Shown here piece after piece: positions 1 to 64,000 of a DNA stretch of 64,000 bases. This DNA is from Meghimatium bilineatum. Lineage: Eukaryota; Mollusca; Gastropoda; Stylommatophora; Philomycidae. A model generated the notes under the pieces. It made no database searches, had not been told where the DNA came from, and worked only from the letters and a program-made list of their open reading frames with translations. The stretch lies in contig CM067299.1 in the NCBI GenBank assembly GCA_034231615.1, forward strand, positions 15,181,863 through 15,245,862, given 5' to 3'. The stretch's first letter is position 1. Every line of letters begins with the position of its first letter. The position numbers and the translations under genes were made by a program.

Positions 1-310
1 CTCTGTTACTAGCAACAATGTCTTTTATTAATTTTTTCCATGTTGTTATGTCTTTTTATATGGCCAAAAACGTTTAGCTTTCTTATTAAAATATTGTTTA
101 AGAGCCAAGCCTCTTCAAACACTTCATATTATTATCCGTTCTGGATTTTTTTATTGTTGCTGCCCATCGTGTTACCATATTCTTTGTGTAATATCTCATT
201 TCGAAGGCAGTTATTCTCTTTACTACTCATTTATTAAGTGTCCATATTCTACAGCCATAATTTGTGACTGGAAATATGTTTCTCTAACCGGATGCAAATT
301 AGCGTTACAG
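1..310 (-). mobile_element. LINE-d 3' fragment, decayed
   Basis: On the reverse strand the sequence reads in broken frames through blocks typical of the C-terminal region of non-LTR reverse transcriptases: YGC.IWTLNK, AFEMRYYTKNM, then F.AI..DITTWKK. The same blocks recur at 36.6 kb. It carries several stops and shifts, and the 5' part is cut by the window edge. Confidence 0.6.
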
Positions 311-1354
311 TTATACTGGGAAGAAAACCAACTGAATCACATCAAAAATCTTTGTCACAGATTTTTTACTTGAGCAAGTTTTGAAGTCGCTAGTGCAATG
401 ATTCTCTTCATTTCTACAGCAAAATCCAATGAACTGTCAATGATGTCAATGTTCTCATGCAAATATTCCAGTTTAATGACATCTTCTAGTTCCCTTTTGT
501 CATTATGACCTATGGTTAAGTTTTGACCAATTCAGTGCTGATTTCAAAAATGGTCTAGTACCATATAATCTATTATTTTGTCTGTATTTAAATATAAATA
601 AGTAAATGCAGAGCATATTCTTTTAAGAATGCTCAGAATATGAAATTCCGAAACATATACACTGACCAAACAGTGGAAGAAAAACTGTACAGGGACCTCT
701 GTACGAGTTCTAAAACAAAGCCAGGTTTATATAAAAGACAAAACTTCAGACATTCCAAAAGAAGATGAACATTTAAAAAAAAAATTAATCCAGGTAAGTG
801 ATAACAAATGTTATCGACAAAAGTCTATAGAAAAATATGATAACATGCGTAACAACATGAGAACCTAGATAACCATAGATAACGCTAGAACATAAACAAT
901 ATCAACATTACCACAATGCAGGATCAGTACTAACGCCTCATTTTTTTCTGATAAGTATGGTAATAGCTACTCGGTGTGGGCTCAAATAACATCCTAAACG
1001 CATTTAGACCAGGAAGCGACATTTATAATTACATATGAAAATATTTGTAAACGTGTTGTCTGTGTTGCATCGTGAGGGGGGGGTATTTTCTAAATATGGA
1101 GCAGTAATTTATGCGCTGGAAGCTTCATTATAGTATCTGAGAACTAATTTATTATATCATCTGAGAACTAATTCTCGTATTATATCATCTGAGAACTATT
1201 TTCATACATTTCCATCAAGTGTCGAGAACATAATTATATTTACAGACACAATGTATTCTAATTAACATAATGAAAGACAGCAAGTAACATGATTTGGCCC
1301 CCTCATGAGAATGAACCCACATCAAATACCAATACGAGCATATAATTAAAGAAT
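311..1354. other. AT-rich spacer, no gene seen
   Basis: No gene-like frame is present. Short A-runs and a three-copy 27-30-bp repeat (ATCTGAGAACTA type, about 1130-1200) are the only structure noticed. Confidence 0.6.
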
Positions 1355-1555
1355 ATTCGGACATAAAGCCAAAGGTAGAGCAAAATAACGGTGGTTAGAA
1401 AACATCAAGATAACCTTGACCAAACACGGACTTAATGAAAGCAAGGCGACACATCTGACCTTCGAACAACAACTGATACACCCACTCCTACGTTTAACGG
1501 CAAGTGTGAATACTATCAACCATCAGTCACCTGGGGACATACAATAGGCAATAAA
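1355..1555 (+). mobile_element. Probable LINE C-terminal fragment
   Basis: One frame reads KAKGRAK, a stop, RWLENIKITLTKHGLNESKA and then a short tail. This resembles the GRP..RW.DNIK motif near the end of many non-LTR retrotransposon ORF2 proteins. Only this motif supports the call. No tail or target-site duplication was found. Confidence 0.4.
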
Positions 1556-2217
1556 CACAATGTTTGCCCTTTAAAGTCTATAAAGTAGTGGACACTGTAC
1601 ATTTGAATTTTCCAGAATAAATACAGTTTGACCATCTTATTACATACATGACATTATGATCGACATGGAGTAGATTATTGAACATAAAATAAACCTAAAT
1701 TACGAGGAAGAACAGCTAGAAATAGAATAACTTCAATCTGACTCACTAACCCGAACAGACAACCCATCTTTGGATTATGCCACTGGGCAAGAACATTAAA
1801 ACACATCGAATAACCAAAGGAGTGAAGTGGAAGTTTAGAAATGAAATTATTACTTATAGTGAGGAATTCATCTTTCCACGGCGGACCCTTGGCCAGTTTT
1901 GTTCTAACAGAGCTGCAACGATACACTACTTCTTCTGCGTTCAGGCATCTTTTGGTCTCGCTAGATCTTCAGTTCAGTCGCCAGGAAGAAGCTCCCAGTC
2001 TTCTCCAGGTCAGAGCAGATGCCCCAAAGTTTTTGCCTCAGTTCGGTAGATTGTGGCCATGCCTTGCAATTCTTTGTATAAAAATAAACATAATTAATAA
2101 AAAATCAAAATAGTCATAAACACTAATGGAGACCGTGATTCGACAATTATATCCGAAGTATTATAAATTGAAGAAGTTATCGCATTTAACAAGTCCTGAT
2201 TCGTGTAGGAATATACC

Positions 2218-2322
2218 GCAAGTGTCGGATTTGTCGAGCCTTTGACGAAAATAAAACGACAATTAATACCCGTTCTCTGGGCTATATCCTGCTGGAAATC
2301 TAATAGAACCATGGCCCTGGTT
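2218..2322 (-). repeat. Repeat A copy, subtype B fragment
   Basis: Matches the copies at 6128, 17621 and 35595 through GACGAAAATAAAACG, CTGGAAATCTAATAG and ACCATGG. Part of the most frequent dispersed repeat of the window. Confidence 0.6.
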
Positions 2323-2542
2323 TAAAAGAAACCCATCGTGTGTTGGACAATGAACGCTAGGATACAAACACACAACAGATTGAAGTATTTACAACCAGCC
2401 TTATAAGTATCATTGATATCTGTTCTAGAATGTACTGTCTGTATTTGAAGGAATACATTCTATATAACTATGTTACAAATGAAAGGGCTCGTGTGTCCGC
2501 AAGTTGCGGGGACCTGAGGAGGGAGAAATGAACAGCGAATTT

Positions 2543-2735
2543 GTTACCTTCTAAGCATATCATAAGTGACGACTAAGGAAGTTTTGGGGTGGAATTTACC
2601 ACCCATCCCATGTAAGGTCAGAAGAGTTCCGAAATCCATGTTGAAATCGGATGTATTAGGTCGAAAATAAAAGCTATCGCTGTAATGCTATAAATCATGC
2701 CACAACGTATTCCATTTTTCGCAATATGAGCACAG
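2543..2735 (-). repeat. Repeat A copy, subtype A, near full length
   Basis: Carries the core GTGACGACTAAGGAAG, the middle block with ATCCATGTTGAAATCGGATG, and the end block with CACAACG.ATTCCAT. The same order occurs in other copies such as 38541 and 49173. It has no coding capacity. Confidence 0.65.
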
Positions 2736-2740
2736 ATTTT

Positions 2741-4035
2741 GCACAAGCTGTCATTCTTTTGTGTGGTGATATCACTAGCAGAACTAGTGTTTATAAAGTT
2801 CTTTGTCTCAATATACTAGTGGTTGGTACTAAATAGACTGTTATCTTGCCTGTAAGCTCCTGAAACAATTGAAAATTCATACAGGATTGACTTCATTGTA
2901 CTGAGTTATCACATATTCGAATTTTCCTCTGGAAAACAAAAGTGTTAATGTGTGTGACATTGAAGCTAAGAAATTCAATTCATAATCTGCCTTGAAGAAT
3001 ATCCGGTCCCACGATTAATCCCGTTGGAGATAGTAACCCTCTAACAGACAGATAGAGAGATATGCTATTAGCCTGATACCACTTCAAGAAAATTCCTGCG
3101 CACCATACGTCTAGACAGGTATTTCAAGTTTCTATAGATCACTGGAGGTCTCAACCACCAAGGAGAAAATCTGACGCTTCTATAGCGCAGAATGAAAACA
3201 CAGGGATTTCCCCTCAAGACACCACAATCAACTTTTTGTGCCAGCCTTTCCTTTTTTCTTTATTCTTCGCGGAGAACGATGTATGAACCGGGGAAAAAAA
3301 CCACGGGAGCAGTATGCTTTGCCAGGCCTTTGTTGAACTCAACTAAAAGGATTTTGAATACTAAGTAGTACAACCCGTGGGACTTTGATTGCATTTCCCG
3401 TCACAAACCTTACGACTCGGTGTCCCATCCGAAGAAGGCGTTGCCACATTTGCTTGGCTCAGTCGGAGCAACACTTCCGGAAAGGAAATCTATTATCACG
3501 CTTTGACGCTGTCAACAAAAGGGCGCGAATGGGATCGTATGCCGAAAATTTCAACTGTGGATAAAGAATTAAGCTCGACTATTAGATGCTGTTTTAACAC
3601 CACTTTTCTGCCACAATATAGAAATGGTGAAGGAAGTAATTTTTTTTTTTTCAGAACTGAAGTTTTCATTCACTAGAATGTAAATCGCATCTACAGCTTC
3701 ACTATTCTCAGCATTACTGTTGACGTCCCTCATTATAACTATGTAGCGTTATTGATGTTTGTTAGTGTGCTTTGACATGGTTTTTTTTTAAATGTTAGTT
3801 CAAAATTTGAAGGATCTGGAGACCGCAGTATAATTGTACACAATATGTTTGGTAAATATACACACGTTTAAAAAATACAGGTTGTATATTAATTACCTCA
3901 ACAATTTTTTGCCGATTTTTGAACCTCCACCCTGTCAGCAACTGTCCACAATTAATGGACCCTTAATAGACAATAGAGCTGCTTAATTAATGTCAAAAAT
4001 ATTGACCTTTGTTGCCATAAAAAAACCTTGTCATC
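2741..4035. other. Unique-looking spacer, no gene recognised
   Basis: A 95-codon open frame at 3389-3676 ends in an F-run and resembles nothing I know. It probably arose by chance. Otherwise there are A/T runs and no repeat family recognised. Confidence 0.5.
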
Positions 4036-4039
4036 TATA

Positions 4040-4350
4040 TATCTATCTATACACTGTGGCCCTTGTTTGCCTTGCGGCGTCAGGGGTGAAAGAGTTCTCT
4101 GGAGATGGCCTTCTTGTGTGCTGTTTGTAAGCTTGCTCCTGTGGCTTATTTAATTTCTGTGATCCATCTTTTACATGGTCTGCCTATGGCCTTATAGCCG
4201 TTATATCTATGTGTCATGGTGATTTGTGGCGTGATATTTGTTGGTAATCAGGAAGCGTGTGAAAACCACTTGATCTGTTGTCTTTTGATGTATCCCAATA
4301 TTGGTACTGCTTTGGTTATCTGTCTGATGTTATCCTTGTCATCAACTATC
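4040..4350 (-). mobile_element. LINE fragment, C-terminal ORF2 region (LINE-c-like)
   Basis: The reverse strand reads VPILGYIKRQQIKWFF, then THRYNGYKAIGRPCKRWITE. This is the familiar Y[IL]...Q.KWFGH and GRP.KRW pattern of LINE C termini. It is decayed and probably from the same broad family as the 13.7- and 20-kb copies. Confidence 0.55.
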
Positions 4351-4497
4351 GCATTAATGTTCAGACCCCCCTTCCCTCCATTCCCAGTGGTATTCTTCAC
4401 ATAATATATGAGAAACTCCAAAACAGTCTAATAGTTTTGCTATAAACAGTACATAGAATCGACGTCAATCTGAATTGAATTTCTGAAAGAAGCTTAC

Positions 4498-4598
4498 ATC
4501 ACAGCCAAGCTGTAAACGATGACACAATGCATTCTATTCTCCTAAAATCGTCATTCTAATCTGCAGAAGTGTGATAACGAATGCAGAAGAAGAAGAAT
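4498..4598 (-). repeat. Repeat A fragment, subtype A
   Basis: Contains CACAGCCAAGCTGTAAACGATG, ACACAATGCATTC and CAGAAGAAGAAGAAT. These are the 5' half blocks of repeat A in reverse orientation. Confidence 0.6.
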
Positions 4599-4599
4599 C

Positions 4600-5560
4600 T
4601 GGTACACTGGTTGTCAGCGGCGTGCTCTGTACTTCCGCACCACGGTGGTAAAAGACTTACTACAAGCAGCGCCGATTTAGACTTGATAAGGCCCTAAGCT
4701 ATTTGAGATATGGGGCCCTTCATATAAGTCCACATATTATATGTCAGTGCCAAATATGATGTTTTGGGGGGCTTCCAAGAAAGTGGGGGCCCTAAGCTAT
4801 AGCTTGTTTAGCTTATAGATAAATCCTGCACTGTCTGTAAGCAATTGTTTGATTTATTTCAAAAGGAATAGGAATGAACATGAATAGGACCTACTACCAA
4901 ATATATACACACATAGATACTTATACGTAGACACACACGTTCGTCTGTGTGCGTGGGCGACTGAATAATACTAAATATAGAGCTCATGAATATTCATAAG
5001 TTACTAAAGTCACAAGGTAGGCAAGGAAGTTTCCTGGTCCATACAAAAGCCCATAAAAACTGTCTAGATATGGGAACTGTCGTGTTTCTCAATGGGGCGC
5101 CAGGAGATTTGATCTTGAAGCACTTTTTCCGGTCATAAAGTAACTAGTCTTCTCTTGCTCCAGATTGGGCAGTACGTGTTCTGTGCATATCTTATTTAAC
5201 GCTACCCCGCAGGGATAACAGAAATGGTGGTTATATCCAACTGAAGTCATGATGTCACTCATATTGGATTTGACAGTTCCATTAAAGTTAATGTGAAACA
5301 TTATCATACGATCGCTGACATCTTTAAGTATTAGCGTAGTTTACAGTGTATTCCTATAACTGCACCCTCTTACAATATACTTTATTTTAACCTCTCAGCA
5401 GGGTTGCCAGTTGGTTGGAAATATCTGTGGCCAAATTGTTGTTTAAAATGGCTAAATTTTAGATTTGCGTATATACTACTACAAACGCGCTGAATTTTCC
5501 GAAATACTATTTTTCTATGAGCCTGTATTATCTCTCTCCAATTGTAAATGTTTACAACAC
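4600..5560. other. Spacer with no recognised gene
   Basis: A reverse-strand open frame at 5089-5307 (72 codons) has no recognisable motif. No tandem array is present. Confidence 0.5.
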
Positions 5561-5564
5561 ATTA

Positions 5565-5832
5565 TCTGATGGAAATACCTGAGACACGTTCTTATACTAG
5601 ATGAAAACAGACTGACTCAGAAAGCCTTTATGTGGACACCTGAGGGAAAGAAAAAAAACAGAAAGAACCATAATTACCATAAAAAGCACCATACTTAAAG
5701 AAGGAGAAATAATAGGTTGCAAGTCTATACAAGAACTAAAAGTACAGGTAGCTTACCGCAACGCATTAAGAAACAAAACATCTGTCCTATGTGCCGCCGG
5801 TGACAGGAAAGGAACAAACAAACAATAGAAAA
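5565..5832 (+). mobile_element. LINE-a 3' end, decayed
   Basis: Shifted frames read YLRHVLILDENRLTQKAF.WTPEGK..., then QELKVQVAYRNALRNKTSVL and CAAGDRKGT. These align with the end of the intact LINE-a at 22445-23131 (YIGHVLRM, VPPG.RRRG, LATQRQKW, CAAYGPGGT). The 3' end is a GGAACAAACAAACAA tail, parallel to the ATAAC tail of LINE-a. Confidence 0.65.
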
Positions 5833-6127
5833 TGTTCATTCATTGCACTATAACAAATGTATATATGCTATTTCCGACTTAATTGTATTTCTTCCAGTGT
5901 TACTTTTAGAGTCTGAACATTTTTAAGGCGTGAAAACAATGAGGATACTTAAAGGTTTAGTGCACTATGTAGAGATTGAATTTACAGTTAAATTGTTGTT
6001 CCAACTATTATCTTCTTTCTACCACAAAAATGTATGTTCTTATTGTGTGCTGTATCATGTCTCGCTACAGTAACAAAGTCTTCACTTGGACATCTTGAAG
6101 AAAGTATTATTACTTACTTGTTGCCCG

Positions 6128-6299
6128 CCAAAGATTGATGTGTCGAGCAATTGGCGCAAATAAAACGGCGACACAACGCATTTCCATTCTCTGGACTGCA
6201 TTATTCTGGACTGCATCTCTTCTGGAAATCAAGTAGCATCAGTCCTGCTACAAGAGAGATCCAGAGGGAGTTTGAGAATGAACGCTGAAGAAGAAGAAA
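6128..6299 (-). repeat. Repeat A copy, subtype B
   Basis: Blocks GATGTGTCGAGCAATTGG, CGCAAATAAAACGGCGACAC, TGGAAATCAAGTAGCA and GAGTTTGAGAATGAACGC occur in the order seen in the 17.6- and 35.6-kb copies. It ends in GAAGAAGAAGAAA. Confidence 0.7.
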
Positions 6300-6351
6300 T
6301 ACCTGTTGGAAACGTTCTACATTATACATGAGTAGAATAGACAGTGTCAGT

Positions 6352-6423
6352 GCAGCCAAGTTGCAAACCATGACTACATTCTCATAATCTGCAGGAGTCT
6401 GATAAATAATAAAGAAAAAGAAT
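6352..6423 (-). repeat. Repeat A fragment, subtype A
   Basis: Contains AGCCAAGTTGCAAACCATGA and TAATCTGCAGGAGTCTGA, followed by an A/G-rich end. Confidence 0.5.
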
Positions 6424-6436
6424 GTACCGAGAACCG

Positions 6437-6545
6437 AAAACACACACCCAGCTCCCCACCATCATGAGCCGTACACGCGCCCAGCTGCCCATCATCATCA
6501 TGAGCCGCACACAAACCCAGCTGCCCATCATCATCATGAGATGGA
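6437..6545 (+). repeat. 36-bp tandem repeat, 3 copies
   Basis: About three copies of a unit containing CCCAGCTGCCCATCATCATC and ATGAGCCGCACAC. It is more GC-rich than its surroundings. Confidence 0.75.
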
Positions 6546-6571
6546 CCGATATATACAACAAATCAATGTGA

Positions 6572-6840
6572 ATCTTCTTACTCCGCGTTCGTTCTCAAAC
6601 TCCTGCAGCTTAGCAAAATATAATCCGAAAATCGTAATGCGTTATTTTATGGTCAACAGCTTTTCAGCGATATATGTACTTGCTAATCTCATACTTCCAA
6701 CTTCAGAATGGTTTCCATGTCACTTTGACCGTATATAGGTTGGGACAACTAATACCACCCCCTTAACGTCCTTATTCGCGTCCTACGACATGCATGGAAA
6801 GTAAATAGTGTTGCAATTCTTCGCTTCCCTTTCGGGCCCC
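6572..6840 (+). repeat. Repeat A copy, subtype A, near full length
   Basis: Starts with CTTACTCCGCGTTCGTTCTC and AAACTCCTGCAG. It passes through the degenerate middle and ends with GTCCTACGACATGCATGGAA and the CTTCGCTTCCC end block. It shows the full order of repeat A in forward orientation and is the best local reference copy. Confidence 0.75.
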
Positions 6841-6844
6841 GGCA

Positions 6845-7640
6845 ACACACTGGCTATGAATCTACACAAAACAGAAATGTAACCAATTATATAACTCGAC
6901 GATGATTATGTCTTCAAAAAACATTTTTCACCTGAACACATACCTGTGGCAATCTTTTTCTACACTTAGTTTTGGTGTCCTGTCAGATTCCACAGTCACA
7001 CAGGTAAACATAGTGACTTGTATCAACGTTCCGCAGCTTCTTACTCCAGACTAGAATAGGTTATTAAAACGTTATACAAGCTGTCCGCTATTAATTATTT
7101 CAAGTATGCGTCTTCATCGGAATGCTTCACGTGTTCAACAAAGTGGTTTTCCCACTTCTTAACAGGACGGTATTTATGAAACCCCTTTTCATTTGTGACA
7201 TGTCAGCAATATATATATGGGTCTTATTGGTATATTAATAATATGTACTTAGGCGCAAAACTGAAATTTAACAGGTAAAGATTGGAATAGGATAATGAAG
7301 TTTTGCTCATCACTAGAACCACACATAATCGACCCATAGACCATTAGGATTATGGATGCATTTAGTTTCTAATGCAAGACTTAACCGTGTGCCAATATTC
7401 CATGACTACCACGTCTGGGGGACAGAACACACCTCTGGATCAACATTTTCATCATTCTTCTGTTAGATTTGTGGGCCCATCATCGAAATGGCACATCTGG
7501 AATCTTATATCCTATGAGTCTGCTATAAATAGAACAACGGTGCAATGTCCGCTGCCCTGCATCGTTTCGTTATCAAATGGAGATTATTTCATAAATGAGA
7601 AAAGTAAAATTGAGACAAGATGTTCAAGTGATCAAATTTT
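6845..7640. other. Spacer, no gene recognised
   Basis: The open frame at 7372-7644 (90 codons) has no recognisable domain. No array or mobile element noticed. Confidence 0.45.
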
Positions 7641-7647
7641 GTGAAAG

Positions 7648-7733
7648 TTGTCAGCCTATTCTCCAGCTTTCCTTAGTCTCGTCATACGACATGACTGGAA
7701 AGAAAAATAGTGGTTCCATTCTTTGTACCCTGA
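7648..7733 (+). repeat. Repeat A fragment
   Basis: CTTTCCTTAGTCTCGTCATA, then CGACATGACTGGAAAG: the 3' core of repeat A. A matching reverse-oriented fragment with the same variant sits at 26176. Confidence 0.55.
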
Positions 7734-8078
7734 ACTAGAATTTCAGGTCCCAAAAATTACCCTGCCGACAATATATAGGCCTATATACACACACACGCAT
7801 ATACATACATACTGTAAACACATATATTACAACACACATATTATAATGGAAAATAATGCTGTTCCATTGGTCGTGTTACTAAAAGCGACAGTGAGAGTTA
7901 AAATATATCTCTTGTGGTGAGGTACGTCGCATTCAACCACAAACATTATTACAGTTTGGTTATATTAGAGCTGTGACCATCAAACTACTGGATTTCTACG
8001 ACCACGAATAATATTAATGACAACAGTTTGTGTGTGTGGGTGTGAAAGCTCTTACTTTTAAACACAACAATTGAGAAC

Positions 8079-8751
8079 AGTAAGATATACATCATGCGGT
8101 AAGATATACATCATGCGGTAAGATATACAGTCTGCATAAGATAACCAGTATCCAGTAAGATATACCTCATGCAGTAAGATATACATCGTGCAGTAAGATA
8201 TACATCGTGCGGTAAGATATACATCGTGCGGTAAGATATACATCATGCGGTAAGATATACATCATGCAGTAAGATATACATCATGCGGTAAGATATACAT
8301 CGTGCGGTAAGATATACAGTCTGCATAAGATAACCAGTATCCAGTAAGATATACATCGTGCAGTAAGATATACATCATGCGGTAAGATATACATCATGCG
8401 GTAAGATATACCTCATGCGGTAAGATATACATCATGCGGTAAGATATACATCGTGCAGTAAGATATACATCATGCGGTAAGATATACATCGTGCAGTAAG
8501 ATATACATCGTGCGGTAAGATATACATCGTGCGGTTAGATATACATCATGCGGTAAGATATACATCATGCGGTAAGATATACATCGTGCGGTAAGATATA
8601 CATCGTGCGGTAAGATATACATCATGCGGTAAGATATACATCGTGCGGTAAGATATACATCATGCGGTAAGATATACATCATGCGGTAAGATATACATCA
8701 TGCGGTAAGATATACCTCATGCAGTAAGATATACCTCATGCAGTAAGATAT
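8079..8751. repeat. 19-bp minisatellite, about 35 copies
   Basis: Unit GTAAGATATACATCRTGCG. Two blocks carry an inserted variant (CAGTCTGCATAAGATAACC and so on, about 8125 and 8317) spaced roughly 190 bp apart, which shows that segments of several units were copied together. Open frames across it are artefacts. Confidence 0.95.
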
Positions 8752-8763
8752 GTTTTTTGGGCA

Positions 8764-9002
8764 TGTCGATAGATTATGAAGTTGATCAACGACCGAGTCC
8801 CTTACCTGATATCCCAGGTGAAGTGATGATGAATAAATGGGGCCTTAGGGCCTCATGGTTGCTAGAGCAAGCCATTGAAACGACACAGACGAGAATACAA
8901 TTTCGTGGGGACATCAGTGATGGATTAGGGGTGTGGCTGTTGTGTAAACTGTTACGTGTACATGGCGTCATATCCAGTAGTCTGATGTGTGCGTGGTTTT
9001 GA
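8764..9002 (+). CDS. Unrecognised open frame after the 19-bp array
   Basis: From the ATG at 8764 the frame is open for 79 residues, beginning MSIDYEVDQRPSPLPDIPGE. The stretch is noticeably less AT-rich than its flanks and starts about 12 bp after the array ends. A GT at 8818 after CCCAG could be a splice donor. I recognise no domain. It could be an exon, a pseudogene piece or chance. Confidence 0.15.
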
Positions 9003-9244
9003 TGTTTTGTGTGCTGATTATAGGTGAGGCTTGATTTCTACCCCGTCCCCTGCATATTTAGTTAGTGAGTGGACACACTGAAAGCTGTAAGGACACAAAT
9101 ACTTTAGAGCTTATTCTACGACTGTTGATCTGTCGATAAGGACGAACACCATTTGAACTCATCTAGAATGAAGATGGAGGTGATATATTGAAGGTAACAT
9201 CAAGCCAAGTCGGTCGCCAATAAGACATACCAACAGAATTAATT

Positions 9245-9402
9245 ATGATCCCATTCGTTACGTTGTTTGATTATTCTTGGCCACTATTTATATACGTGGG
9301 ATCACGTGTCAAAAATAGCCAAGACGACTGCAAGTATATAAATAATAACCAACTGAATGCTAAACAATAATTTTTTGAAACGTAACGAATTGCGTCCTAA
9401 AT
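9245..9402. mobile_element. MITE-like hairpin element
   Basis: The left arm ATTCGTTACGTTGTTTGATT is mirrored by the right arm ending AAACGTAACGAAT at 9390. Between them lies an internal palindromic segment (CACTATTTATATACG / GTATATAAATA). Related copies occur at 16625 and 48018. No coding capacity, so a non-autonomous DNA element is likely. Confidence 0.6.
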
Positions 9403-9557
9403 ACTTTTGTTGGAAGGCGTTCTATATATCAACGACTGTATCAGTCAAGCGGTCAGACGGGAACGAAAACTAGACACGTATATTTTTTCCCTTTTTCAAT
9501 AGAATCGGTAATATCGGTGCAAACATATATAATTTGGAGTAATAGATTTTAAAAAGT

Positions 9558-9650
9558 TCCCGACCCTGTAAAGTGTTTTCCGACCCCTGTAACATGTCCC
9601 CGACCCCTGTAACATGTCCCCGACCCCTGTAACATGTTCACCGATCCTTA
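9558..9650. repeat. 20-bp tandem repeat, 4-5 copies
   Basis: Unit TGTAACATGTCCCCGACCCC, with degenerate edge copies. Confidence 0.8.
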
Positions 9651-9724
9651 TAATATGACCAATCACCAAATAAGACCTAACAGAAGAATAAAATATACAA
9701 AGTAAAATCGACATATTTTACGTC

Positions 9725-9885
9725 GTATTGCTCAATTATTTCCGTGCATTTCTCTGGTCTGCTTTGGCATGTGACACCCGGGTGACACAAAGTAAATAAA
9801 TTCTATTCAACAGAAAGCATTACATTTAAATAGTGACCAACGAAAATCATGACAATTAGTTAAAAACATCACGTAAAAAGGTATT
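9725..9885. mobile_element. Diverged MITE-like element
   Basis: Contains TAGTGACCAACGAAAATCATGA and an opposite arm with TTTCCGTGCATTTC. It resembles the internal hairpin of the 48-kb element. Weakly supported. Confidence 0.35.
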
Positions 9886-9922
9886 TAATCTTTGTTTTGA
9901 TTCTAGCGTTTATTTACGCCTG

Positions 9923-10353
9923 TGTTACCGGGTATGTCTACAAAGTTGTTACCGGGAATTTCTACAAAGTTGTTACCGGGTATGTAGACAAAGTTGTTAC
10001 CGGGTATGTCTACAAAGTTGTTACCGGGTATGTCTACAAAGTTGTTACCGGGTATGTCTACAAAGTTGTTACCGGGTATGTCTACAAAGTTGTTACCGGG
10101 TATGTCTACAAAGTTGTTACCGGGTATGTCTACAAAGTTGTTACCGGGTATGTCTACAAAGTTGTTACCGGGTATGTCTACAAAGTTGTTACCGGGCATG
10201 TCTAAAAAGCTGCTACCGGGTATGTCTACAAAGTTGTTACCGGGTATGTCTACAAAGTTGTTACCGGGTATGTCTACAAAGTTGTTACCGGGTATGTCTA
10301 CAAAGTTGTTAGCGGGTATGTCTACAAAGTTGTTACCGGGTATGTCTACAAAG
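9923..10353. repeat. 24-bp minisatellite, 18 copies
   Basis: Unit GTTACCGGGTATGTCTACAA+AGTT, nearly homogeneous. Because 24 is divisible by three, open frames run through it on both strands (8-residue repeats). These are artefacts. Confidence 0.95.
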
Positions 10354-10426
10354 TCTACACTGTGCATTCATTTATTTTGATGGCGGACACAGAGTTAAAA
10401 TAATTGTGAATATTTATCTATGATTT

Positions 10427-10576
10427 GTGTGACGCAAGTGCACAGTTATTTAAGTAAAATGTATGTGTGACGCAAGTGCCCAGTTATTTAAGTAAAATGT
10501 ATGTGTGACGCAAGTGCACAGTTATTTAAGTAAAATGTATGTGTGACGCAAGTGCACAGTTATTTAAGTAAAATGT
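10427..10576. repeat. 38-bp minisatellite, 4 copies
   Basis: Unit starts GTGTGACGCAAGTGCACAGT. The copies are almost identical. Confidence 0.92.
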
Positions 10577-10654
10577 GCATCTTATAGTGAGGTACGCTAA
10601 TGTGAAAATGTGGATTCCATTATACTTGGCTATATCAGTGCCTATATCTATTTC

Positions 10655-10725
10655 AGTAGACGGGATTTGAACCAAGTCCGTTCAGCTGGAACATATTCAT
10701 AATGCCATGTTTATTAACAGTATAA
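10655..10725 (-). repeat. Possible tRNA-like SINE fragment
   Basis: GGGATTTGAACCAAGTCC resembles a reverse-strand box B (GGTTCAAATCCC). Only this block supports the call. Confidence 0.3.
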
Positions 10726-10899
10726 TATATCAACTTATATCTGTGGATATTGAAAATATTTGTACTGTAGTCTCGCTAGATGTGATAACTACATTCTAAA
10801 AGCGTATGCTGACGCAAGCTCACAAAAAAGGATTGAAGTGGGGAAAGCGTAAACTGTTGAATAGTAAACATTAAACTTTATTTATAATTTGTGAATTGT

Positions 10900-10985
10900 T
10901 TAAGAACTTTTGCAAGCACTCATTTATAGATCAAGAACTTTTGTAAGTTCCGTTTTATAGATCGAGAACTTTCGTAAGTTTTGTT
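10900..10985. repeat. 30-bp tandem repeat, 3 degenerate copies
   Basis: Repeats of AAGAACTTTTGYAAGT followed by TTATAGATC. Confidence 0.75.
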
Positions 10986-11032
10986 TTTACACGTAACCTT
11001 CAATAAATAGGCCATAATCGTGACCCCTGACA

Positions 11033-11357
11033 GTATAAGCCCTATTGGCTAATAGAAAAATCAAAACTTCTAGGTAGTTAATGAGTTTGCCCCTCTTTTG
11101 GAGAGGCGTGCCCCTTTCAACCAGCGGACAAAGTCCAATTAGGTTATATCAGGACACACTACCATAAAATATTAGAGGTAACAAAGACCCCATCGATATA
11201 ACCAATATCAAAACTTCTAAAACGACTCACTTGATACTTCTGTTGATTTTCATTGGATGTCACACAAAGTATAATCATAGTGGCCAATGAAAATTACATA
11301 AATAGTCAAAGGACATATTAAATAGTCTTGATTTCCCAATTTCCAGCAGGTCTTATA
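11033..11357. mobile_element. MITE-like element, TATAAGACC termini
   Basis: The left arm TATAAGCCCTATTGGCTAAT pairs with the right arm, whose reverse complement begins TATAAGACCTGCTGGAAATT. The arms run about 33 bp with some mismatches. Inside, an inverted ATTTTCATTGG / CCAATGAAAAT pair forms a second hairpin. Related copies lie at 39930 and 48278. There is no transposase. Confidence 0.6.
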
Positions 11358-11430
11358 GTTGTAGAAGGTCATGCCTGGGTACTGCATTACTAAGAATTGG
11401 TAATTCTACATTTCAACGCTGAATTACTCC

Positions 11431-11779
11431 CCATATATCGAGAACATTTGTAGACCCATATATCGAGAACATTTGTAGACCCATATATCGAGAACATTTG
11501 TAGACCCATATATCGAGAACATTTGTAGACCCATATATCGAGAACATTTGTAGACCCATATATCGAGAACATTTGTAGACCCATATATCGAGAACATTTG
11601 TAGACCCATATATCGAGAACATTTGTAGACCCATATATCGAGAACATTTGTAGACCCATATATCGAGAACATATGTAGACCCATATATCGAGAACATTTG
11701 TAGACCCACATAACGAGAACATTTGTAGACCCACATATCGAGAACATTTTTAGACCCATATATCGAGAACATTTGTAGA
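11431..11779. repeat. 25-bp minisatellite, 14 copies
   Basis: Unit CCATATATCGAGAACATTTG+TAGAC. All three reverse frames stay open across it because the unit lacks stops in any phase. There is no gene here. Confidence 0.95.
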
Positions 11780-11894
11780 TTATGTTTTATATATCGAGAA
11801 CATTTGTAGATTATGTTTTATATATCGAGAACATTTGTAGATTATGTTTTATATATCGAGAACATTTGTAGATTATGTTTTATATATCGAGAAC
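11764..11894. repeat. 31-bp variant minisatellite, 4 copies
   Basis: Continues the 25-bp array with a longer unit in which TTATGTTTTATATAT replaces the CCCATATAT linker. This shows a switch of unit type within one array. Confidence 0.9.
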
Positions 11895-11901
11895 TGTGTA
11901 A

Positions 11902-12125
11902 TTCTTCCGCTTCTTCGTTCATTCTGAAAATTCCGCAGATTAACAGGACGTTGTCCGGATAACGGAATGCACAGTCAGGTTTACAGCGTAGCTCCGATAT
12001 ATGTACCATTCGGCTTGATACATCCGATATCAGCATGTCATCCGGGTCATTTTGAGCCTATATGGAATGGGATAGCCAACCTACCCCAAAACCTCAATAG
12101 TCGACTATTACAATAGGCATGGAAG
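11902..12125 (+). repeat. Repeat A copy, subtype A, near full length
   Basis: Ordered blocks: CGCTTCTTCGTTCATTC, TCCGCAGATTAACAGGACG, TACATCCGATATCAGCATG, ATGGAATGGGATAGCCAACC and the GGCATGGAA end. It abuts the end of the 31-bp array. Confidence 0.7.
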
Positions 12126-12665
12126 ATATACAATGTCAATATTCATTGTTCTCCTGTCCGGGTGAGAACACAAAGGGGACTTTCAACAACGAATTGAGAA
12201 CCCCATCAACACACAGGGGGTGGGTTCTCAATTCAATTAAATTGACTCCACTTACTAGCCTCCGGGTAGGGCAATAGAGATTGTCCTTGAAATCCATCTC
12301 AATAGCCAGTGTTATCCTTCTAGTGTTATACAACCTAGCAATTGTTCGTCATTAAAAGTTACACAATGCTATCAACATTTCAGTTAAAGTGGAGACTGTA
12401 ACATCTGGTCGACCGATATCGATTATAGAAGTTGGTCTCGAGCTGTATCCTTCACTAAAATATATATACTGTGCGCTGATCTTACATGACGTCGCACATT
12501 TTGGTTTTTCTGACTGTTTCCGTACTTTCCATTAGCTGATCGTACAAAGTAAGTCCAAAGTGATCAATGTTCACTCGAATCAGCCTAAATGAGTGAGGCT
12601 CTGTGATATTTTCTTTCGTCAGTTTGTGACCAGGATTTATGGCACAATCCTCTTTTCAAAAATAT
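12126..12665. other. Spacer, no gene recognised
   Basis: A short reverse-strand frame at 12136-12333 is not recognisable. No repeats noticed. Confidence 0.45.
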
Positions 12666-12667
12666 CT

Positions 12668-12870
12668 TGAAGGGAACCGTTGAGGGTGGAAGAATAAATG
12701 AGGAAGGAAAGGTATGGATTGATAATATTAAAAAGACTGCACAGGACTAAGATTCTTCACACTCAAACAAAGAACTGAAAACAGAGAGGCATTGTGAAAT
12801 TTTTGTGTTGATGTTTCCAGAGTGACACCCCTACGATCCTGAAGTGTTATGGGTTTGATGATGATGGTCT
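12668..12870 (+). mobile_element. LINE 3' end fragment with TGATGATGATG tail
   Basis: Shifted frames read GTVEGGRINEEGKVWIDNIK followed by ELKTERH and a C-terminal block. This is the GR....W.DNIK....DR pattern of LINE ends. A (TGA)n-like tail closes it at about 12855-12868. Confidence 0.5.
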
Positions 12871-13004
12871 GAGTTTTTTTTCCATTTCACGTGAATGCAA
12901 AAGGTTAATCTGAGTTTGCCAGTGTATGTTGGTTGTCATCGTAATGTTTACGGAAAGTGGTCAATGAAAAGCTTGGTAAAGGTAGGATTACACTTTCTTA
13001 TCTA

Positions 13005-13130
13005 AACCAACCTGTCATCCTACCAACCTATCAGCCTACCAAACAACTAACCTATCAGCCTACCAAACAACCAACATATCAGCCAACAACCATATCATAC
13101 TACAAACCAACCAACATATCAGCCTACAAT
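13005..13130. repeat. CCAACCTATCAGCCTACCAAA-type tandem repeat
   Basis: About five degenerate copies of a 22-27-bp unit. A GAGTGAGTGAGTC-type simple repeat follows at 13180-13260. The first visible FGF exon begins about 40 bp beyond. Confidence 0.7.
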
Positions 13131-13302
13131 GTTGGTTGGAAAATACACGCTTATTTTGTTTGAGCAAATAAATGAGTCATTGAGGGAGTGAGTGAGTCAA
13201 TAGGTTTCGTGAGAGTCAGTGAATGAATCCATGAGATTAAGTGAATCAATGAGTGAGTGAATAATGTACTAGAATGTATTAACATTTAACTTGTTGTTTC
13301 AG

Positions 13303-13354
13303 GTTGTTGTCAGTGGTGTTGTTACAGATACTCGTCGCTCTTGCTGTTCCTTAC
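13303..13354 (+). CDS. FGF8/17/18-like: FGF8/17/18-like, signal-peptide exon
   Basis: A 52-bp exon. The acceptor is a pyrimidine-rich tract ending in CAG at 13300-13302 and the donor is a consensus GTAAGT at 13355. One leading base completes a codon begun in an upstream exon. Then 17 codons give LLSVVLLQILVALAVPY, the hydrophobic core of a signal peptide, ending in phase 0. Vertebrate FGF8 as I recall it also has a tiny exon for its hydrophobic leader, entered in phase 2 and left in phase 0. No in-frame ATG lies between the nearest upstream stop and the exon, so translation starts in an unseen exon. The exon is assigned to this gene by phase, strand and content. The 21-kb distance to the next exon leaves some doubt. 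Confidence 0.72.
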
Positions 13355-13725
13355 GTAAGTACAAAAAATATTACTAGCATTTCTTTTTATTCTCTTCATA
13401 ATCGCTTGTATCAAACTTCTGTATTAATTTCTTGGAATTGTGTGTGTTTGTTGTTTTTGGGTGCTATTCCTGGGAATTGCAAGCAACTTGGTCTTACTTC
13501 CTGTGTGCTGTGGTGTTCTTTTGCTGTGCTGTTGTAACACGGAAATTTCTTTGAAATTTAGATTGCTTCAGATTAAAACAACAGATGTCTTGATTTACAA
13601 AAGGCCATGCTGCGGCGTCACAAAAACAGTCGGTTGTCAAGGTTCAGTTAGTTTCCTGCTCGTGAACTAATTTTAGTAATGTACTAAATAAATTGAAGAT
13701 GGGTAGCTTACTACATGTGAAATGT

Positions 13726-14062
13726 TTAAGAAAAGCAGCAAATAGAGTCCAGAATAGATCATGCGAGGAATGAGGAAACTACAAGAACTGAAGGAACAAC
13801 ATCAGTGGTCAAATATATTGAAAAACAGAGACTGAAATGGTTAGGTCAATTAATGAGAATGAAACGTTAGAACATACAACATAAAAATGGGAACAGCAAG
13901 ATACAGAAGAAGGTGGATTGAAGGAGTTACTAATATTCTGAGATGTAACAGTGTCACTGCATATCAAGCGACCAAACGTACCATAACCAGATAATTGACC
14001 GTCATTCAATCCTGAGACATTACAAAAACAAAGAGAAGCAAATAAATAGCTAGATGAAATAA
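13726..14062 (+). mobile_element. LINE-c 3' fragment, single-unit (unexpanded) copy
   Basis: Frames give RIDHARNEETTRTEGTTSVV, KYIEKQRLKWLGQLMRMK and RYRRRWIEG. This is the same stretch that is expanded into 12 units at 20174-20756. Stops and shifts show decay. It gives the ancestral single-copy state for that array. Confidence 0.7.
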
Positions 14063-14192
14063 AGCACAGAGGCCACAGAAATGTGGTTTTGTTGAATAAT
14101 CCAGTCAAAGTAGGATATGTTGGGTCATTGAAACGGCGAGACAACCCACTGCATTTTCTGGAAAATAGCTTGGATTTTATTGTGAAGAAAAT

Positions 14193-14569
14193 CCCTTCAA
14201 TGTTGGATCACAATCGATTCTCTTCAATGTTGGATGACAATCGATTCCCTTCAATGTTGGATGACAATCGATTCCCTTCAATGGTGGATGACAATCGATT
14301 CCCTTCAATGTTGGATGACAATCGAGTCCCTTCAATGTTGGATGACAATCGATTCCCTTCAATGTTGGATGACAATCGATTCCCTTCAATGTTGGATGAC
14401 AATCGATTCCCTTCAATGTTGGATGACAATCGACCCTTCAATGTTGGATGACAATCGAGTCCCTTCAATGTTGGATGACAATCGATTCCCTTCAATGTTG
14501 GATGACAATCGATTCCCTTCAATGTTGGATGACAATCGATTCCCTTCAATGTTGGATGACAATCGATTG
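14193..14569. repeat. 27-bp minisatellite, 14 copies
   Basis: Unit CCCTTCAATGTTGGATGACA+ATCGATT. One copy near 14428 is 2 bp short and shifts every frame, so the overlapping open frames on both strands are not a selected coding sequence. Confidence 0.95.
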
Positions 14570-14659
14570 TCTTTGTGTGATTTCATTCTGTATCTCAGAG
14601 TTACCTCTTGAACATTGGGATACAACCTTATACCAACTTACCAAACCTCAAGATCAGGT

Positions 14660-15480
14660 CAGAATCAACATACGAAGGTCAACATAGGTTCGGAATACAA
14701 ATCTTGAACACGTACTTTAGGACTGGTAAACATACAAAAACCAAAGACAGTAGATGTGGTCAGAGGATACATGGATGGGGCACGGACGTGTCACTCATCC
14801 AGAACCAGCGATGCCCATGGACTTTTACTGCCAGATCACAAGGAAAAACAGTACACGAAACTAGTGGGGCCTTTACCGCAACAACAAGCAGTGTAACAAT
14901 GAAAGTATTTGCTGCAACGCATGCACTTAACTGGCTAGAAACACAAGCCTATTTCCATCTGTGCATACTAAGTGACTCAATGAATATAATTCAGTAAGCC
15001 ACAACAGGTGATGTACGTAGGGGATGGATGGAGTCATTAGAGAGCTAAAATACTGGACAATGCGAAAAATCACACTTATCTATGACACAGGACACGCGGG
15101 TGTGGAGGGAAACCAACGAGTCAACAAATTAACTAGCATCGTCAACATAACAGATGTTCAGCCTACGGACCGAGCAGAGACCTACTCATTGCTATTCGTG
15201 AGTCCGTGTGATCTCTACGACTCTGAGGGATAAGAGAGCATGAGGTAATATCGAGATTTACGAATGGAGAATCAGGATATGCTTGGTCCGTAGAGAATAC
15301 ATAGCAAAGATTTCCAGAAAATTAATGAACCAACATAGAACCGGAACTGTCAGCCGTTATACCCTGAAAGATTGACTGAAAGGAGATCTGAGCACCTATG
15401 GACATGTCCAGTATATTATGAGGATAATAAACATACCTAATGCCTAATAGTTGAGGCAAAAGCTATAGGTCAGCCGCATT
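14660..15480 (+). mobile_element. LINE RNase H domain fragment, decayed
   Basis: The frame at 14608-14997 and following pieces show SSVTMKVFAATHALNWLETQ, then ILSDSMNIIQ, then LIYDTGHAGVEGNQRVNKLT. These are the three catalytic blocks of a type I RNase H as carried at the ORF2 end of I/Nimb-like LINEs. The usual TMEV motif reads TMKV, so the catalytic Glu is replaced by Lys. Stops separate the blocks. Downstream, NQHRTGTVSRYTLK resembles the post-RNase H region. It is a dead copy, not a host RNase H. Confidence 0.7.
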
Positions 15481-15571
15481 GACATAGAGAGGACAGTGTA
15501 CTTCGTCCTAACGACAGGATAGATATCCTAGCATGATCATAGAAGCTGATCGTCTAAGAAAGACACGATGA

Positions 15572-15770
15572 TGTCAGAATCTCAGCTAAACTACTGTTAC
15601 CTTTGACAAAAGAATACAAAATTGTACCAACATACAGGACCTCAAGCTAAGGTCAGAATCTCAGTTAAACTAATGTTACCTTTCACAAAAGAATACAAAA
15701 TTGTACCAACATACAGGACCTCAAGCTAAGGTCAGAATCTCAGCTAAACTAATGTTACATTTGACAGAAG
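15572..15770. repeat. 79-bp tandem repeat, 2.5 copies
   Basis: Unit starts GTCAGAATCTCAGCTAAACT and contains CAACATACAGGACCTCAAGC. A related partial copy lies before the RNase H fragment at about 14630-14670. The repeat family therefore brackets the LINE piece. Confidence 0.8.
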
Positions 15771-15775
15771 GAAAC

Positions 15776-16380
15776 AATCTTACACTAACGTACCCGATCT
15801 TGCTCTCCGGGTCGGATTGGAGTTTTCAACGGAAATCTTAAGACGAGACGTCCAGACTTGTGGGGCCTAAGCAAACATTTAAATTCACAGATACATAAAA
15901 TAAGATAGAAGCACGCCTATTCATCACAGCTCTTGGACTGCTAAACCGAATGAACGGGTAAATGTTCAACACTGTTCTACGGTCTGTTTGCGCAACCTGT
16001 AGGAAAAAAAAACAAATTTAGAATATAATAGCAGTTTGCTCAGATATGAGCGGGAACATATTAAAAGATCACAGACACCATTCAAGTTACATTGCTGTGT
16101 TGGTTAATATCTGCAAGACTTGTCTGACACTTACATCTACTCCATTGAATTTATAAATTCAGCAACAGGTATGTTTGAAATCGGTTCAGGATTCATTTAA
16201 ATTGAGTTCAGGTTCTAACATGTGTACAAACGCGTTTCACTAAAAGAGTACAACACAGAAAATATATCATATAGAATAAACTCATTGAGAACAGCATTAC
16301 GGTTAAGTATGAGGAGTGTCAGTTGAGCAAGTGCTATTTGCGAGCTGCATTTGGCAGTCCGTGAAATAATCATTCTTTAC
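15776..16380. other. Spacer, no gene recognised
   Basis: No long frame, array or element was recognised. Confidence 0.5.
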
Positions 16381-16381
16381 A

Positions 16382-16484
16382 ATTTAGTTTTCTATGGTCA
16401 GAAGTCTATACACGCATGTTGACTGACTCCATTTAGTTTTCTATTGTCAGAAGTCTATACACGCATCTTGACTGACTTCATTTA
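16382..16484. repeat. 49-bp tandem duplication
   Basis: Two copies of ATTTAGTTTTCTATKGTCAG plus the following 29 bp. Confidence 0.85.
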
Positions 16485-16624
16485 ATCCAGTCATCTGACA
16501 GTTTCTCGTGACGTCCTGACTGGTGTTCCACAGTTTATCTTCCAATTTTGTCCTGTAGCGCCACCTGCCCCAATAAATTCCTCTCAACTAAAACGTAAAC
16601 ATGACCATGACCTAGGGTGCCCAT

Positions 16625-16742
16625 TTCCATGAAATCTATTGTCTGCCTTGGCTATTTTTGACATGCCACTCCAAGTATATAAATAGTGTCCAATCGAAAA
16701 ACATACAATAATCTAAAAACGACACGAATTGAGGTCCTAATT
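16625..16742. mobile_element. MITE-like half copy (9.2/48.0-kb family)
   Basis: GGCTATTTTTGACATGCCAC, TATATAAATAGTGTCCAATC, and AACGACACGAATTGAGGTCC match the reverse complement of the 9.2- and 48.0-kb elements. Confidence 0.5.
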
Positions 16743-16794
16743 AATTCAGTGAACATATCTACTATACCTGCAATCGGCCAAGCATGTGGCCACA

Positions 16795-17110
16795 GCCAGC
16801 TTTGTATACTTTACTCATGTCCAGCTTTGTCTCCTGTGCTCACGTCCACCGATGTCTCATTTAGTAACGTACAACTTTGTCTCCTGTACTCATGTCCTAC
16901 TGTTTCCAGTGTCTTACTCTGTCGCTTGTAGTCACGTCCAACTTTATCTCCTACTGCGTATCATGTCCTACTGTGTATCATGTCCTACTGTGTATCATGT
17001 AGTCACGCCTACTATGTGTCCTGTAGTCACGCCCTACTGTGTCTCCTGTAGTCACGTACAACTTTGTATTCTGTAGTCACGTGAACCTTTGTCTCCTGAA
17101 ATCACGTTTT
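16795..17110. repeat. Degenerate 24-25-bp minisatellite
   Basis: About 13 imperfect copies of a TTTGTCTCCTGTAGTCACGT-type unit, with the most divergence in the middle. It looks older than the homogeneous arrays. Confidence 0.8.
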
Positions 17111-17435
17111 AATCTTAGTGTCAATAAAGAGAGGACATGTTTCCATGATGTCTTCTAGAGTCTGTTCTAGAGAATAGTATCCAAATGAACGTTTGTCAGA
17201 CATTATTTGGTTTTTAAAAAATGTATTTGCAAACTACCGTGAACTAATATTCCAGTACCTGTGTTGCCAAGACTCTAGAGGGGATCACAATAATAGTACA
17301 ACTGTGAAATACCAAGCATGTGGTAAGAGAAGAGTAAGGAAGTTAGGGGTGAGTTTGCATATCCTTTCCCATTGGTAAGTGACTGAAAGACCATGATGAC
17401 GTCAAGTGTGTCATGTCGAAACGTGTTAACATCGC

Positions 17436-17525
17436 ATGCTGTAAACAACAACACATCACACACCGATCTCCAGATTACATCGCGATAACCACAGGAGTTT
17501 GAGAACGAACGCAGAACTAGAAGAA
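17436..17525 (-). repeat. Repeat A fragment, subtype A
   Basis: Ends with CACAGGAGTTTGAGAACGAA and CGCAGAACTAGAAGAATA, the 5' block of repeat A in reverse. Confidence 0.55.
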
Positions 17526-17620
17526 TACGTAAAGAAATTCTTGAATTTATAAATTAATGATTTGATTTTTATATGGTCATGGAGGCGACAGTTTTATTCG
17601 ATCTCAGATCTCATATCTCT

Positions 17621-17786
17621 ACTTCCTTCCGAAGACGGATGTGTCGGGCCATTGACGCAAATAAATCTGCGACAACGCATTTCCATTCTCTGGACAACAT
17701 TCTGCTATGAATCTAGAATGGATCATAGTCCTGCTACAAGAGAGATCCAGCAGGAGTTTGAGAATGAACGCTGAAATATAAGAATA
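17621..17786 (-). repeat. Repeat A copy, subtype B
   Basis: CGAAGACGGATGTGTCGGGC, ACGCAAATAAATCTGCGACA, CTCTGGACAACATTCTGC, GATCCAGCAGGAGTTTGAGA. It is a clear subtype B copy. Confidence 0.7.
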
Positions 17787-17789
17787 TCT

Positions 17790-18660
17790 CTAATTCTAAT
17801 ACTTCTAACATATAGGTTGGCTGATTGTTTACTGATCCAGTGGTCCATGGGCTCATGCCCTTTGACCCAATGCCAGTAAAATGGCATTATATTGCTGGAA
17901 AGCTAACATATAGAATTTGAACAAATTCCCAGTTACTGAAATCTTATTTAGTGTCCACTTGTTCAGCTAGCCTCATCCTTTGTTTGCTCGTGCCCTCCTA
18001 TTGAGAAAAAAATGTTCTTCAGTTACTTCCATGGAACTTAAAAATAAATATGTAAACTTTACTTAAATCTCATTATTGTATGTGCTAGTAATTACCGATC
18101 AAATAGATCCCTTTCTGTGGTCATATATCCCTCTTTAAGAACCACTGTAGTTGTAGCTACATTTGTGACACAAATCACACATTGTAGATATGCTAGTTAT
18201 GCACACATTGTAGATATGCTAGTTATGCACACATTTTTTTAGAATAAAAAACGTGAACGTACGGTGCTACGTACAAGCAAATATTACTGAAGAAATGAGA
18301 GGTAATTTAGATTATAAGTACCGGGTACTTATCCATAGCCATGCTAGCACATATACATACACATAATACACTCGTGTAAACACAGACAAGCGCATAGAAT
18401 ATAATCATTCTAGCATTTTCATAAGCATACATATCGTCTTAACACATTCCTGGTCTCAATGTGGAAATTTGGTATTTGCTTTCGATATACGAGTGTATTG
18501 ACACTCAGCGCAGTTCACTGTATTGTCGTGTACTTCAACTGAAAAAAGTACAATTTAAACGCTCTCGTGAATTAGCATAAATAAATATTCAGGTTACTGT
18601 GAAATCGGCGCGTATTGGTTAAGTTTCTATATAGTGCATTGTGCAAGGTAAGGTTTTAAA
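17790..18660. other. Spacer, no gene recognised
   Basis: Contains a short 26-bp duplication (ATTGTAGATATGCTAGTTAT, 18181 and 18207). Nothing else stands out. Confidence 0.5.
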
Positions 18661-18669
18661 AGTGACCTC

Positions 18670-18885
18670 ATGATGATTGTTCGTCTTCTTCTTTCGCGCC
18701 ATAAGTTATGCATCATCGTGATTCTCATCGCAAGATATTTTTTTCTTCAAGAATGTGCAAACTATGACACTTTAAGATGTACATACTGGCCTTCTGATAC
18801 ACCTATGAATGTTACACTTTATGGTACAAAACAAGAAATGGAAAACACTGTCCAATTTATACAAGAAACAACACTGCAGATATAG
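18670..18885 (+). CDS. Unrecognised 71-residue frame with hydrophobic N terminus
   Basis: Starts at ATG 18670 (or 18673). Residues 10-27 are hydrophobic (LCIIVILIARYFFLQ), like a signal peptide or anchor, followed by a polar part with two cysteines and one N-V-T sequon. A TATATAG lies about 40 bp upstream. No family is recognised and the codon choice follows the AT-rich background. It lies inside FGF intron 1, so it may be chance. Confidence 0.15.
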   Translation: MMIVRLLLSRHKLCIIVILIARYFFLQECANYDTLRCTYWPSDTPMNVTLYGTKQEMENTVQFIQETTLQI

Positions 18886-19139
18886 ACATTATTAGCGAAC
18901 AAAAGAAAACAGAATGCGAAATTTTCCTGAATTACAAGCGATGAATCTCTTCTTTCCTTTGTACAATATTTCTTTCTTTGTGTGTATGTGGGGAAAGAGG
19001 GGATTTATCCAGTGCTTTCTTTTATAGTCAGAAGACTCCCAACTGCCAGCAGCGTGCATTGCCGAGAGAATAAGCCTCATTCTCTGCTTGCATCTATGCA
19101 GAAGATATGCTCCTACATTTTATATGCAGACATTCAGTC

Positions 19140-19352
19140 ACATCTAAGACTGGTCAAATATTATATTCAGGGCGTGGCCATGAACTCATCATTTTTTAGC
19201 TGTTTTGAATTTCGAGGCAATATAAAAAGGTGTAGTAGGTTGCCATTTCTTTCTGAATGGTAGGGATGAACAATTACCTGCTGGGATTTGAACCCGATAT
19301 CTAGGACGTCACTGCCGCAATCTGTACCTCTCTACCACAGTCACATGAAAAC
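19140..19352 (-). repeat. tRNA-like SINE copy
   Basis: The reverse strand has TGGTAGAGAGG (box A-like) and, 32 bp on, GGGTTCAAATCCC (box B-like). The body contains GGCAATATAAAAAGG and CTGAATGGT, which recur at 24375, 50195 and 53195. This is a Pol III-promoter SINE by its structure. Confidence 0.6.
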
Positions 19353-19915
19353 CTGGAAACATTTGATTGTATCAATATTGGTCACTTTTTGCAACACAGC
19401 TCATATGGCTGCATATGTTAAACGGCGTGGTCATATCGCTAGTAGTATATGTTCGCAGTATTCCCTCCATACACAGAGATACTGTGTTTGTCGTGATTAA
19501 GAAGCACCGTAAAGCAAGATTCTGATTCAAATTCTCGTGGTATGCTTTGCAACATAATTTTTTGGCTAACAACACAAAGATAATATTATCCTTTCTGTGA
19601 TTAAGACTGAAGACCTAATCCTGAAAAACTATGATGGAATCAACTCTTGCGTTTTTCAATTTTTTGTTTTATTTTGTGAAGGAGTTAGGGTAAATTTCAT
19701 TATGTGATCGTGGATCTCCCTTACGTAGTGGTTAAGCATGTTATCTTTTGTACGGGGTGAATTTTTTTAAGATTTGTGGATTATCACTTGATGCTACAGA
19801 GTTACGTGCTACAAGTGATACTTTCTAATCGTTGAGAGCGACTGCGTACTTATTGAAAACCGAGTATATTGAAATAAATCTACGCCATTTGAACCTTGTC
19901 ATTATGTGACAGTAT

Positions 19916-21050
19916 GAAGACATACCGAAGCAAGGGACACATTTTAAATATCTTGGGGGCATTTCTACAAAAGACGGGGGAAAATGGACAGAGAAATTGA
20001 GACAGGAGTTTTAGAAGCCAAATATGTGAACTATAAGTCTATACCACTACCTATACTAAAACTAATCTAGAGATAGAAATGGAAGCCAAATGGTAAATAA
20101 TAAAGTCAAATTTCATACCAGTATTGTGTTGTCATTATGACTACGTATGAGGTGTCTAAGAAAAGCACCACATAGAACAAGAAGAGATCATGTGAGGAAT
20201 GAAGAGATTATAAGAACAGTTGGAACAAGAAGAGATCATGTGAGGAATGAAGAGATTATAAGAACTGTTGGAACAAGAAGAGATCATGTGAGGAATGAAG
20301 AGATTATAAGAACTGTTGGAACAAGAAGAGATCATGTGAGGAATGAAGAGATTATAAGAACTGTTGGAACAAGAAGAGATCATGTGAGGAATGAAGAGAT
20401 TATAAGAACTGTTGGAACAAGAAGAGATCATGTGAGGAATGAAGAGATTATAAGAACTGTTGGAACAAGAAGAGATCATGTGAGGAATGAAGAGATTATA
20501 AGAACTGTTGGAACAAGAAGAGATCATGTGAGGAATGAAGAGATTATAAGAACTGTTGGAACAAGAAGAGATCATGTGAGGAATGAAGAGATTATAAGAA
20601 CAGTTTGAACAAGAAGAGATCATGTGAGGAATGAAGAGATTATAAGAACTGTTGGAACAAGAAGAGATCATGTGAGGAATGAAGAGATTATACGAACTGT
20701 TGGAACAAGAAGAGATCATGTGAGGAATGAAGAGATTATAAGAACAGTTGGAACAACGTCTGTGTTCAAATATATTGAACTCAGAGACTGAAATAGTTCG
20801 ACAACTTGATGACAAAGAACTCATATTAGGCCACAAGAAAGAGCTTACAACATGTGAATCGAAACAACAATAATCAGAGGACGGCTAAGAAGAAAGTGGA
20901 TTGAAGGAGATACCAACTTTCTGAAGCGCACAATATTATTGCATGTAGAGCGAGTCATCGACTCAAAACTAATCGTCATTCAGTCCTTCAATCCTACGAC
21001 ATTTAGCAGCAAAATTAGAAGAAAAAAATATAGACCAATCAAATTAAAAT
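19916..21050 (+). mobile_element. LINE-c 3' region containing an internal minisatellite
   Basis: Frames give a YLGG-like block, REIETGVLEAK, MRCLRKAPHRTRRDHVRNEE, then the 48-bp array, then SVFKYIE and RRKWIEGDTN, ending near 21050. This order matches the 13.7-kb fragment except for the expansion. Stops and shifts elsewhere show that the element itself is dead. Confidence 0.65.
20174..20756. repeat. 48-bp minisatellite inside LINE-c, 12 copies
   Basis: The unit encodes RRDHVRNEEIIRTVGT (16 residues) and stays in frame for 153 codons. GAACAA flanks both edges. The homologous LINE at 13.76 kb has one unit, so the array arose by local amplification after insertion of the element or in its source. 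Confidence 0.93.
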
Positions 21051-21089
21051 AGATTCAAACAAACAGACAACTATATATATATATATATC

Positions 21090-21310
21090 ATCATCATGTG
21101 ACGTATTCTTTCCAGAACGTGGTCTTCCTTATGGATTCTCTGAACAAACCGCGATTCTGTGCGAGTTGACTTGCCGCAGCTAGAAATATGCTTAAGCAAT
21201 GTGATATATCATTACAATTTTCGTCTTGGGCGCCCTCTTCCACTGTTGTCGTTAACTCTGCCTTCAGCTATTAGTCTTTCCATGCTGTTGTGTCACTTTA
21301 TATGACCACA
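21090..21310 (-). mobile_element. LINE-d 3' end
   Basis: Reverse strand: a CATATGAxCC-type tail region (ATCATCATG), FWKEYVT, then GRGRPR and FGHIK-like blocks as at 35.2 and 36.6 kb. It lies next to a short (TA)n tract. Confidence 0.55.
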
Positions 21311-21318
21311 AAAAAAAT

Positions 21319-21423
21319 GTCCATTCTCTGGACTACGTCCTGCTGGAAATCTAGTAGGACCATGGTCCTACGACAAGAGAGATTCAGCGGGAGTTTGAGA
21401 ATGAACACTAAAGAAGAAGAAGA
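21319..21423 (-). repeat. Repeat A fragment, subtype B
   Basis: CATTCTCTGGACTACGTCCT, CTGGAAATCTAGTAGGACCA, GGGAGTTTGAGAATGAACAC, then a GAAGAAGAAGAA end. Confidence 0.65.
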
Positions 21424-21631
21424 TATTCCTTGGAAGGAATGATGGGGATTGACATACAACTATCTCCGCGAATTTGTCATCGAGAGATTAGATCTGGTAG
21501 ACACATCAACGCTGTGTATCTGTTTACTGTTGTGTAGCTCCTTAGTCACAGTTTAGCAAGTTCCTAAAAGTAACTGCGAGTCCCTAGTCAATTATACAGG
21601 CATGTGAACTCATCAGTTTATACTTAAAAGT

Positions 21632-21722
21632 TGACACTATTTGACTTTTTCCGTGATTTTCATTGGCTATCGTCACAAAGTGACCAAGAAAAATCACTGC
21701 AAACGTCAAATGGGATCACTTT
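21632..21722. mobile_element. Short hairpin, MITE-like
   Basis: The arm ATTTGACTTTTTCCGTGATT is mirrored by AATCACTGCAAACGTCAAAT about 30 bp away. Arms are about 27 bp with a few mismatches. Confidence 0.5.
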
Positions 21723-21787
21723 TGAAGGATTTACCGGATATCTCACAGGACTGTATACAAGACGATGGATTCATCTCACTCACCATG

Positions 21788-21790
21788 CTC

Positions 21791-21823
<33 letters not shown>
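21788..21823. repeat. (CT)n microsatellite
   Basis: About 17 CT dinucleotides. Confidence 0.95.
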
Positions 21824-21825
<2 letters not shown>

Positions 21826-22192
21826 AAACACAATGAGAATATTTGTTTCTAAGGAACGAATCCTTATCTACAAAATGCTAAATCATTGATGAATCTCGAA
21901 GATATATCTTTTGCAATTCACAGATGATTGTTTTATTCAATTGTGCTATCTGTGTAATGTAACGTTCTAGTCAGTCTTCTACTTCAGATGGGTCTTTGTC
22001 GTGACTTTTTTTTGTGCAATCTCGAAGTAATCTGCAGATAAAAGGGTGAATTGAATCACTTCAAGCCAGACATCAGTCATCAACAGATACAGCTGAGATG
22101 ACTAGATTCGATTACTGGCGTCATGTCTAACATCCATATTGTTGACGACAGGTATGTTAGGCAGCAGTCCTACATAATATATATGTTCCTAT

Positions 22193-22277
22193 TCTGGTCC
22201 CTGGTAACAAACTATGTTTCCATTGTGGTCCCTGGTAATAAACTATACTCCCATTGTGGTCCCTGGTAACAAACTAG
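22193..22277. repeat. 31-bp tandem repeat, 2.7 copies
   Basis: Unit GGTCCCTGGTAACAAACTAT+GTTTCCATTGT. Confidence 0.85.
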
Positions 22278-22387
22278 TAAAGGGTAAAGTGGAATAAACA
22301 GGGATAACCTGCCATTCTGTCTACGACTAAAATGTCGTTCTATAAACAAGATATATATTTGTCAATGCTATTTTGTTGACTGTGTAC

Positions 22388-22444
22388 TCTACTTCTTCGC
22401 GTGTTCTCAAACTCCTGCATATCTACAGGGCGTAGTCCAGAGAA
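22388..22444 (+). repeat. Repeat A, 5' part, interrupted by LINE-a
   Basis: CTACTTCTTCGCGTGTTCTC, AAACTCCTGCATATCTACAG, then the target sequence AGTCCAGAGAA (22434-22444). The remainder of the same copy resumes at 23132. Confidence 0.75.
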
Positions 22445-23131
22445 AACTCATATACTAGATTTTACGAGATCCAACGACAACATAGAAATTCACAATGTTC
22501 CATTATTAAAAGTCAACAATTTTACATATTTAGGCACCAATCTAGCATTGGATGGAGACTCATCAAAAGAAATTTTACACCGTATTGCCCTTGCAGCGGG
22601 TGCTTTCAATAAACTACGCAACATATGGACGTCAAACACACTAAGAAACACCACAAAACTCAAGTTATTTAACTCCAACATCATCCCTATTCTATCATAT
22701 GGATGCGAAAGTTGGAAAGCCATAAAAGCCACAGATAAAAGACTCGACTCCATTGAAAACAAATGCCTACGTACCATTCTGAACGTTAAGTGGAGTGACT
22801 TTAAATCTAACACTACTATAAGAGAGGAAAGCAAACAAACCTATATATCTTCCTTCATTAGACAAAGGCGTTGGACTTACATCGGCCATGTTCTCAGAAT
22901 GAACAGCCTAAGAATTCCCCAGCAATCACTATATTGGGTGCCACCTGGAGTAAGAAGAAGAGGGAGACCTAGAGAAACTCTACGAAGAACCATTAATAGA
23001 GAAGGCATGTCAATGAACCTAAACAACACGCAACAATTGAAAGACCTGGCAACACAAAGACAGAAATGGAAAGCTATGGTTTCTGCCCTATGCGCCGCCT
23101 ATGGCCCTGGAGGAACATAACATAACATAAC
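22445..23131 (+). mobile_element. LINE-a, 5'-truncated, frame intact, with target-site duplication
   Basis: A 687-bp insertion. Its frame is open to TAA at 23118 and encodes the region after the reverse transcriptase core: FTYLGTNLALDG, RIALAAGAFNKLRNIWTSNT, ILSYGCESW, RRWTYIGHVLRM, RRRGRPRETLRRTI, ending CAAYGPGGT. The 3' tail is three ATAAC units. An 11-bp duplication AGTCCAGAGAA flanks it. Intact frame plus perfect duplication suggest a recent insertion. The upstream part of the apparent ORF (22401-22444) is host repeat read in frame by chance. The LINE clade is not determined. Confidence 0.88.
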
Positions 23132-23340
23132 AGTCCAGAGAACTGAATGTGTTGCGCCATAGTTTAATGTTGGGTCTTCGATATCTGCGGGGTTCGGCCT
23201 GATGCATCCGATTTCAGCGCGACTTTTTAATCATATTGACCCTCTATAATGGGACAGTCAACACACTCTCAAGATCTTCTTAGCTGTCTTTTACGACATG
23301 TGTGGCAGAAACAAATTATTTTTACCCCTTTCAGTCCACA
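23132..23340 (+). repeat. Repeat A, 3' part, beyond LINE-a
   Basis: Starts with the second AGTCCAGAGAA. It continues ACTGAATGTGTTGCGCCATA, GATGCATCCGATTTCAGCGC, AATGGGACAGTCAACACACT and TTTACGACATGTGTGGCAGA, in the usual order of repeat A. Confidence 0.75.
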
Positions 23341-23745
23341 GCAACACATAGGAGAAACAGTATACAAATTATCAACTACATATTTAAAGAGGATGCGGTA
23401 TGCGGACGATATAACCAAATTGGAACACGTCCATGGTTGAAATATGCTTTCCTCGCCGTAAGAGGTACATTTTCACCTGACCTCTTGAACAGTCTTACGG
23501 TAGATAATTCTTCAGCAGATAAGCAAACATTCTAGGCGGACTTGTACAGGGCAGTCGTATTAGCTATGTACTTCAGACTTGCTATCTTCAAGAAATAGTG
23601 GCCTCATTCTGAAGGTCAAACTCAGAACTCTCTATATTGGACTGTAAATCTTACCGCAATATAAGGTTAATCTCACTACTCTTAATCAATGTTCTGACCA
23701 GATGCCTACTGAATACACAGGAGATGTAGTTATGAGAATACTTTT

Positions 23746-23928
23746 AATGGTTTACAGCTTGGCTGTGCTATCTGCGCTTCTCGACCGACATATCAGGTTT
23801 CAGCATGTCTTCCGGACAAACTTGGCCCTCTATGTGATAGGACAGCCAACTTCACTGCCACAGCCTTCTTAGTCGTTTCTTACGATGTTTCTGCCATGTA
23901 GCAATGTCGCTACTCTTTGCTCACTTTC
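23746..23928 (+). repeat. Repeat A copy, subtype A, 5' truncated
   Basis: ATGGTTTACAGCTTGGCTGT, TTTCAGCATGTCTTCCGG, GTGATAGGACAGCCAACTTC, TCTTACGATG and the end block. Confidence 0.65.
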
Positions 23929-24374
23929 AGGCACAGTAACGCACAAGCTATCCGCTGGTCGCATCCACTGCATTAACAGAATAGTGATATCCACTATATT
24001 TGTGGGTCTTAAAAGCTCTGATATAACCGAAATGGGATACATTTCTTGGTTGAAATACGCGCAAACCACAATACGAGATTCCATTTATATATCCAAACCA
24101 ACTAATATAGAAAGTGTAACATTGGAGTGAACCCCAAAATCTATCACAGTTTGAAAAGAATTACGAAGATATCATTGAATCAACTGTCTAGATATTGTTT
24201 ACATAGATATTTTTCAATAAAGTTTTATCTAAAAGTTATTTATAATAACTTATGTAGGAATACAAACACAACGTTATCAAATAGTATAGTTTTTAAATAG
24301 GTATATGTAACACTTTATTATATACCTGTCTTAATATCACATTTTTATAGTGTTACTGTTGCTTTAAAGTGGTA

Positions 24375-24520
24375 CCGTATCATATTCAGGACGTAGCCAT
24401 CAACCCAGCATTTTTGTGGCTGTAGTGATTTTGTAGGCAATATAAATAAGTTCAGCAGATTACCGTCGCAGACGTACTCTGCACCATTTCGCCACAGAAC
24501 CTACTGTTGCCTACACCTCT
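24375..24520 (-). repeat. tRNA-like SINE copy, partial
   Basis: Shares CAGGACGTAGCCATCAAC, TAGTGATTTTGTAGGCAATA and TAAATAAGTTCAGCAGATTA with the 50.2-kb copy. Confidence 0.5.
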
Positions 24521-24588
24521 TTATTTTGGTATCCTCTCTAGAATTCTAGCTATTAGCATACGTCCTTGTATGAATACATACTTAATAC

Positions 24589-24722
24589 CGTCGGATGTGT
24601 CGGGCTACATACGTAAGTAAAACGATGACAGAATAAATATCTCCGTTCACAGGACAACCAGCTGGAAATCTAGTAGGGCTATTGTCCTGATACCAGCTGG
24701 AGTTTAAAAACGAACGCAAACA
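24589..24722 (-). repeat. Repeat A copy, subtype B
   Basis: GTCGGATGTGTCGGGCTACA, CTGGAAATCTAGTAGGGCTA, then the GGAGTTTAAAAACGAACGC end. Confidence 0.6.
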
Positions 24723-25193
24723 GACAACAAACATACTTAAACATTCTATAGTAGGGGTTAGCAACCTTTTTCTGTTGATAAAAGTTCCTGAAGCAGAGGT
24801 ACTTGACCGGCAGATGGCACTTTCTGTCATTCATGGGATCGGTGATTTTCTTATGATGCAGTGAGATTTTACACATCTTTCTCCAGAATATTTGGGTCTT
24901 ATAACTGGTCACACCAATTGACTAACATATGATTGATTCTCCATTTTCAATGGCAGACTTTGAAATGTATAGCAGAGGGAGTAATGAAAACTCGTATGAG
25001 CCAAAATAATTGAAATAAACCGATTTTTGCTGCCTACCTATCTGGGGTCTACATCCTTGTGATTTGCAGGAGTTTGACAACGAACTCAAACAAAGAATAT
25101 ACACTGAAGTACAGTCTTGGATTTGGCGGAAATGTTAAATTGTCACTGAAGGCGAAGAACTTTTCTTTGTTTCTTCTGCGTTCGTTCTGAAAA

Positions 25194-25444
25194 TCTTGAA
25201 GGCAGCATTATAAACAGATGTGAACATCGTCTGTAGACCAGCCTGTGAACATCATCTTGCTGAAGTGCTGTGCTTTCTTTGAAGGCAGCATTATAACCAG
25301 ATGTGAACATCATCTGTAGACCAGCCTGTGAACATCATCTTGCTGAAGTGCTGTGCTTTCTTTGAAGGCAGCATTATAACCAGATGTGAACATCATCTGT
25401 AGACCAGCCTGTGAACATTATCTTGCTGAAGTTCTATGCTTTCT
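25194..25444. repeat. 83-bp tandem repeat, 3 copies
   Basis: Unit begins GAAGGCAGCATTATAACCAG and contains GACCAGCCTGTGAACATCAT. A GCGTTCGTTCTGAAAATC remnant of repeat A lies immediately before it. Confidence 0.9.
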
Positions 25445-25765
25445 CAAATTTGTTCTAGTAACCATTTCTGCAAGTTGTCTCATTTGCTATTAAAAAAAAT
25501 GGCAGATGTGAAGTTTGGTTTCCGAACAAGAATGTACCAGATATTCCTCTATCCAGTATCGTCAGCATAATGTGTCATAACGGGTCGCGTAGGCGTCATT
25601 GATTTCCACCAAATTCTATCCGCACGCCACCACGCCACGATGCTAAACTCTTTATTATTTAATATCTTGCCTTTTTAACGACCTCTGTATATATTCTCCC
25701 TCAATTTTGCCTGTTGTTTACATTTCAGTAAAGTCCAATATATACTACATATATTACAGTGTTGT

Positions 25766-25932
25766 ATTCTTCTTTTTCATCGTTCATTCTCAAATTCCCG
25801 CTGATTCTCTATTATTTCAGGAAAATGGTTTAACTAGATTTCCAACAAGATGTAGTCCAGATAACAGAATTGCGCTGTGTCGCCGTTTTATTTGCGCCAA
25901 TGACACGACACTTTCGTTTTCGTCAGGGCGTT
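25766..25932 (+). repeat. Repeat A copy, subtype B
   Basis: CGTTCATTCTCAAATTCCCG, CTAGATTTCCAACAAGATGT, GTGTCGCCGTTTTATTTGCG, and GACACGACACTTTCGTTTTC, forward orientation. Confidence 0.65.
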
Positions 25933-26175
25933 GCATTTAACCTATTTTATTTTATAAAGCACATCTATATATTATAGCACAAATGACTGGTTGCATACTG
26001 TGTTCCTGATTCTCAATTGGTGATAAAGAAAGCAACGAATATACTGTATATGCATATATACACAATGATTCCTTCTATTGTATTACAACGCCCATGTGGC
26101 ATCTGGGGGGACCAGAACTTCTAGTTCAGATTGCAAATTGGGAACATAACTTCTAGTCCAGATTGCAAAATATAG

Positions 26176-26255
26176 TATGCTGTCTTTCCAGAAATGTCGT
26201 AGGAGACGACTAAGGAAAGGTGGATAATAGGCTGACAACCTGTCGCATGTGACCA
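26176..26255 (-). repeat. Repeat A fragment
   Basis: CCAGAAATGTCGTAGGAGAC then GACTAAGGAAAGGTGGATAA, matching the 7648 fragment in reverse. Confidence 0.5.
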
Positions 26256-26450
26256 ATTAATTTTTCTTACTGCGTGTCTTGTCTCAATTTCTTACTTTTG
26301 TCTCCTATGAAAAAGTCCTCATGGATGACGAAAAGAATCAAGCCAGAAGATATTTCACTATTGTAGTAGACTCCTAGGTGACGAGAATCCTAGATGTGTC
26401 ATCATTGCAGATGGATCTACATATCTGACAGAAGAATTATGAGCAAGTTC

Positions 26451-26977
26451 AGAAATGTGTGCTGTGCTCCTGCCGGGACGATGTGATTCTGGGATACTGC
26501 CGCAGAAATGTGGGCTGTACTCCTGCCGGAACGTGGTGATTCTGGGATACTGCCGCAGAAATGTGGGCTGTACTCCTGCCGGAACGTGGTGATTCTGGGA
26601 TACTGCTGCAGAAATGTGTGCTGTACTCCTGCCGGGACGTTGTGATTCTGGGATACTGCCACAGAAATGTGTGCTGTACTCCTGCCGGGACGTTGTGATT
26701 CTGGGATACTGCCGCAGAAATGTATGCTGTACTCCTGCTGGGATGTGGTGATTCTGGGATACTGCCACAGAAATGCGTGCTGTACTCCTGCTGGGACGTG
26801 ATGATTCTGGGATACTGCCACAGAAATGTGTGTTGTACTCCTGTCGGAATATTGTGATTCTGGGATACTGCTGCAGAAATGTGTGCTGTACTCCTGCCGG
26901 AACGTTGTGATTCTGGGATACTGCCGCAGAAATGTATGCTGTACTCCTGCTGGGACGTGGTGATTCTGGGATACTGC
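26451..26977. repeat. 53-bp minisatellite, 10 copies
   Basis: Unit GAAATGTGTGCTGTACTCCT plus GCCGGGACGTTGTGATTCTG and GGATACTGCCGCA. Unlike its surroundings it is GC-rich. All three reverse frames stay open because no phase contains a stop. These frames are not genes. Confidence 0.95.
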
Positions 26978-27799
26978 TCGGTTCGGTGACCAATCATATA
27001 TCCATAAACTCCGTTACAAAACAATGTCGTTGAGACAACCATTTATCAGTGAATATATCGCGTCGTTTGCTGAACTGAGAACCTGCACTTTTGTCAGAAA
27101 TGATTTAGGTTGTCAAAAGCTGCCTTCTGGCAGTTAAAGAGATTACATCATCATCATATTACAAACTGGAGTAACTACATTGTCAAAGACTTTTGAAATG
27201 TAGGGAGCTTGGAATTAATACAGTTGAAGGTGTATGTACTGGAAAAACTAACATATGAGATATCGGGAACAGATACATGTGTGCAGTTGGAAATTGATTT
27301 TTGAGGGTCTGAGATTAATATAATAAATTAATGTCACGTATTTTTTCAACTGAAGAAAGAAGAGAAAAATGTAATTTTTCTAATTTGTATTAAGCTTATT
27401 AGCAATTACTGGGAGCAAAATGAAATACCAACATGAACATCAGAAGTAGCAGACAGATACATTTACTCATTGATGAAGTAGATCTGGTATCTATTTCCTA
27501 CAACAATGAAGAAGCAATCGAATGTGGTAAATGAACGATTGATAATCATTCTAGAACGTAGAGTTTTAAAAAGCGGAGTGCAAATAATATTGGTATTCGT
27601 GGATGTCTGCTTCTAAAGGATCAAGATTCACAGAAACGAAACGAATTTTGTTTAGATAAGAGTTGTCACTGCAAGCGGTTACATAAATAAAGGTTGCGGA
27701 GAACTCTCACTGAATATGCAAGAAGGAAATATCGTACACTGGATTACAGATTTTGTGTGTTCTAATTCTCAGTAACGTCTGGAGGTATGAATGCTAAGA

Positions 27800-28350
27800 T
27801 ATAGGCTTTATTACCTGGGTTAGATGCGCTAACTGGCTGGAGACTTCACTACATGTCTCGGGGCTATTACCTTCATGAAGGCTTCATTACCTGTCTGAAA
27901 GATATTACCTGAATGGAGACTGCATTACTTGTCGAGACTTTATTACCTGTCTGCAAGGTAGTACCTGATTAGAAACGTCAGTACCTTGCTAGAACTTAAT
28001 AACCTGACATGCGTCTTTCCTGGAAACGCCGGCACTGAATTTTGTCGATCTTTACAAAGTTCTCCCAACGTTTTACATAGACTAACTTCATTTCGATTGT
28101 GGTGCCCGTTGATATTGCTGTTGTTGTTTTCTCCTGCCTAGTTTCGGCACTAGTACTTGGCTGACAATACATTACCTAACTTGACACTTCAGTATCTGCT
28201 TATCAGTTAACCTATTTGGTGACATTACCTCACTGAAATAAGTATGTGACTGGTGAATTCGTTACCTCACTCAAATACGTATGTGACTGGTGACTTCAAT
28301 GCTTTACTGGAGGAAATAACCTGATTAGAAGATGAAATGTCCTATTATAA
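27800..28350. repeat. Very degenerate short repeat zone (TTACCTGN type)
   Basis: At least a dozen scattered ATTACCTG / GTACCTG motifs spaced about 20-45 bp, often with GAGACTTC or GAAGGC. It looks like an old, eroded array. Confidence 0.5.
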
Positions 28351-29222
28351 AACTGTGACTCTCACACTGCTGGTTAAAGTGTCTCAAATTGATTGTATAT
28401 CATATTGCCGGGTCTCACTGTGTATATATCATTAGTTAATATATATTGCATTCTGCGTAGAATGTATGATTTTGTGTGTGAACGTGTGTCACTCAAGCGT
28501 ATCACTATACAAAAGCACTCTCTAAAGCACACTCCACACTGAACTGATCTGATGCTCCGAATAAGACAATTATTCCTTAAATTTCATGAGGTCTTCCATC
28601 TGCTGCTGTTTGGTTGGCTAGCTGTCCCTACTTCCCTGTGAACACCACATGATTATCGCTGTTGTGAATGGCATTCTTTTTGTCCCACTTTTGCCCAGAA
28701 TTGCTTGTCAGGCCTCTCACTTCCCATTCCTATCCCATGATTTACTAGAGCACACAGTGGGATATTCCCATTTATTGGTGTGAGCGTAACGCTATGGGGT
28801 ACATCACAAACGTTAGAACAAATTCATTGGAAACAGTCGGAAGAAAGACAACAAGAGATCCGATTTTTGAATAGAAATACAGTTATGATAGCGTAGTAAC
28901 AAAACTAGCATAGAAAGAAAACAGCGTGGTAGCTGTAACATTAACCCGAAAAGGTATCATTACTGTTTATTGACGATTGTTTAATGTCTGCTGTACTCAC
29001 TGTGATTTTACATATTTCCGCGTGACTGCAAAAAAACGGAGTTTAAGTGAAATGAGACAAAATTTACTCTCGGAGATTTTGCCTGCACCGCGACGTGCTT
29101 ATATTTTTATTAGGCGTGAGCTTTGAAATAACCAAACTGGATTCACGGTTAAGGTTACTGTTACCTCATCACAATCGGTACAAAGCAAACTACGCAGAAC
29201 TAGTTTGTTACCAGCTATGGAT
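28351..29222. other. Spacer, no gene recognised
   Basis: No array or element recognised. Confidence 0.45.
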
Positions 29223-29315
29223 AGAGAATAAACTACTAGGATTAGTGTTAGGATTAGAAAATAAACTACTAGGATTTGTGTTACGATTAGAGAATAAACT
29301 GTTAGGGTTAGGATT
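29223..29315. repeat. 33-bp tandem repeat, 2.8 copies
   Basis: Unit AGAGAATAAACTACTAGGAT then TAGTGTTAGGATT. The third copy reads GTTAGGGTTAGGATTAG by chance likeness to telomeric repeat. Confidence 0.85.
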
Positions 29316-29962
29316 AGATAACATTCGTCATGCCTGTCAACTCTACCAAGAAGAGAATGAGAAAATATGACCCACTGCGACGGCACTACTTCCAGACTTG
29401 ATCTCTTGAATTCTTTGCGATCTTGAGCAAGTTTGCCCTGCCTCTTCTAGTAAAACTTCCGGTCAAAATGGCTAGTGGGAATTTATGTGTTTCCTCGGTG
29501 TCAGTTTACGTCGGATGTCTCCCTTGAAAGCAGCGACAAACTACAGGAGTATAGAGCCAAGAAATTTTCAATGAATGTGGGGAAGATCCCATGACCGGGA
29601 TTAAAGGAATAATAACCGCAAATGTTATACTTTGAAAGTCAGAATCCTAAATTGGAAATAGCTGTCCGCTTCCTTGCTTTCCCGCGCAACGAAAGTACTG
29701 TTTACATTTGCTGTTTGTAGTCAGAAAATGACCATCAAAGACCGGCAGAAAGACAGACAACACGTTTGGCAAATGTCAACTTCCGTCTCCGGCGCGCTGG
29801 AATGCACACGGTTAGTTATACGATTGAAAGAGAAATCACACAACTACACACAATGACACACCCGTACACATTCACATCAATGGATATCACAAATGAACAA
29901 ACTAAATGAGCTTTTGTCTGTCCCCTCGAGATCAACTCGGTCTTGAAAACAAGATGAAAGAA

Positions 29963-30182
29963 TGAGCCATGTTATAGTCGCATATTTTCTTACATGAGTC
30001 ATGTTATAGTCGCATATTTTCTTACATGAGTCATGTTATAGTCGCATATTTTCTTACACAAGCCATGTTATAGTCGCATATTTTCTTACATGAGTCATGT
30101 TATAGTCGCATATTTTCTTACACAAGCCATGTTATAGTCGCATATGTTCGTACACGAGCTATGTTACAGTCGCATATTTTCT
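29963..30182. repeat. 32-bp minisatellite, 7 copies
   Basis: Unit CATGAGTCATGTTATAGTCG then CATATTTTCTTA. Two variants (CATGAGTC and CACAAGCC) alternate in part. Confidence 0.92.
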
Positions 30183-30189
30183 TTTGTAG

Positions 30190-31025
30190 ATCTATTTTGT
30201 GAAAGTGCTTTAGTCTACAGTCAAAAAGAGGATCATCTTGTGAAAAGAGGAGAAATGCAGCAGTACAACAATGGAGAGTAGCTAGAAAGTCACGGATAGA
30301 TCAAAATCCGTCTACAGTGGTCATTCCATGTCCGAACTGGCCAGGACATTTACAGCTCGAATAAGGCTTATTAGACATCAACGAACTATTAGGCATAGAC
30401 ATAATTCTAACTGAATTTTCCAAAATGGATGTAACAAAATGTCATCATCCCCTGTGATGGACAAACACACACATACATATGTATGTAGTAACCAAAGTTC
30501 GCTATGTACATTTATACGAGAAAATAAACGAATAGGAAATTTTGAAATGTTTTGTTTAAAACGCATGCGCTATAAAGTGTTTTATTGTAATACTATTATA
30601 GACTTAACATACTCCAAGTAGTACAGACCGCAAAGCCATCGGCTACATAATATACTATACTGTAATTATTACAAATATCTCTGACATAAGAAAACATGCA
30701 ATGTTGCATTACAGGCGACCTTGTATTTACAAGAAAACTATATCACTGTATAACAGCTAGAAGTGAACATAGTTTATTGTTGTTGACGACAACATCAACA
30801 ACACGTTTATTCAAATTTTACCGTGAGACTTGATTATAAACTTGCCTACACGGACGAGTTGTATAACGGTGACACGGAGTGTATATCTAACATGAAGATC
30901 ACCGTCGCTCGTCACCGGGTTCCAGGGGAAATAGATTTACTATTCAAACACTCCATGGGGTCGTTAATCATCAAGTGCTGTGTTCGCATTGAAGGTTTGC
31001 TGAAACGGATTTCCATTTCTGTCTG
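30190..31025. other. Spacer, no gene recognised
   Basis: An open frame at 30823-31050 (75 codons) has no recognisable domain. Nothing else noted. Confidence 0.45.
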
Positions 31026-31059
31026 TTGTCTTGGTGGTGTACTCTGCTAGACAGTATTT

Positions 31060-31270
31060 TCTTTTACATCTCGGGATGATTTCCTCCTACGTATATCTCT
31101 GCCTACCCCTTTGTCCTGATGAAGGATTTTTAGTCGAAACATCGTCTGTCACCGTGTCTCGTTGATTTATGACTTATTTTGGTAACACTTATATCTATTT
31201 TTATTAATTTTGGTATTTGTCCTGTGTTACCCCAGCTACCCATTTCCGGTTTAGGGTTATTACCCGATAC
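31060..31270 (+). repeat. Dispersed repeat with CCTGATGAAGG...CGAAAC block
   Basis: Contains GTCCTGATGAAGG and GTCGAAACATCG, then GGTAACACTTATATCTATTT and GTTACCCCAGCTACCCATTT. The second half recurs at 45490-45620. Such a block often lies near the 3' end of invertebrate retroelements, possibly Penelope-like, but no protein remains to prove it. Confidence 0.45.
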
Positions 31271-31311
31271 TGGAACTTTCACCCATTGATAACCTCGTCT
31301 CAACTCGTATC

Positions 31312-31520
31312 TTCAAGTAAGGTATTCAACAAATTGTCATGTCTTTCAATGTGTCCAGATTATTAAATTTGTTTTATCTTTAATATATTTTTTTTTCACA
31401 TGTAGTGTTGTCAGAACATCTTTTATTTCTTTATCTCTCCATGAAGCTTAATATATCTTTATCTCAAATGCATCAATTCTGTCTTCTATCATTATCCATG
31501 TTTCTGAGCCATACATTAGC
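31312..31520 (-). mobile_element. LINE-e fragment, decayed
   Basis: The reverse strand reads LMYGSETWIMIEDRIDAFEI, then SGHIERHDNLLNTLLE in another frame. These match LMYGLETWTVNEQLEDTIDA and HIKRHDTLLKTLLQ of the 40.2-kb copy. Confidence 0.65.
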
Positions 31521-31524
31521 GTAG

Positions 31525-31745
31525 AGTGCGGCAGACTAGTTGATAGTGAGCTTGTATGCTGTCATCAAGTTACAGTGTGCCAGGTTCAAAACCACGTCCG
31601 GACAAATAAAAAGTCCGGGTTCTGATTTCACCACTCCTTCAGTCGACTCAGCTGCAAATGTGTACCTAACGCATGAGTTAGGCAAGGTAATGACAGCAAG
31701 GAAGGGAACTGGCCATCCCTCCTAACAGTTTCTGCGGTTGAGTAC
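31525..31745 (+). repeat. tRNA-like SINE of a second type
   Basis: The head contains CCAGGTTCAAAACCACG (box B-like). The body has CTCCTTCAGTCGACTCAGCT, GTACCTAACGCATGAGTTAG, GCAAGGTAATGACAGC and GGAACTGGCCATCCCTCC. This body style is common in mollusc and other invertebrate SINEs (recollection, not searched). Confidence 0.55.
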
Positions 31746-31789
31746 ATTAAGTTATTTTCATCCCCGACATACTTTACCTTTAGATGTAA

Positions 31790-33143
31790 GTGAAGTAAAG
31801 TTTTCCTCTGACCACATCATTGAGGTATATTAGAGACTGTGGTGTGAGGTGAAGTAAAGTTTTCCTCTGACCACATCATTGAGGTATATTAGAGACTGTG
31901 GTTTGAGGTGAAGTAAAGTTTTCCTCTGACCACATATTGAGGTATATTAGAGACTGTGGTGTGAGGTGAAGTAAAGTTTTCCTCTGACCACATCATTGAG
32001 GTATATTAGAGACTGAGGTGTGAGGTGAAGTAAAGTTTTCCTCTTACCACATCATTGAGGTATATTAGAGACTGTGGTGTGAGGTGAAGTAAAGTTTTCC
32101 TCTGACCACATCATTGAGGTATATTAGAGACTGTGGTGTGAGGTGAAGTAAAGTTTTCCTCTGACCACATCATTGAGGTATATTAGAGAATGTGCTGTGA
32201 GGTGAAGTAAAGTTTTCCTCTGACCACATCATTGAGGTATATTAGAGACTGTGGTGTGAGGTGAAGTAAAGTTTTCCTCTGACCACATCATTGAGGTATA
32301 TTAGAGACTGTGGTGTGAGGTGAAGTAAAGTTTTCCTCTGACCACATCATTGAGGTATATTAGAGACTGAGGTGTGAGGTGAAGTAAAGTTTTCCTCTTA
32401 CCACATCATTGAGGTATATTAGAGACTGTGGTGTGAGGTGAAGTAAAGTTTTCCTCTGACCACATCATTGGGGTATATTAGAGACTGTGGTGTGAGGTGA
32501 AGTAAAGTTTTCCTCTGACCACATCATTGAGGTATATTAGAGACTGAGGTGTGAGGTGAAGTAAAGTTTTCCTCTGACCACATCATTGAGGTATATTAGA
32601 GACTGTGGTGTGAGGTGAAGTAAAGTTTTCCTCTGACCACATCATTGAGGTATATTAGAGACTGTGGTGTGAGGTGAAGTAAAGTTTTCCTCTGACCACA
32701 TCATTGAGGTATATTAGAGACTGAGGTGTGAGGTGAAGTAAAGTTTTCCTCTTACCACATCATTGAGGTATATTAGAGACTGTGGTGTGAGGTGAAGTAA
32801 AGTTTTCCTCTGACCACATCATTGGGGTATATTAGAGACTGTGGTGTGAGGTGAAGTAAAGTTTTCCTCTGACCACATCATTGAGGTATATTAGAGACTG
32901 TGGTGTGAGGTGAAGTAAAGTTTTCCTCTGACCACATCATTGAGGTATATTAGAGAATGTGCTGTGAGGTGAAGTAAAGTTTTCCTCTGACCACGTCATT
33001 GAGGTATATTAGAGACTGTGGTGTGAGGTGAAGTAAAGTTTTCCTCTGACCACATCATTGAGGTATATTAGAGAATGCAGTGTGAGGTGAAGTAAAGTTT
33101 TCCTCTGACCACATCATTGAGGTATATTAGAGAATGCGGTGTG
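31790..33143. repeat. 59-bp minisatellite, 23 copies, with higher-order structure
   Basis: Unit GTGAAGTAAAGTTTTCCTCT then GACCACATCATTGAGGTATA and TTAGAGACTGTGGTGTGAG. A diagnostic pair (a GACTGAGG copy followed by a CTCTTACC copy) recurs at 32011, 32365 and 32719, exactly 354 bp apart. Blocks of six units were therefore copied as one. A TTGGGGT variant follows the second and third pairs. Confidence 0.96.
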
Positions 33144-33149
33144 AACGGA

Positions 33150-34020
33150 TTACCTGTTTATGAAGTGAGAGCAAATGTAGCACTTTCCCTTTGTTTTGTT
33201 TGATATTTGTTATATGTTAATTGTTTCCTCGTGCGATTGAATGTATTTCTGGCAATTCCTATTTTCATTTAAACTGCTTCGCATCTGTCAATATATTTAT
33301 AAATAACACTAGTCACACTGTTTTATTGCATCTTTCATCAATTTTCGTCATGGCTGTTTTGCACCATCCTTCTAAAATAACGCTGTTTTACTGTTCCCCG
33401 CAATGTTCATTGGTCGCTTTGTGTCAACAGCTAATTAAATTATTCGGAAGCTAAATTGCGTCACTTTAAAAGGATGGTTCAAAATTTATCCCACGGGCCT
33501 TTATAGTCGATGGTCATGGTTTAGTACAGTAAATCAATTATTCTCATCGTCAATTATATACATTTCTTGGGCGCAACATCGTTTTATAGGAGAAATCACT
33601 AAGATCCAAACTGGAGGCGGGCACCGGTATGTTTTGTGGGTCACAGAGAGATGTAAGTATTTGAGCAACAATAATAGGATATCTACTAATACGTCGCAGA
33701 AAAATGTGAGAAACATTATATATGTGAGTAGGTAGAAAATATGTCCCGAAAGGGGCCACGGACGAAAAAATGCTGAAAACCACTAGGGTTACCATAATCT
33801 TTAGAGCTCAGATCGGGACAAATAATAGAAACATGGACGAAGAAGTATCGTAGCTTTTGATGTTTTCCATCTGCGTATAGTTCTTTTGTACGTTTGGATT
33901 TAAGAATCTGATATTCATTCAGATGTCCGATGTGTTCTAGATGTTAATAAATATTTTAGTAAAAGTGCTCTAAACAATTATGTGTCATCATTTTTTTGGG
34001 GAAACATCCAGAGCAGCTTA
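33150..34020. other. Spacer, no gene recognised
   Basis: No recognised element. Frames of 60-81 codons here show no domain. Confidence 0.45.
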
Positions 34021-34265
34021 ATGTAACAGTGAGGTGTCATTAAAACATCAACGACTAGAGATCATCGATAACTACACCAAGTTGAGACACAAGTCCAAGG
34101 GCAAGAGTTGTGCCCTGATGTCGACGTCTGTTTCGGCATTAGACTCGAAACACCATCGAGTCGAATGGCTGCTGGGACAGAGGGCGGAGCACTTATGGGA
34201 ATGCCCCACATGCCGTGAGGCCAGTTTCTAATCAAGAATTAAGAAGTCTTCGTATCCCTATCTGT
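34020..34265 (+). mobile_element. Possible LINE fragment with Cys-rich end
   Basis: One frame ends GQRAEHLWECPTCREASF, similar to the EHLL.ECP.C motif that follows the RNase H domain in some LINEs. Only this motif supports the call. Confidence 0.35.
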
Positions 34266-34480
34266 TGGTCTGCATGCAGCATTGATATGTATGATGATTC
34301 AAGCATTCAAAAAATACGTAAGACATTATTTTTAGTAAACTGAGATTGAATCCGGGACATACTTCCAACCGGCCGAGACAACCCCTGTCAAGCCGGGACG
34401 TATGGTAACTATAACTACAAGAACCCATCATCTGTACAGCACAATTACCATAACCGTACTCTTTTACTTTCTCTTTCCAG

Positions 34481-34658
34481 GTTGGTGGTAGCTCAGCAGA
34501 ATCTCAATCAGGATTAGGTACATATAACAAAAACAATATTATAAGTGGCCCACCTTTAGTCAAAACCTACCAGCTGATCTCTCGCTGCAGTGACTTAAGC
34601 GTTCAGATGTTGTTCAGAAAGAAAGTTAACGCCCTCGGTAACAGGTATAGTCCATATG
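34481..34658 (+). CDS. FGF8/17/18-like: FGF8/17/18-like, exon with N-terminal part of the core
   Basis: A 178-bp exon, acceptor TTTCCAG at 34474-34480, donor GTAAGT at 34659. It encodes 59 residues plus one base, so it leaves in phase 1. The first 25 or so residues (VGGSSAESQSGLGTYN...) are a low-complexity mature N terminus. Residues 27-50 read PLVKTYQLISRCSDLSVQML and then FRKKVN, which aligns with the RTYQLYSRTSGKHVQV and KRINA blocks of vertebrate FGF8/17/18 (from memory of the family). This is the first beta strand of the beta-trefoil. There is no internal stop. It has no ATG near its start, so it is invisible to start-to-stop ORF calling. Confidence 0.9.
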
Positions 34659-34724
34659 GTAAGTTAAGCAAAGATAGAGTTTAGTGTCGCTTCTTCTTTT
34701 CTGTATACATTTTTTTTTCATGCG

Positions 34725-34797
34725 ATTATTCTTCGTTTGTTTCTGAAACTTCTAATTGTTAGCAGAATTTACTTTGGAGAACAGAATATACGGTGTA
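34725..34797 (+). repeat. Repeat A fragment, subtype A
   Basis: TTCTTCGTTTGTTTCTGAAA, CTTCTAATTGTTAGCAGAAT, GGAGAACAGAATATACGGTG. It sits 66 bp after FGF exon 2. Confidence 0.5.
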
Positions 34798-35234
34798 CAC
34801 TTTTGTGGAAGACTCCTATGAGACAAGGAATGCTAGGTGTTCCACCTCTGAAGATGGGTCAACAGATCTGAAGGAAGTGTGATGAACTAGTTTGCCTAAA
34901 CGTATATGCTGCGCTCCTGAAGATCTTAGGATACTGCCACACTAGACTGATCCTACTGGGGACTAAACTTGAAATCATAAACCTTCTTTGGACAACCATT
35001 CCTTTGAAACAGCTAACCTGTGTCATTTGACTTGGTTACTACACTGAGAAGGACATATGCTTTCGTCAGAAGGGAAATGAACTGTTAAGAACTACAAGCT
35101 CACAGCTAAAGTGAATATTTAATCATCATCGGAACTTCTTTTTACCATTGTGATAAAACATTAAGGAGTGTTAAGATCAATAAACATCGAAGAGTGCTGG
35201 CACTTTAACAGCTTCCTAACATGAAAGCTGTGTT

Positions 35235-35475
35235 TGTGCGGTTATATAGGGACATAACAGCATGGAAATATTAATAGCTGAAGTGCAGGGTTAACGGAAA
35301 CAGGGGAAGAGGGCGCCCAAGACGACGATTGTGCAGTGATATATTTAGATTGCTTAAACATGTTTGTAGCTGAAGCACGTCAACTCGCGAAGAATCACGG
35401 AGTGTTTGGAGAATCCATAAGGAAGGCGACGTTCTGGAAAGAATATATCACATGATGATGATGATAAAACATCGA
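35235..35475 (+). mobile_element. LINE-d 3' end with ATGATGATG tail
   Basis: GGAAGAGGGCGCCCAAGACG encodes GRGRPRR, then FWKEYIT before CACATGATGATGATGAT. This is the same end as 21090 (reverse) and 36900. Confidence 0.65.
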
Positions 35476-35594
35476 AACTTCTTTTTATCATTGTGATAAA
35501 ACATCGGAACTTCCTTACCATTGTAATAAAATAGTTGTCTTCGCGTTTATTTTTTTTATAGTTTTATTCTCAAAATCCCGCAGGATATTTCTTG

Positions 35595-35762
35595 TATCTC
35601 CGCCGAAGACGGATGTGTCAGGCCATTGTCGTAAATAAACCGGTGACACAACGTATTTCCATTCTCTGGATTAAATCCTGTTGGAAATCTAGTAGGACAA
35701 TGATCCTGCTAAAAGAGATATCCAGCGGGAGTTTGAGAATGAACGCTGAAGAATAAGAAGAT
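35595..35762 (-). repeat. Repeat A copy, subtype B (left arm of inverted pair)
   Basis: GAAGACGGATGTGTCAGGCC, CAACGTATTTCCATTCTCTG, CTGTTGGAAATCTAGTAGGA, then GAGTTTGAGAATGAACGC. Confidence 0.75.
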
Positions 35763-35885
35763 ATCTTGTAGCAGAACAATGGTCCTACTAGATTTCCAGC
35801 AGGATGTAGTCTAAAAAAAGGAAATACGTTGTGTCGCCGTTTTATTTGCGCAAATGGCCCGATACATCCATCTTCGGTGGGGTCT
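35763..35885 (+). repeat. Repeat A copy, subtype B (right arm of inverted pair)
   Basis: CCTACTAGATTTCCAGCAGG, ATACGTTGTGTCGCCGTTTT, GGCCCGATACATCCATCTTC: the reverse complement of the adjacent copy. The pair could form a stem of roughly 110 bp. Confidence 0.75.
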
Positions 35886-35889
35886 TCAT

Positions 35890-36550
35890 GTATGAAAGTA
35901 TTCTTATTTCAGAACATCTCCATACGTATTGACACGGACTTTATTCTTAGCGACAGAAGCGATGTATTACATGTGAGCTATTCTTTCTAAGCGTAATTCA
36001 AAGAGCTATTCTACGTTTGTAGATTAAATAATAGAACATAGCTTGTTGACAGGCACAGTAGCCAGGACGTTGGTACGCAGCCACGTGATCATGTGAACAC
36101 GTTTCAACTACTACCTTGTGTCATCACAGTTTTTTCTGTTATTATGAAAATAGAGGAAATCAGTCAACACAATCATTAATGTTGTAATATGCTATCCTAC
36201 GTAATAATAGTAATAGTATATAACAAGTCATCATCTGTCTAGTTATTAGTGGTTAGTTACTTCCGCTCAGTATCTGTAATGCAGTAGTTTATTCGGTACT
36301 TTCTTGTAAAAGGGGGGAAAATGTTGGATGTTTCTAGGCTACTAAAAAAAATATTTTTTTATATAGACCTTTTTTTGTTGACAGTACATGTCAATATTTC
36401 GTCATTTTACACTTTCTTCGTGGGGGACCTCTGTTCCGCGGGTCAAAGATGGCCCTAGTGATCGTTTGATTTGGCCAGATATAAATTCAATAAATCTAGG
36501 GTCTTGTATGTACCATAGCAGCATAGAATTGTATTACGTGAATCATATTA
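35890..36550. other. Spacer, no gene recognised
   Basis: T-runs and A-runs only. Confidence 0.5.
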
Positions 36551-36559
36551 CTTCGAGCT

Positions 36560-36910
36560 GAAATGATACATGATGATACTTCGAATATCATGGAAGGATA
36601 CAATCAGAAACTCAGATATTATAAACACATTGAATATTCCAGAGTGTTGGTTACTAAACACAATAACAAAAAGAAAACTACGCCTGTTTGGTCATATAAA
36701 GAGACATAACTGTTTAGAAAGACAAATAATGGAGGGAAGAGTACATGGGTAGAGGAGAAAGGGCAGACCAAGAAGACGATGGACTGACGACATTAAAGAT
36801 AACATGAATACATCGCTAGAAAATGCAAGCCACATCACCCAAGACAGAGAGAGGTTCAGAGAGTTCATTGGAAAGACAACGTTCTGGAAGGAATACGTCA
36901 CATGACATAG
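36560..36910 (+). mobile_element. LINE-d 3' region, decayed
   Basis: Frames give TLNIPECWLLNTITKRKLRL, FGHIKRHNCLERQIMEGRV, then GRPRRRWTDDIKDNMNTSLE, then QDRERFREFIGK, FWKEYVT and stop. A stop splits the frame near RVHG. This is the clearest LINE-d copy in the window. Confidence 0.75.
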
Positions 36911-37149
36911 TGATAACGGACATAGGGCCTACACGCATCACACGCTGTTCCAACCATCACATTAGGGGTACGTTACCTAAATGTTTGAGTAAATATTGTA
37001 GGATAATGTTTAAGTTGATGTCATTCTATAGACGCGATTGATGTTATAAATTTACAAATGGTCACTGGCACAAAAAAGGTTTCCCGCTGAATTAAAGCCT
37101 TTATTTGAAGGCGAGCTCTTTCACTCCTGTAGAACAAATCACTAGGTTC

Positions 37150-37315
37150 TATCAGGCCTTGTGTTTCGCATAGCAATGGGAATTTATCAGAATTGGTTTA
37201 TTATTTCACACAGTAGTAGGGTTTTATCAGGCCTTAAGTATTATTTCACACAGTGGTAGGGTTTTATCAGGACGGGTATTATTTTACATAGAAATGGGGT
37301 TTAATCAAGTCGTGA
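37150..37315. repeat. 40-bp degenerate tandem repeat, 4 copies
   Basis: Unit TATTATTTCACACAGTGGTA then GGGTTTTATCAGGCCTTAAG. Confidence 0.75.
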
Positions 37316-37319
37316 TTTC

Positions 37320-38050
37320 TGACGGACAACATGAATTACCAGTTCATTTTATTGTGGGCTTTCCAATCTAGCACATCCGTTTACGATATTATAATACGTC
37401 CGTTTATCTAGTCATTCACGTATCCACTGATTTGCATGCATACAATTACATTTCTACCCCTCTGATTTCGCCTGGGGAAGGTCTGAAAGTCTTACCAGTG
37501 TCCCATCAGACCAACCTTCATGCAACAGCAAAACCATAAACCATAAATGATGGCATGCCGACTTTCTTGTGGGAGTTCCGCAGTACTTCCACCATCTATA
37601 CACACATCCTTTCTACTCTCTCTCTTTCTCTCTTAGAGGAAGGTTTCTTTTTAAAAAAAAATATTGAGAGTTAGTCTTTGGGGTAGGAAATTGTTCTGCT
37701 TTCGTTCTCAAACTCCTGCAAATATTTAACTCCTGTAGAATGTATTTGTTCCACTACAATCAGACTCTTGGCATCATGCAATCTATAGGAAATGAAAACT
37801 TGCTTAAAAACAGGTAAGTAATGATGGACTACGACAACACTCACATCGTTCCCGTTTTAACACTAAGATAGAACCTTATTTCAAATACTTCATTGTTTGA
37901 ATGGGACTTTGACATAACTAGGAAACCAATTAGTTAGTTTGTTCCTGTGGTGCCAACGACGGCACATAGAGCAGAATTCCAGAGAGAGTACAGAGAAATC
38001 CAGAGAGAGGAATATTATTTGTGAAGGTTTAGAGCTTGGATGTGATATGT
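37320..38050. other. Spacer with one repeat A remnant
   Basis: A short (CT)n tract near 37615 and a repeat A remnant (TCGTTCTCAAACTCCTGCAA, about 37702-37750). Otherwise nothing recognised. Confidence 0.5.
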
Positions 38051-38053
38051 ACG

Positions 38054-38203
38054 TCTTTTGACCGAACACATCCAACTTCAGCACAGCTTCTGGGTTGTTT
38101 TGACAATATATGGGATGTGATAACCATCTCCACCCACAGAACCTCCTTAGTCGCCTATTACGACATGGCTTGCAAAATATTCACTTTTTCTCCTCTTTCG
38201 GGT
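38054..38203 (+). repeat. Repeat A copy, 3' half
   Basis: GACCGAACACATCCAACTTC, TGGGATGTGATAACCATCTC, CCTCCTTAGTCGCCTATTAC, GACATGGC. Confidence 0.65.
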
Positions 38204-38540
38204 AAGAATGAATGATTTTCTGAACCGTTACAGATATCCGCATTCACACATAGGCCTTCCTTGTAACCACAAGCAAGGATGGCACCTATGCGTGCCGGAC
38301 ATTGTTCATAGGGGATATAACTTTCTTTGCGTGCTTTCAACAAGGAAATCCCAACTTTAGAGTGTGGACATTTTTCCTTGAAGGTAAATAGTACAAAAAT
38401 AGCGATGAAAACCGACCAGTTCTGGTGTCTAGTCTCGGGGTTCTCAAACTATATAATATAACTTATAATTCAATTCACCCGTGTATTGTCGGGTCTCATA
38501 AGAGACCTGTATATAATAACATAATAAGACTGTTATATAT

Positions 38541-38762
38541 TACGCATGGCGTACGAGGCGACTAAGGAAGTTTGGGTGTAGAGTTTGTTGTCCCGTCCAA
38601 TAGAAGATCAAAGTAACCCATAATTCGTGCTTAAGTCGGGTGAGTCGGGCTGAAAGGCGCATATTTTTCAACCAAGCGGTAAATAATTGCACAATGCATT
38701 CATTATCTGGCATATATCCTGCTAATCTGCAGGAGTTTGAGAACGATAATAGAAAAAGAAAA
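38541..38762 (-). repeat. Repeat A copy, subtype A, near full length
   Basis: GTACGAGGCGACTAAGGAAG, GTTGTCCCGTCCAATAGAAG, CTTAAGTCGGGTGAGTCGGG, CTGCTAATCTGCAGGAGTTT, GAGAACG. Confidence 0.75.
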
Positions 38763-38826
38763 TTCGATTCATCCACTGCTCTCAATGGTACTCCACATGG
38801 TACTTACCCACCATTGGCCAGTTCTA

Positions 38827-39045
38827 CTTTAATATGATGGCAGTTGGAAGTTACGCTTTGATATGATGGTAGTTCTACTTTGATATGATGACAGTTGGAA
38901 GTTCCGCTTTGATATGATGGTAGTTCTACTTTGATATGATGACAGTTGGAAGTTCCGCTTTGATATGATGGTAGTTCTACTTTGATATGATGGCAGTTCT
39001 ACTTTGATATGATAGAAGTTCCGCTTTTATATGATGATAGTAATT
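38827..39045. repeat. 51-bp tandem repeat built of two sub-units, about 4 copies
   Basis: Alternates GATATGATGACAGTTGGAAG + TTCCGCTTT (29 bp) with GATATGATGGTAGTTCTACT + TT (22 bp). Confidence 0.85.
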
Positions 39046-39049
39046 TCTT

Positions 39050-39765
39050 AATTCTCCCTGATTCTTGATTTTAAACCAACATTATGGCATACGAGATAAA
39101 AGTGCTGCATTCTCCGTTCCAGCAGTCATTCAAGATCAGGGTAAAAAAGACATAAAATTATATGGACTAAAGTACGCACTTCCGTATTATGTGATTCCGT
39201 ATGCACTACACTTCTTCTCCCACTGTGATGGAACTTGTGTAACCTTTTTAACGTACCGGCGATATCAATGCAGGGAAATTTAATGTGTAGGTGACTAAAT
39301 GAACATGGTTCCTGACGTAGCAGAGGAGATTTAACCAGGTCTGCTCGTTTTACACCAATTCTTCTTGCAACTTGAGGTACGAAGTTTTCCTCTTTTAACC
39401 AATCTGTAAAACAGATGCACTTTAGTCAAAACATCCTACGTGTATATATATCCACAAGTTACTATGGATATGGATCGGTAGATCGAGGCACATAAAAACA
39501 ACACACACATTGTAAAGCCTTTTCTGAAAGTCTACAAATATTTAAACACATCACGCGCAGACAAGTCACCAGCAATCCCAGTTTCAGAATCCCTGACCAC
39601 CTAAAGATAAAAATAACTGATTAGACAAGGGCAGTGTCTGGCGCTGTCCCTGGCTATCAAGTCACCGTTAGTAAACGGTTGGCATTCCTTAGACACGGGA
39701 ACTACTACCGCTTCAAGTGTTGAACAATGTGGATACCTGGTGAGACAACGTTCGTCCGTTTTAAC
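39050..39765. other. Spacer, no gene recognised
   Basis: An open frame at 39065-39283 has no recognisable domain. Confidence 0.45.
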
Positions 39766-39768
39766 TCA

Positions 39769-39852
39769 GCAGGAAACTGGATAATCTATCAGGTTTTCAG
39801 GAAACTGGATAATCTATCAGGTTTTCAGGAAACTGGATAATCTATCAGGTAA
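39769..39852. repeat. 28-bp tandem repeat, 3 copies
   Basis: Unit CAGGAAACTGGATAATCTAT then CAGGTTTT. Confidence 0.88.
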
Positions 39853-39929
39853 AAGTCTCCCACTGACGAAATGATTACCCTAAATTTTGTAAAAAATAAA
39901 AACAATCCCACATCCATTCCCGTCTATAA

Positions 39930-40686
39930 TATAAGACCTACTAGCTAATGAGGGAAAAGCAAGCCTTCTTAATACATCATTTAAATATTCCTATGGTTTT
40001 CAATGGTCACTATTTTTCCCCCCATTTTCTCGTCATTCTGCAAACCCTTATCGATTATCTCTTACTTTCTATGTGCTGTGGGGAGGTTTCCCCGAGCTTT
40101 CTTTCATACACAGGAGACTTATCTTCCAGCTTTTGTTATAGCCAATTAAAATTAAGTAAATAGCCAAATTACAAACAAATTAAAATTGAGAATTATAGAA
40201 TGCTACATCTATTCCATATTAATGTATGGCTTAGAAACATGGACAGTAAATGAACAATTAGAAGACACAATAGATGCCTTTGAGATGTGGGTATATAGAA
40301 GAATAGGGAGAACATCATGGAAAGAGAAGAAAACAAATAAAGAGTTACTAAAAGCACTTAATATGAAGAAAGAACTACTAAGAGAAATAAAGATCAGGCA
40401 AATAAAATACTTTGGACACATTAAAAGACATGACACCTTATTGAAGACCTTACTTCAGGGTAAAGTCACAGGGAAGCGAGCAAGATGTAGGCAGAGATAC
40501 AAGTGGGAGAGTAACATCACACGATGGACAGGTTACAGTATAGCAAAGTGCACCACCAAGACAAGAGACAGGAGATGTTGGAGATTTGTTGCAGCCAACA
40601 TTCGTTGCGGAGACGGCACTTGATGATGATGATGAAATAGCCAAATTGTTCTTTTAAAAAAGCTTAATTTCCAATTCGGTCTTATA
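39930..40686. mobile_element. MITE-like element (TATAAGACC termini) split by a LINE
   Basis: The left end TATAAGACCTACTAGCTAAT pairs with the right end, whose reverse complement begins TATAAGACCGAATTGGAAAT. Internal ATGGTTTTCAATGG resembles the internal hairpin of the 11.0-kb copy. The LINE at 40171-40634 sits inside it. Without that LINE the element is about 290 bp, close to the 325-bp copy at 11033. Confidence 0.55.
40171..40634 (+). mobile_element. LINE-e, 5'-truncated, frame intact, with target-site duplication
   Basis: A 464-bp insertion with an open frame to TGA at 40621. It reads LMYGLETWTVNEQLEDTIDA, AFEMWVYRRIGRTSW, IRQIKYFGHIKRHDTLLKTL, and AANIRCGDGT. The tail is TGATGATGATGATG. 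The 13-bp sequence AAATAGCCAAATT occurs at 40158-40170 and again at 40635-40647 as a perfect target-site duplication. The insertion is probably recent. The protein segment is the region following the reverse transcriptase domain. Confidence 0.88.
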
Positions 40687-40689
40687 GGT

Positions 40690-41095
40690 AGAAAGCCATG
40701 TCCTATCCATTACTAAATTTTGCTAAATTATAATTGTGGTAAATAATGTTTAATCAACCCTTTAAAGCTGTTTTAACGAGATCTATTATAGTCGAAAGAT
40801 ACAAATCAAATTATGACAGTCAATGCAAGTGTGGCATGCAAGGAACGGACATAGATAGGAATTTTGAATTATTGTAATGTTTATTTTCTTGCAAATTGCT
40901 GCACTTGATTTGAGTAAATACGTCCCCTTTATCAGAGTGACTTATTATTGTGCTCAAGCAATTGCTGTTTCCTTGTTTTGCTGTTTATTAAGTTTATCTC
41001 CGTATATTACCGCAACATTTGTTTTCTGTTAATCTCTCTGTTTCTTCTTCTATCTTGTATCATTGAACCTTTTACTCCACAGCCAGTTTAATGAG
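40690..41095. other. Intron spacer, no gene recognised
   Basis: AT-rich intron 2 sequence before the 22-bp array. Confidence 0.5.
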
Positions 41096-41097
41096 CA

Positions 41098-41440
41098 TTG
41101 TGCACTTTACTTTTTCATATTGTGTTCTACACTTTTTCATATTGTGTACTATACTTTTTCATATTGTGTACTATACTTTTTCATATTGTGTACTATACTT
41201 CTTCATATTGTGTACTATACTTCTTCATAGTGGGTACTATACTTCTTCATTGTGGGTACTATACTTCTTCATAGTGGGTACTATACTTCTTCATAGTGGG
41301 TACTATACTTCTTCATAGTGGGTACTATACTTCTTCATAGTGGGTACTATACTTCTTCATAGTGGGTACTATACTTCTTCATATTGTGTACTATACTTCT
41401 TCACATTGTGTACTATACTTCTTAACATTGTGTACTCTTC
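41098..41440. repeat. 22-bp minisatellite just upstream of FGF exon 3, about 15 copies
   Basis: Unit GTGGGTACTATACTTCTTCA+TA. Edge copies read TGTGTACTATACTTTTTCAT. In the centre, six copies present a pyrimidine-rich run followed by CATAG, with AG ending at 41230, 41274, 41296, 41318, 41340 and 41362. The array ends 36 bp before exon 3. Confidence 0.95.
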
Positions 41441-41476
41441 TTACTAATTATATGTTCTTATGTCTTCTACTTGCAG

Positions 41477-41580
41477 CACGGTTAAATTTCGTGTCAGACC
41501 CCAGTGGTACCATTAGGATCAAGAGCGATACGGTCAAAACATATCTCTGTTTTAGTCGGAATGGACGACTCATAAGTCGT
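41477..41580 (+). CDS. FGF8/17/18-like: FGF8/17/18-like, 104-bp core exon
   Basis: Exactly 104 bp, the size of the second core exon in many FGF genes. Acceptor TTGCAG at 41471-41476, donor GTAAGT at 41581. With the G carried from the preceding exon it reads A-RLNFVSDPSG, then TIRIKSDTVKTYLCFSRNGR and LISR, matching the FGF8 segment around ETDTFGS..VRV...YICMNKKGKLIAK. The Y-L-C-F and N-G-R-L positions are beta-trefoil landmarks. It enters in phase 1 and leaves in phase 0. Its flanks are unusual: a 22-bp minisatellite with acceptor-like units ends 36 bp upstream, and a 37-41-bp minisatellite starts at its donor. Inclusion of this exon may therefore depend on array sequence. Confidence 0.94.
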
Positions 41581-41779
41581 GTAAGTTCATCCATTGTTAA
41601 TGTGGTTTATGTTCATTGTAAGTTAAACAATTGTTGATGTGGTTTATGTTAATAGTAAATTAAACCATTGTTGATGTGGTTTATGTTCCTAATAATTAAG
41701 TTTATCCATTGTTGATGTGGTTTATGTTCCTAATAATTAAGTTTATCCATTGTTGATGTGGTTTATGTTCATAGTAAGT
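41581..41779. repeat. 37-41-bp minisatellite starting at the donor of FGF exon 3, 5 copies
   Basis: Copies share CCATTGTTGATGTGGTTTAT and begin with GTAAGTTCATC (41581, the true donor), GTAAGTTAAAC (41618), GTAAATTAAAC (41655), then two derived copies. A closing GTAAGTG lies at 41774. The repeat register coincides with the exon/intron boundary. Confidence 0.9.
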
Positions 41780-41830
41780 GACCATACACAAAAGTCTATT
41801 GCGCACGCATCATTTTTACACCATATTAGT

Positions 41831-42012
41831 GTAGCAAAGAATAACAACACTGTGATATTCCATGCCTGTCGTAAGAGGCAGCTAAGGAGCTTTCAAGGAT
41901 GGGATTAGTTGTCACATACTATACGGTCAAATGCGACCCAAAAACCATGCTGAAATTTGAAGTATCAGGGCAAGATCGCAGATAAGCTGTGAGCAATAGC
42001 ATAATCCATTCA
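41831..42012 (-). repeat. Repeat A copy, subtype A (left arm of inverted pair)
   Basis: GCAAAGAATAACAACACTGT, CTGTCGTAAGAGGCAGCTAA, ACCATGCTGAAATTTGAAGT, CGCAGATAAGCTGTGAGCAA. Confidence 0.7.
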
Positions 42013-42025
42013 CTTCTTCCGACTT

Positions 42026-42275
42026 ATTCTTTTGCGTTCATTCTCAAACTGCCTGCATGTTAGTAGAATGTAATCTAGAGAACGGAATGTGTTGTGTAAT
42101 AGTTTACAGCTTAGCTGTGATCTGTGCCCTGTGGACTGACATATCCAATATCAGCATTACCTATAGATGACATTGACCCCATACGGCATGTGATAGTCAA
42201 CTCCAACCCTCAATCCTTGCCAGGCGACTCTTACGACATGCTTGGCAGATAGTCCGTAGAAAAGGTTCAACTCTT
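42026..42275 (+). repeat. Repeat A copy, subtype A, near full length (right arm)
   Basis: TTGCGTTCATTCTCAAACTG, GTTTACAGCTTAGCTGTGAT, TATCCAATATCAGCATTACC, CTCTTACGACATGCTTGGCA. It faces the previous copy across about 13 bp. Confidence 0.75.
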
Positions 42276-42478
42276 CCCCTCCCCCTCCAGAAAATCTGAA
42301 TGATATTTAGTACTAGTAATTTTGCCAAAAGACTGATAAACAATAGCAAATTTTTCACAGAAATGTCTTTAAATTTCCCGCCAAATAGTGAAATTTACAC
42401 ACAAAAACGGACGAATGATAGTTCGGAAATTATTTTTTTTAAAGTAAAAACCCCCCTATTTAAAGGTAATGGTATCTA

Positions 42479-43085
42479 AGTAGAAACAGGAGAAAGAGTA
42501 CAACAGAAATATCTGCAGAGAAAGTAGAAACAGAAGGAAGAGTACAACAGAGATATCTGCAGATAAAGTAGAAACAGAAGGAAGAGTACAACAGAAATAT
42601 CTGCAGAGAAAGTAGAAACAGAAGGAAGAGTACAACAGAAATATCTGCAGAGAAAGTAGAAACAGAAGGAAGAGTACAACAGAGATATCTGCAGATAAAG
42701 TAGAAACAGAAGGAAGAGTACAACAGAGATATCTGCAGATAAAGTAGAAACAGAAGGAAGAGTACAACAGAAATATCTGCAGAGAAAGTAGAAACAGAAG
42801 GAAGAGTACAACAGAAATATCTGCAGAGAAAGTAGAAACAGAAGGAAGAGTACAACAGAAATATCTGCAGAGAAAGTAGAAACAGAAGGAAGAGTACAAC
42901 AGAAATATCTGCAGAGAAAGTAGAAACAGAAGGAAGAGTACAACAGAAATATCTGCAGAGAAAGTAGAAACAGAAGGAAGAGTACAACAGAAATATCTGC
43001 AGAGAAAGTAGAAACAGAAGGAAGAGTACAACAGAAATATCTGCAGATAAAGTAGAAACAGAAGGAAGAGTACAACAGAGATACG
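42479..43085. repeat. 44-bp minisatellite, about 14 copies
   Basis: Unit CAGAAGGAAGAGTACAACAG then AAATATCTGCAGAGAAAGTA and GAAA. It is purine-rich on the + strand, and a GAGATATCTGCAGATAAAG variant is interspersed. Long reverse-strand frames exist in all three phases and are artefacts. Confidence 0.95.
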
Positions 43086-43124
43086 AATGTCAGTATAAAT
43101 CAGTGAATATAACTGCACCAATGT

Positions 43125-43460
43125 GATTATCATCATCATTATGTGACGTGCCACCTGGCGTAGTCGATCATGGATCTCCACAGCTATCACTAGTACCATG
43201 TATTAGGCTCGTTGTTGACTTTATGATATGCCAGGTAGTTAAACTGTCCAATATTTTCTCACGTTGCCACCCTCTGTTTCTCTTTCCTTCGGTCTTGTCT
43301 GCTGTAACTATGTTCTCCAAACCTCATTGTCTCATAACGTGGCCAATAAATGAAGATTGTCTGTTTCTTAATTGACTGACCACTGTCTCGCATTTGACTC
43401 TTTCAGCACCTCCACATTATTTTATCTGGACGTCCATGGCATTCTCATCAATTTCTTAAA
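43125..43460 (-). mobile_element. LINE-b 3' end, inserted at a minisatellite
   Basis: Reading in reverse: CATCATCAT tail, then VAHHxxx, MTAY-like CTGGCGTAGTCGATCATGGA, GTTGCCACCCTCTG and ATAACGTGGCCAATAAATGA (FIGHVMRQ-like). These match the 62.3-kb copy. A 61-bp-array unit (43086-43124) precedes it and the main array follows, so it seems to have landed in the array. Confidence 0.6.
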
Positions 43461-44703
43461 TAAGTCAGTACAAATCAGTGAATATAGGTGAACCAATGTG
43501 ATAACTTTTAAAAAAAGAACAAGTCTATGTAAATCAGTGAATAGAGGTGAACCAATGTGATAGCTTTAAAAAAAGAACAAGTCTATGTAAATCAGTGAAT
43601 ATAGGTGAACCAATGTGATAGCTTTTAAGAAAAGAACAAGTCTATGTAAATCAGTGAATATAGGTGAACCAATGTGATAGCTTTTAAAAAAAGAACAAGT
43701 CTATGTAAATCAGTGAATATAGGTGAACCAATGTGATAGCTTTTAAAAAAAGAACAAGTCTATATAAATCAGTGAATATAGGTGAACCAATGTGATATTT
43801 AAAAAAAAAAAGAAATAAGTCAGTATAAATCAGTGAATATAGGTGAACCAATGTGATAGCTTTAAAATAAAAAAAGAAGTCAGTATAAATCAGTGAATAT
43901 AGGTGAACCAAAGTGATAGCATGTTTTAAAAAAAAAGAAGTCAGTATAAATCAGTGAATATAGGTGAACCAATGTGATAGCTTGTTTTTAAAAAAAAAGA
44001 AGTCAGTATAAATCAGTGAATATAGGTGAACCAATGTGATAGCTTGTTTAAAAAAAAAAAGAAGTCAGTATAAATCAGTGAATATAGGTGAACCAATGTG
44101 ATAGCTTGTTTAAAAAAAAAAAGAAGTCAGTATAAATCAGTGAATATAGGTGAACCAATGTGATAGCTTGTTTAAAAAAAAAAGAAGTCAGTATAAATCA
44201 GTGAATATAGGTGAACCAATGTGATAGCTTGTTTAAAAAAAAAGAAGAAGTCAGTATAAATCAGTGAATATAGGTGAACCCATGTGATAGCTTGTTTAAA
44301 AAAAAAAAAGAAGTCAGTATAAATCAGTGAATATAGGTGAACCAATGTGATAGCTTGTTTAAAAAAAAAAAGAAGTCAGTATAAATCAGTGAAAATAGGT
44401 GAACCAATGTGATAGCTTGTTTAAAAAAAAAAGAAGTCAGTATAAATCAGTGAATATAGGTGAACCAATGTGATAGCTTGTTTTAAAAAAAAAGAAGTCA
44501 GTATAAATCAGTGAATATAGGTGAACCAATGTGATAGCTTGTTTAAAAAAAAAAGAAGTCAGTATAAATCAGTGAATATAGGTGAACCAATGTGATAGCT
44601 TGTTTAAAAAAAAAAGAAGTCAGTATAAATCAGTGAATATAGGTGAACCAATGTGATAGCTTGTTTAAAAAAAAAAAGAAGTCAGTATAAATCAGTGAAT
44701 ACA
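43461..44703. repeat. 59-61-bp minisatellite with an A-run in each unit, about 21 copies
   Basis: Unit AGTCAGTATAAATCAGTGAA then TATAGGTGAACCAATGTGAT, AGCTTGTTT, and 7-12 A's. The first six or so copies are an older subtype (GAACAAGTCTATGTAAATCA, no TTGTTT). The rest are homogeneous except for A-run length. It lies in FGF intron 3. Confidence 0.95.
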
Positions 44704-45400
44704 GATGCATGAAGTTGATAGTTTTAAGTATGAAGAGAAATTGTTTCAGTGAGCAAACAAGCCTTGAATATATGAGCTGACGAAGAACTCTATTTATTCC
44801 GTCCAAACAATAATCGTTAAATATTTGAACGCGTACGTTCTGATATCAATTGAGGATCTGTCATGCTTTGCAAATAGATCTAACGTTCTATTTTCTGCAC
44901 ATTGTGCTCATTAAGCTTGAGGTGTTTCTACACTTTAAAAAAAAATATTTCTAGTTGTATTCTTGCTTTGTAAAAGTGCTGACTGTTAAAAAATAGCGGC
45001 CGGGTTAAGAAAATGGAAGGAGTACTTATAGAAGAAGTAGATATAGGATGGGGATGAAAATGATGACAGAGATAACGATAGAATCCCCGGAGAGTAGGAA
45101 TATGTCATGCTTGATCCCTCAACTAAGAGGGGGAAATTTTACATCCTACACCAGTTTGGGGGTTCTCACATTTTCTTTTATGACATTTTCTCTTATGAAG
45201 AACGTTTGAGAGCTTTGGAAAATGTCATCTGAATGTTGACTTGAATATGGTTGTAGAGAACAATACCAGGAGTATTAAACTTTTACTCCGAAGAGAACTG
45301 ACTGGAGGAAACTGACTGTGTGGTATATATCTTAGAATATCCATGACTGTGCTATCTCTCGTGAAGTTTCGAGGATTATGATATCTCTCTCAAAGATTGG
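44704..45400. other. Intron spacer, no gene recognised
   Basis: Nothing beyond short A-runs. Confidence 0.5.
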
Positions 45401-45640
45401 ATGGAACGTGTCTCCATTGTGTTGTTTGCTTTGGTGATGCAGTCACACTGTATCCTGTAAAACTCCTGATGTTTCGTTACCATTTATTTCCCTGTATAAA
45501 TGGGTATGTTAGTGTTACTATTAATAGGTTATTTTATCGACTGCTTTTGATAACACTAATGCCTATTTTTGTTCATTTTTATATTTGCCCTGCGTTACCC
45601 GAGCCATCCATTTCCTAGATATACTCTATTCTGTTCACTC
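45400..45640 (+). repeat. Dispersed repeat related to 31.1 kb
   Basis: GATAACACTAATGCCTATTT, TTTGCCCTGCGTTACCCGAG and CCATCCATTTCC match the second half of the 31060-31270 repeat. The CTGATGAAGG block is not preserved. Confidence 0.5.
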
Positions 45641-45834
45641 TAAGAATGAAGTGGGTCAGTGTTTCTGATTGGTTGTTGGACGCAGAACGCATTAATCGAT
45701 TGTTAAGTGCCCAATAATATTATTTTTACATTAATTTTAAAAAAAATGTATTTTAAATATTGTTTTTAATTGGTTTTAAATAATATTGTTTTTATGTATG
45801 GCCCAGATACATCAATAATGAAAAAAATCAAAAA

Positions 45835-46095
45835 CATCAACCAGCAGACAGATGCCTTTGAGATGTTAATATAGATAAAAATAGGGAATACTTCACTGAA
45901 AGAGAACAAAAAAGACGTGCTGACAACATTGTATTTTTAAAAAAAAGGAACAGTTAAAGAAAATCTAAATCAAACAAACAAACACAAATGTTGCATATTG
46001 AAAGGTATGACATCTTGTTGAAGACTTGACTTGAAGGTAGAGTTGAGGCGAACAAGATGTAGGCAGAAAAATGAAGGGATAAAAGTTCTAGTGCC
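45835..46095 (+). mobile_element. LINE-e fragment, heavily decayed
   Basis: CAGATGCCTTTGAGATG, AATAGGGAATACTTCACTGA, AAGGTATGACATCTTGTTGA and GGCGAACAAGATGTAGGCAG match the 40.2-kb copy in order. Many indels and stops. Confidence 0.6.
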
Positions 46096-46384
46096 GGGAA
46101 ACAATACTAAATTCTTTTTACTTTAAGAATAAAGTGGGTCAAAACACACCCCCATATTACTCCGCGACAACAGGTGATTGTTAAACAGTTGATGACATGT
46201 AAAGTATTATCAATGCATAATGAAATTGAAGTGATAGGATGTTATATCAAATCAAATCTTCTTTGTGGAACTGAGGCATGAACAGTAAAAAACAAACAAA
46301 CAAACAAACAAAAAAGTCAAAGTGAGCTTTAGGCTAATAAGATTTTTTTGGGATCAAGAATGATGAGCATTCCATAGACAGGGA

Positions 46385-46800
46385 CATTAATGTAGATGTG
46401 AAAAATTATGGCAAACATTATAAACAGACAGTCAAGATTTTAAAGCATTTGGTGATACGAGAAAGACTTGAACATTTAGCAACCACCGGAAAAATCAAGG
46501 TGAGAAGAGACAGAGGAATACAAATAGAGATGTTGCTGGGTGGGTTGTTACTTGGCACGATAAAATTCTACCAACTGAACTTATTGATAATACAAGAGAG
46601 AGTTTTTGAAGAAACATGACCACCTACGCTACTTGACATGTCACTCGATTGATCGTGACTGATTGATATAGAAGAAACATAACTGTATGCGTCTTTTGGC
46701 ATGGCACTTGCTTGATTGATAATAGAAGAAACATGACTGTCTACATCAGTCAGCGTGGCACTTGCTTGTTTGATATAGATTTTTAGAAGACATATGATCG
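46385..46800 (+). mobile_element. LINE-b 3' fragment with repeated end
   Basis: One frame reads ERLEHLATTGKIKVRRDRGI, like LENIITTGKIEG of the 62.3-kb copy. The end block (GAAACATGAC...GGCATGTCACTC with a TTGATTGAT tail) occurs about three more times by 46850. This suggests tandem duplication of the tail. Confidence 0.55.
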
Positions 46801-46849
46801 TCTACGCCACTCGGCATTGTACTTGATTTATTGATTGATATACGGAACT

Positions 46850-48010
46850 CTTTAGCATATTTACTCTTTGGTTAAATAATTTGCCTTCTGCTCAATGAAT
46901 CATGGGTCGATCTTGTGTCGTGACTTCTTGTTTGAAGATGTATTTTTTTTTCGAATATCTCTGAAAATTAAAGCTTCAAACTGCAGAATTACGTACTCTT
47001 GGCAGCTCACGTTTCTCGTCGTTTAGAGATCGCATTGCAGATCGGAATACTCGAGTGCAATGAAGTCTAATTCTCTACGCCTATTCATAGTTTACTATAG
47101 CAGCCTCTCTTTCTCTCTATTCTTTCTCTTCTCGGTTGGGTTAGAACTTCATTTTTATTACTTCTGCATGGTGTTGAATATCTAAGACTAACCAAGTCGT
47201 TTGTAAATTAAGAAGCATCTTCAATATCTGAAGAGAGTGTATACTCTTGATAACGATTCAACCAAGTATGACGTGATTTCTTTCACACGATGAGATTAAA
47301 AGCTGGCATCTTCTCGTGCATGCCAGCGACGGTTGACGGAACGTGAGAGTTAATTATTAACTGTCCCAAGTGCATCGCTATATTACTACTGGTTGAGCTC
47401 AAGTTTACCAATTCCAGTGCCACTTCAGCATAACCTCTTCCAGGTTTCTCATTTGTCAGTCAACTTGTAAACATATTGACACGTAGCAACGGTTCTAAAA
47501 CTGTTTAGTGGAAAATGGAATTTCTTGTACTAATAAAACATATAATAGTTGCACAACCACAAGGAAGTACAAGTTTGCGATTCTTGTTCCCAAGTCAGGT
47601 GGTGGATTGTTATTTTCATATTCAGACTGGTTTTTTCCTTCTTCTAGTATTACCCTTTTATGGGAAAATTCGTGGAGATTTTGCAAAATTCCGAATCTCG
47701 TGTGCAGAATTGACAAGAGATATCCGTTAATTGGAAGTGCACAAAAAGAAGCAGACAATATGTGGTATAGAAAATGATTTTAATAGTGTGTACTTAAAAA
47801 GTATATTAATAATAATAATAATAGTCGAAAAATAATAGCTAAACTAAACATCTTCATCCATTTAATGTCATAAAGTTGTCACATTGGAGTCGTCAGCAGT
47901 TAATGTCATAGAAATGTCACGTTATATCCATCTGCACAAAAAAGCCTAAGATACTTTGATATCCTCGTTCAAGACCGTCGTCCGTAGAAGACCTATATAC
48001 AGAATTATAC
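46850..48010. other. Intron spacer, no gene recognised
   Basis: Overlapping frames of 71-90 codons at 47495-47777 show no known domain. A short (AAT)n tract lies near 47808. Confidence 0.45.
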
Positions 48011-48017
48011 TACGACT

Positions 48018-48140
48018 TCATTCGTTACGTTTTTGATTATTATCGTGTTTTCGTTGGTCACTATTTATATACTCGGTGTCGCATGGCAAAAATAGCCAAG
48101 GCTGACCAACGAAAAGCAGGGAAATAATCAAAATCGGCTT
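48018..48140. mobile_element. MITE-like hairpin (9.2-kb family)
   Basis: The left arm TTTTGATTATTATCGTGTTT + TCGTTGGTC is mirrored by GACCAACGAAAAGCAGGGAA + ATAATCAAAA. The core TATTTATATACTCGGTGTCG matches the 9.2-kb copy. Confidence 0.6.
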
Positions 48141-48277
48141 TTCTGATCATGTTTACATTTTATGTACAAGGGCCTTTATGCTGAATACCTATCATGCTTT
48201 GGCCTTATTGTGAATGCTAACAAAGAAGACGCTGGCTTTTCCATGAAGTTACAAACTCGTATTCATACATAACTTTC

Positions 48278-48445
48278 TACAAGATCTATTGGCTAATACA
48301 TTTTTCTTAATAAATCATGTGACTATTGCCGTGAATTTTATTGATGACTATGATTATACTGTATACAACAGCCAATGAAAGTTAAGGGAATGTTCGAATG
48401 AGTCATTTTAGAAAACATCATTTCCCAATATCAAATAGGTCTTAT
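48278..48445. mobile_element. MITE-like element (TATAAGACC family), short copy
   Basis: The left end AAGATCTATTGGCTAATACA pairs with the right end CCAATATCAAATAGGTCTTA. It is about 168 bp, half the length of the 11.0-kb copy. Confidence 0.5.
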
Positions 48446-48540
48446 ATCGAGAAGGCCATTGTTCCATAGACCATACATTGCAAACACTTCTTGCATATTT
48501 TGGCATCTATTTATGCAACTCAGACATTGAAGAGTTCGTA

Positions 48541-48589
48541 TGTCTTTATATATATATATATAAAGACATATTATTCTGCATATACATTT

Positions 48590-48656
<67 letters not shown>

Positions 48657-48657
48657 T
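48541..48657. repeat. (TA)n/(TG)n microsatellites with palindrome
   Basis: TGTCTTTATATATATATATA... reads back as a 28-bp perfect palindrome at 48541-48568. It is followed by about 25 TA units (48592-48642) and a short TG run. Confidence 0.92.
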
Positions 48658-49172
48658 TGTCTTCTGCTTAATCTTTCAAATGTTATTTATCAGTGTCTAA
48701 AACAAATCGTGCCATGATAATTCCTTGATGTTACGAAATATAATCAAACCACTTCTTATTCTCCCCCCCCCCCTCCCAATTGCTCTTTACATGACAATCT
48801 TTCAAAATATATTATAAACCGGCATTATTTTGTTTCACACAAGCTTGAATATTGAAGTTATGGAGGCATACGAATGCGATCCATAGTTATACATTTAATC
48901 GAATATGTGCGGCATACGCAACAGTATATGTTAGGTCGCTGTACGTTCATCACAACTTAGTTTGTCCTTGTTGTTCGGTCCCTGCTGTTTAACATACACA
49001 GACAAACCATCAAAACGTGTTCAATGCACGCGGGTGTGTACTTATCCTGTCAAATATGTCTAGCCAAAAATGGAATGCCAAATTTTAGTTTTAGCATCTG
49101 TGAAATACACAAGACTCTACCTTTAAGTTGGCTTTTTTTATATCCCTATATTTTAGCAGTAATATGTTTGTT

Positions 49173-49413
49173 GTCGGGCCCGACAGTGAAGAAAAGAATA
49201 ACAATACTGCTACCTTCCATGCATGTCGTAAGAGGCGACTAATGAGATTGTGGGATATAGTTGCCTTCCTCATCTTATATATTGACAAATAGACCTAGAT
49301 ACTATGCTAAAGTCGGATCGTGAAGTCGCAAGGCGCAGAAATCACAGCCACATTCTGTTTTCCGAACTACATCCTATTAATCTTCAGGAGTTTAAGAGCA
49401 CGAACTATTACAA
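49173..49413 (-). repeat. Repeat A copy, subtype A, near full length
   Basis: GAAAAGAATAACAATACTGC, CATGCATGTCGTAAGAGGCG, ACTATGCTAAAGTCGGATCG, CGCAAGGCGCAGAAATCACA, CTTCAGGAGTTTAAGAGC. Confidence 0.75.
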
Positions 49414-49419
49414 GGAAGA

Positions 49420-50190
49420 CATAAATAGATATTTTAATATGTTTCGCGAGTCGGTAATGAATATTTAAGTACTTTAAAAAGCTAAACAAACAATTAATTT
49501 ATAAAGAAAATATGGGTAAAATCGTCCGTGTCAGTAATCTACAGAGTACGTCTGGGACGGTTATCGACACTACGTTCAAACCTAGCCACAGGCAGCTGTG
49601 CTTAAGAACTGTTGATAAAGCAATGAAAACCTACTTAAGTTATTTCTATTGCCTAGAAAATCACTACAGCCTAAATATTGATCTTGCGTTGATCTATATC
49701 CTGAATAGAAAATACAACTATTTTATATGTGCATAAACATGACAGAAATAACATACTCTGCAATGTGTCACACGTAGACAGGCAGAACAGTGTTGTGTGT
49801 CTACTGTCAGACTCTGGCATATTTGCAGCGCTAGCTATATATTTGGTGCATTTGAAACGATCAAAGAGATTTTTGATTCCAAAGTCAAATAAGATATACT
49901 ATAATGGAAAAAAGATAACGGTAATCATACCACAAAATTTCCATATGTCTGTATTGATATATTCACACACCTACTCGTCTACCTTGGCATATATTCAGGT
50001 AGCTGGTATATGAAAGAGTACGTGGCTGTGTTCGTTGTGTTGTTGTTTGCGTGTTTTGTTGGGTTCTTAATCTTTGGGAAACGTGTAACGATGTCTAAAA
50101 TTAAAAATAGAAGGTTCTCGTTTAGAACACGTGTCCCCCTATTTGATTATTTCCCTTGACTATGTTTATTAGTTTATGTTAAAATAGATA
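49420..50190. other. Intron spacer, no gene recognised
   Basis: Two frames (49512-49736 and 49729-50013) are not recognisable and have background codon use. Confidence 0.4.
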
Positions 50191-50194
50191 TTGG

Positions 50195-50375
50195 TATCGT
50201 ATCTTATTCACAACGTAGCCATCAACACAGAATGCTTGGGCAGTAGTGATTTTCTATGGAATATAAATACGTTCAGTAGTTTACCATTACTTTCTGAACC
50301 GTCCGGGTGCACGATTGCCTGTGGCGGGGATCAAACTCGGTACATTCGGATACAATCGGTTAAGAGAGAATAATG
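50195..50375 (-). repeat. tRNA-like SINE copy
   Basis: CACAACGTAGCCATCAACAC, ATATAAATACGTTCAGTAGT, CTTTCTGAACCG, GGCGGGGATCAAACTCGG (box B-like in reverse). Confidence 0.55.
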
Positions 50376-50471
50376 ACAGTGGGATTTTGAAATCAACGCT
50401 AGGGAGGACTATTATGAGTTTAGAATTCACTTTTAGAAAATATATTGGTTGTCGAAACCTTATTTGTGAGG

Positions 50472-50607
50472 GGTATCATATTGTTGTATAGCTATATATA
50501 GTTGTATCATATAGTTGTATGGCTATATATACTTGTATCATATAGTTGTATGGCTATATATTGTTGTATGATATAGTTGTATGGCTATATATACTTGTAT
50601 CATATAG
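50472..50607. repeat. 31-bp tandem repeat, 4 copies
   Basis: Unit CATATAGTTGTATGGCTATA then TATACTTGTAT. Confidence 0.88.
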
Positions 50608-50689
50608 AATTATCATTAATTAAAAGTAATGGTTATTTCAAAGAAATACACACCACCAAAATATGACGATCAATGACGCAAAATTAAAT

Positions 50690-51310
50690 CACGCGGATGA
50701 AGTCAAGTATTAGGAGCACCATCTTAATATCAGATGGCCAGTGCTCCAATGAGATCAAGAACGGGATAGCACAAGCCAAATCAAAATGTCAAAGCTCAAG
50801 GCACATTCTATGCAATGGAGTAATATCAATGTACATGAGAGTCCTTGTGCTGTGATGTTTTATTGAGATAACCTTATTTATGGAAGCGAAGCGTGGACCG
50901 TAAAAAAAATGTGCCGAAGATAAACTAAAGGCAACATAGATGTAGTTTTTAAGAAAAATGATGAAAATTCCACGGAGAAGTACTATAGAAGTATTATGGA
51001 AAACTAATGTAGAAGTTCTCAGAGATGCTGGAGTAAAACCATAAATTTTCCTCGCAAAATTAGAAAAATACAATCAAGATTTTTAGTGCATCGATGAGAA
51101 AAGTAAATATTGAAATTTAATAACCACCGGACAGATCAAAGGGAGAAGAGACAGAGGAAGACAAGGAGAGAAATTTCAGGATGGGTTGTCAATGTGGCAC
51201 AAGAAGATGACACTAATTAATCTTATTAACAACACAAAAGACAGAGAGCTGTGGAGAAGCATGATCTCCTACGCCACTCAGCATGGCACTTGATTGGTTG
51301 ATTTATTGAT
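50690..51310 (+). mobile_element. LINE-b 3' region, decayed
   Basis: Blocks AACCTTATTTATGGAAGCGA (LIYGSEA), GAAAATTCCACGGAG, AACTAATGTAGAAGTTCTCA (TNVEVL), TTTAATAACCACCGGACAGA (LITTGQI), then CTACGCCACTCAGCATGGCA with a TTGATTGGTTGATT tail. Many stops and shifts. Confidence 0.65.
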
Positions 51311-51319
51311 AGATTGATC

Positions 51320-52220
51320 GATCATATAGTTAAAAATGAAGAGCAAATGTTTGCTCCAGGTCAGAGAAATGAGAAGAGATTGTTATCATATAATTATTTA
51401 GATGAAAATTGTATCAATGTTACAAGAGGAAGAGAAATATTGGAAGAATGATGCTTCGAGAATATTTCTCAGAAACATAATTCGGATGATGTTTAATATC
51501 CGTAACGATGACCTAACCGTTATTGACAAGCACATTACTGGAGCAACGTTCGACTATGACATTTATGAGCCGCAAAGTGGGGATGCATATAGAAATAGAT
51601 CAATGAAGGCCTAGTATGGTAGAGCACTAAATGTCCATGTCAAACAATATCACGAGTATCTCGCATAAATATCATTTAAAAAATCATCTTCAACCGGTTC
51701 TCATATGCAAACATGGTGGACACATTATTGTAATAGTAGACACGCCTATGCCTAATCAACTCACATAATCTGTGTCTGAAGTGGTAAAACTTCTTTTCTC
51801 GAGACACAATAATTAGTATGCCGAGAAAGATCACAGGATTTCATTCGTGCATAAAAACTGGACATGATACACACATATAGAGTTATATATTATTGTATCT
51901 AACTCAATAAAGCGACATGGAGGAATGTATACACATGTCTCTGGCCAATGCATGTCTACTCGTCCGGTACAATGGCATTGACATCCACGATGAAAACAAT
52001 GAAATAATACGTCACTTTAGAATAAAAACAAATATAACATCATATGCAAAAATGGCATTTAATTCGTTACTTCCGTGTTTTTCCCACTGGTCGTCTACTT
52101 GTACTGTACCCATTACATCTTACAGATCATGTTTTAAATGTCATTGTGTTATGTTTTAGGAGCCATGGATATATATGTCTTTGTTGAACATTCGTATTAT
52201 TCTTTTCTTTTTATGTTTCT
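51320..52220. other. Intron spacer before FGF exon 4
   Basis: Open frames at 51402-51614 (70 codons) and 51917-52159 (80 codons) are unrecognised. The second ends 68 bp before the exon 4 acceptor and has no splice-compatible content. Confidence 0.4.
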
Positions 52221-52226
52221 TTTCAG

Positions 52227-52511
52227 GCCAACGGTGAGAGCCTGCAATGCAGGTTTAAAGAAGAAACGCACTACAACCACCTGAAGCTTCGATCTGTTGC
52301 CAATAAGAAATGGTACGTCGGATTTAATAAGCGTGGGAGAAAACTGAAGGGATACGCAGAGAAAGAATCATGGGGAAAAGAAAAATGTTTCATGTTCACA
52401 AAATTACAGTGGCGTCCAAGACCCAAAGTAAGACATCAGCGCAAGTTTGACAAATTGTCTATTGACTCTAATGGAATCAGTTTCACAGAATTGAGCCTAA
52501 GCAATCGGTGA
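52227..52511 (+). CDS. FGF8/17/18-like: FGF8/17/18-like, last coding exon
   Basis: Acceptor TTTTCAG ends at 52226. The frame stays open for 94 codons to TGA at 52509-52511. It contains the FGF signature region: ANGESLQC, then CRFKEETHYN, then KKWYVGFNKRGRKLKG, which parallels C.FTE......Y and GWYMAFTRKGRPRKG of FGF8. Compared with vertebrate FGF8 the loop after CRFKEE is about three residues shorter, and Q replaces the usual D/E/N/A before the signature Cys. The next segment, GKEKCFMFTKL, matches the HFMKRL strand. The 35-residue tail is basic (RPRPKVRHQRK) and then polar, consistent with heparan sulphate affinity. No N-glycosylation sequon is visible. Confidence 0.93.
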   Translation, partial: ANGESLQCRFKEETHYNHLKLRSVANKKWYVGFNKRGRKLKGYAEKESWGKEKCFMFTKLQWRPRPKVRHQRKFDKLSIDSNGISFTELSLSNR

Positions 52512-52535
52512 CCATAGAAACAATGACTGTGTTAG

Positions 52536-52541
52536 AATAAA
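52536..52541 (+). promoter_or_regulatory. Candidate polyadenylation signal of the FGF-like gene
   Basis: AATAAA lies 25 bp after the FGF stop codon and is followed within 40 bp by T/G-rich sequence. This would give a very short 3' UTR. Other AATAAA hexamers exist in this AT-rich DNA, so the main site is unproven. Confidence 0.5.
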
Positions 52542-52544
52542 CTT

Positions 52545-53190
52545 TGAAGGCGGTATACACTTCAACTTCTGCTTGGTCTCTGCAATATTATTTTGTCTGA
52601 GCATAGCCAGAAGATTCAACTTTAAACTGTTTTGGCCTGTGTAATTCTGATATGAAAAAAAAATGAATTTGGCCTTTCTCTTGTACTGTTGAGTGATGAA
52701 GTCGCCCCGGCCAGCCTTCTCGTCTGTGATATCTACGCTTTATGAGAATGAGTGGGCAGTGGGCAGAGGTAACGATGGATGTATCTTGGCAGCTGTAAAG
52801 GTCATTACTCCAAATTATGGATTACACATTTGTATTAACCCGCGATTTATTTCATTTACTAGTTAATTACTGGAATCTCATTTTAACAATCAGTAGACAT
52901 CATAGTCTAGACACATACCTAGTGTTTGTGCATACCCCACATAGAAATTTGTCAAATCCTTACATAACTTCTGAAGAAATAGGTACACTCAAAAGTGTAC
53001 ACATTTAACACAATCTTTAACACAATATTCTTCTGCGTTCGCAGAGTAACACAACCCGTGGTGAAGATGTATGAAAAAAATAACAGCACTGCTACATTCA
53101 AAAGCTTGACCATATATCACAATTAATCGTTTAGGTCGATATTATTCGAACTTAGAATAATAAGCAATTATTTCTGATAATTAGAAACAA
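52545..53190. other. Downstream flank, no gene recognised
   Basis: Contains a short TTCTTCTGCGTTCGCAGAG remnant of repeat A near 53030. Otherwise nothing noted. Confidence 0.45.
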
Positions 53191-53194
53191 AAAA

Positions 53195-53400
53195 TGGTAG
53201 CATATCCGATCAGGGTATAGCAATCAAAGCATCATCTTTTGACTGTAGATTCTTTATAGGCAATCTGTATGTTTAATAGGTTGCCATTACTTTATGAATG
53301 GTCAGAATGCACAACTTCCTGCGGCGAGGAATGAATCTTGTAACAAGACCGCCCGAAACGCGCTCTATACCTCCCTGTCGCAGAGCTTGGCTATAATTAG
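53195..53400 (-). repeat. tRNA-like SINE copy, diverged
   Basis: TAGGTTGCCATTACTTTATG, AATGGTCAGAATGCACAACT, CCTGCGGCGAGGAATGAATC. The promoter region is eroded. Confidence 0.5.
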
Positions 53401-53426
53401 GAAGGTTTGTGATCAATTCCTCTTAG

Positions 53427-53678
53427 ATAGAGAAAACAATAACACTGGATGTTGCTGTTATGTCCCATATCTGCTCACAGACCGACAATAACATTGGCTG
53501 TTATTGTTATGTCCCAGGTCTGTACACAATAACACTGACTGTTGTTGTTATGTCCCAGATCTGCTCACAGACAGACAATAACACTTGACTGTTGTTGTTA
53601 TGTCCCAGATCTGCTCACAGACCGATAATAACACTGGCTGTTGTTGTTATGTCCCAGGTTTGCTCATAGACCGACAAG
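53427..53678. repeat. 49-bp minisatellite, 5 copies
   Basis: Unit GACCGACAATAACACTGGCT then GTTGTTGTTATGTCCCAGGT and CTGCTCACA. Confidence 0.9.
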
Positions 53679-53759
53679 TCTGCCATGTGCGAAAGAGCAC
53701 ACATGGTAAAGAAAAGTACAAATTAGCGCATTTACCTCATCTGTAAGTTTAATTCGTTT

Positions 53760-55488
53760 TCATCATGTCCCGACTGCAGCTTACTGCAACAAACATCATG
53801 TCTCGACTGTAGCTTACTGCAACAAACATCATGTCCCGACTGTAGCTTACTGCAACAAACATCATGTCCCGACTGTAGCTTACTGCAGCAAACATCATGT
53901 CCCGACTGTAGCTTACTGCAACAAACAACATCATGTCCCGACTGTAGCTTGCTGCAACAAACAACATCATATCTCGACAGTAGCTTAAAGCAATAAACAA
54001 CATCATACCTCGACTGTAGCTTGCTGCAACAAACAACATCATGTCCTGACTGTAGCTTACTGCAACAAACAACATCATGTCCCGACTGTAGCTTACTGCA
54101 ACAAACAACATCATGTCCCGACTGTAGCTTACTGCAACAAACAACATCATGTCCCGACTGTAGCTTGCTGCAACAGACATCATGTCCCGACTGTAGCTTG
54201 CTGCAACAAACAACATCATGTCCCGACTGTAGCTTACTGCAACAAACAACATCATGCACCGACTGTAGCTTACTGCAACAAACAACATCATGTCCCGACT
54301 GTAGCTTGCTGCAACAAACAACATCATATCTCGACAGTAGCTTAAAGCAACAAACAACATCATACCTCGACTGTAGCTTGCTGCAACAAACAACATCATG
54401 TCCTGACTGTAGCTTACTGCAACAAACAACATCATGTCCCGACTGTAGCTTACTGCAACAAACAACATCATGTCCCGACTGTAGCTTACTGCAACAAACA
54501 ACATCATGTCCCGACTGTAGCTTGCTGCAACAGACATCATGTCCCGACAGTAGCTTAAAGCAACAAACAACATCATACCTCGACTGTAGCTTGCTGCAAC
54601 AAACAACATCATGTCCTGACTGTAGCTTACTGCAACAAACAACATCATGTCCCGACTGTAGCTTACTGCAACAAACAACATCATGTCCCGACTGTAGCTT
54701 ACTGCAACACACAACATCATGTCCCGACTGTAGCTTGCTGCAACAGACATCATGTCCCGACTGTAGCTTGCTGCAACAAACAACATCATGTCCCGACTGT
54801 AGCTTACTGCAACAAACAACATCATGCACCGACTGTAGCTTACTGCAACAAACAACATCATGTCCCGACTGTAGCTTACTGCAACAAACAACATCATGTC
54901 CCGAATGTAGCTTACTGCAACAAACAACATCATGTCCCGACTGTAGCTTGCTGCAACAGACATCATGTCCCGACTGTAGCTTGCTGCAACAAACAACATC
55001 ATGTCCCGACTGTAGGTTACTGCAACAAACAAGATCATGTCCCGACTGTAGCTTACTGCAACAAACAACATCATGTCCCGACTGTAGCTTACTGCAACAA
55101 ACAACATCATGTCCCGAGTGTAGCTTGCTGCAACAAACAACATCATGTACTGACTGTAGCTTACTGCAACAAACAACATCATGCACCGACTGTAGCTTAC
55201 TGCAACAAACAACATCATGTCCCGACTGTAGCTTACTGCAACAAACAACATCATGTCCTGACTGTAGCTTACTGCAACAAACAACATCATGTCCCGACTG
55301 TAGCTTACTGCAACAAACAACATCTTGTCCCGACTGTAGCTTGCTGCAACAGACATCATGTCCCGACTGTAGCTTGCTGCAACAAACAACATCATGTCCC
55401 GACTGTAGGTTACTGCAACAAACAAGATCATGTCCCGACTGTAGCTTACTGCAACAAACAACATCATGTCCCGACTGTAGCTTACTGT
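53760..55488. repeat. 36/33-bp minisatellite, about 49 copies
   Basis: Unit ACATCATGTCCCGACTGTAG then CTTACTGCAACAAACA. A 33-bp form lacks one ACA. Both lengths are multiples of three, so one + frame (12-residue LLQQTTSCPDCS repeat, about 500 codons) and two − frames (SKLQSGHDVVCC and SYSRDMMLFVAV repeats) all stay open. A diagnostic trio (TCTCGACAG, CTTAAAGCAACAAA, TACCTCGACTG) recurs at about 53970, 54330 and 54545, showing copying of multi-unit blocks. Confidence 0.97.
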
Positions 55489-55517
55489 ATCAATCAACAC
55501 ATGATCATTTCACATCT

Positions 55518-55921
55518 CAAACAATGACTAATGACACATAACACACATGACTAATGACACCTCTCAAACAATGAATAATGACACATAACACATACTAATG
55601 ACACCTCTCAAACTATGACTAATGACACCTCTCAAATAATGATTAATGACACCTCTCAAACAATGACTAATGACACATATCAAACAATGACTAATAACAC
55701 ATAACAAAAATGACTAATGACACTTCTCAAACAATGACTAATGACACATAACAAAAATGACTAATGACACCTCTCAAGAAATGACTAATGACACCTCTCA
55801 AACAATGACTAATGACTCAGAACACACAATGACTACTGACACCTCTCAAACAATTACTAATGACACCTCTCAAACAATTGCTAATGACACCTCTCAAACA
55901 ATTGCTAATGACATTTCTGAG
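55518..55921. repeat. 24-bp minisatellite, about 17 copies
   Basis: Unit AATGACTAATGACACCTCTC+AAAC with ACATAACAC variants. It follows the 36-bp array by 30 bp. Confidence 0.9.
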
Positions 55922-55943
55922 CACGAAGTAGTGGTTGTGTGTA

Positions 55944-55984
55944 TGTATATATATATATATATATATGTGTATATGTATGTGTAA
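55944..55984. repeat. (TA)n/(TG)n microsatellite
   Basis: Short TATATA run followed by TGTATATGTATGTG. Confidence 0.85.
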
Positions 55985-56179
55985 TATTATAATTACATCT
56001 AGTACACACTTTCTTGGTATGTCATCTCCTACATGTGTATATGTGTACATTCAATGCTTTAGCTGTACCAATGTAATTGTACATATTCTTCTTCTGCGCT
56101 CGCGTAGTTGCACATATACTTAGTACATTCAAATGTAAATTATTGTGTGGGTTATGCTTACATAATCGCCCGTGTCTCG

Positions 56180-56535
56180 AGGGCCGACAGGGGAGCAAAG
56201 AATAGGAATACTGTTTATTTTCCATGCATTTCGTAAGAGGCGACTAGAAATATTAAATTGTATTAGGTTGGCTATTCCATCCCTTATAGGGTAGAAGCGA
56301 CTCAGAATCCATGCGGAAGTCGGATGTGTCTAGCCGAATGGCGCATATGCCACAGCTGAGCTGTAAATTATGATACAACGCATGCCGTTCTCTGGATTGC
56401 ATCTTGCTAATCTACATTCTTGTTCTTCTTTCGTTCACTTAATTGTGTTTTGTGCGTGGCATCCTGATTATCTGTGCGCCTTTTGGCTGGTTGCCTGCTA
56501 ATCTACATGAGCTTGAGAACAAACGCAGAAGTGGA
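56180..56535 (-). repeat. Repeat A copy, subtype A, with rearranged end
   Basis: GGGGAGCAAAGAATAGGAAT, TTCGTAAGAGGCGACTAGAA, GCGGAAGTCGGATGTGTCTA, CGCATATGCCACAGCTGAGC. After 56405 a short forward-oriented piece and a second CTAATCTACATGAGCTTGAG end follow, as if two copies had recombined. Confidence 0.7.
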
Positions 56536-56744
56536 AATCTCCATAATAACACCCTGCACTATCAGTTGTCCAACATATGTATCGAAGACACTCGGTTTGT
56601 GTTGTATCAACTAAAACAACTTCGTCCCTGATGTGATTGTATCTAATTTAAAGACATTGATCTTACAGCATGTACACACCAATTATTAACGGCAAAAATG
56701 TGTAGCCTGTCATCATTATAAAGTATGAGTATTTGTAAAATGTA

Positions 56745-57065
56745 TGTTTTTAGACTGAGTATTTTTTGAAAATGTATGTTTTTAGACTAACTTTGATCAA
56801 TATAAGTATATAAATATTTGAAAAGAAAAAACTGAATTTAGACTGACTTTAGTTACCATTACAAGGATACAAGTTATTGAAAATAAAAGCATGAATTTAG
56901 ACTGACTTTGGCTACCATTACAACGATACAAGTATTCGAAAAAATAAACACATGAATTTAGACTGATTTTAGTCATCATTACAAGGATACAAGTTATTGA
57001 AAATAAAAGCATGAATTTAGACTGACTTTGGTTATCGTTACAAGGACAAAGTCTTCAAAAAGTGT
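56745..57065. repeat. About 60-bp tandem repeat, 5 copies
   Basis: Unit GAATTTAGACTGACTTTGGT then TACCATTACAAGGATACAAG and an A-rich end. Confidence 0.85.
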
Positions 57066-57069
57066 ATGA

Positions 57070-57515
57070 ATTTAGTCAGACTTGGGATCGCTTTTTCACT
57101 TTGTTTTGTTCTATCCTTGAAAAGATCTATCATTTATGTTACTGCTTATAATTTCTATAATTTATTAACTGATCTTATATACAGTGAAGATTTTGTAATA
57201 AATAACAATTGATAACTGTGGAAACATAGTCCATAATATAGACATTTAATTTATAATGGGCTTTGTTTTTGCCGCTAAGATTTAATGCTACATCTTTGGA
57301 ACAAATGTAGATACATTCGTGTATATATTTCCTATATACATATGTGTGAGATGTGCTGGAAGCCTGAAGCGTGTACTCAGAATCTCCTGGAATGACAAAC
57401 AATGAACTGTTTGTATGCTGACTTTTTCAGAGCAAACACTTCTCTGTAAAAAAATTAAAAAAATAAACCGCCGCTGTATAACGTGGTTGGGTGAAATGTC
57501 CCGGGCAGAGAATTA
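57070..57515. other. Spacer, no gene recognised
   Basis: Nothing recognised. Confidence 0.5.
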
Positions 57516-57522
57516 CAAAATT

Positions 57523-57735
57523 CTGAAGGATATATGAATATACTGGAATAACTGAAGAATATATGGTTGTACTGGAATAATTGAAGGATATATGTTTATA
57601 CTGGAATAACTGAAGAATATATGGTTATACTGGAATAATTGAAGGATATATGGTTATACTGGAATAACTGAAGAATATATGGTTATACTGGAATAATTGA
57701 AGGATATATGTTTATACTGGAATAACTGAAGGTTA
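57523..57735. repeat. 29-bp minisatellite, 7 copies
   Basis: Unit GAAGGATATATGGTTATACT then GGAATAACT. GAAGAATATATGG copies alternate with GAAGGATATATG copies, giving a 58-bp higher-order period. Confidence 0.9.
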
Positions 57736-57739
57736 AAAT

Positions 57740-58105
57740 TCAAAACGAATTAGAGGCTACAGAAATGTGGTTTCTGAGAAGAATGATGAAAATACCATGG
57801 ACAGCCAAGAAAACTAATGCAGTGGTTCTCATTAATGCTGGCGTGAAAAGATCAATCATATCAAACATTAGGGGCAGACAGTCAAGGTGTCTAGGTCATG
57901 TGCTGAGAAGAACACAGCTTGAACATTTAATAACCACTGGAAGATCAAGGGGAGAAGAGACAGGGGACAACAAAGAGAAAAGTTACTAGATGTATTGTGG
58001 TATGGTAGAACCTCACCAACCGAGCTTATTGACAACACAAAAGGCAGAGAGTCGTGGAGAAACATGATCGCCTACGCCATCGGCATGGCACTTGATTGAT
58101 TGATT
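57740..58105 (+). mobile_element. LINE-b 3' end inserted in the 29-bp array
   Basis: Reads EATEMWFLRRMMKIPWTAKK, TNAVVLINAGVKRSIISNI, GRQSRCLGHVLRRTQLEHLI, TTGRSRGEETGDN and a stop, then ATCGCCTACGCCATCGGCAT and a TTGATTGATT tail. A further TGGTTATACTGGAATAACT unit of the array follows at about 58110. The target is repetitive, so the duplication length cannot be read. Confidence 0.75.
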
Positions 58106-58168
58106 TATATGGTTATACTGGAATAACTAACACTACTGTACATTAGTACATATAACAGATAATACCTT

Positions 58169-58335
58169 TTAGGATAGATCTTGTTCAGCTGTACGCGGGC
58201 TCTTGTTCAGCTGTAAACAAGCTCTTGTTCGGATGTAAGCAGGATCTTGTTCATGTGTAAGCAAGCTCTTGTTCAGCTGTAAGCAAGCTCTTGTTCGGAT
58301 GTAAGCAGGATCTTGTTCATGTGTAAGCTGGCTCT
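58169..58335. repeat. 22-bp minisatellite, 7-8 copies
   Basis: Unit TCTTGTTCAGCTGTAAGCAA+GC with GGATGTAAGCAGGA and CATGTGTAAG variants. The order of variants repeats about every 66-88 bp. Confidence 0.88.
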
Positions 58336-58479
58336 GGACATTGATATAATGTCTAGTGAGTTCAGGTCAAGGAATCGATCTGCTATAAAAAGTGTCAGAT
58401 GATGGCAGAAACTTATACAAGATCCATCTATTGTCCGAGAGACTAATAAAATATCATCATATATTTTAGTCTGTGGATG

Positions 58480-59015
58480 ATTATGATGTATAATAGTGAT
58501 GTATATAACATTAATGTGTGTAACACTGCAGCATGTAATATTATGGTGTATAACAGTGGAACATGTAAAATTATGTGTAATAGTGTGGTGTATAACATTA
58601 TGGTATGAAACATTCTGGTATTTAACGTTTTCATTTGTCATAGTGTGGTATGTAACAATGTGTAACAATGTGATATGTAATATTATGGTGTGTAACAGTG
58701 TACTATGTATAAAATTATGGTGTTTAGCAGTGTGGTATGTAACATGGTTTGTGACAGAGTGTTATGTAAAATTATGGTATGTAACATTTTGATCTGTCAC
58801 AATGTGGTATGTAATGTTTTTACGTCATATTAAATATTATGATATGTAAGCGTGTGGTATGTAACACGTATTATGGTTTGTAACAGTGTGGTATGTAATA
58901 TTATGATGTGTAACAGTGTATTATGTAACATTATGATGTGAAATAGTGTTATGTAACATTATGGTATGTAAAAGTGTTGTATGTATCATTATAGTGTGTA
59001 ACATTGCGTATGCCA
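58480..59015. repeat. Degenerate repeat zone (TGTAACA / TATGGTATG)
   Basis: About 20 imperfect copies of a 20-30-bp GTAACAGTGTGGTATGTAAC-like unit. It looks old. Confidence 0.75.
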
Positions 59016-59019
59016 GGTT

Positions 59020-60200
59020 ACTTTGTAACAATACCATGTTACCATTCCTATTGTGTGTTGAAGCTGAATAGAAGTGAACGCTGTTCAAAGACAGACTTTG
59101 TGTTCACATCTACTTTGAAAATGATCACCAGTTTCCATCTTGTCTCTGAATGGACATTTATAATTGTCTTGTTACATAGGATTCCAATAAATAATGAGGA
59201 TCACAGTGATGCAGTCTCTACCTTCAAAGGTTAATATCTGAGATGTATGAATTCTGAATGAACAAAATACTCATGTATCCTTGCATTTTAATTATGTAGT
59301 TTGTGAAAAACAGCTTTTTGAGGCATTTTTGTAGCATATTAGTAGTCAATATTGTCGTGTTTTATTGTTTTATGCATACGTTTTCTTCAAACGTGTACTT
59401 GAATATTGTTTAGGAAAATTGTTGTATTGATGTCAGAATAGAACTTATTCAGAAATGTTAACTATGTTGAATATAACAGCTGTCTATGGTTGAACAATTT
59501 GGTGTAATAGATGTATATCAATCGTGTTGTCATTAATACAGTTGTGTATATTAAGTTATTATTAATTTGATTGGTTTCAAACACGTGACTGTTTGGTGTG
59601 TTCTGTGTTGTCTGATCGATACTATGGAAAAATACTGAAAGTAATATATTTGAGTGTACATTAAATACGGTTTCAGATTTGGGTACCAAAAGACCTCCCA
59701 GTTGGCGGTGGTTGTTGTTTTGATCACCAGGAATTATTAGCAATGAGATATTACGTCATATTTCAATGGAATGTTTCTGGAGTGATTTATTTATACCTTC
59801 AAAACCCACAACTCTCAGCCGTGTACAGTGTTGTGAAAAGACGTCCCTTACTCAGAACAAAAAGGGTGGGGTAATTCTAAAGGTTTTCCGGCTGTTCTAA
59901 GCTTCCCCACAAAATGTGGAATTGAAGTCATGCACTTCAGCTTCCCTGTCGAGTATCCCTTCCTGTCAGTGGTATCCATACCAACACAGCCCTGTGCCAT
60001 CATCACTGACAGTAGTAGAGCATCTAAATATGCACTCCCCACCAAGGGAGCTCTGAACCAATTATGAAGGCTATCGTGTTTACCTGATTGTGGGCAGGAA
60101 TTGTTACTATCTTAGAATTGTTTTTCAACAAATCATATGTGAGGTATGTTCGTAGCCGGACCACCACGTACACGTTGCAAGTTGAACCATGATCAGAAAA
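59020..60200. other. Spacer, no gene recognised
   Basis: The stretch 59850-60060 is more GC-rich and has a 65-codon reverse frame (59848-60045) without a known domain. A degraded exon or element is possible. Confidence 0.4.
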
Positions 60201-60203
60201 GAT

Positions 60204-60560
60204 TATATCTAAAACTAGTGGGAAATGATGTGTACACAAGAAAACCTACAAATTACAATATACAAATCATATTCAACGTTTCAACAAAAAGGTCTTTATC
60301 AAGATACACACAAAACATCAAAAGACGATGAATGGAAAAAATTATCACAAAAACAAAATATCCAACGGAAATATGGAAATGAGATGGCGAAATGTCAGGA
60401 AGTACACAAAAACGTAAATATATGTGGAAACGACTAAAAAGTTGAGTAAGTGACGGAACAAAAAGAATAAAGACAAAGACCACATCATTGAATATGATTT
60501 GTATATTGTAATGTGTATGCTTTCTTGTGTGCACATCATTTCCCACTAGTTTAAGATATA
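60204..60560. mobile_element. Fold-back element with about 73-bp terminal inverted repeats
   Basis: The left arm (60204-60276) begins TATATCTAAAACTAGTGGGA and ends TACAAATCATATTCAA. The right arm (60488-60560) is its reverse complement with about six differences. The interior of about 210 bp is A-rich and non-coding. This is either a MITE with long arms or a relic of a larger fold-back transposon. Clear flanking duplications were not found. Confidence 0.7.
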
Positions 60561-60564
60561 GTCT

Positions 60565-61682
60565 GTCGTGTCTGATTGAAACGATTATATAAACCTGTGT
60601 AATACGTAAGTACGATTGGTGTTACGTTTCACGCAGTTATCTTGTATTGATTGTCGGATCAGGAAAGAGTTCATGTGTTTTTCCAGAGTGATGTGCACTA
60701 TTGGATTCTCTGAATATTGCACCACAAAGGGAAACGTACTCATACCGATGAAATGGTGGGGCACTTCGGCTCCACAAAAGGAAAACCTAAGCTTATTGGA
60801 ATGTCATCTATTGAGGATTTAGTACCATTGCATAATGGTTTGTTGGATATGTCCACAGTAAGCAGGCCTTCTGCATGATGGGAGTTGGTGGTATGATTGC
60901 ATTTGAAGGAATTTTAAATATTTTCTTCGGTATTCCTCAAACTCCTTCCCATTGTCAGGACTTAGTACGGAAAACAGTGTGCGATGTGTCGTGGTTTACG
61001 GCTTGATTGCTATGTAAAACCTTCTCGGTGCAACACATCCTATTTAATCATAGCATTGTTAATCTACTTGGTCTTTTACATGGTGGAAATTAAAGTGTTG
61101 TTATTTGTGCCTTGTTAATGTTCGGCTGTTTTCAATGTCTAAAACTGAGCAATGTTGTTTTGATGTTCTCCAATCCGCAATAAACTAATGTAATGCTATA
61201 CCGATATTGTCCTGTCATTGATTGAGCTCTCTATTATAATGGGCTGGCGGTCTATTTATTAACAACAATGGGGCACACATATAATAAGTTTTTCAGGGCA
61301 AATATAGTATAGTCATATAACTACAGTCAGGGTCTGTTGATGTTCACAAGATAATAGTTATTTCAGAATCTGCACCTCACACAAGCATCTCAACATTGAA
61401 GTATCTATGTTTGTCACGATCCCTAGAAATTACAAGCGATGAAGCTTTTTGCCTTCATGTAAATTGACGTGATTGGAATTTCCTCCAGTTGTCATTTATA
61501 AACGGAAGTCCAACTACGAAGGTTGTGTAATCCTACTCAATAGCGGTCTATGTGTATCCTTAGAAGGCTTGCTGCAGAATTGTTTACACGGACATCAAAT
61601 CACTTGAAAGCCGACCACCATTTGGGGCATCGATGTTGTCCACTTTTAATCACACCGTCCATATCTTCTTCTTCTTCTGTGT

Positions 61683-61690
<8 letters not shown>
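60565..61690. other. Spacer, no gene recognised
   Basis: No array or element recognised. Confidence 0.45.

Positions 61691-61693
<3 letters not shown>

Positions 61694-61750
<57 letters not shown>
61694..61750. repeat. (TA)n microsatellite
   Basis: About 28 TA units after a short CTCTCTC run. Confidence 0.95.
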
Positions 61751-61755
<5 letters not shown>

Positions 61756-62059
61756 ACACGTGCGTAAGTAAAAATTCAGAAATATATAGGATTGGATTCT
61801 CAAACTATTCACACACATAAAACGTAAGTTAACATATTTTGGATACATAACAACATACATAATTGGTTAGAAAGATTAATCATGTAGGGAAAGAATCCAA
61901 GTGAGAGTACAAGCCTACAACGAACACATGGACGTTTTGAATATGCTACTGGAAGAGGTTGGACAGCTTGCAAGTAATCGGATGATTACAGAGTGGCAGT
62001 GAGGACAACATTCTGCATAGGACACCTAACATTGAGGTCAACTCCTTGAAGTAAAGATG

Positions 62060-62175
62060 GCGTTCGTTCTCAAGCTCCTTGCAGATTAGCAGGATGTAGT
62101 CCGGAGAGCGGAATGCATTGTGTCATGGTTTACAGCATTGCTGCGATATTGTCGAATTTCGGCCTGACCTATCCT
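62060..62175 (+). repeat. Repeat A copy, 5' half
   Basis: GCGTTCGTTCTCAAGCTCCT, GCAGATTAGCAGGATGTAGT, CCGGAGAGCGGAATGCATTG, TGGTTTACAGCATTGCTGCG. It is cut at the start of the 38-bp array. Confidence 0.7.
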
Positions 62176-62262
62176 ATATACATATGACATAACGCACGTG
62201 AAGTCTGTGTCTCATATACAGATGACAAAACAAACATGAAATCTTTCCTCTATGTATAAATA
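62168..62262. repeat. 38-bp minisatellite, left part
   Basis: About 2.5 copies of a unit with ACATATGACATAACGCACGT and GAAGTCTGTGTC. The array resumes at 62889 after the LINE insertion. Confidence 0.8.
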
Positions 62263-62878
62263 TCTAGGTATTAATCACTAGGTAAATATCACCAATTCAA
62301 ATATCTAGGTACAATTATAACAGCAGATGGAAGAAGTTCAACAGAAATAATATGCAGAATAGGACAGGCAAAAACAACATTCAGAAAAATGAAAATTATA
62401 CTGTGTAATATGACCTTGTCATTAGAGGTGAGAAAGAGAGTTCTGCAGTGCTATATAACCCATATACTAACATATGGGTGCGAGTCTTGGACAATAAACA
62501 AACTGGAAAGTGTGAGATTGGAGGCAACAGAGATGTGGTTCTACAGAAGAATGCTGAGAATACCATGGACTGCCAGAAAAACTAATGTAGAGGTGTTAAA
62601 AGAGTTAAATGCGAAACGGACCTTAATCAACAATATAAGAAAAAGGCAATCTTCTTTTTTTGGCCACTTCATGAGACAGGCAGGTTTAGAGAACATAATC
62701 ACAACAGGCAAGATTGAAGGCACCACAGACAGAGAGCGACAACGTGAGAAATATTAGACAGTTTGACAACCTGGCACGGCAAAGAAACAACAACGACTTT
62801 GATACATAATACTTTGGACAGAGAGCTGTGGAGAGCCATGACCGCCTACGCCACCCGGCATGGCACCTGATGATGATG
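62263..62878 (+). mobile_element. LINE-b, 5'-truncated, inserted in the 38-bp array
   Basis: The frame reads FKYLGTIITADGRSSTEIIC, RIGQAKTTFRKMKII, VLQCYITHILTYGCESWTIN, ATEMWFYRRMLRIPWTARKT, FFGHFMRQAGLENIITTGKI and EGTTDRERQREKY, stopping at 62755. A TACGCCACCCGGCATGGCAC end and a TGATGATG tail follow. ATGTATAAATA (62252-62262) recurs at 62879-62889, an apparent 11-bp target-site duplication partly shared with the tail. It is among the best-preserved LINE-b copies. Confidence 0.82.
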
Positions 62879-62888
62879 ATGTATAAAT

Positions 62889-63505
62889 AACAAGTGAAGT
62901 CAGTTGTCTATATACAGATAACGCAAGTGACGGTTGTGTCCTATGTACAGATGGAGATGATATAGGACACATACATCACGTGCGTTATGCCTCATATGTA
63001 CAGATGACATAACGTAAGTGAAGTCTATGTCCTATATACATATGGTATAACGCACATGAAGTCTTTCCCCTATGTGCAGATGACATAACGCGAGTGAAGT
63101 CTGTAATATATACAGATGATATAACGCTCTTGAACGCTGTGCCCTATATACAGATGTCATAACACACGTGAATTATGTGCCCTACGTACAGATGTCATAA
63201 CACACGTGAATTATGTGCCCTACATACAGATGTCATAACACACGTGAATTATGTGCCCTACGTACAGATGTCATAAAACACGTGAATTATGTGTCCTACG
63301 TACAGATGTCATAACACACGTGAATTATGTGCCCTACGTACATATGTCATAAAACACGTGAATTATGTGCCTACGTACAGATGTCATAACACATTTGTAG
63401 TCTGTGTTCTATATACAGATGACATAACGCACTTGAAGTATGTATCCTATATACAGATGGCATAACACATTTGAAGTCTGTGACATATACACAGGTGGAA
63501 TAATT
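62889..63505. repeat. 38-bp minisatellite, right part, about 15 copies
   Basis: Unit CATAACACACGTGAATTATG then TGCCCTACGTACAGATGT. The outer copies (GAAGTCTGTGTCCTATATAC) are diverged. The centre (63150-63380) is homogeneous, as expected if recent expansion is central. Confidence 0.92.
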
Positions 63506-63599
63506 GCCGACGTGTTACATATTGTAAGTTTGTGTATTCCAAACAGTTGGTACAATACTTTGGAAGATTATGCACTCTACCACTTCTATGCCTCTCGAT

Positions 63600-64000
63600 T
63601 TGTGCACCTCCACACAGTTGGTATACTGTATCTCATGTTTGAACTCCACCTCCACACAGTTGGTATACTGTATCTCATGTCTGAACTTCACCTCCACACA
63701 GTTGGTAAACTGTATCTCATGTTTGAACTCCACCTCCACACAGTTGGTATACTGTTTCTCATGTTTGAACTCCACCTCCACACAGTTGGTATACTGTTTC
63801 TGAAGTTTCAACTTCACCTCCACACAGTTGCTATACTGTTTCTGAAGTTTGAACTCCACCTCCACACAGTTGGTATACTGTATCTCATTTATGAACTCCA
63901 CCTCCACACAGTTGCTATACTGTTTCTGAAGTTTGAACTCCACCTCCACACAGTTGGTATACTGTATCTCATGTTTGAACTCCACCTCCAAACAGTTGGT
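63600..64000. repeat. 42-bp minisatellite, at least 9 copies, continues past the window
   Basis: Unit CTCCACACAGTTGGTATACT then GTATCTCATGTTTGAACTCC and AC. Reverse frames (14-residue VEVEFKHEIQYTNC repeat) are open because 42 is a multiple of three. Confidence 0.95.

Follow-up and report, generated by a model that had tools for sequence, protein, structure and literature searches.

In a window of 64,000 nt (i.e., the whole stretch of DNA analyzed), exon 3 of a putative FGF gene is flanked by two minisatellites, one of which begins at the first base of the following intron, raising the question of whether these repeats simply neighbor the exon or have grown out of its splice signals and affect how it is spliced. 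Our best explanation, which we hold with roughly even confidence, is that both minisatellites have grown from or against the splice signals of exon 3, with probable minor retention of a single repeat unit through a donor at 41618. The structural point that we find most interesting is that the unit at the edge of one minisatellite supplies the donor, while the edge unit of the other possibly contains the branch point. All statements made here refer to one locus and one sequence.

The FGF gene and its repeat-rich surroundings

The GC content of the window varied from 32% to 42% (in 2-kb steps), and the sequence resembles animal nuclear DNA. TRF returned 77 rows, revealing a window packed with minisatellites, and the 43 merged arrays with a score of at least 90 covered 22% of it (19% inside the FGF gene versus 27% outside), indicating that minisatellites often arise in this DNA. 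One of the repeats, a 19-bp array at 8080–8751 (35 copies, with units starting with GTAAG), adjoins none of the recognized exons and offers a natural control for decoy-donor arrays; another, a 59-bp array at 31790–33144, lies upstream of exon 2 (23 copies with 97% matches by TRF). A search of Rfam yielded no matches at the gathering score, and the 22-bp unit of the array upstream of exon 3 had no matches among viral contigs.

Four exons of the gene were recognized on the (+) strand, and their phases agree at every junction. The exon at 13303–13354, predicted to encode the core of a signal peptide (LLSVVLLQILVALAVPY), was placed by its layout (an AG ending at 13302, a donor GTAAGT at 13355, and phase 0 into the next exon), without a homology match of its own. 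This exon is tiny, the next exon lies ~21 kb downstream, and a weak 22-bp repeat (13209–13257; TRF score of 56) stops 45 bp before it. Exon 2 (34481–34658; phase 0 to phase 1, donor ATG/GTAAGT) was detected when the window was searched by tblastn with a fragment of FGF8 (E = 5e-6). Exon 3 (41477–41580; 104 bp, phase 1 to phase 0) reads (G)CA RLNFVSDPSGTIRIKSDTVKTYLCFSRNGRLISR and, taken alone, matched the Pfam FGF family PF00167 with E = 4.4e-4 and 20.7 bits, under the cut-off of 24; exons 3 and 4 together scored 56.8 bits against the same cut-off (E = 3e-15), so that the pair qualifies as an FGF domain. The last exon (exon 4; 52227–52511), with its TGA at 52509–52511 and an AATAAA soon after, matched Pfam FGF as well (E = 2.7e-5 and 24.6 bits, scored on the open stretch 52188–52508), and its acceptor ranks by PWM in the top 0.05% of AGs in the window.

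Comparison of the spliced protein with FGFs of known structure gave E-values of 9e-19 for FGF8b (2fdb), 1e-17 for FGF18 (4cjm), and 1e-9 for the best FGF1. As judged by these similarities, the gene is of the FGF8/17/18 type, with the FGF8 subfamily nearest among the structurally solved FGFs; the accessible part of a review (PMC3420111) describes as unclear where some lophotrochozoan FGFs belong. The gene was recovered from the signal-peptide exon to the stop, and an ATG-bearing exon 1 was not found in the window (one poor candidate lies at 28778); thus, the exon that an earlier note on this DNA called exon 3, a name that we keep, may be the fourth exon. The positions given in that note for the exon, its acceptor AG (ending at 41476), and its donor (GTAAGT at 41581) all agree with the sequence.

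The donor-side array and its predicted products

Downstream of exon 3, TRF and unit alignment delimit a minisatellite at 41581–41779 on the (+) strand, composed of five 37- to 41-bp units plus the GTAAGT of a sixth. As had been claimed, this array begins exactly at the donor; specifically, the true donor makes up its initial 6 nt, and the canonical GT at 41581 is assigned as such by homology and reading frame. In order, the units start with GTAAGT, GTAAGT, GTAAAT, TTAAGT, TTAAGT, and GTAAGT. Three of the six unit starts therefore lack GTAAGT (GTAAAT at 41655 and TTAAGT at 41696 and 41737) while the unit core is nearly invariant, which counts against our best explanation. The 37 nt that follow the array displayed no homology to it (356 of 1,000 shuffles reached the observed likeness).

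The two further copies of GTAAGT to which the earlier note had drawn attention are present at 41618–41623 (ATT/GTAAGTTAA, +37) and 41774–41779 (ATA/GTAAGTGAC, +193). When donors were scored with PWM tables and a U1 5′ end that were not fitted to the source species, the true donor (CGT/GTAAGTT) reached a PWM of 2.84 and a U1 pairing energy of −5.0 kcal/mol. In comparison, the first decoy donor reached 1.33 and −4.9 kcal/mol and the second 1.62 and −5.1 kcal/mol, i.e., U1 pairing is about equal and the PWM somewhat lower. The presence of two more exact GTAAGT copies within 193 nt has a probability of about 0.001 (at the (+)-strand rate of the window, with these sites left out), and the copies of the donor hexamer are there because of the repeat. 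By strength, such sites are ordinary: 193 nt of the window would on average contain 0.74 GTs as good as the decoys by both PWM and U1, and two of them would occur with a probability of about 0.17. Further evidence against our best explanation comes from the intron as a whole, where 10 GTs in 41581–52226 (the true donor included) score at least as high as the true donor. At the gene's other two donors, the next 200 nt contained no GT with a PWM of at least 0 and one GT each that passed the U1 threshold (−5.0 and −5.1), and the 104 nt before these donors contained some GTs with a PWM of at least 0, e.g., the GT at 34645 within exon 2 (0.8 and −7.2).

According to translation, use of the donor at 41618 would yield ...NGRLISR-VSSSIVNVVYVHCQR, i.e., a short FGF without exon 4 that ends at an out-of-frame TGA in the last exon, while use of the donor at 41774 would lead to a stop at the in-frame TGA at 41635–41637. 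Both predicted products bear out the earlier proposal that decoy-donor use truncates the FGF; the in-frame TGA at 41635, which that proposal linked to the first decoy, is present but lies past that donor and is relevant to the 41774 decoy only. Under the usual rule for nonsense-mediated decay, the 41618 product would escape decay and the 41774 product would not; with its stop in the last exon, the former is not expected to be subject to mRNA decay. We propose that 41618 may act as a second donor, giving rise to minor 37-nt retention of one unit, and that this would be the most likely consequence of the arrangement because its U1 pairing is nearly equal to that of the true donor and because a human repeat in ABCA7 behaves in this manner. 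By the same analogy, decoy donors at both 41618 and 41774 seem plausible.

The donor half of the locus is, by analogy, the ABCA7 layout in an FGF gene, for which the human precedent is strong. As described in the accessible part of PMC5954066, the VNTR in intron 18 of human ABCA7 consists of 25-bp units, the first two bases of which are the canonical donor GT of exon 18. The donor located one 25-bp unit further on is used and gives an out-of-frame transcript with a premature stop that is subject to decay; skipping of exon 19 varied with VNTR length, whereas retention of one unit did not (PMC5954066; review, PMC6660495, also in part). Both arrays thus open with a canonical donor GT, and in both the next unit carries an out-of-frame donor sequence (here GTAAGT at 41618, +37, with U1 pairing of −4.9), such that the addition of one unit (25 bp in ABCA7 and a predicted 37 bp in the FGF) leads to a premature stop. 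The two systems differ in several respects in the material available on ABCA7. The size of ABCA7 alleles lies between about 12 and about 427 units, with polymorphism demonstrated, whereas the FGF array has about five units in one sequence; the ABCA7 isoforms were detected by cDNA PCR, whereas those of the FGF are predicted from the sequence; ABCA7 transcripts with a retained unit are subject to decay, whereas the predicted FGF stop falls in the last exon; and an upstream array is present in the FGF gene, with none described for ABCA7 in that part of the source.

Two other systems bear a partial likeness. In C. elegans, CeRep25B and other intronic minisatellites are statistically linked to alternative exons (PMC4039745), which shares with the FGF gene the presence of intronic minisatellites at an invertebrate exon, although no array with a donor as its first unit is described in the part of that report available. 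In human duplicated genes, internal tandem repeats activate cryptic splice sites (PMC2812944, in part), and both cases involve a tandem-repeat change linked to the creation of splice sites; however, those repeats are exonic and accompany intron gain, while the FGF array begins at an existing donor.

The 22-bp array upstream of the acceptor

The upstream minisatellite occupies 41097–41448 on the (+) strand as 16 in-phase units of 22 bp, according to TRF (15.5 copies, to 41436) and a listing of the units. Its middle is homogeneous and its edges are degenerate: the CATAG form is absent from units 1–6 and 14–16, while GTGGGT occurs in units 7–13, six of which also contain the AG. The ends of units 13–16 (TTCAT, TTCAC, TTAAC, and CTAAT) step towards a branch-point sequence, and the degenerate unit 16 (41427–41448) includes TACTAAT. 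Unit 16 is identical to the consensus at 17 of 22 positions, a likeness reached in register by 11 of 20,000 shuffles; by local alignment, the likeness is modest (reached by 15 of 1,000 shuffles), which weakens our best explanation. The last 28 nt before exon 3 displayed no homology to the array (965 of 1,000 shuffles reached the observed likeness), indicating that the array does not extend to the acceptor as a further unit. The idea that the acceptor or the exon end represents further array units was rejected, since neither these 28 nt nor the exon end (708 of 1,000 shuffles) is homologous to the array.

Six CATAGs of this array, with AGs ending at 41230, 41274, 41296, 41318, 41340, and 41362, were present as reported in the earlier note, which regarded them as decoy acceptors. 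Acceptors and branch points were scored with a simple PWM and with consensus weights, respectively, neither of which was fitted to the source species. The true acceptor AG, ending at 41476, scored 5.97 bits and ranked in the top 0.34% of the 3,794 AGs in the window, compared with −0.76 bits (top 11.4%) for five of the array AGs and 0.77 bits (top 6.6%) for the sixth, a strength not comparable to that of the real acceptor. The best branch-point candidate in a motif scan was TACTAAT at 41442–41448 (+ strand), whose putative branch-point A at 41447 lies 29 nt before the G of the acceptor AG. By motif only, candidates other than the best lie 16, 33, 51, and 73 nt from the AG, the next one being TCTTAAC at 41425; two of them (41443 and 41460) lie outside the array or at its edge, a point against our best explanation. 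All six CATAGs are located upstream of A41447 and would be usable only with weaker branch candidates within the array, e.g., a TTCAT that lies 25 nt upstream in the unit before.

The array is also poor in AGs: it has 6, whereas 340-bp stretches of the window contain 20.2 on average and 1.6% of them have as few; such poverty does not set this array apart from others (11 of 52 array-strands fell in the lowest 5% for AG), which again speaks against our best explanation. Given the weak scores, the position of the branch-point candidate, and the AG-poor array, we rejected the decoy acceptors as genuine competitors. At the level of translation, use of the AG ending at 41362 would lengthen the protein by 38 codons with the frame kept open, and the other five would run into stops.

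No AG lies between those ending at 41362 and 41476, which leaves an AG-free zone of 112 nt (41363–41474, + strand) before the true AG. The corresponding AG-to-AG distance is 114 nt versus 30, 41, and 64 nt at the gene's other three acceptors, and only 15 of 3,795 such distances in the window are 114 nt or more. Because of the weak array AGs, the AG-poor array, and this zone, the term lead-in suits the 22-bp array better than the term decoy; i.e., it may provide an AG-poor, pyrimidine-rich approach to the acceptor, not competing acceptors. With at least 100 nt free of AG, exon 3 resembles the human exons whose AG exclusion zone is large; in the accessible part of PMC1431707, 68 of 235 exons with zones of at least 100 nt were cassette exons, more than the 47 expected. 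Unlike the human exons that combine an AG exclusion zone with a distant branch point in that source, the FGF zone consists mostly of array units, and its best branch-point candidate lies at an ordinary 29 nt.

Chance arrangement and other explanations

Under our preferred explanation, tandem duplication of intron sequence beside each splice site would have generated the arrays, and selection would keep the copy at the splicing edge while the remaining copies drift, such that the branch point would reside in the last, degenerate unit upstream and the donor would be the first unit downstream. Array edges match splice signals on both sides (a candidate branch point upstream and the donor downstream), and the tightness of the arrangement was gauged by rotating the four recognized exons against the arrays with a score of at least 90. 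Specifically, an exon touched an array in 0.47% of 64,000 rotations, arrays lay within 40 bp on both sides of some exon in 0.35% of 64,000, and both held for one exon in 9 of 64,000, with the limits set post hoc and the observed case counted in. The gap between the TRF-defined end of the 22-bp array and exon 3 is 40 nt, just within the 40-bp limit.

Coincidence without consequence, in which neutral minisatellites flank exon 3 in repeat-rich DNA and only the sites at 41476 and 41581 are used, is a serious, though tentative, possibility. It accords with the 22% of the window covered by the 43 arrays, with the loss of half of the donor copies in the downstream array, with the other three recognized FGF exons not being sandwiched in this way, and with donor-like units elsewhere, as GTRAG occurs 33 times on the (+) strand within the 19-bp array at 8080–8751 and 21 times within the 59-bp array at 31790–33144. 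However, few rotations combine an exact register of donor and array with another array no more than 40 bp away (the 9 noted above, post hoc), and the nearest decoy donor about equals the true donor in U1 pairing.

It appears quite improbable that the arrays control the inclusion of exon 3 by serving as multivalent binding platforms for splicing factors. Motif counts first seemed to favor such platforms: among seven patterns tried, the upstream array contained 21 copies of CUUC and 11 of UCUU, which we take to be PTB-like (means, 1.3 and 1.9), as well as 14 copies of YCAY, presumably Nova-like (mean, 5.5), and the downstream array, whose GU-rich sequence we assume to be CELF-like, contained 15 copies of TGTK versus a window mean of 3.0. 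When both strands were considered in 200-bp windows, however, only CUUC (upstream) and TGTK (downstream) remained in the top 1%. Of 52 array-strands of at least 150 bp, 9 ranked that high for one among five motifs, seven of these belonging to other arrays. A splicing-factor platform was therefore rejected as evidence, since motif extremes are found in other arrays too.

The model of the earlier note, in which decoy acceptors and donors compete and the amount of full-length FGF is set by array length, is in our estimation very unlikely. Its donor half is credible, with truncation of the FGF upon use, but its acceptor half fails because the sites are weak and lie upstream of the leading branch-point candidate and because the array is AG-poor. 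In addition, a gain of CATAG units in the interior of the array would presumably not alter the final 112 nt, and retention of an ABCA7 unit is independent of VNTR length in the accessible part of PMC5954066. Pairing of the two arrays to loop out exon 3 (by skipping or as circular RNA) is extremely improbable and was rejected, since the predicted duplex of −77.7 kcal/mol, reached by 4 of 200 dinucleotide shuffles (−64.2 ± 5.6), was reached by 33 of 150 shuffles that kept the repeated unit. Moreover, among 43 pairs of large arrays lying near each other, the exon 3 pair being one of the 43, at least 12 are stronger.

Regarding our preferred explanation of arrays grown from splice signals, no published report of arrays on both sides of an exon in this arrangement was found among the matches listed, a weak negative, and the donor-including VNTR found in print belongs to a human disease gene, ABCA7. 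If true, the locus would represent an invertebrate FGF-ligand case in which a second array reaches the branch-point region, which would suggest that splice signals can seed minisatellites, and a simple minigene could be used to test how copy number affects the choice of splice site. A further extension, that the splice signals of this developmental ligand would be rewritten again and again by array turnover and that a steady, minor short FGF escaping decay might bind without activating, we consider unlikely. If no decoy is used, the locus would offer a clean test of splicing fidelity despite a donor copy of near-equal U1 pairing 37 nt away.

Other repeats and reading frames in the window were also recorded. 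ORF fragments at 22380–23117, 40156–40620, 57726–57986, and 62275–62754 resemble what we take to be tails of non-LTR reverse transcriptases; Pfam placed DUF6451 above the cut-off in the first of these and nothing above the cut-off in the other three. Lastly, a 36-bp array at 53761–55503 (49 copies by TRF, with a 213-bp period also fitting) keeps frames open for hundreds of codons on both strands.
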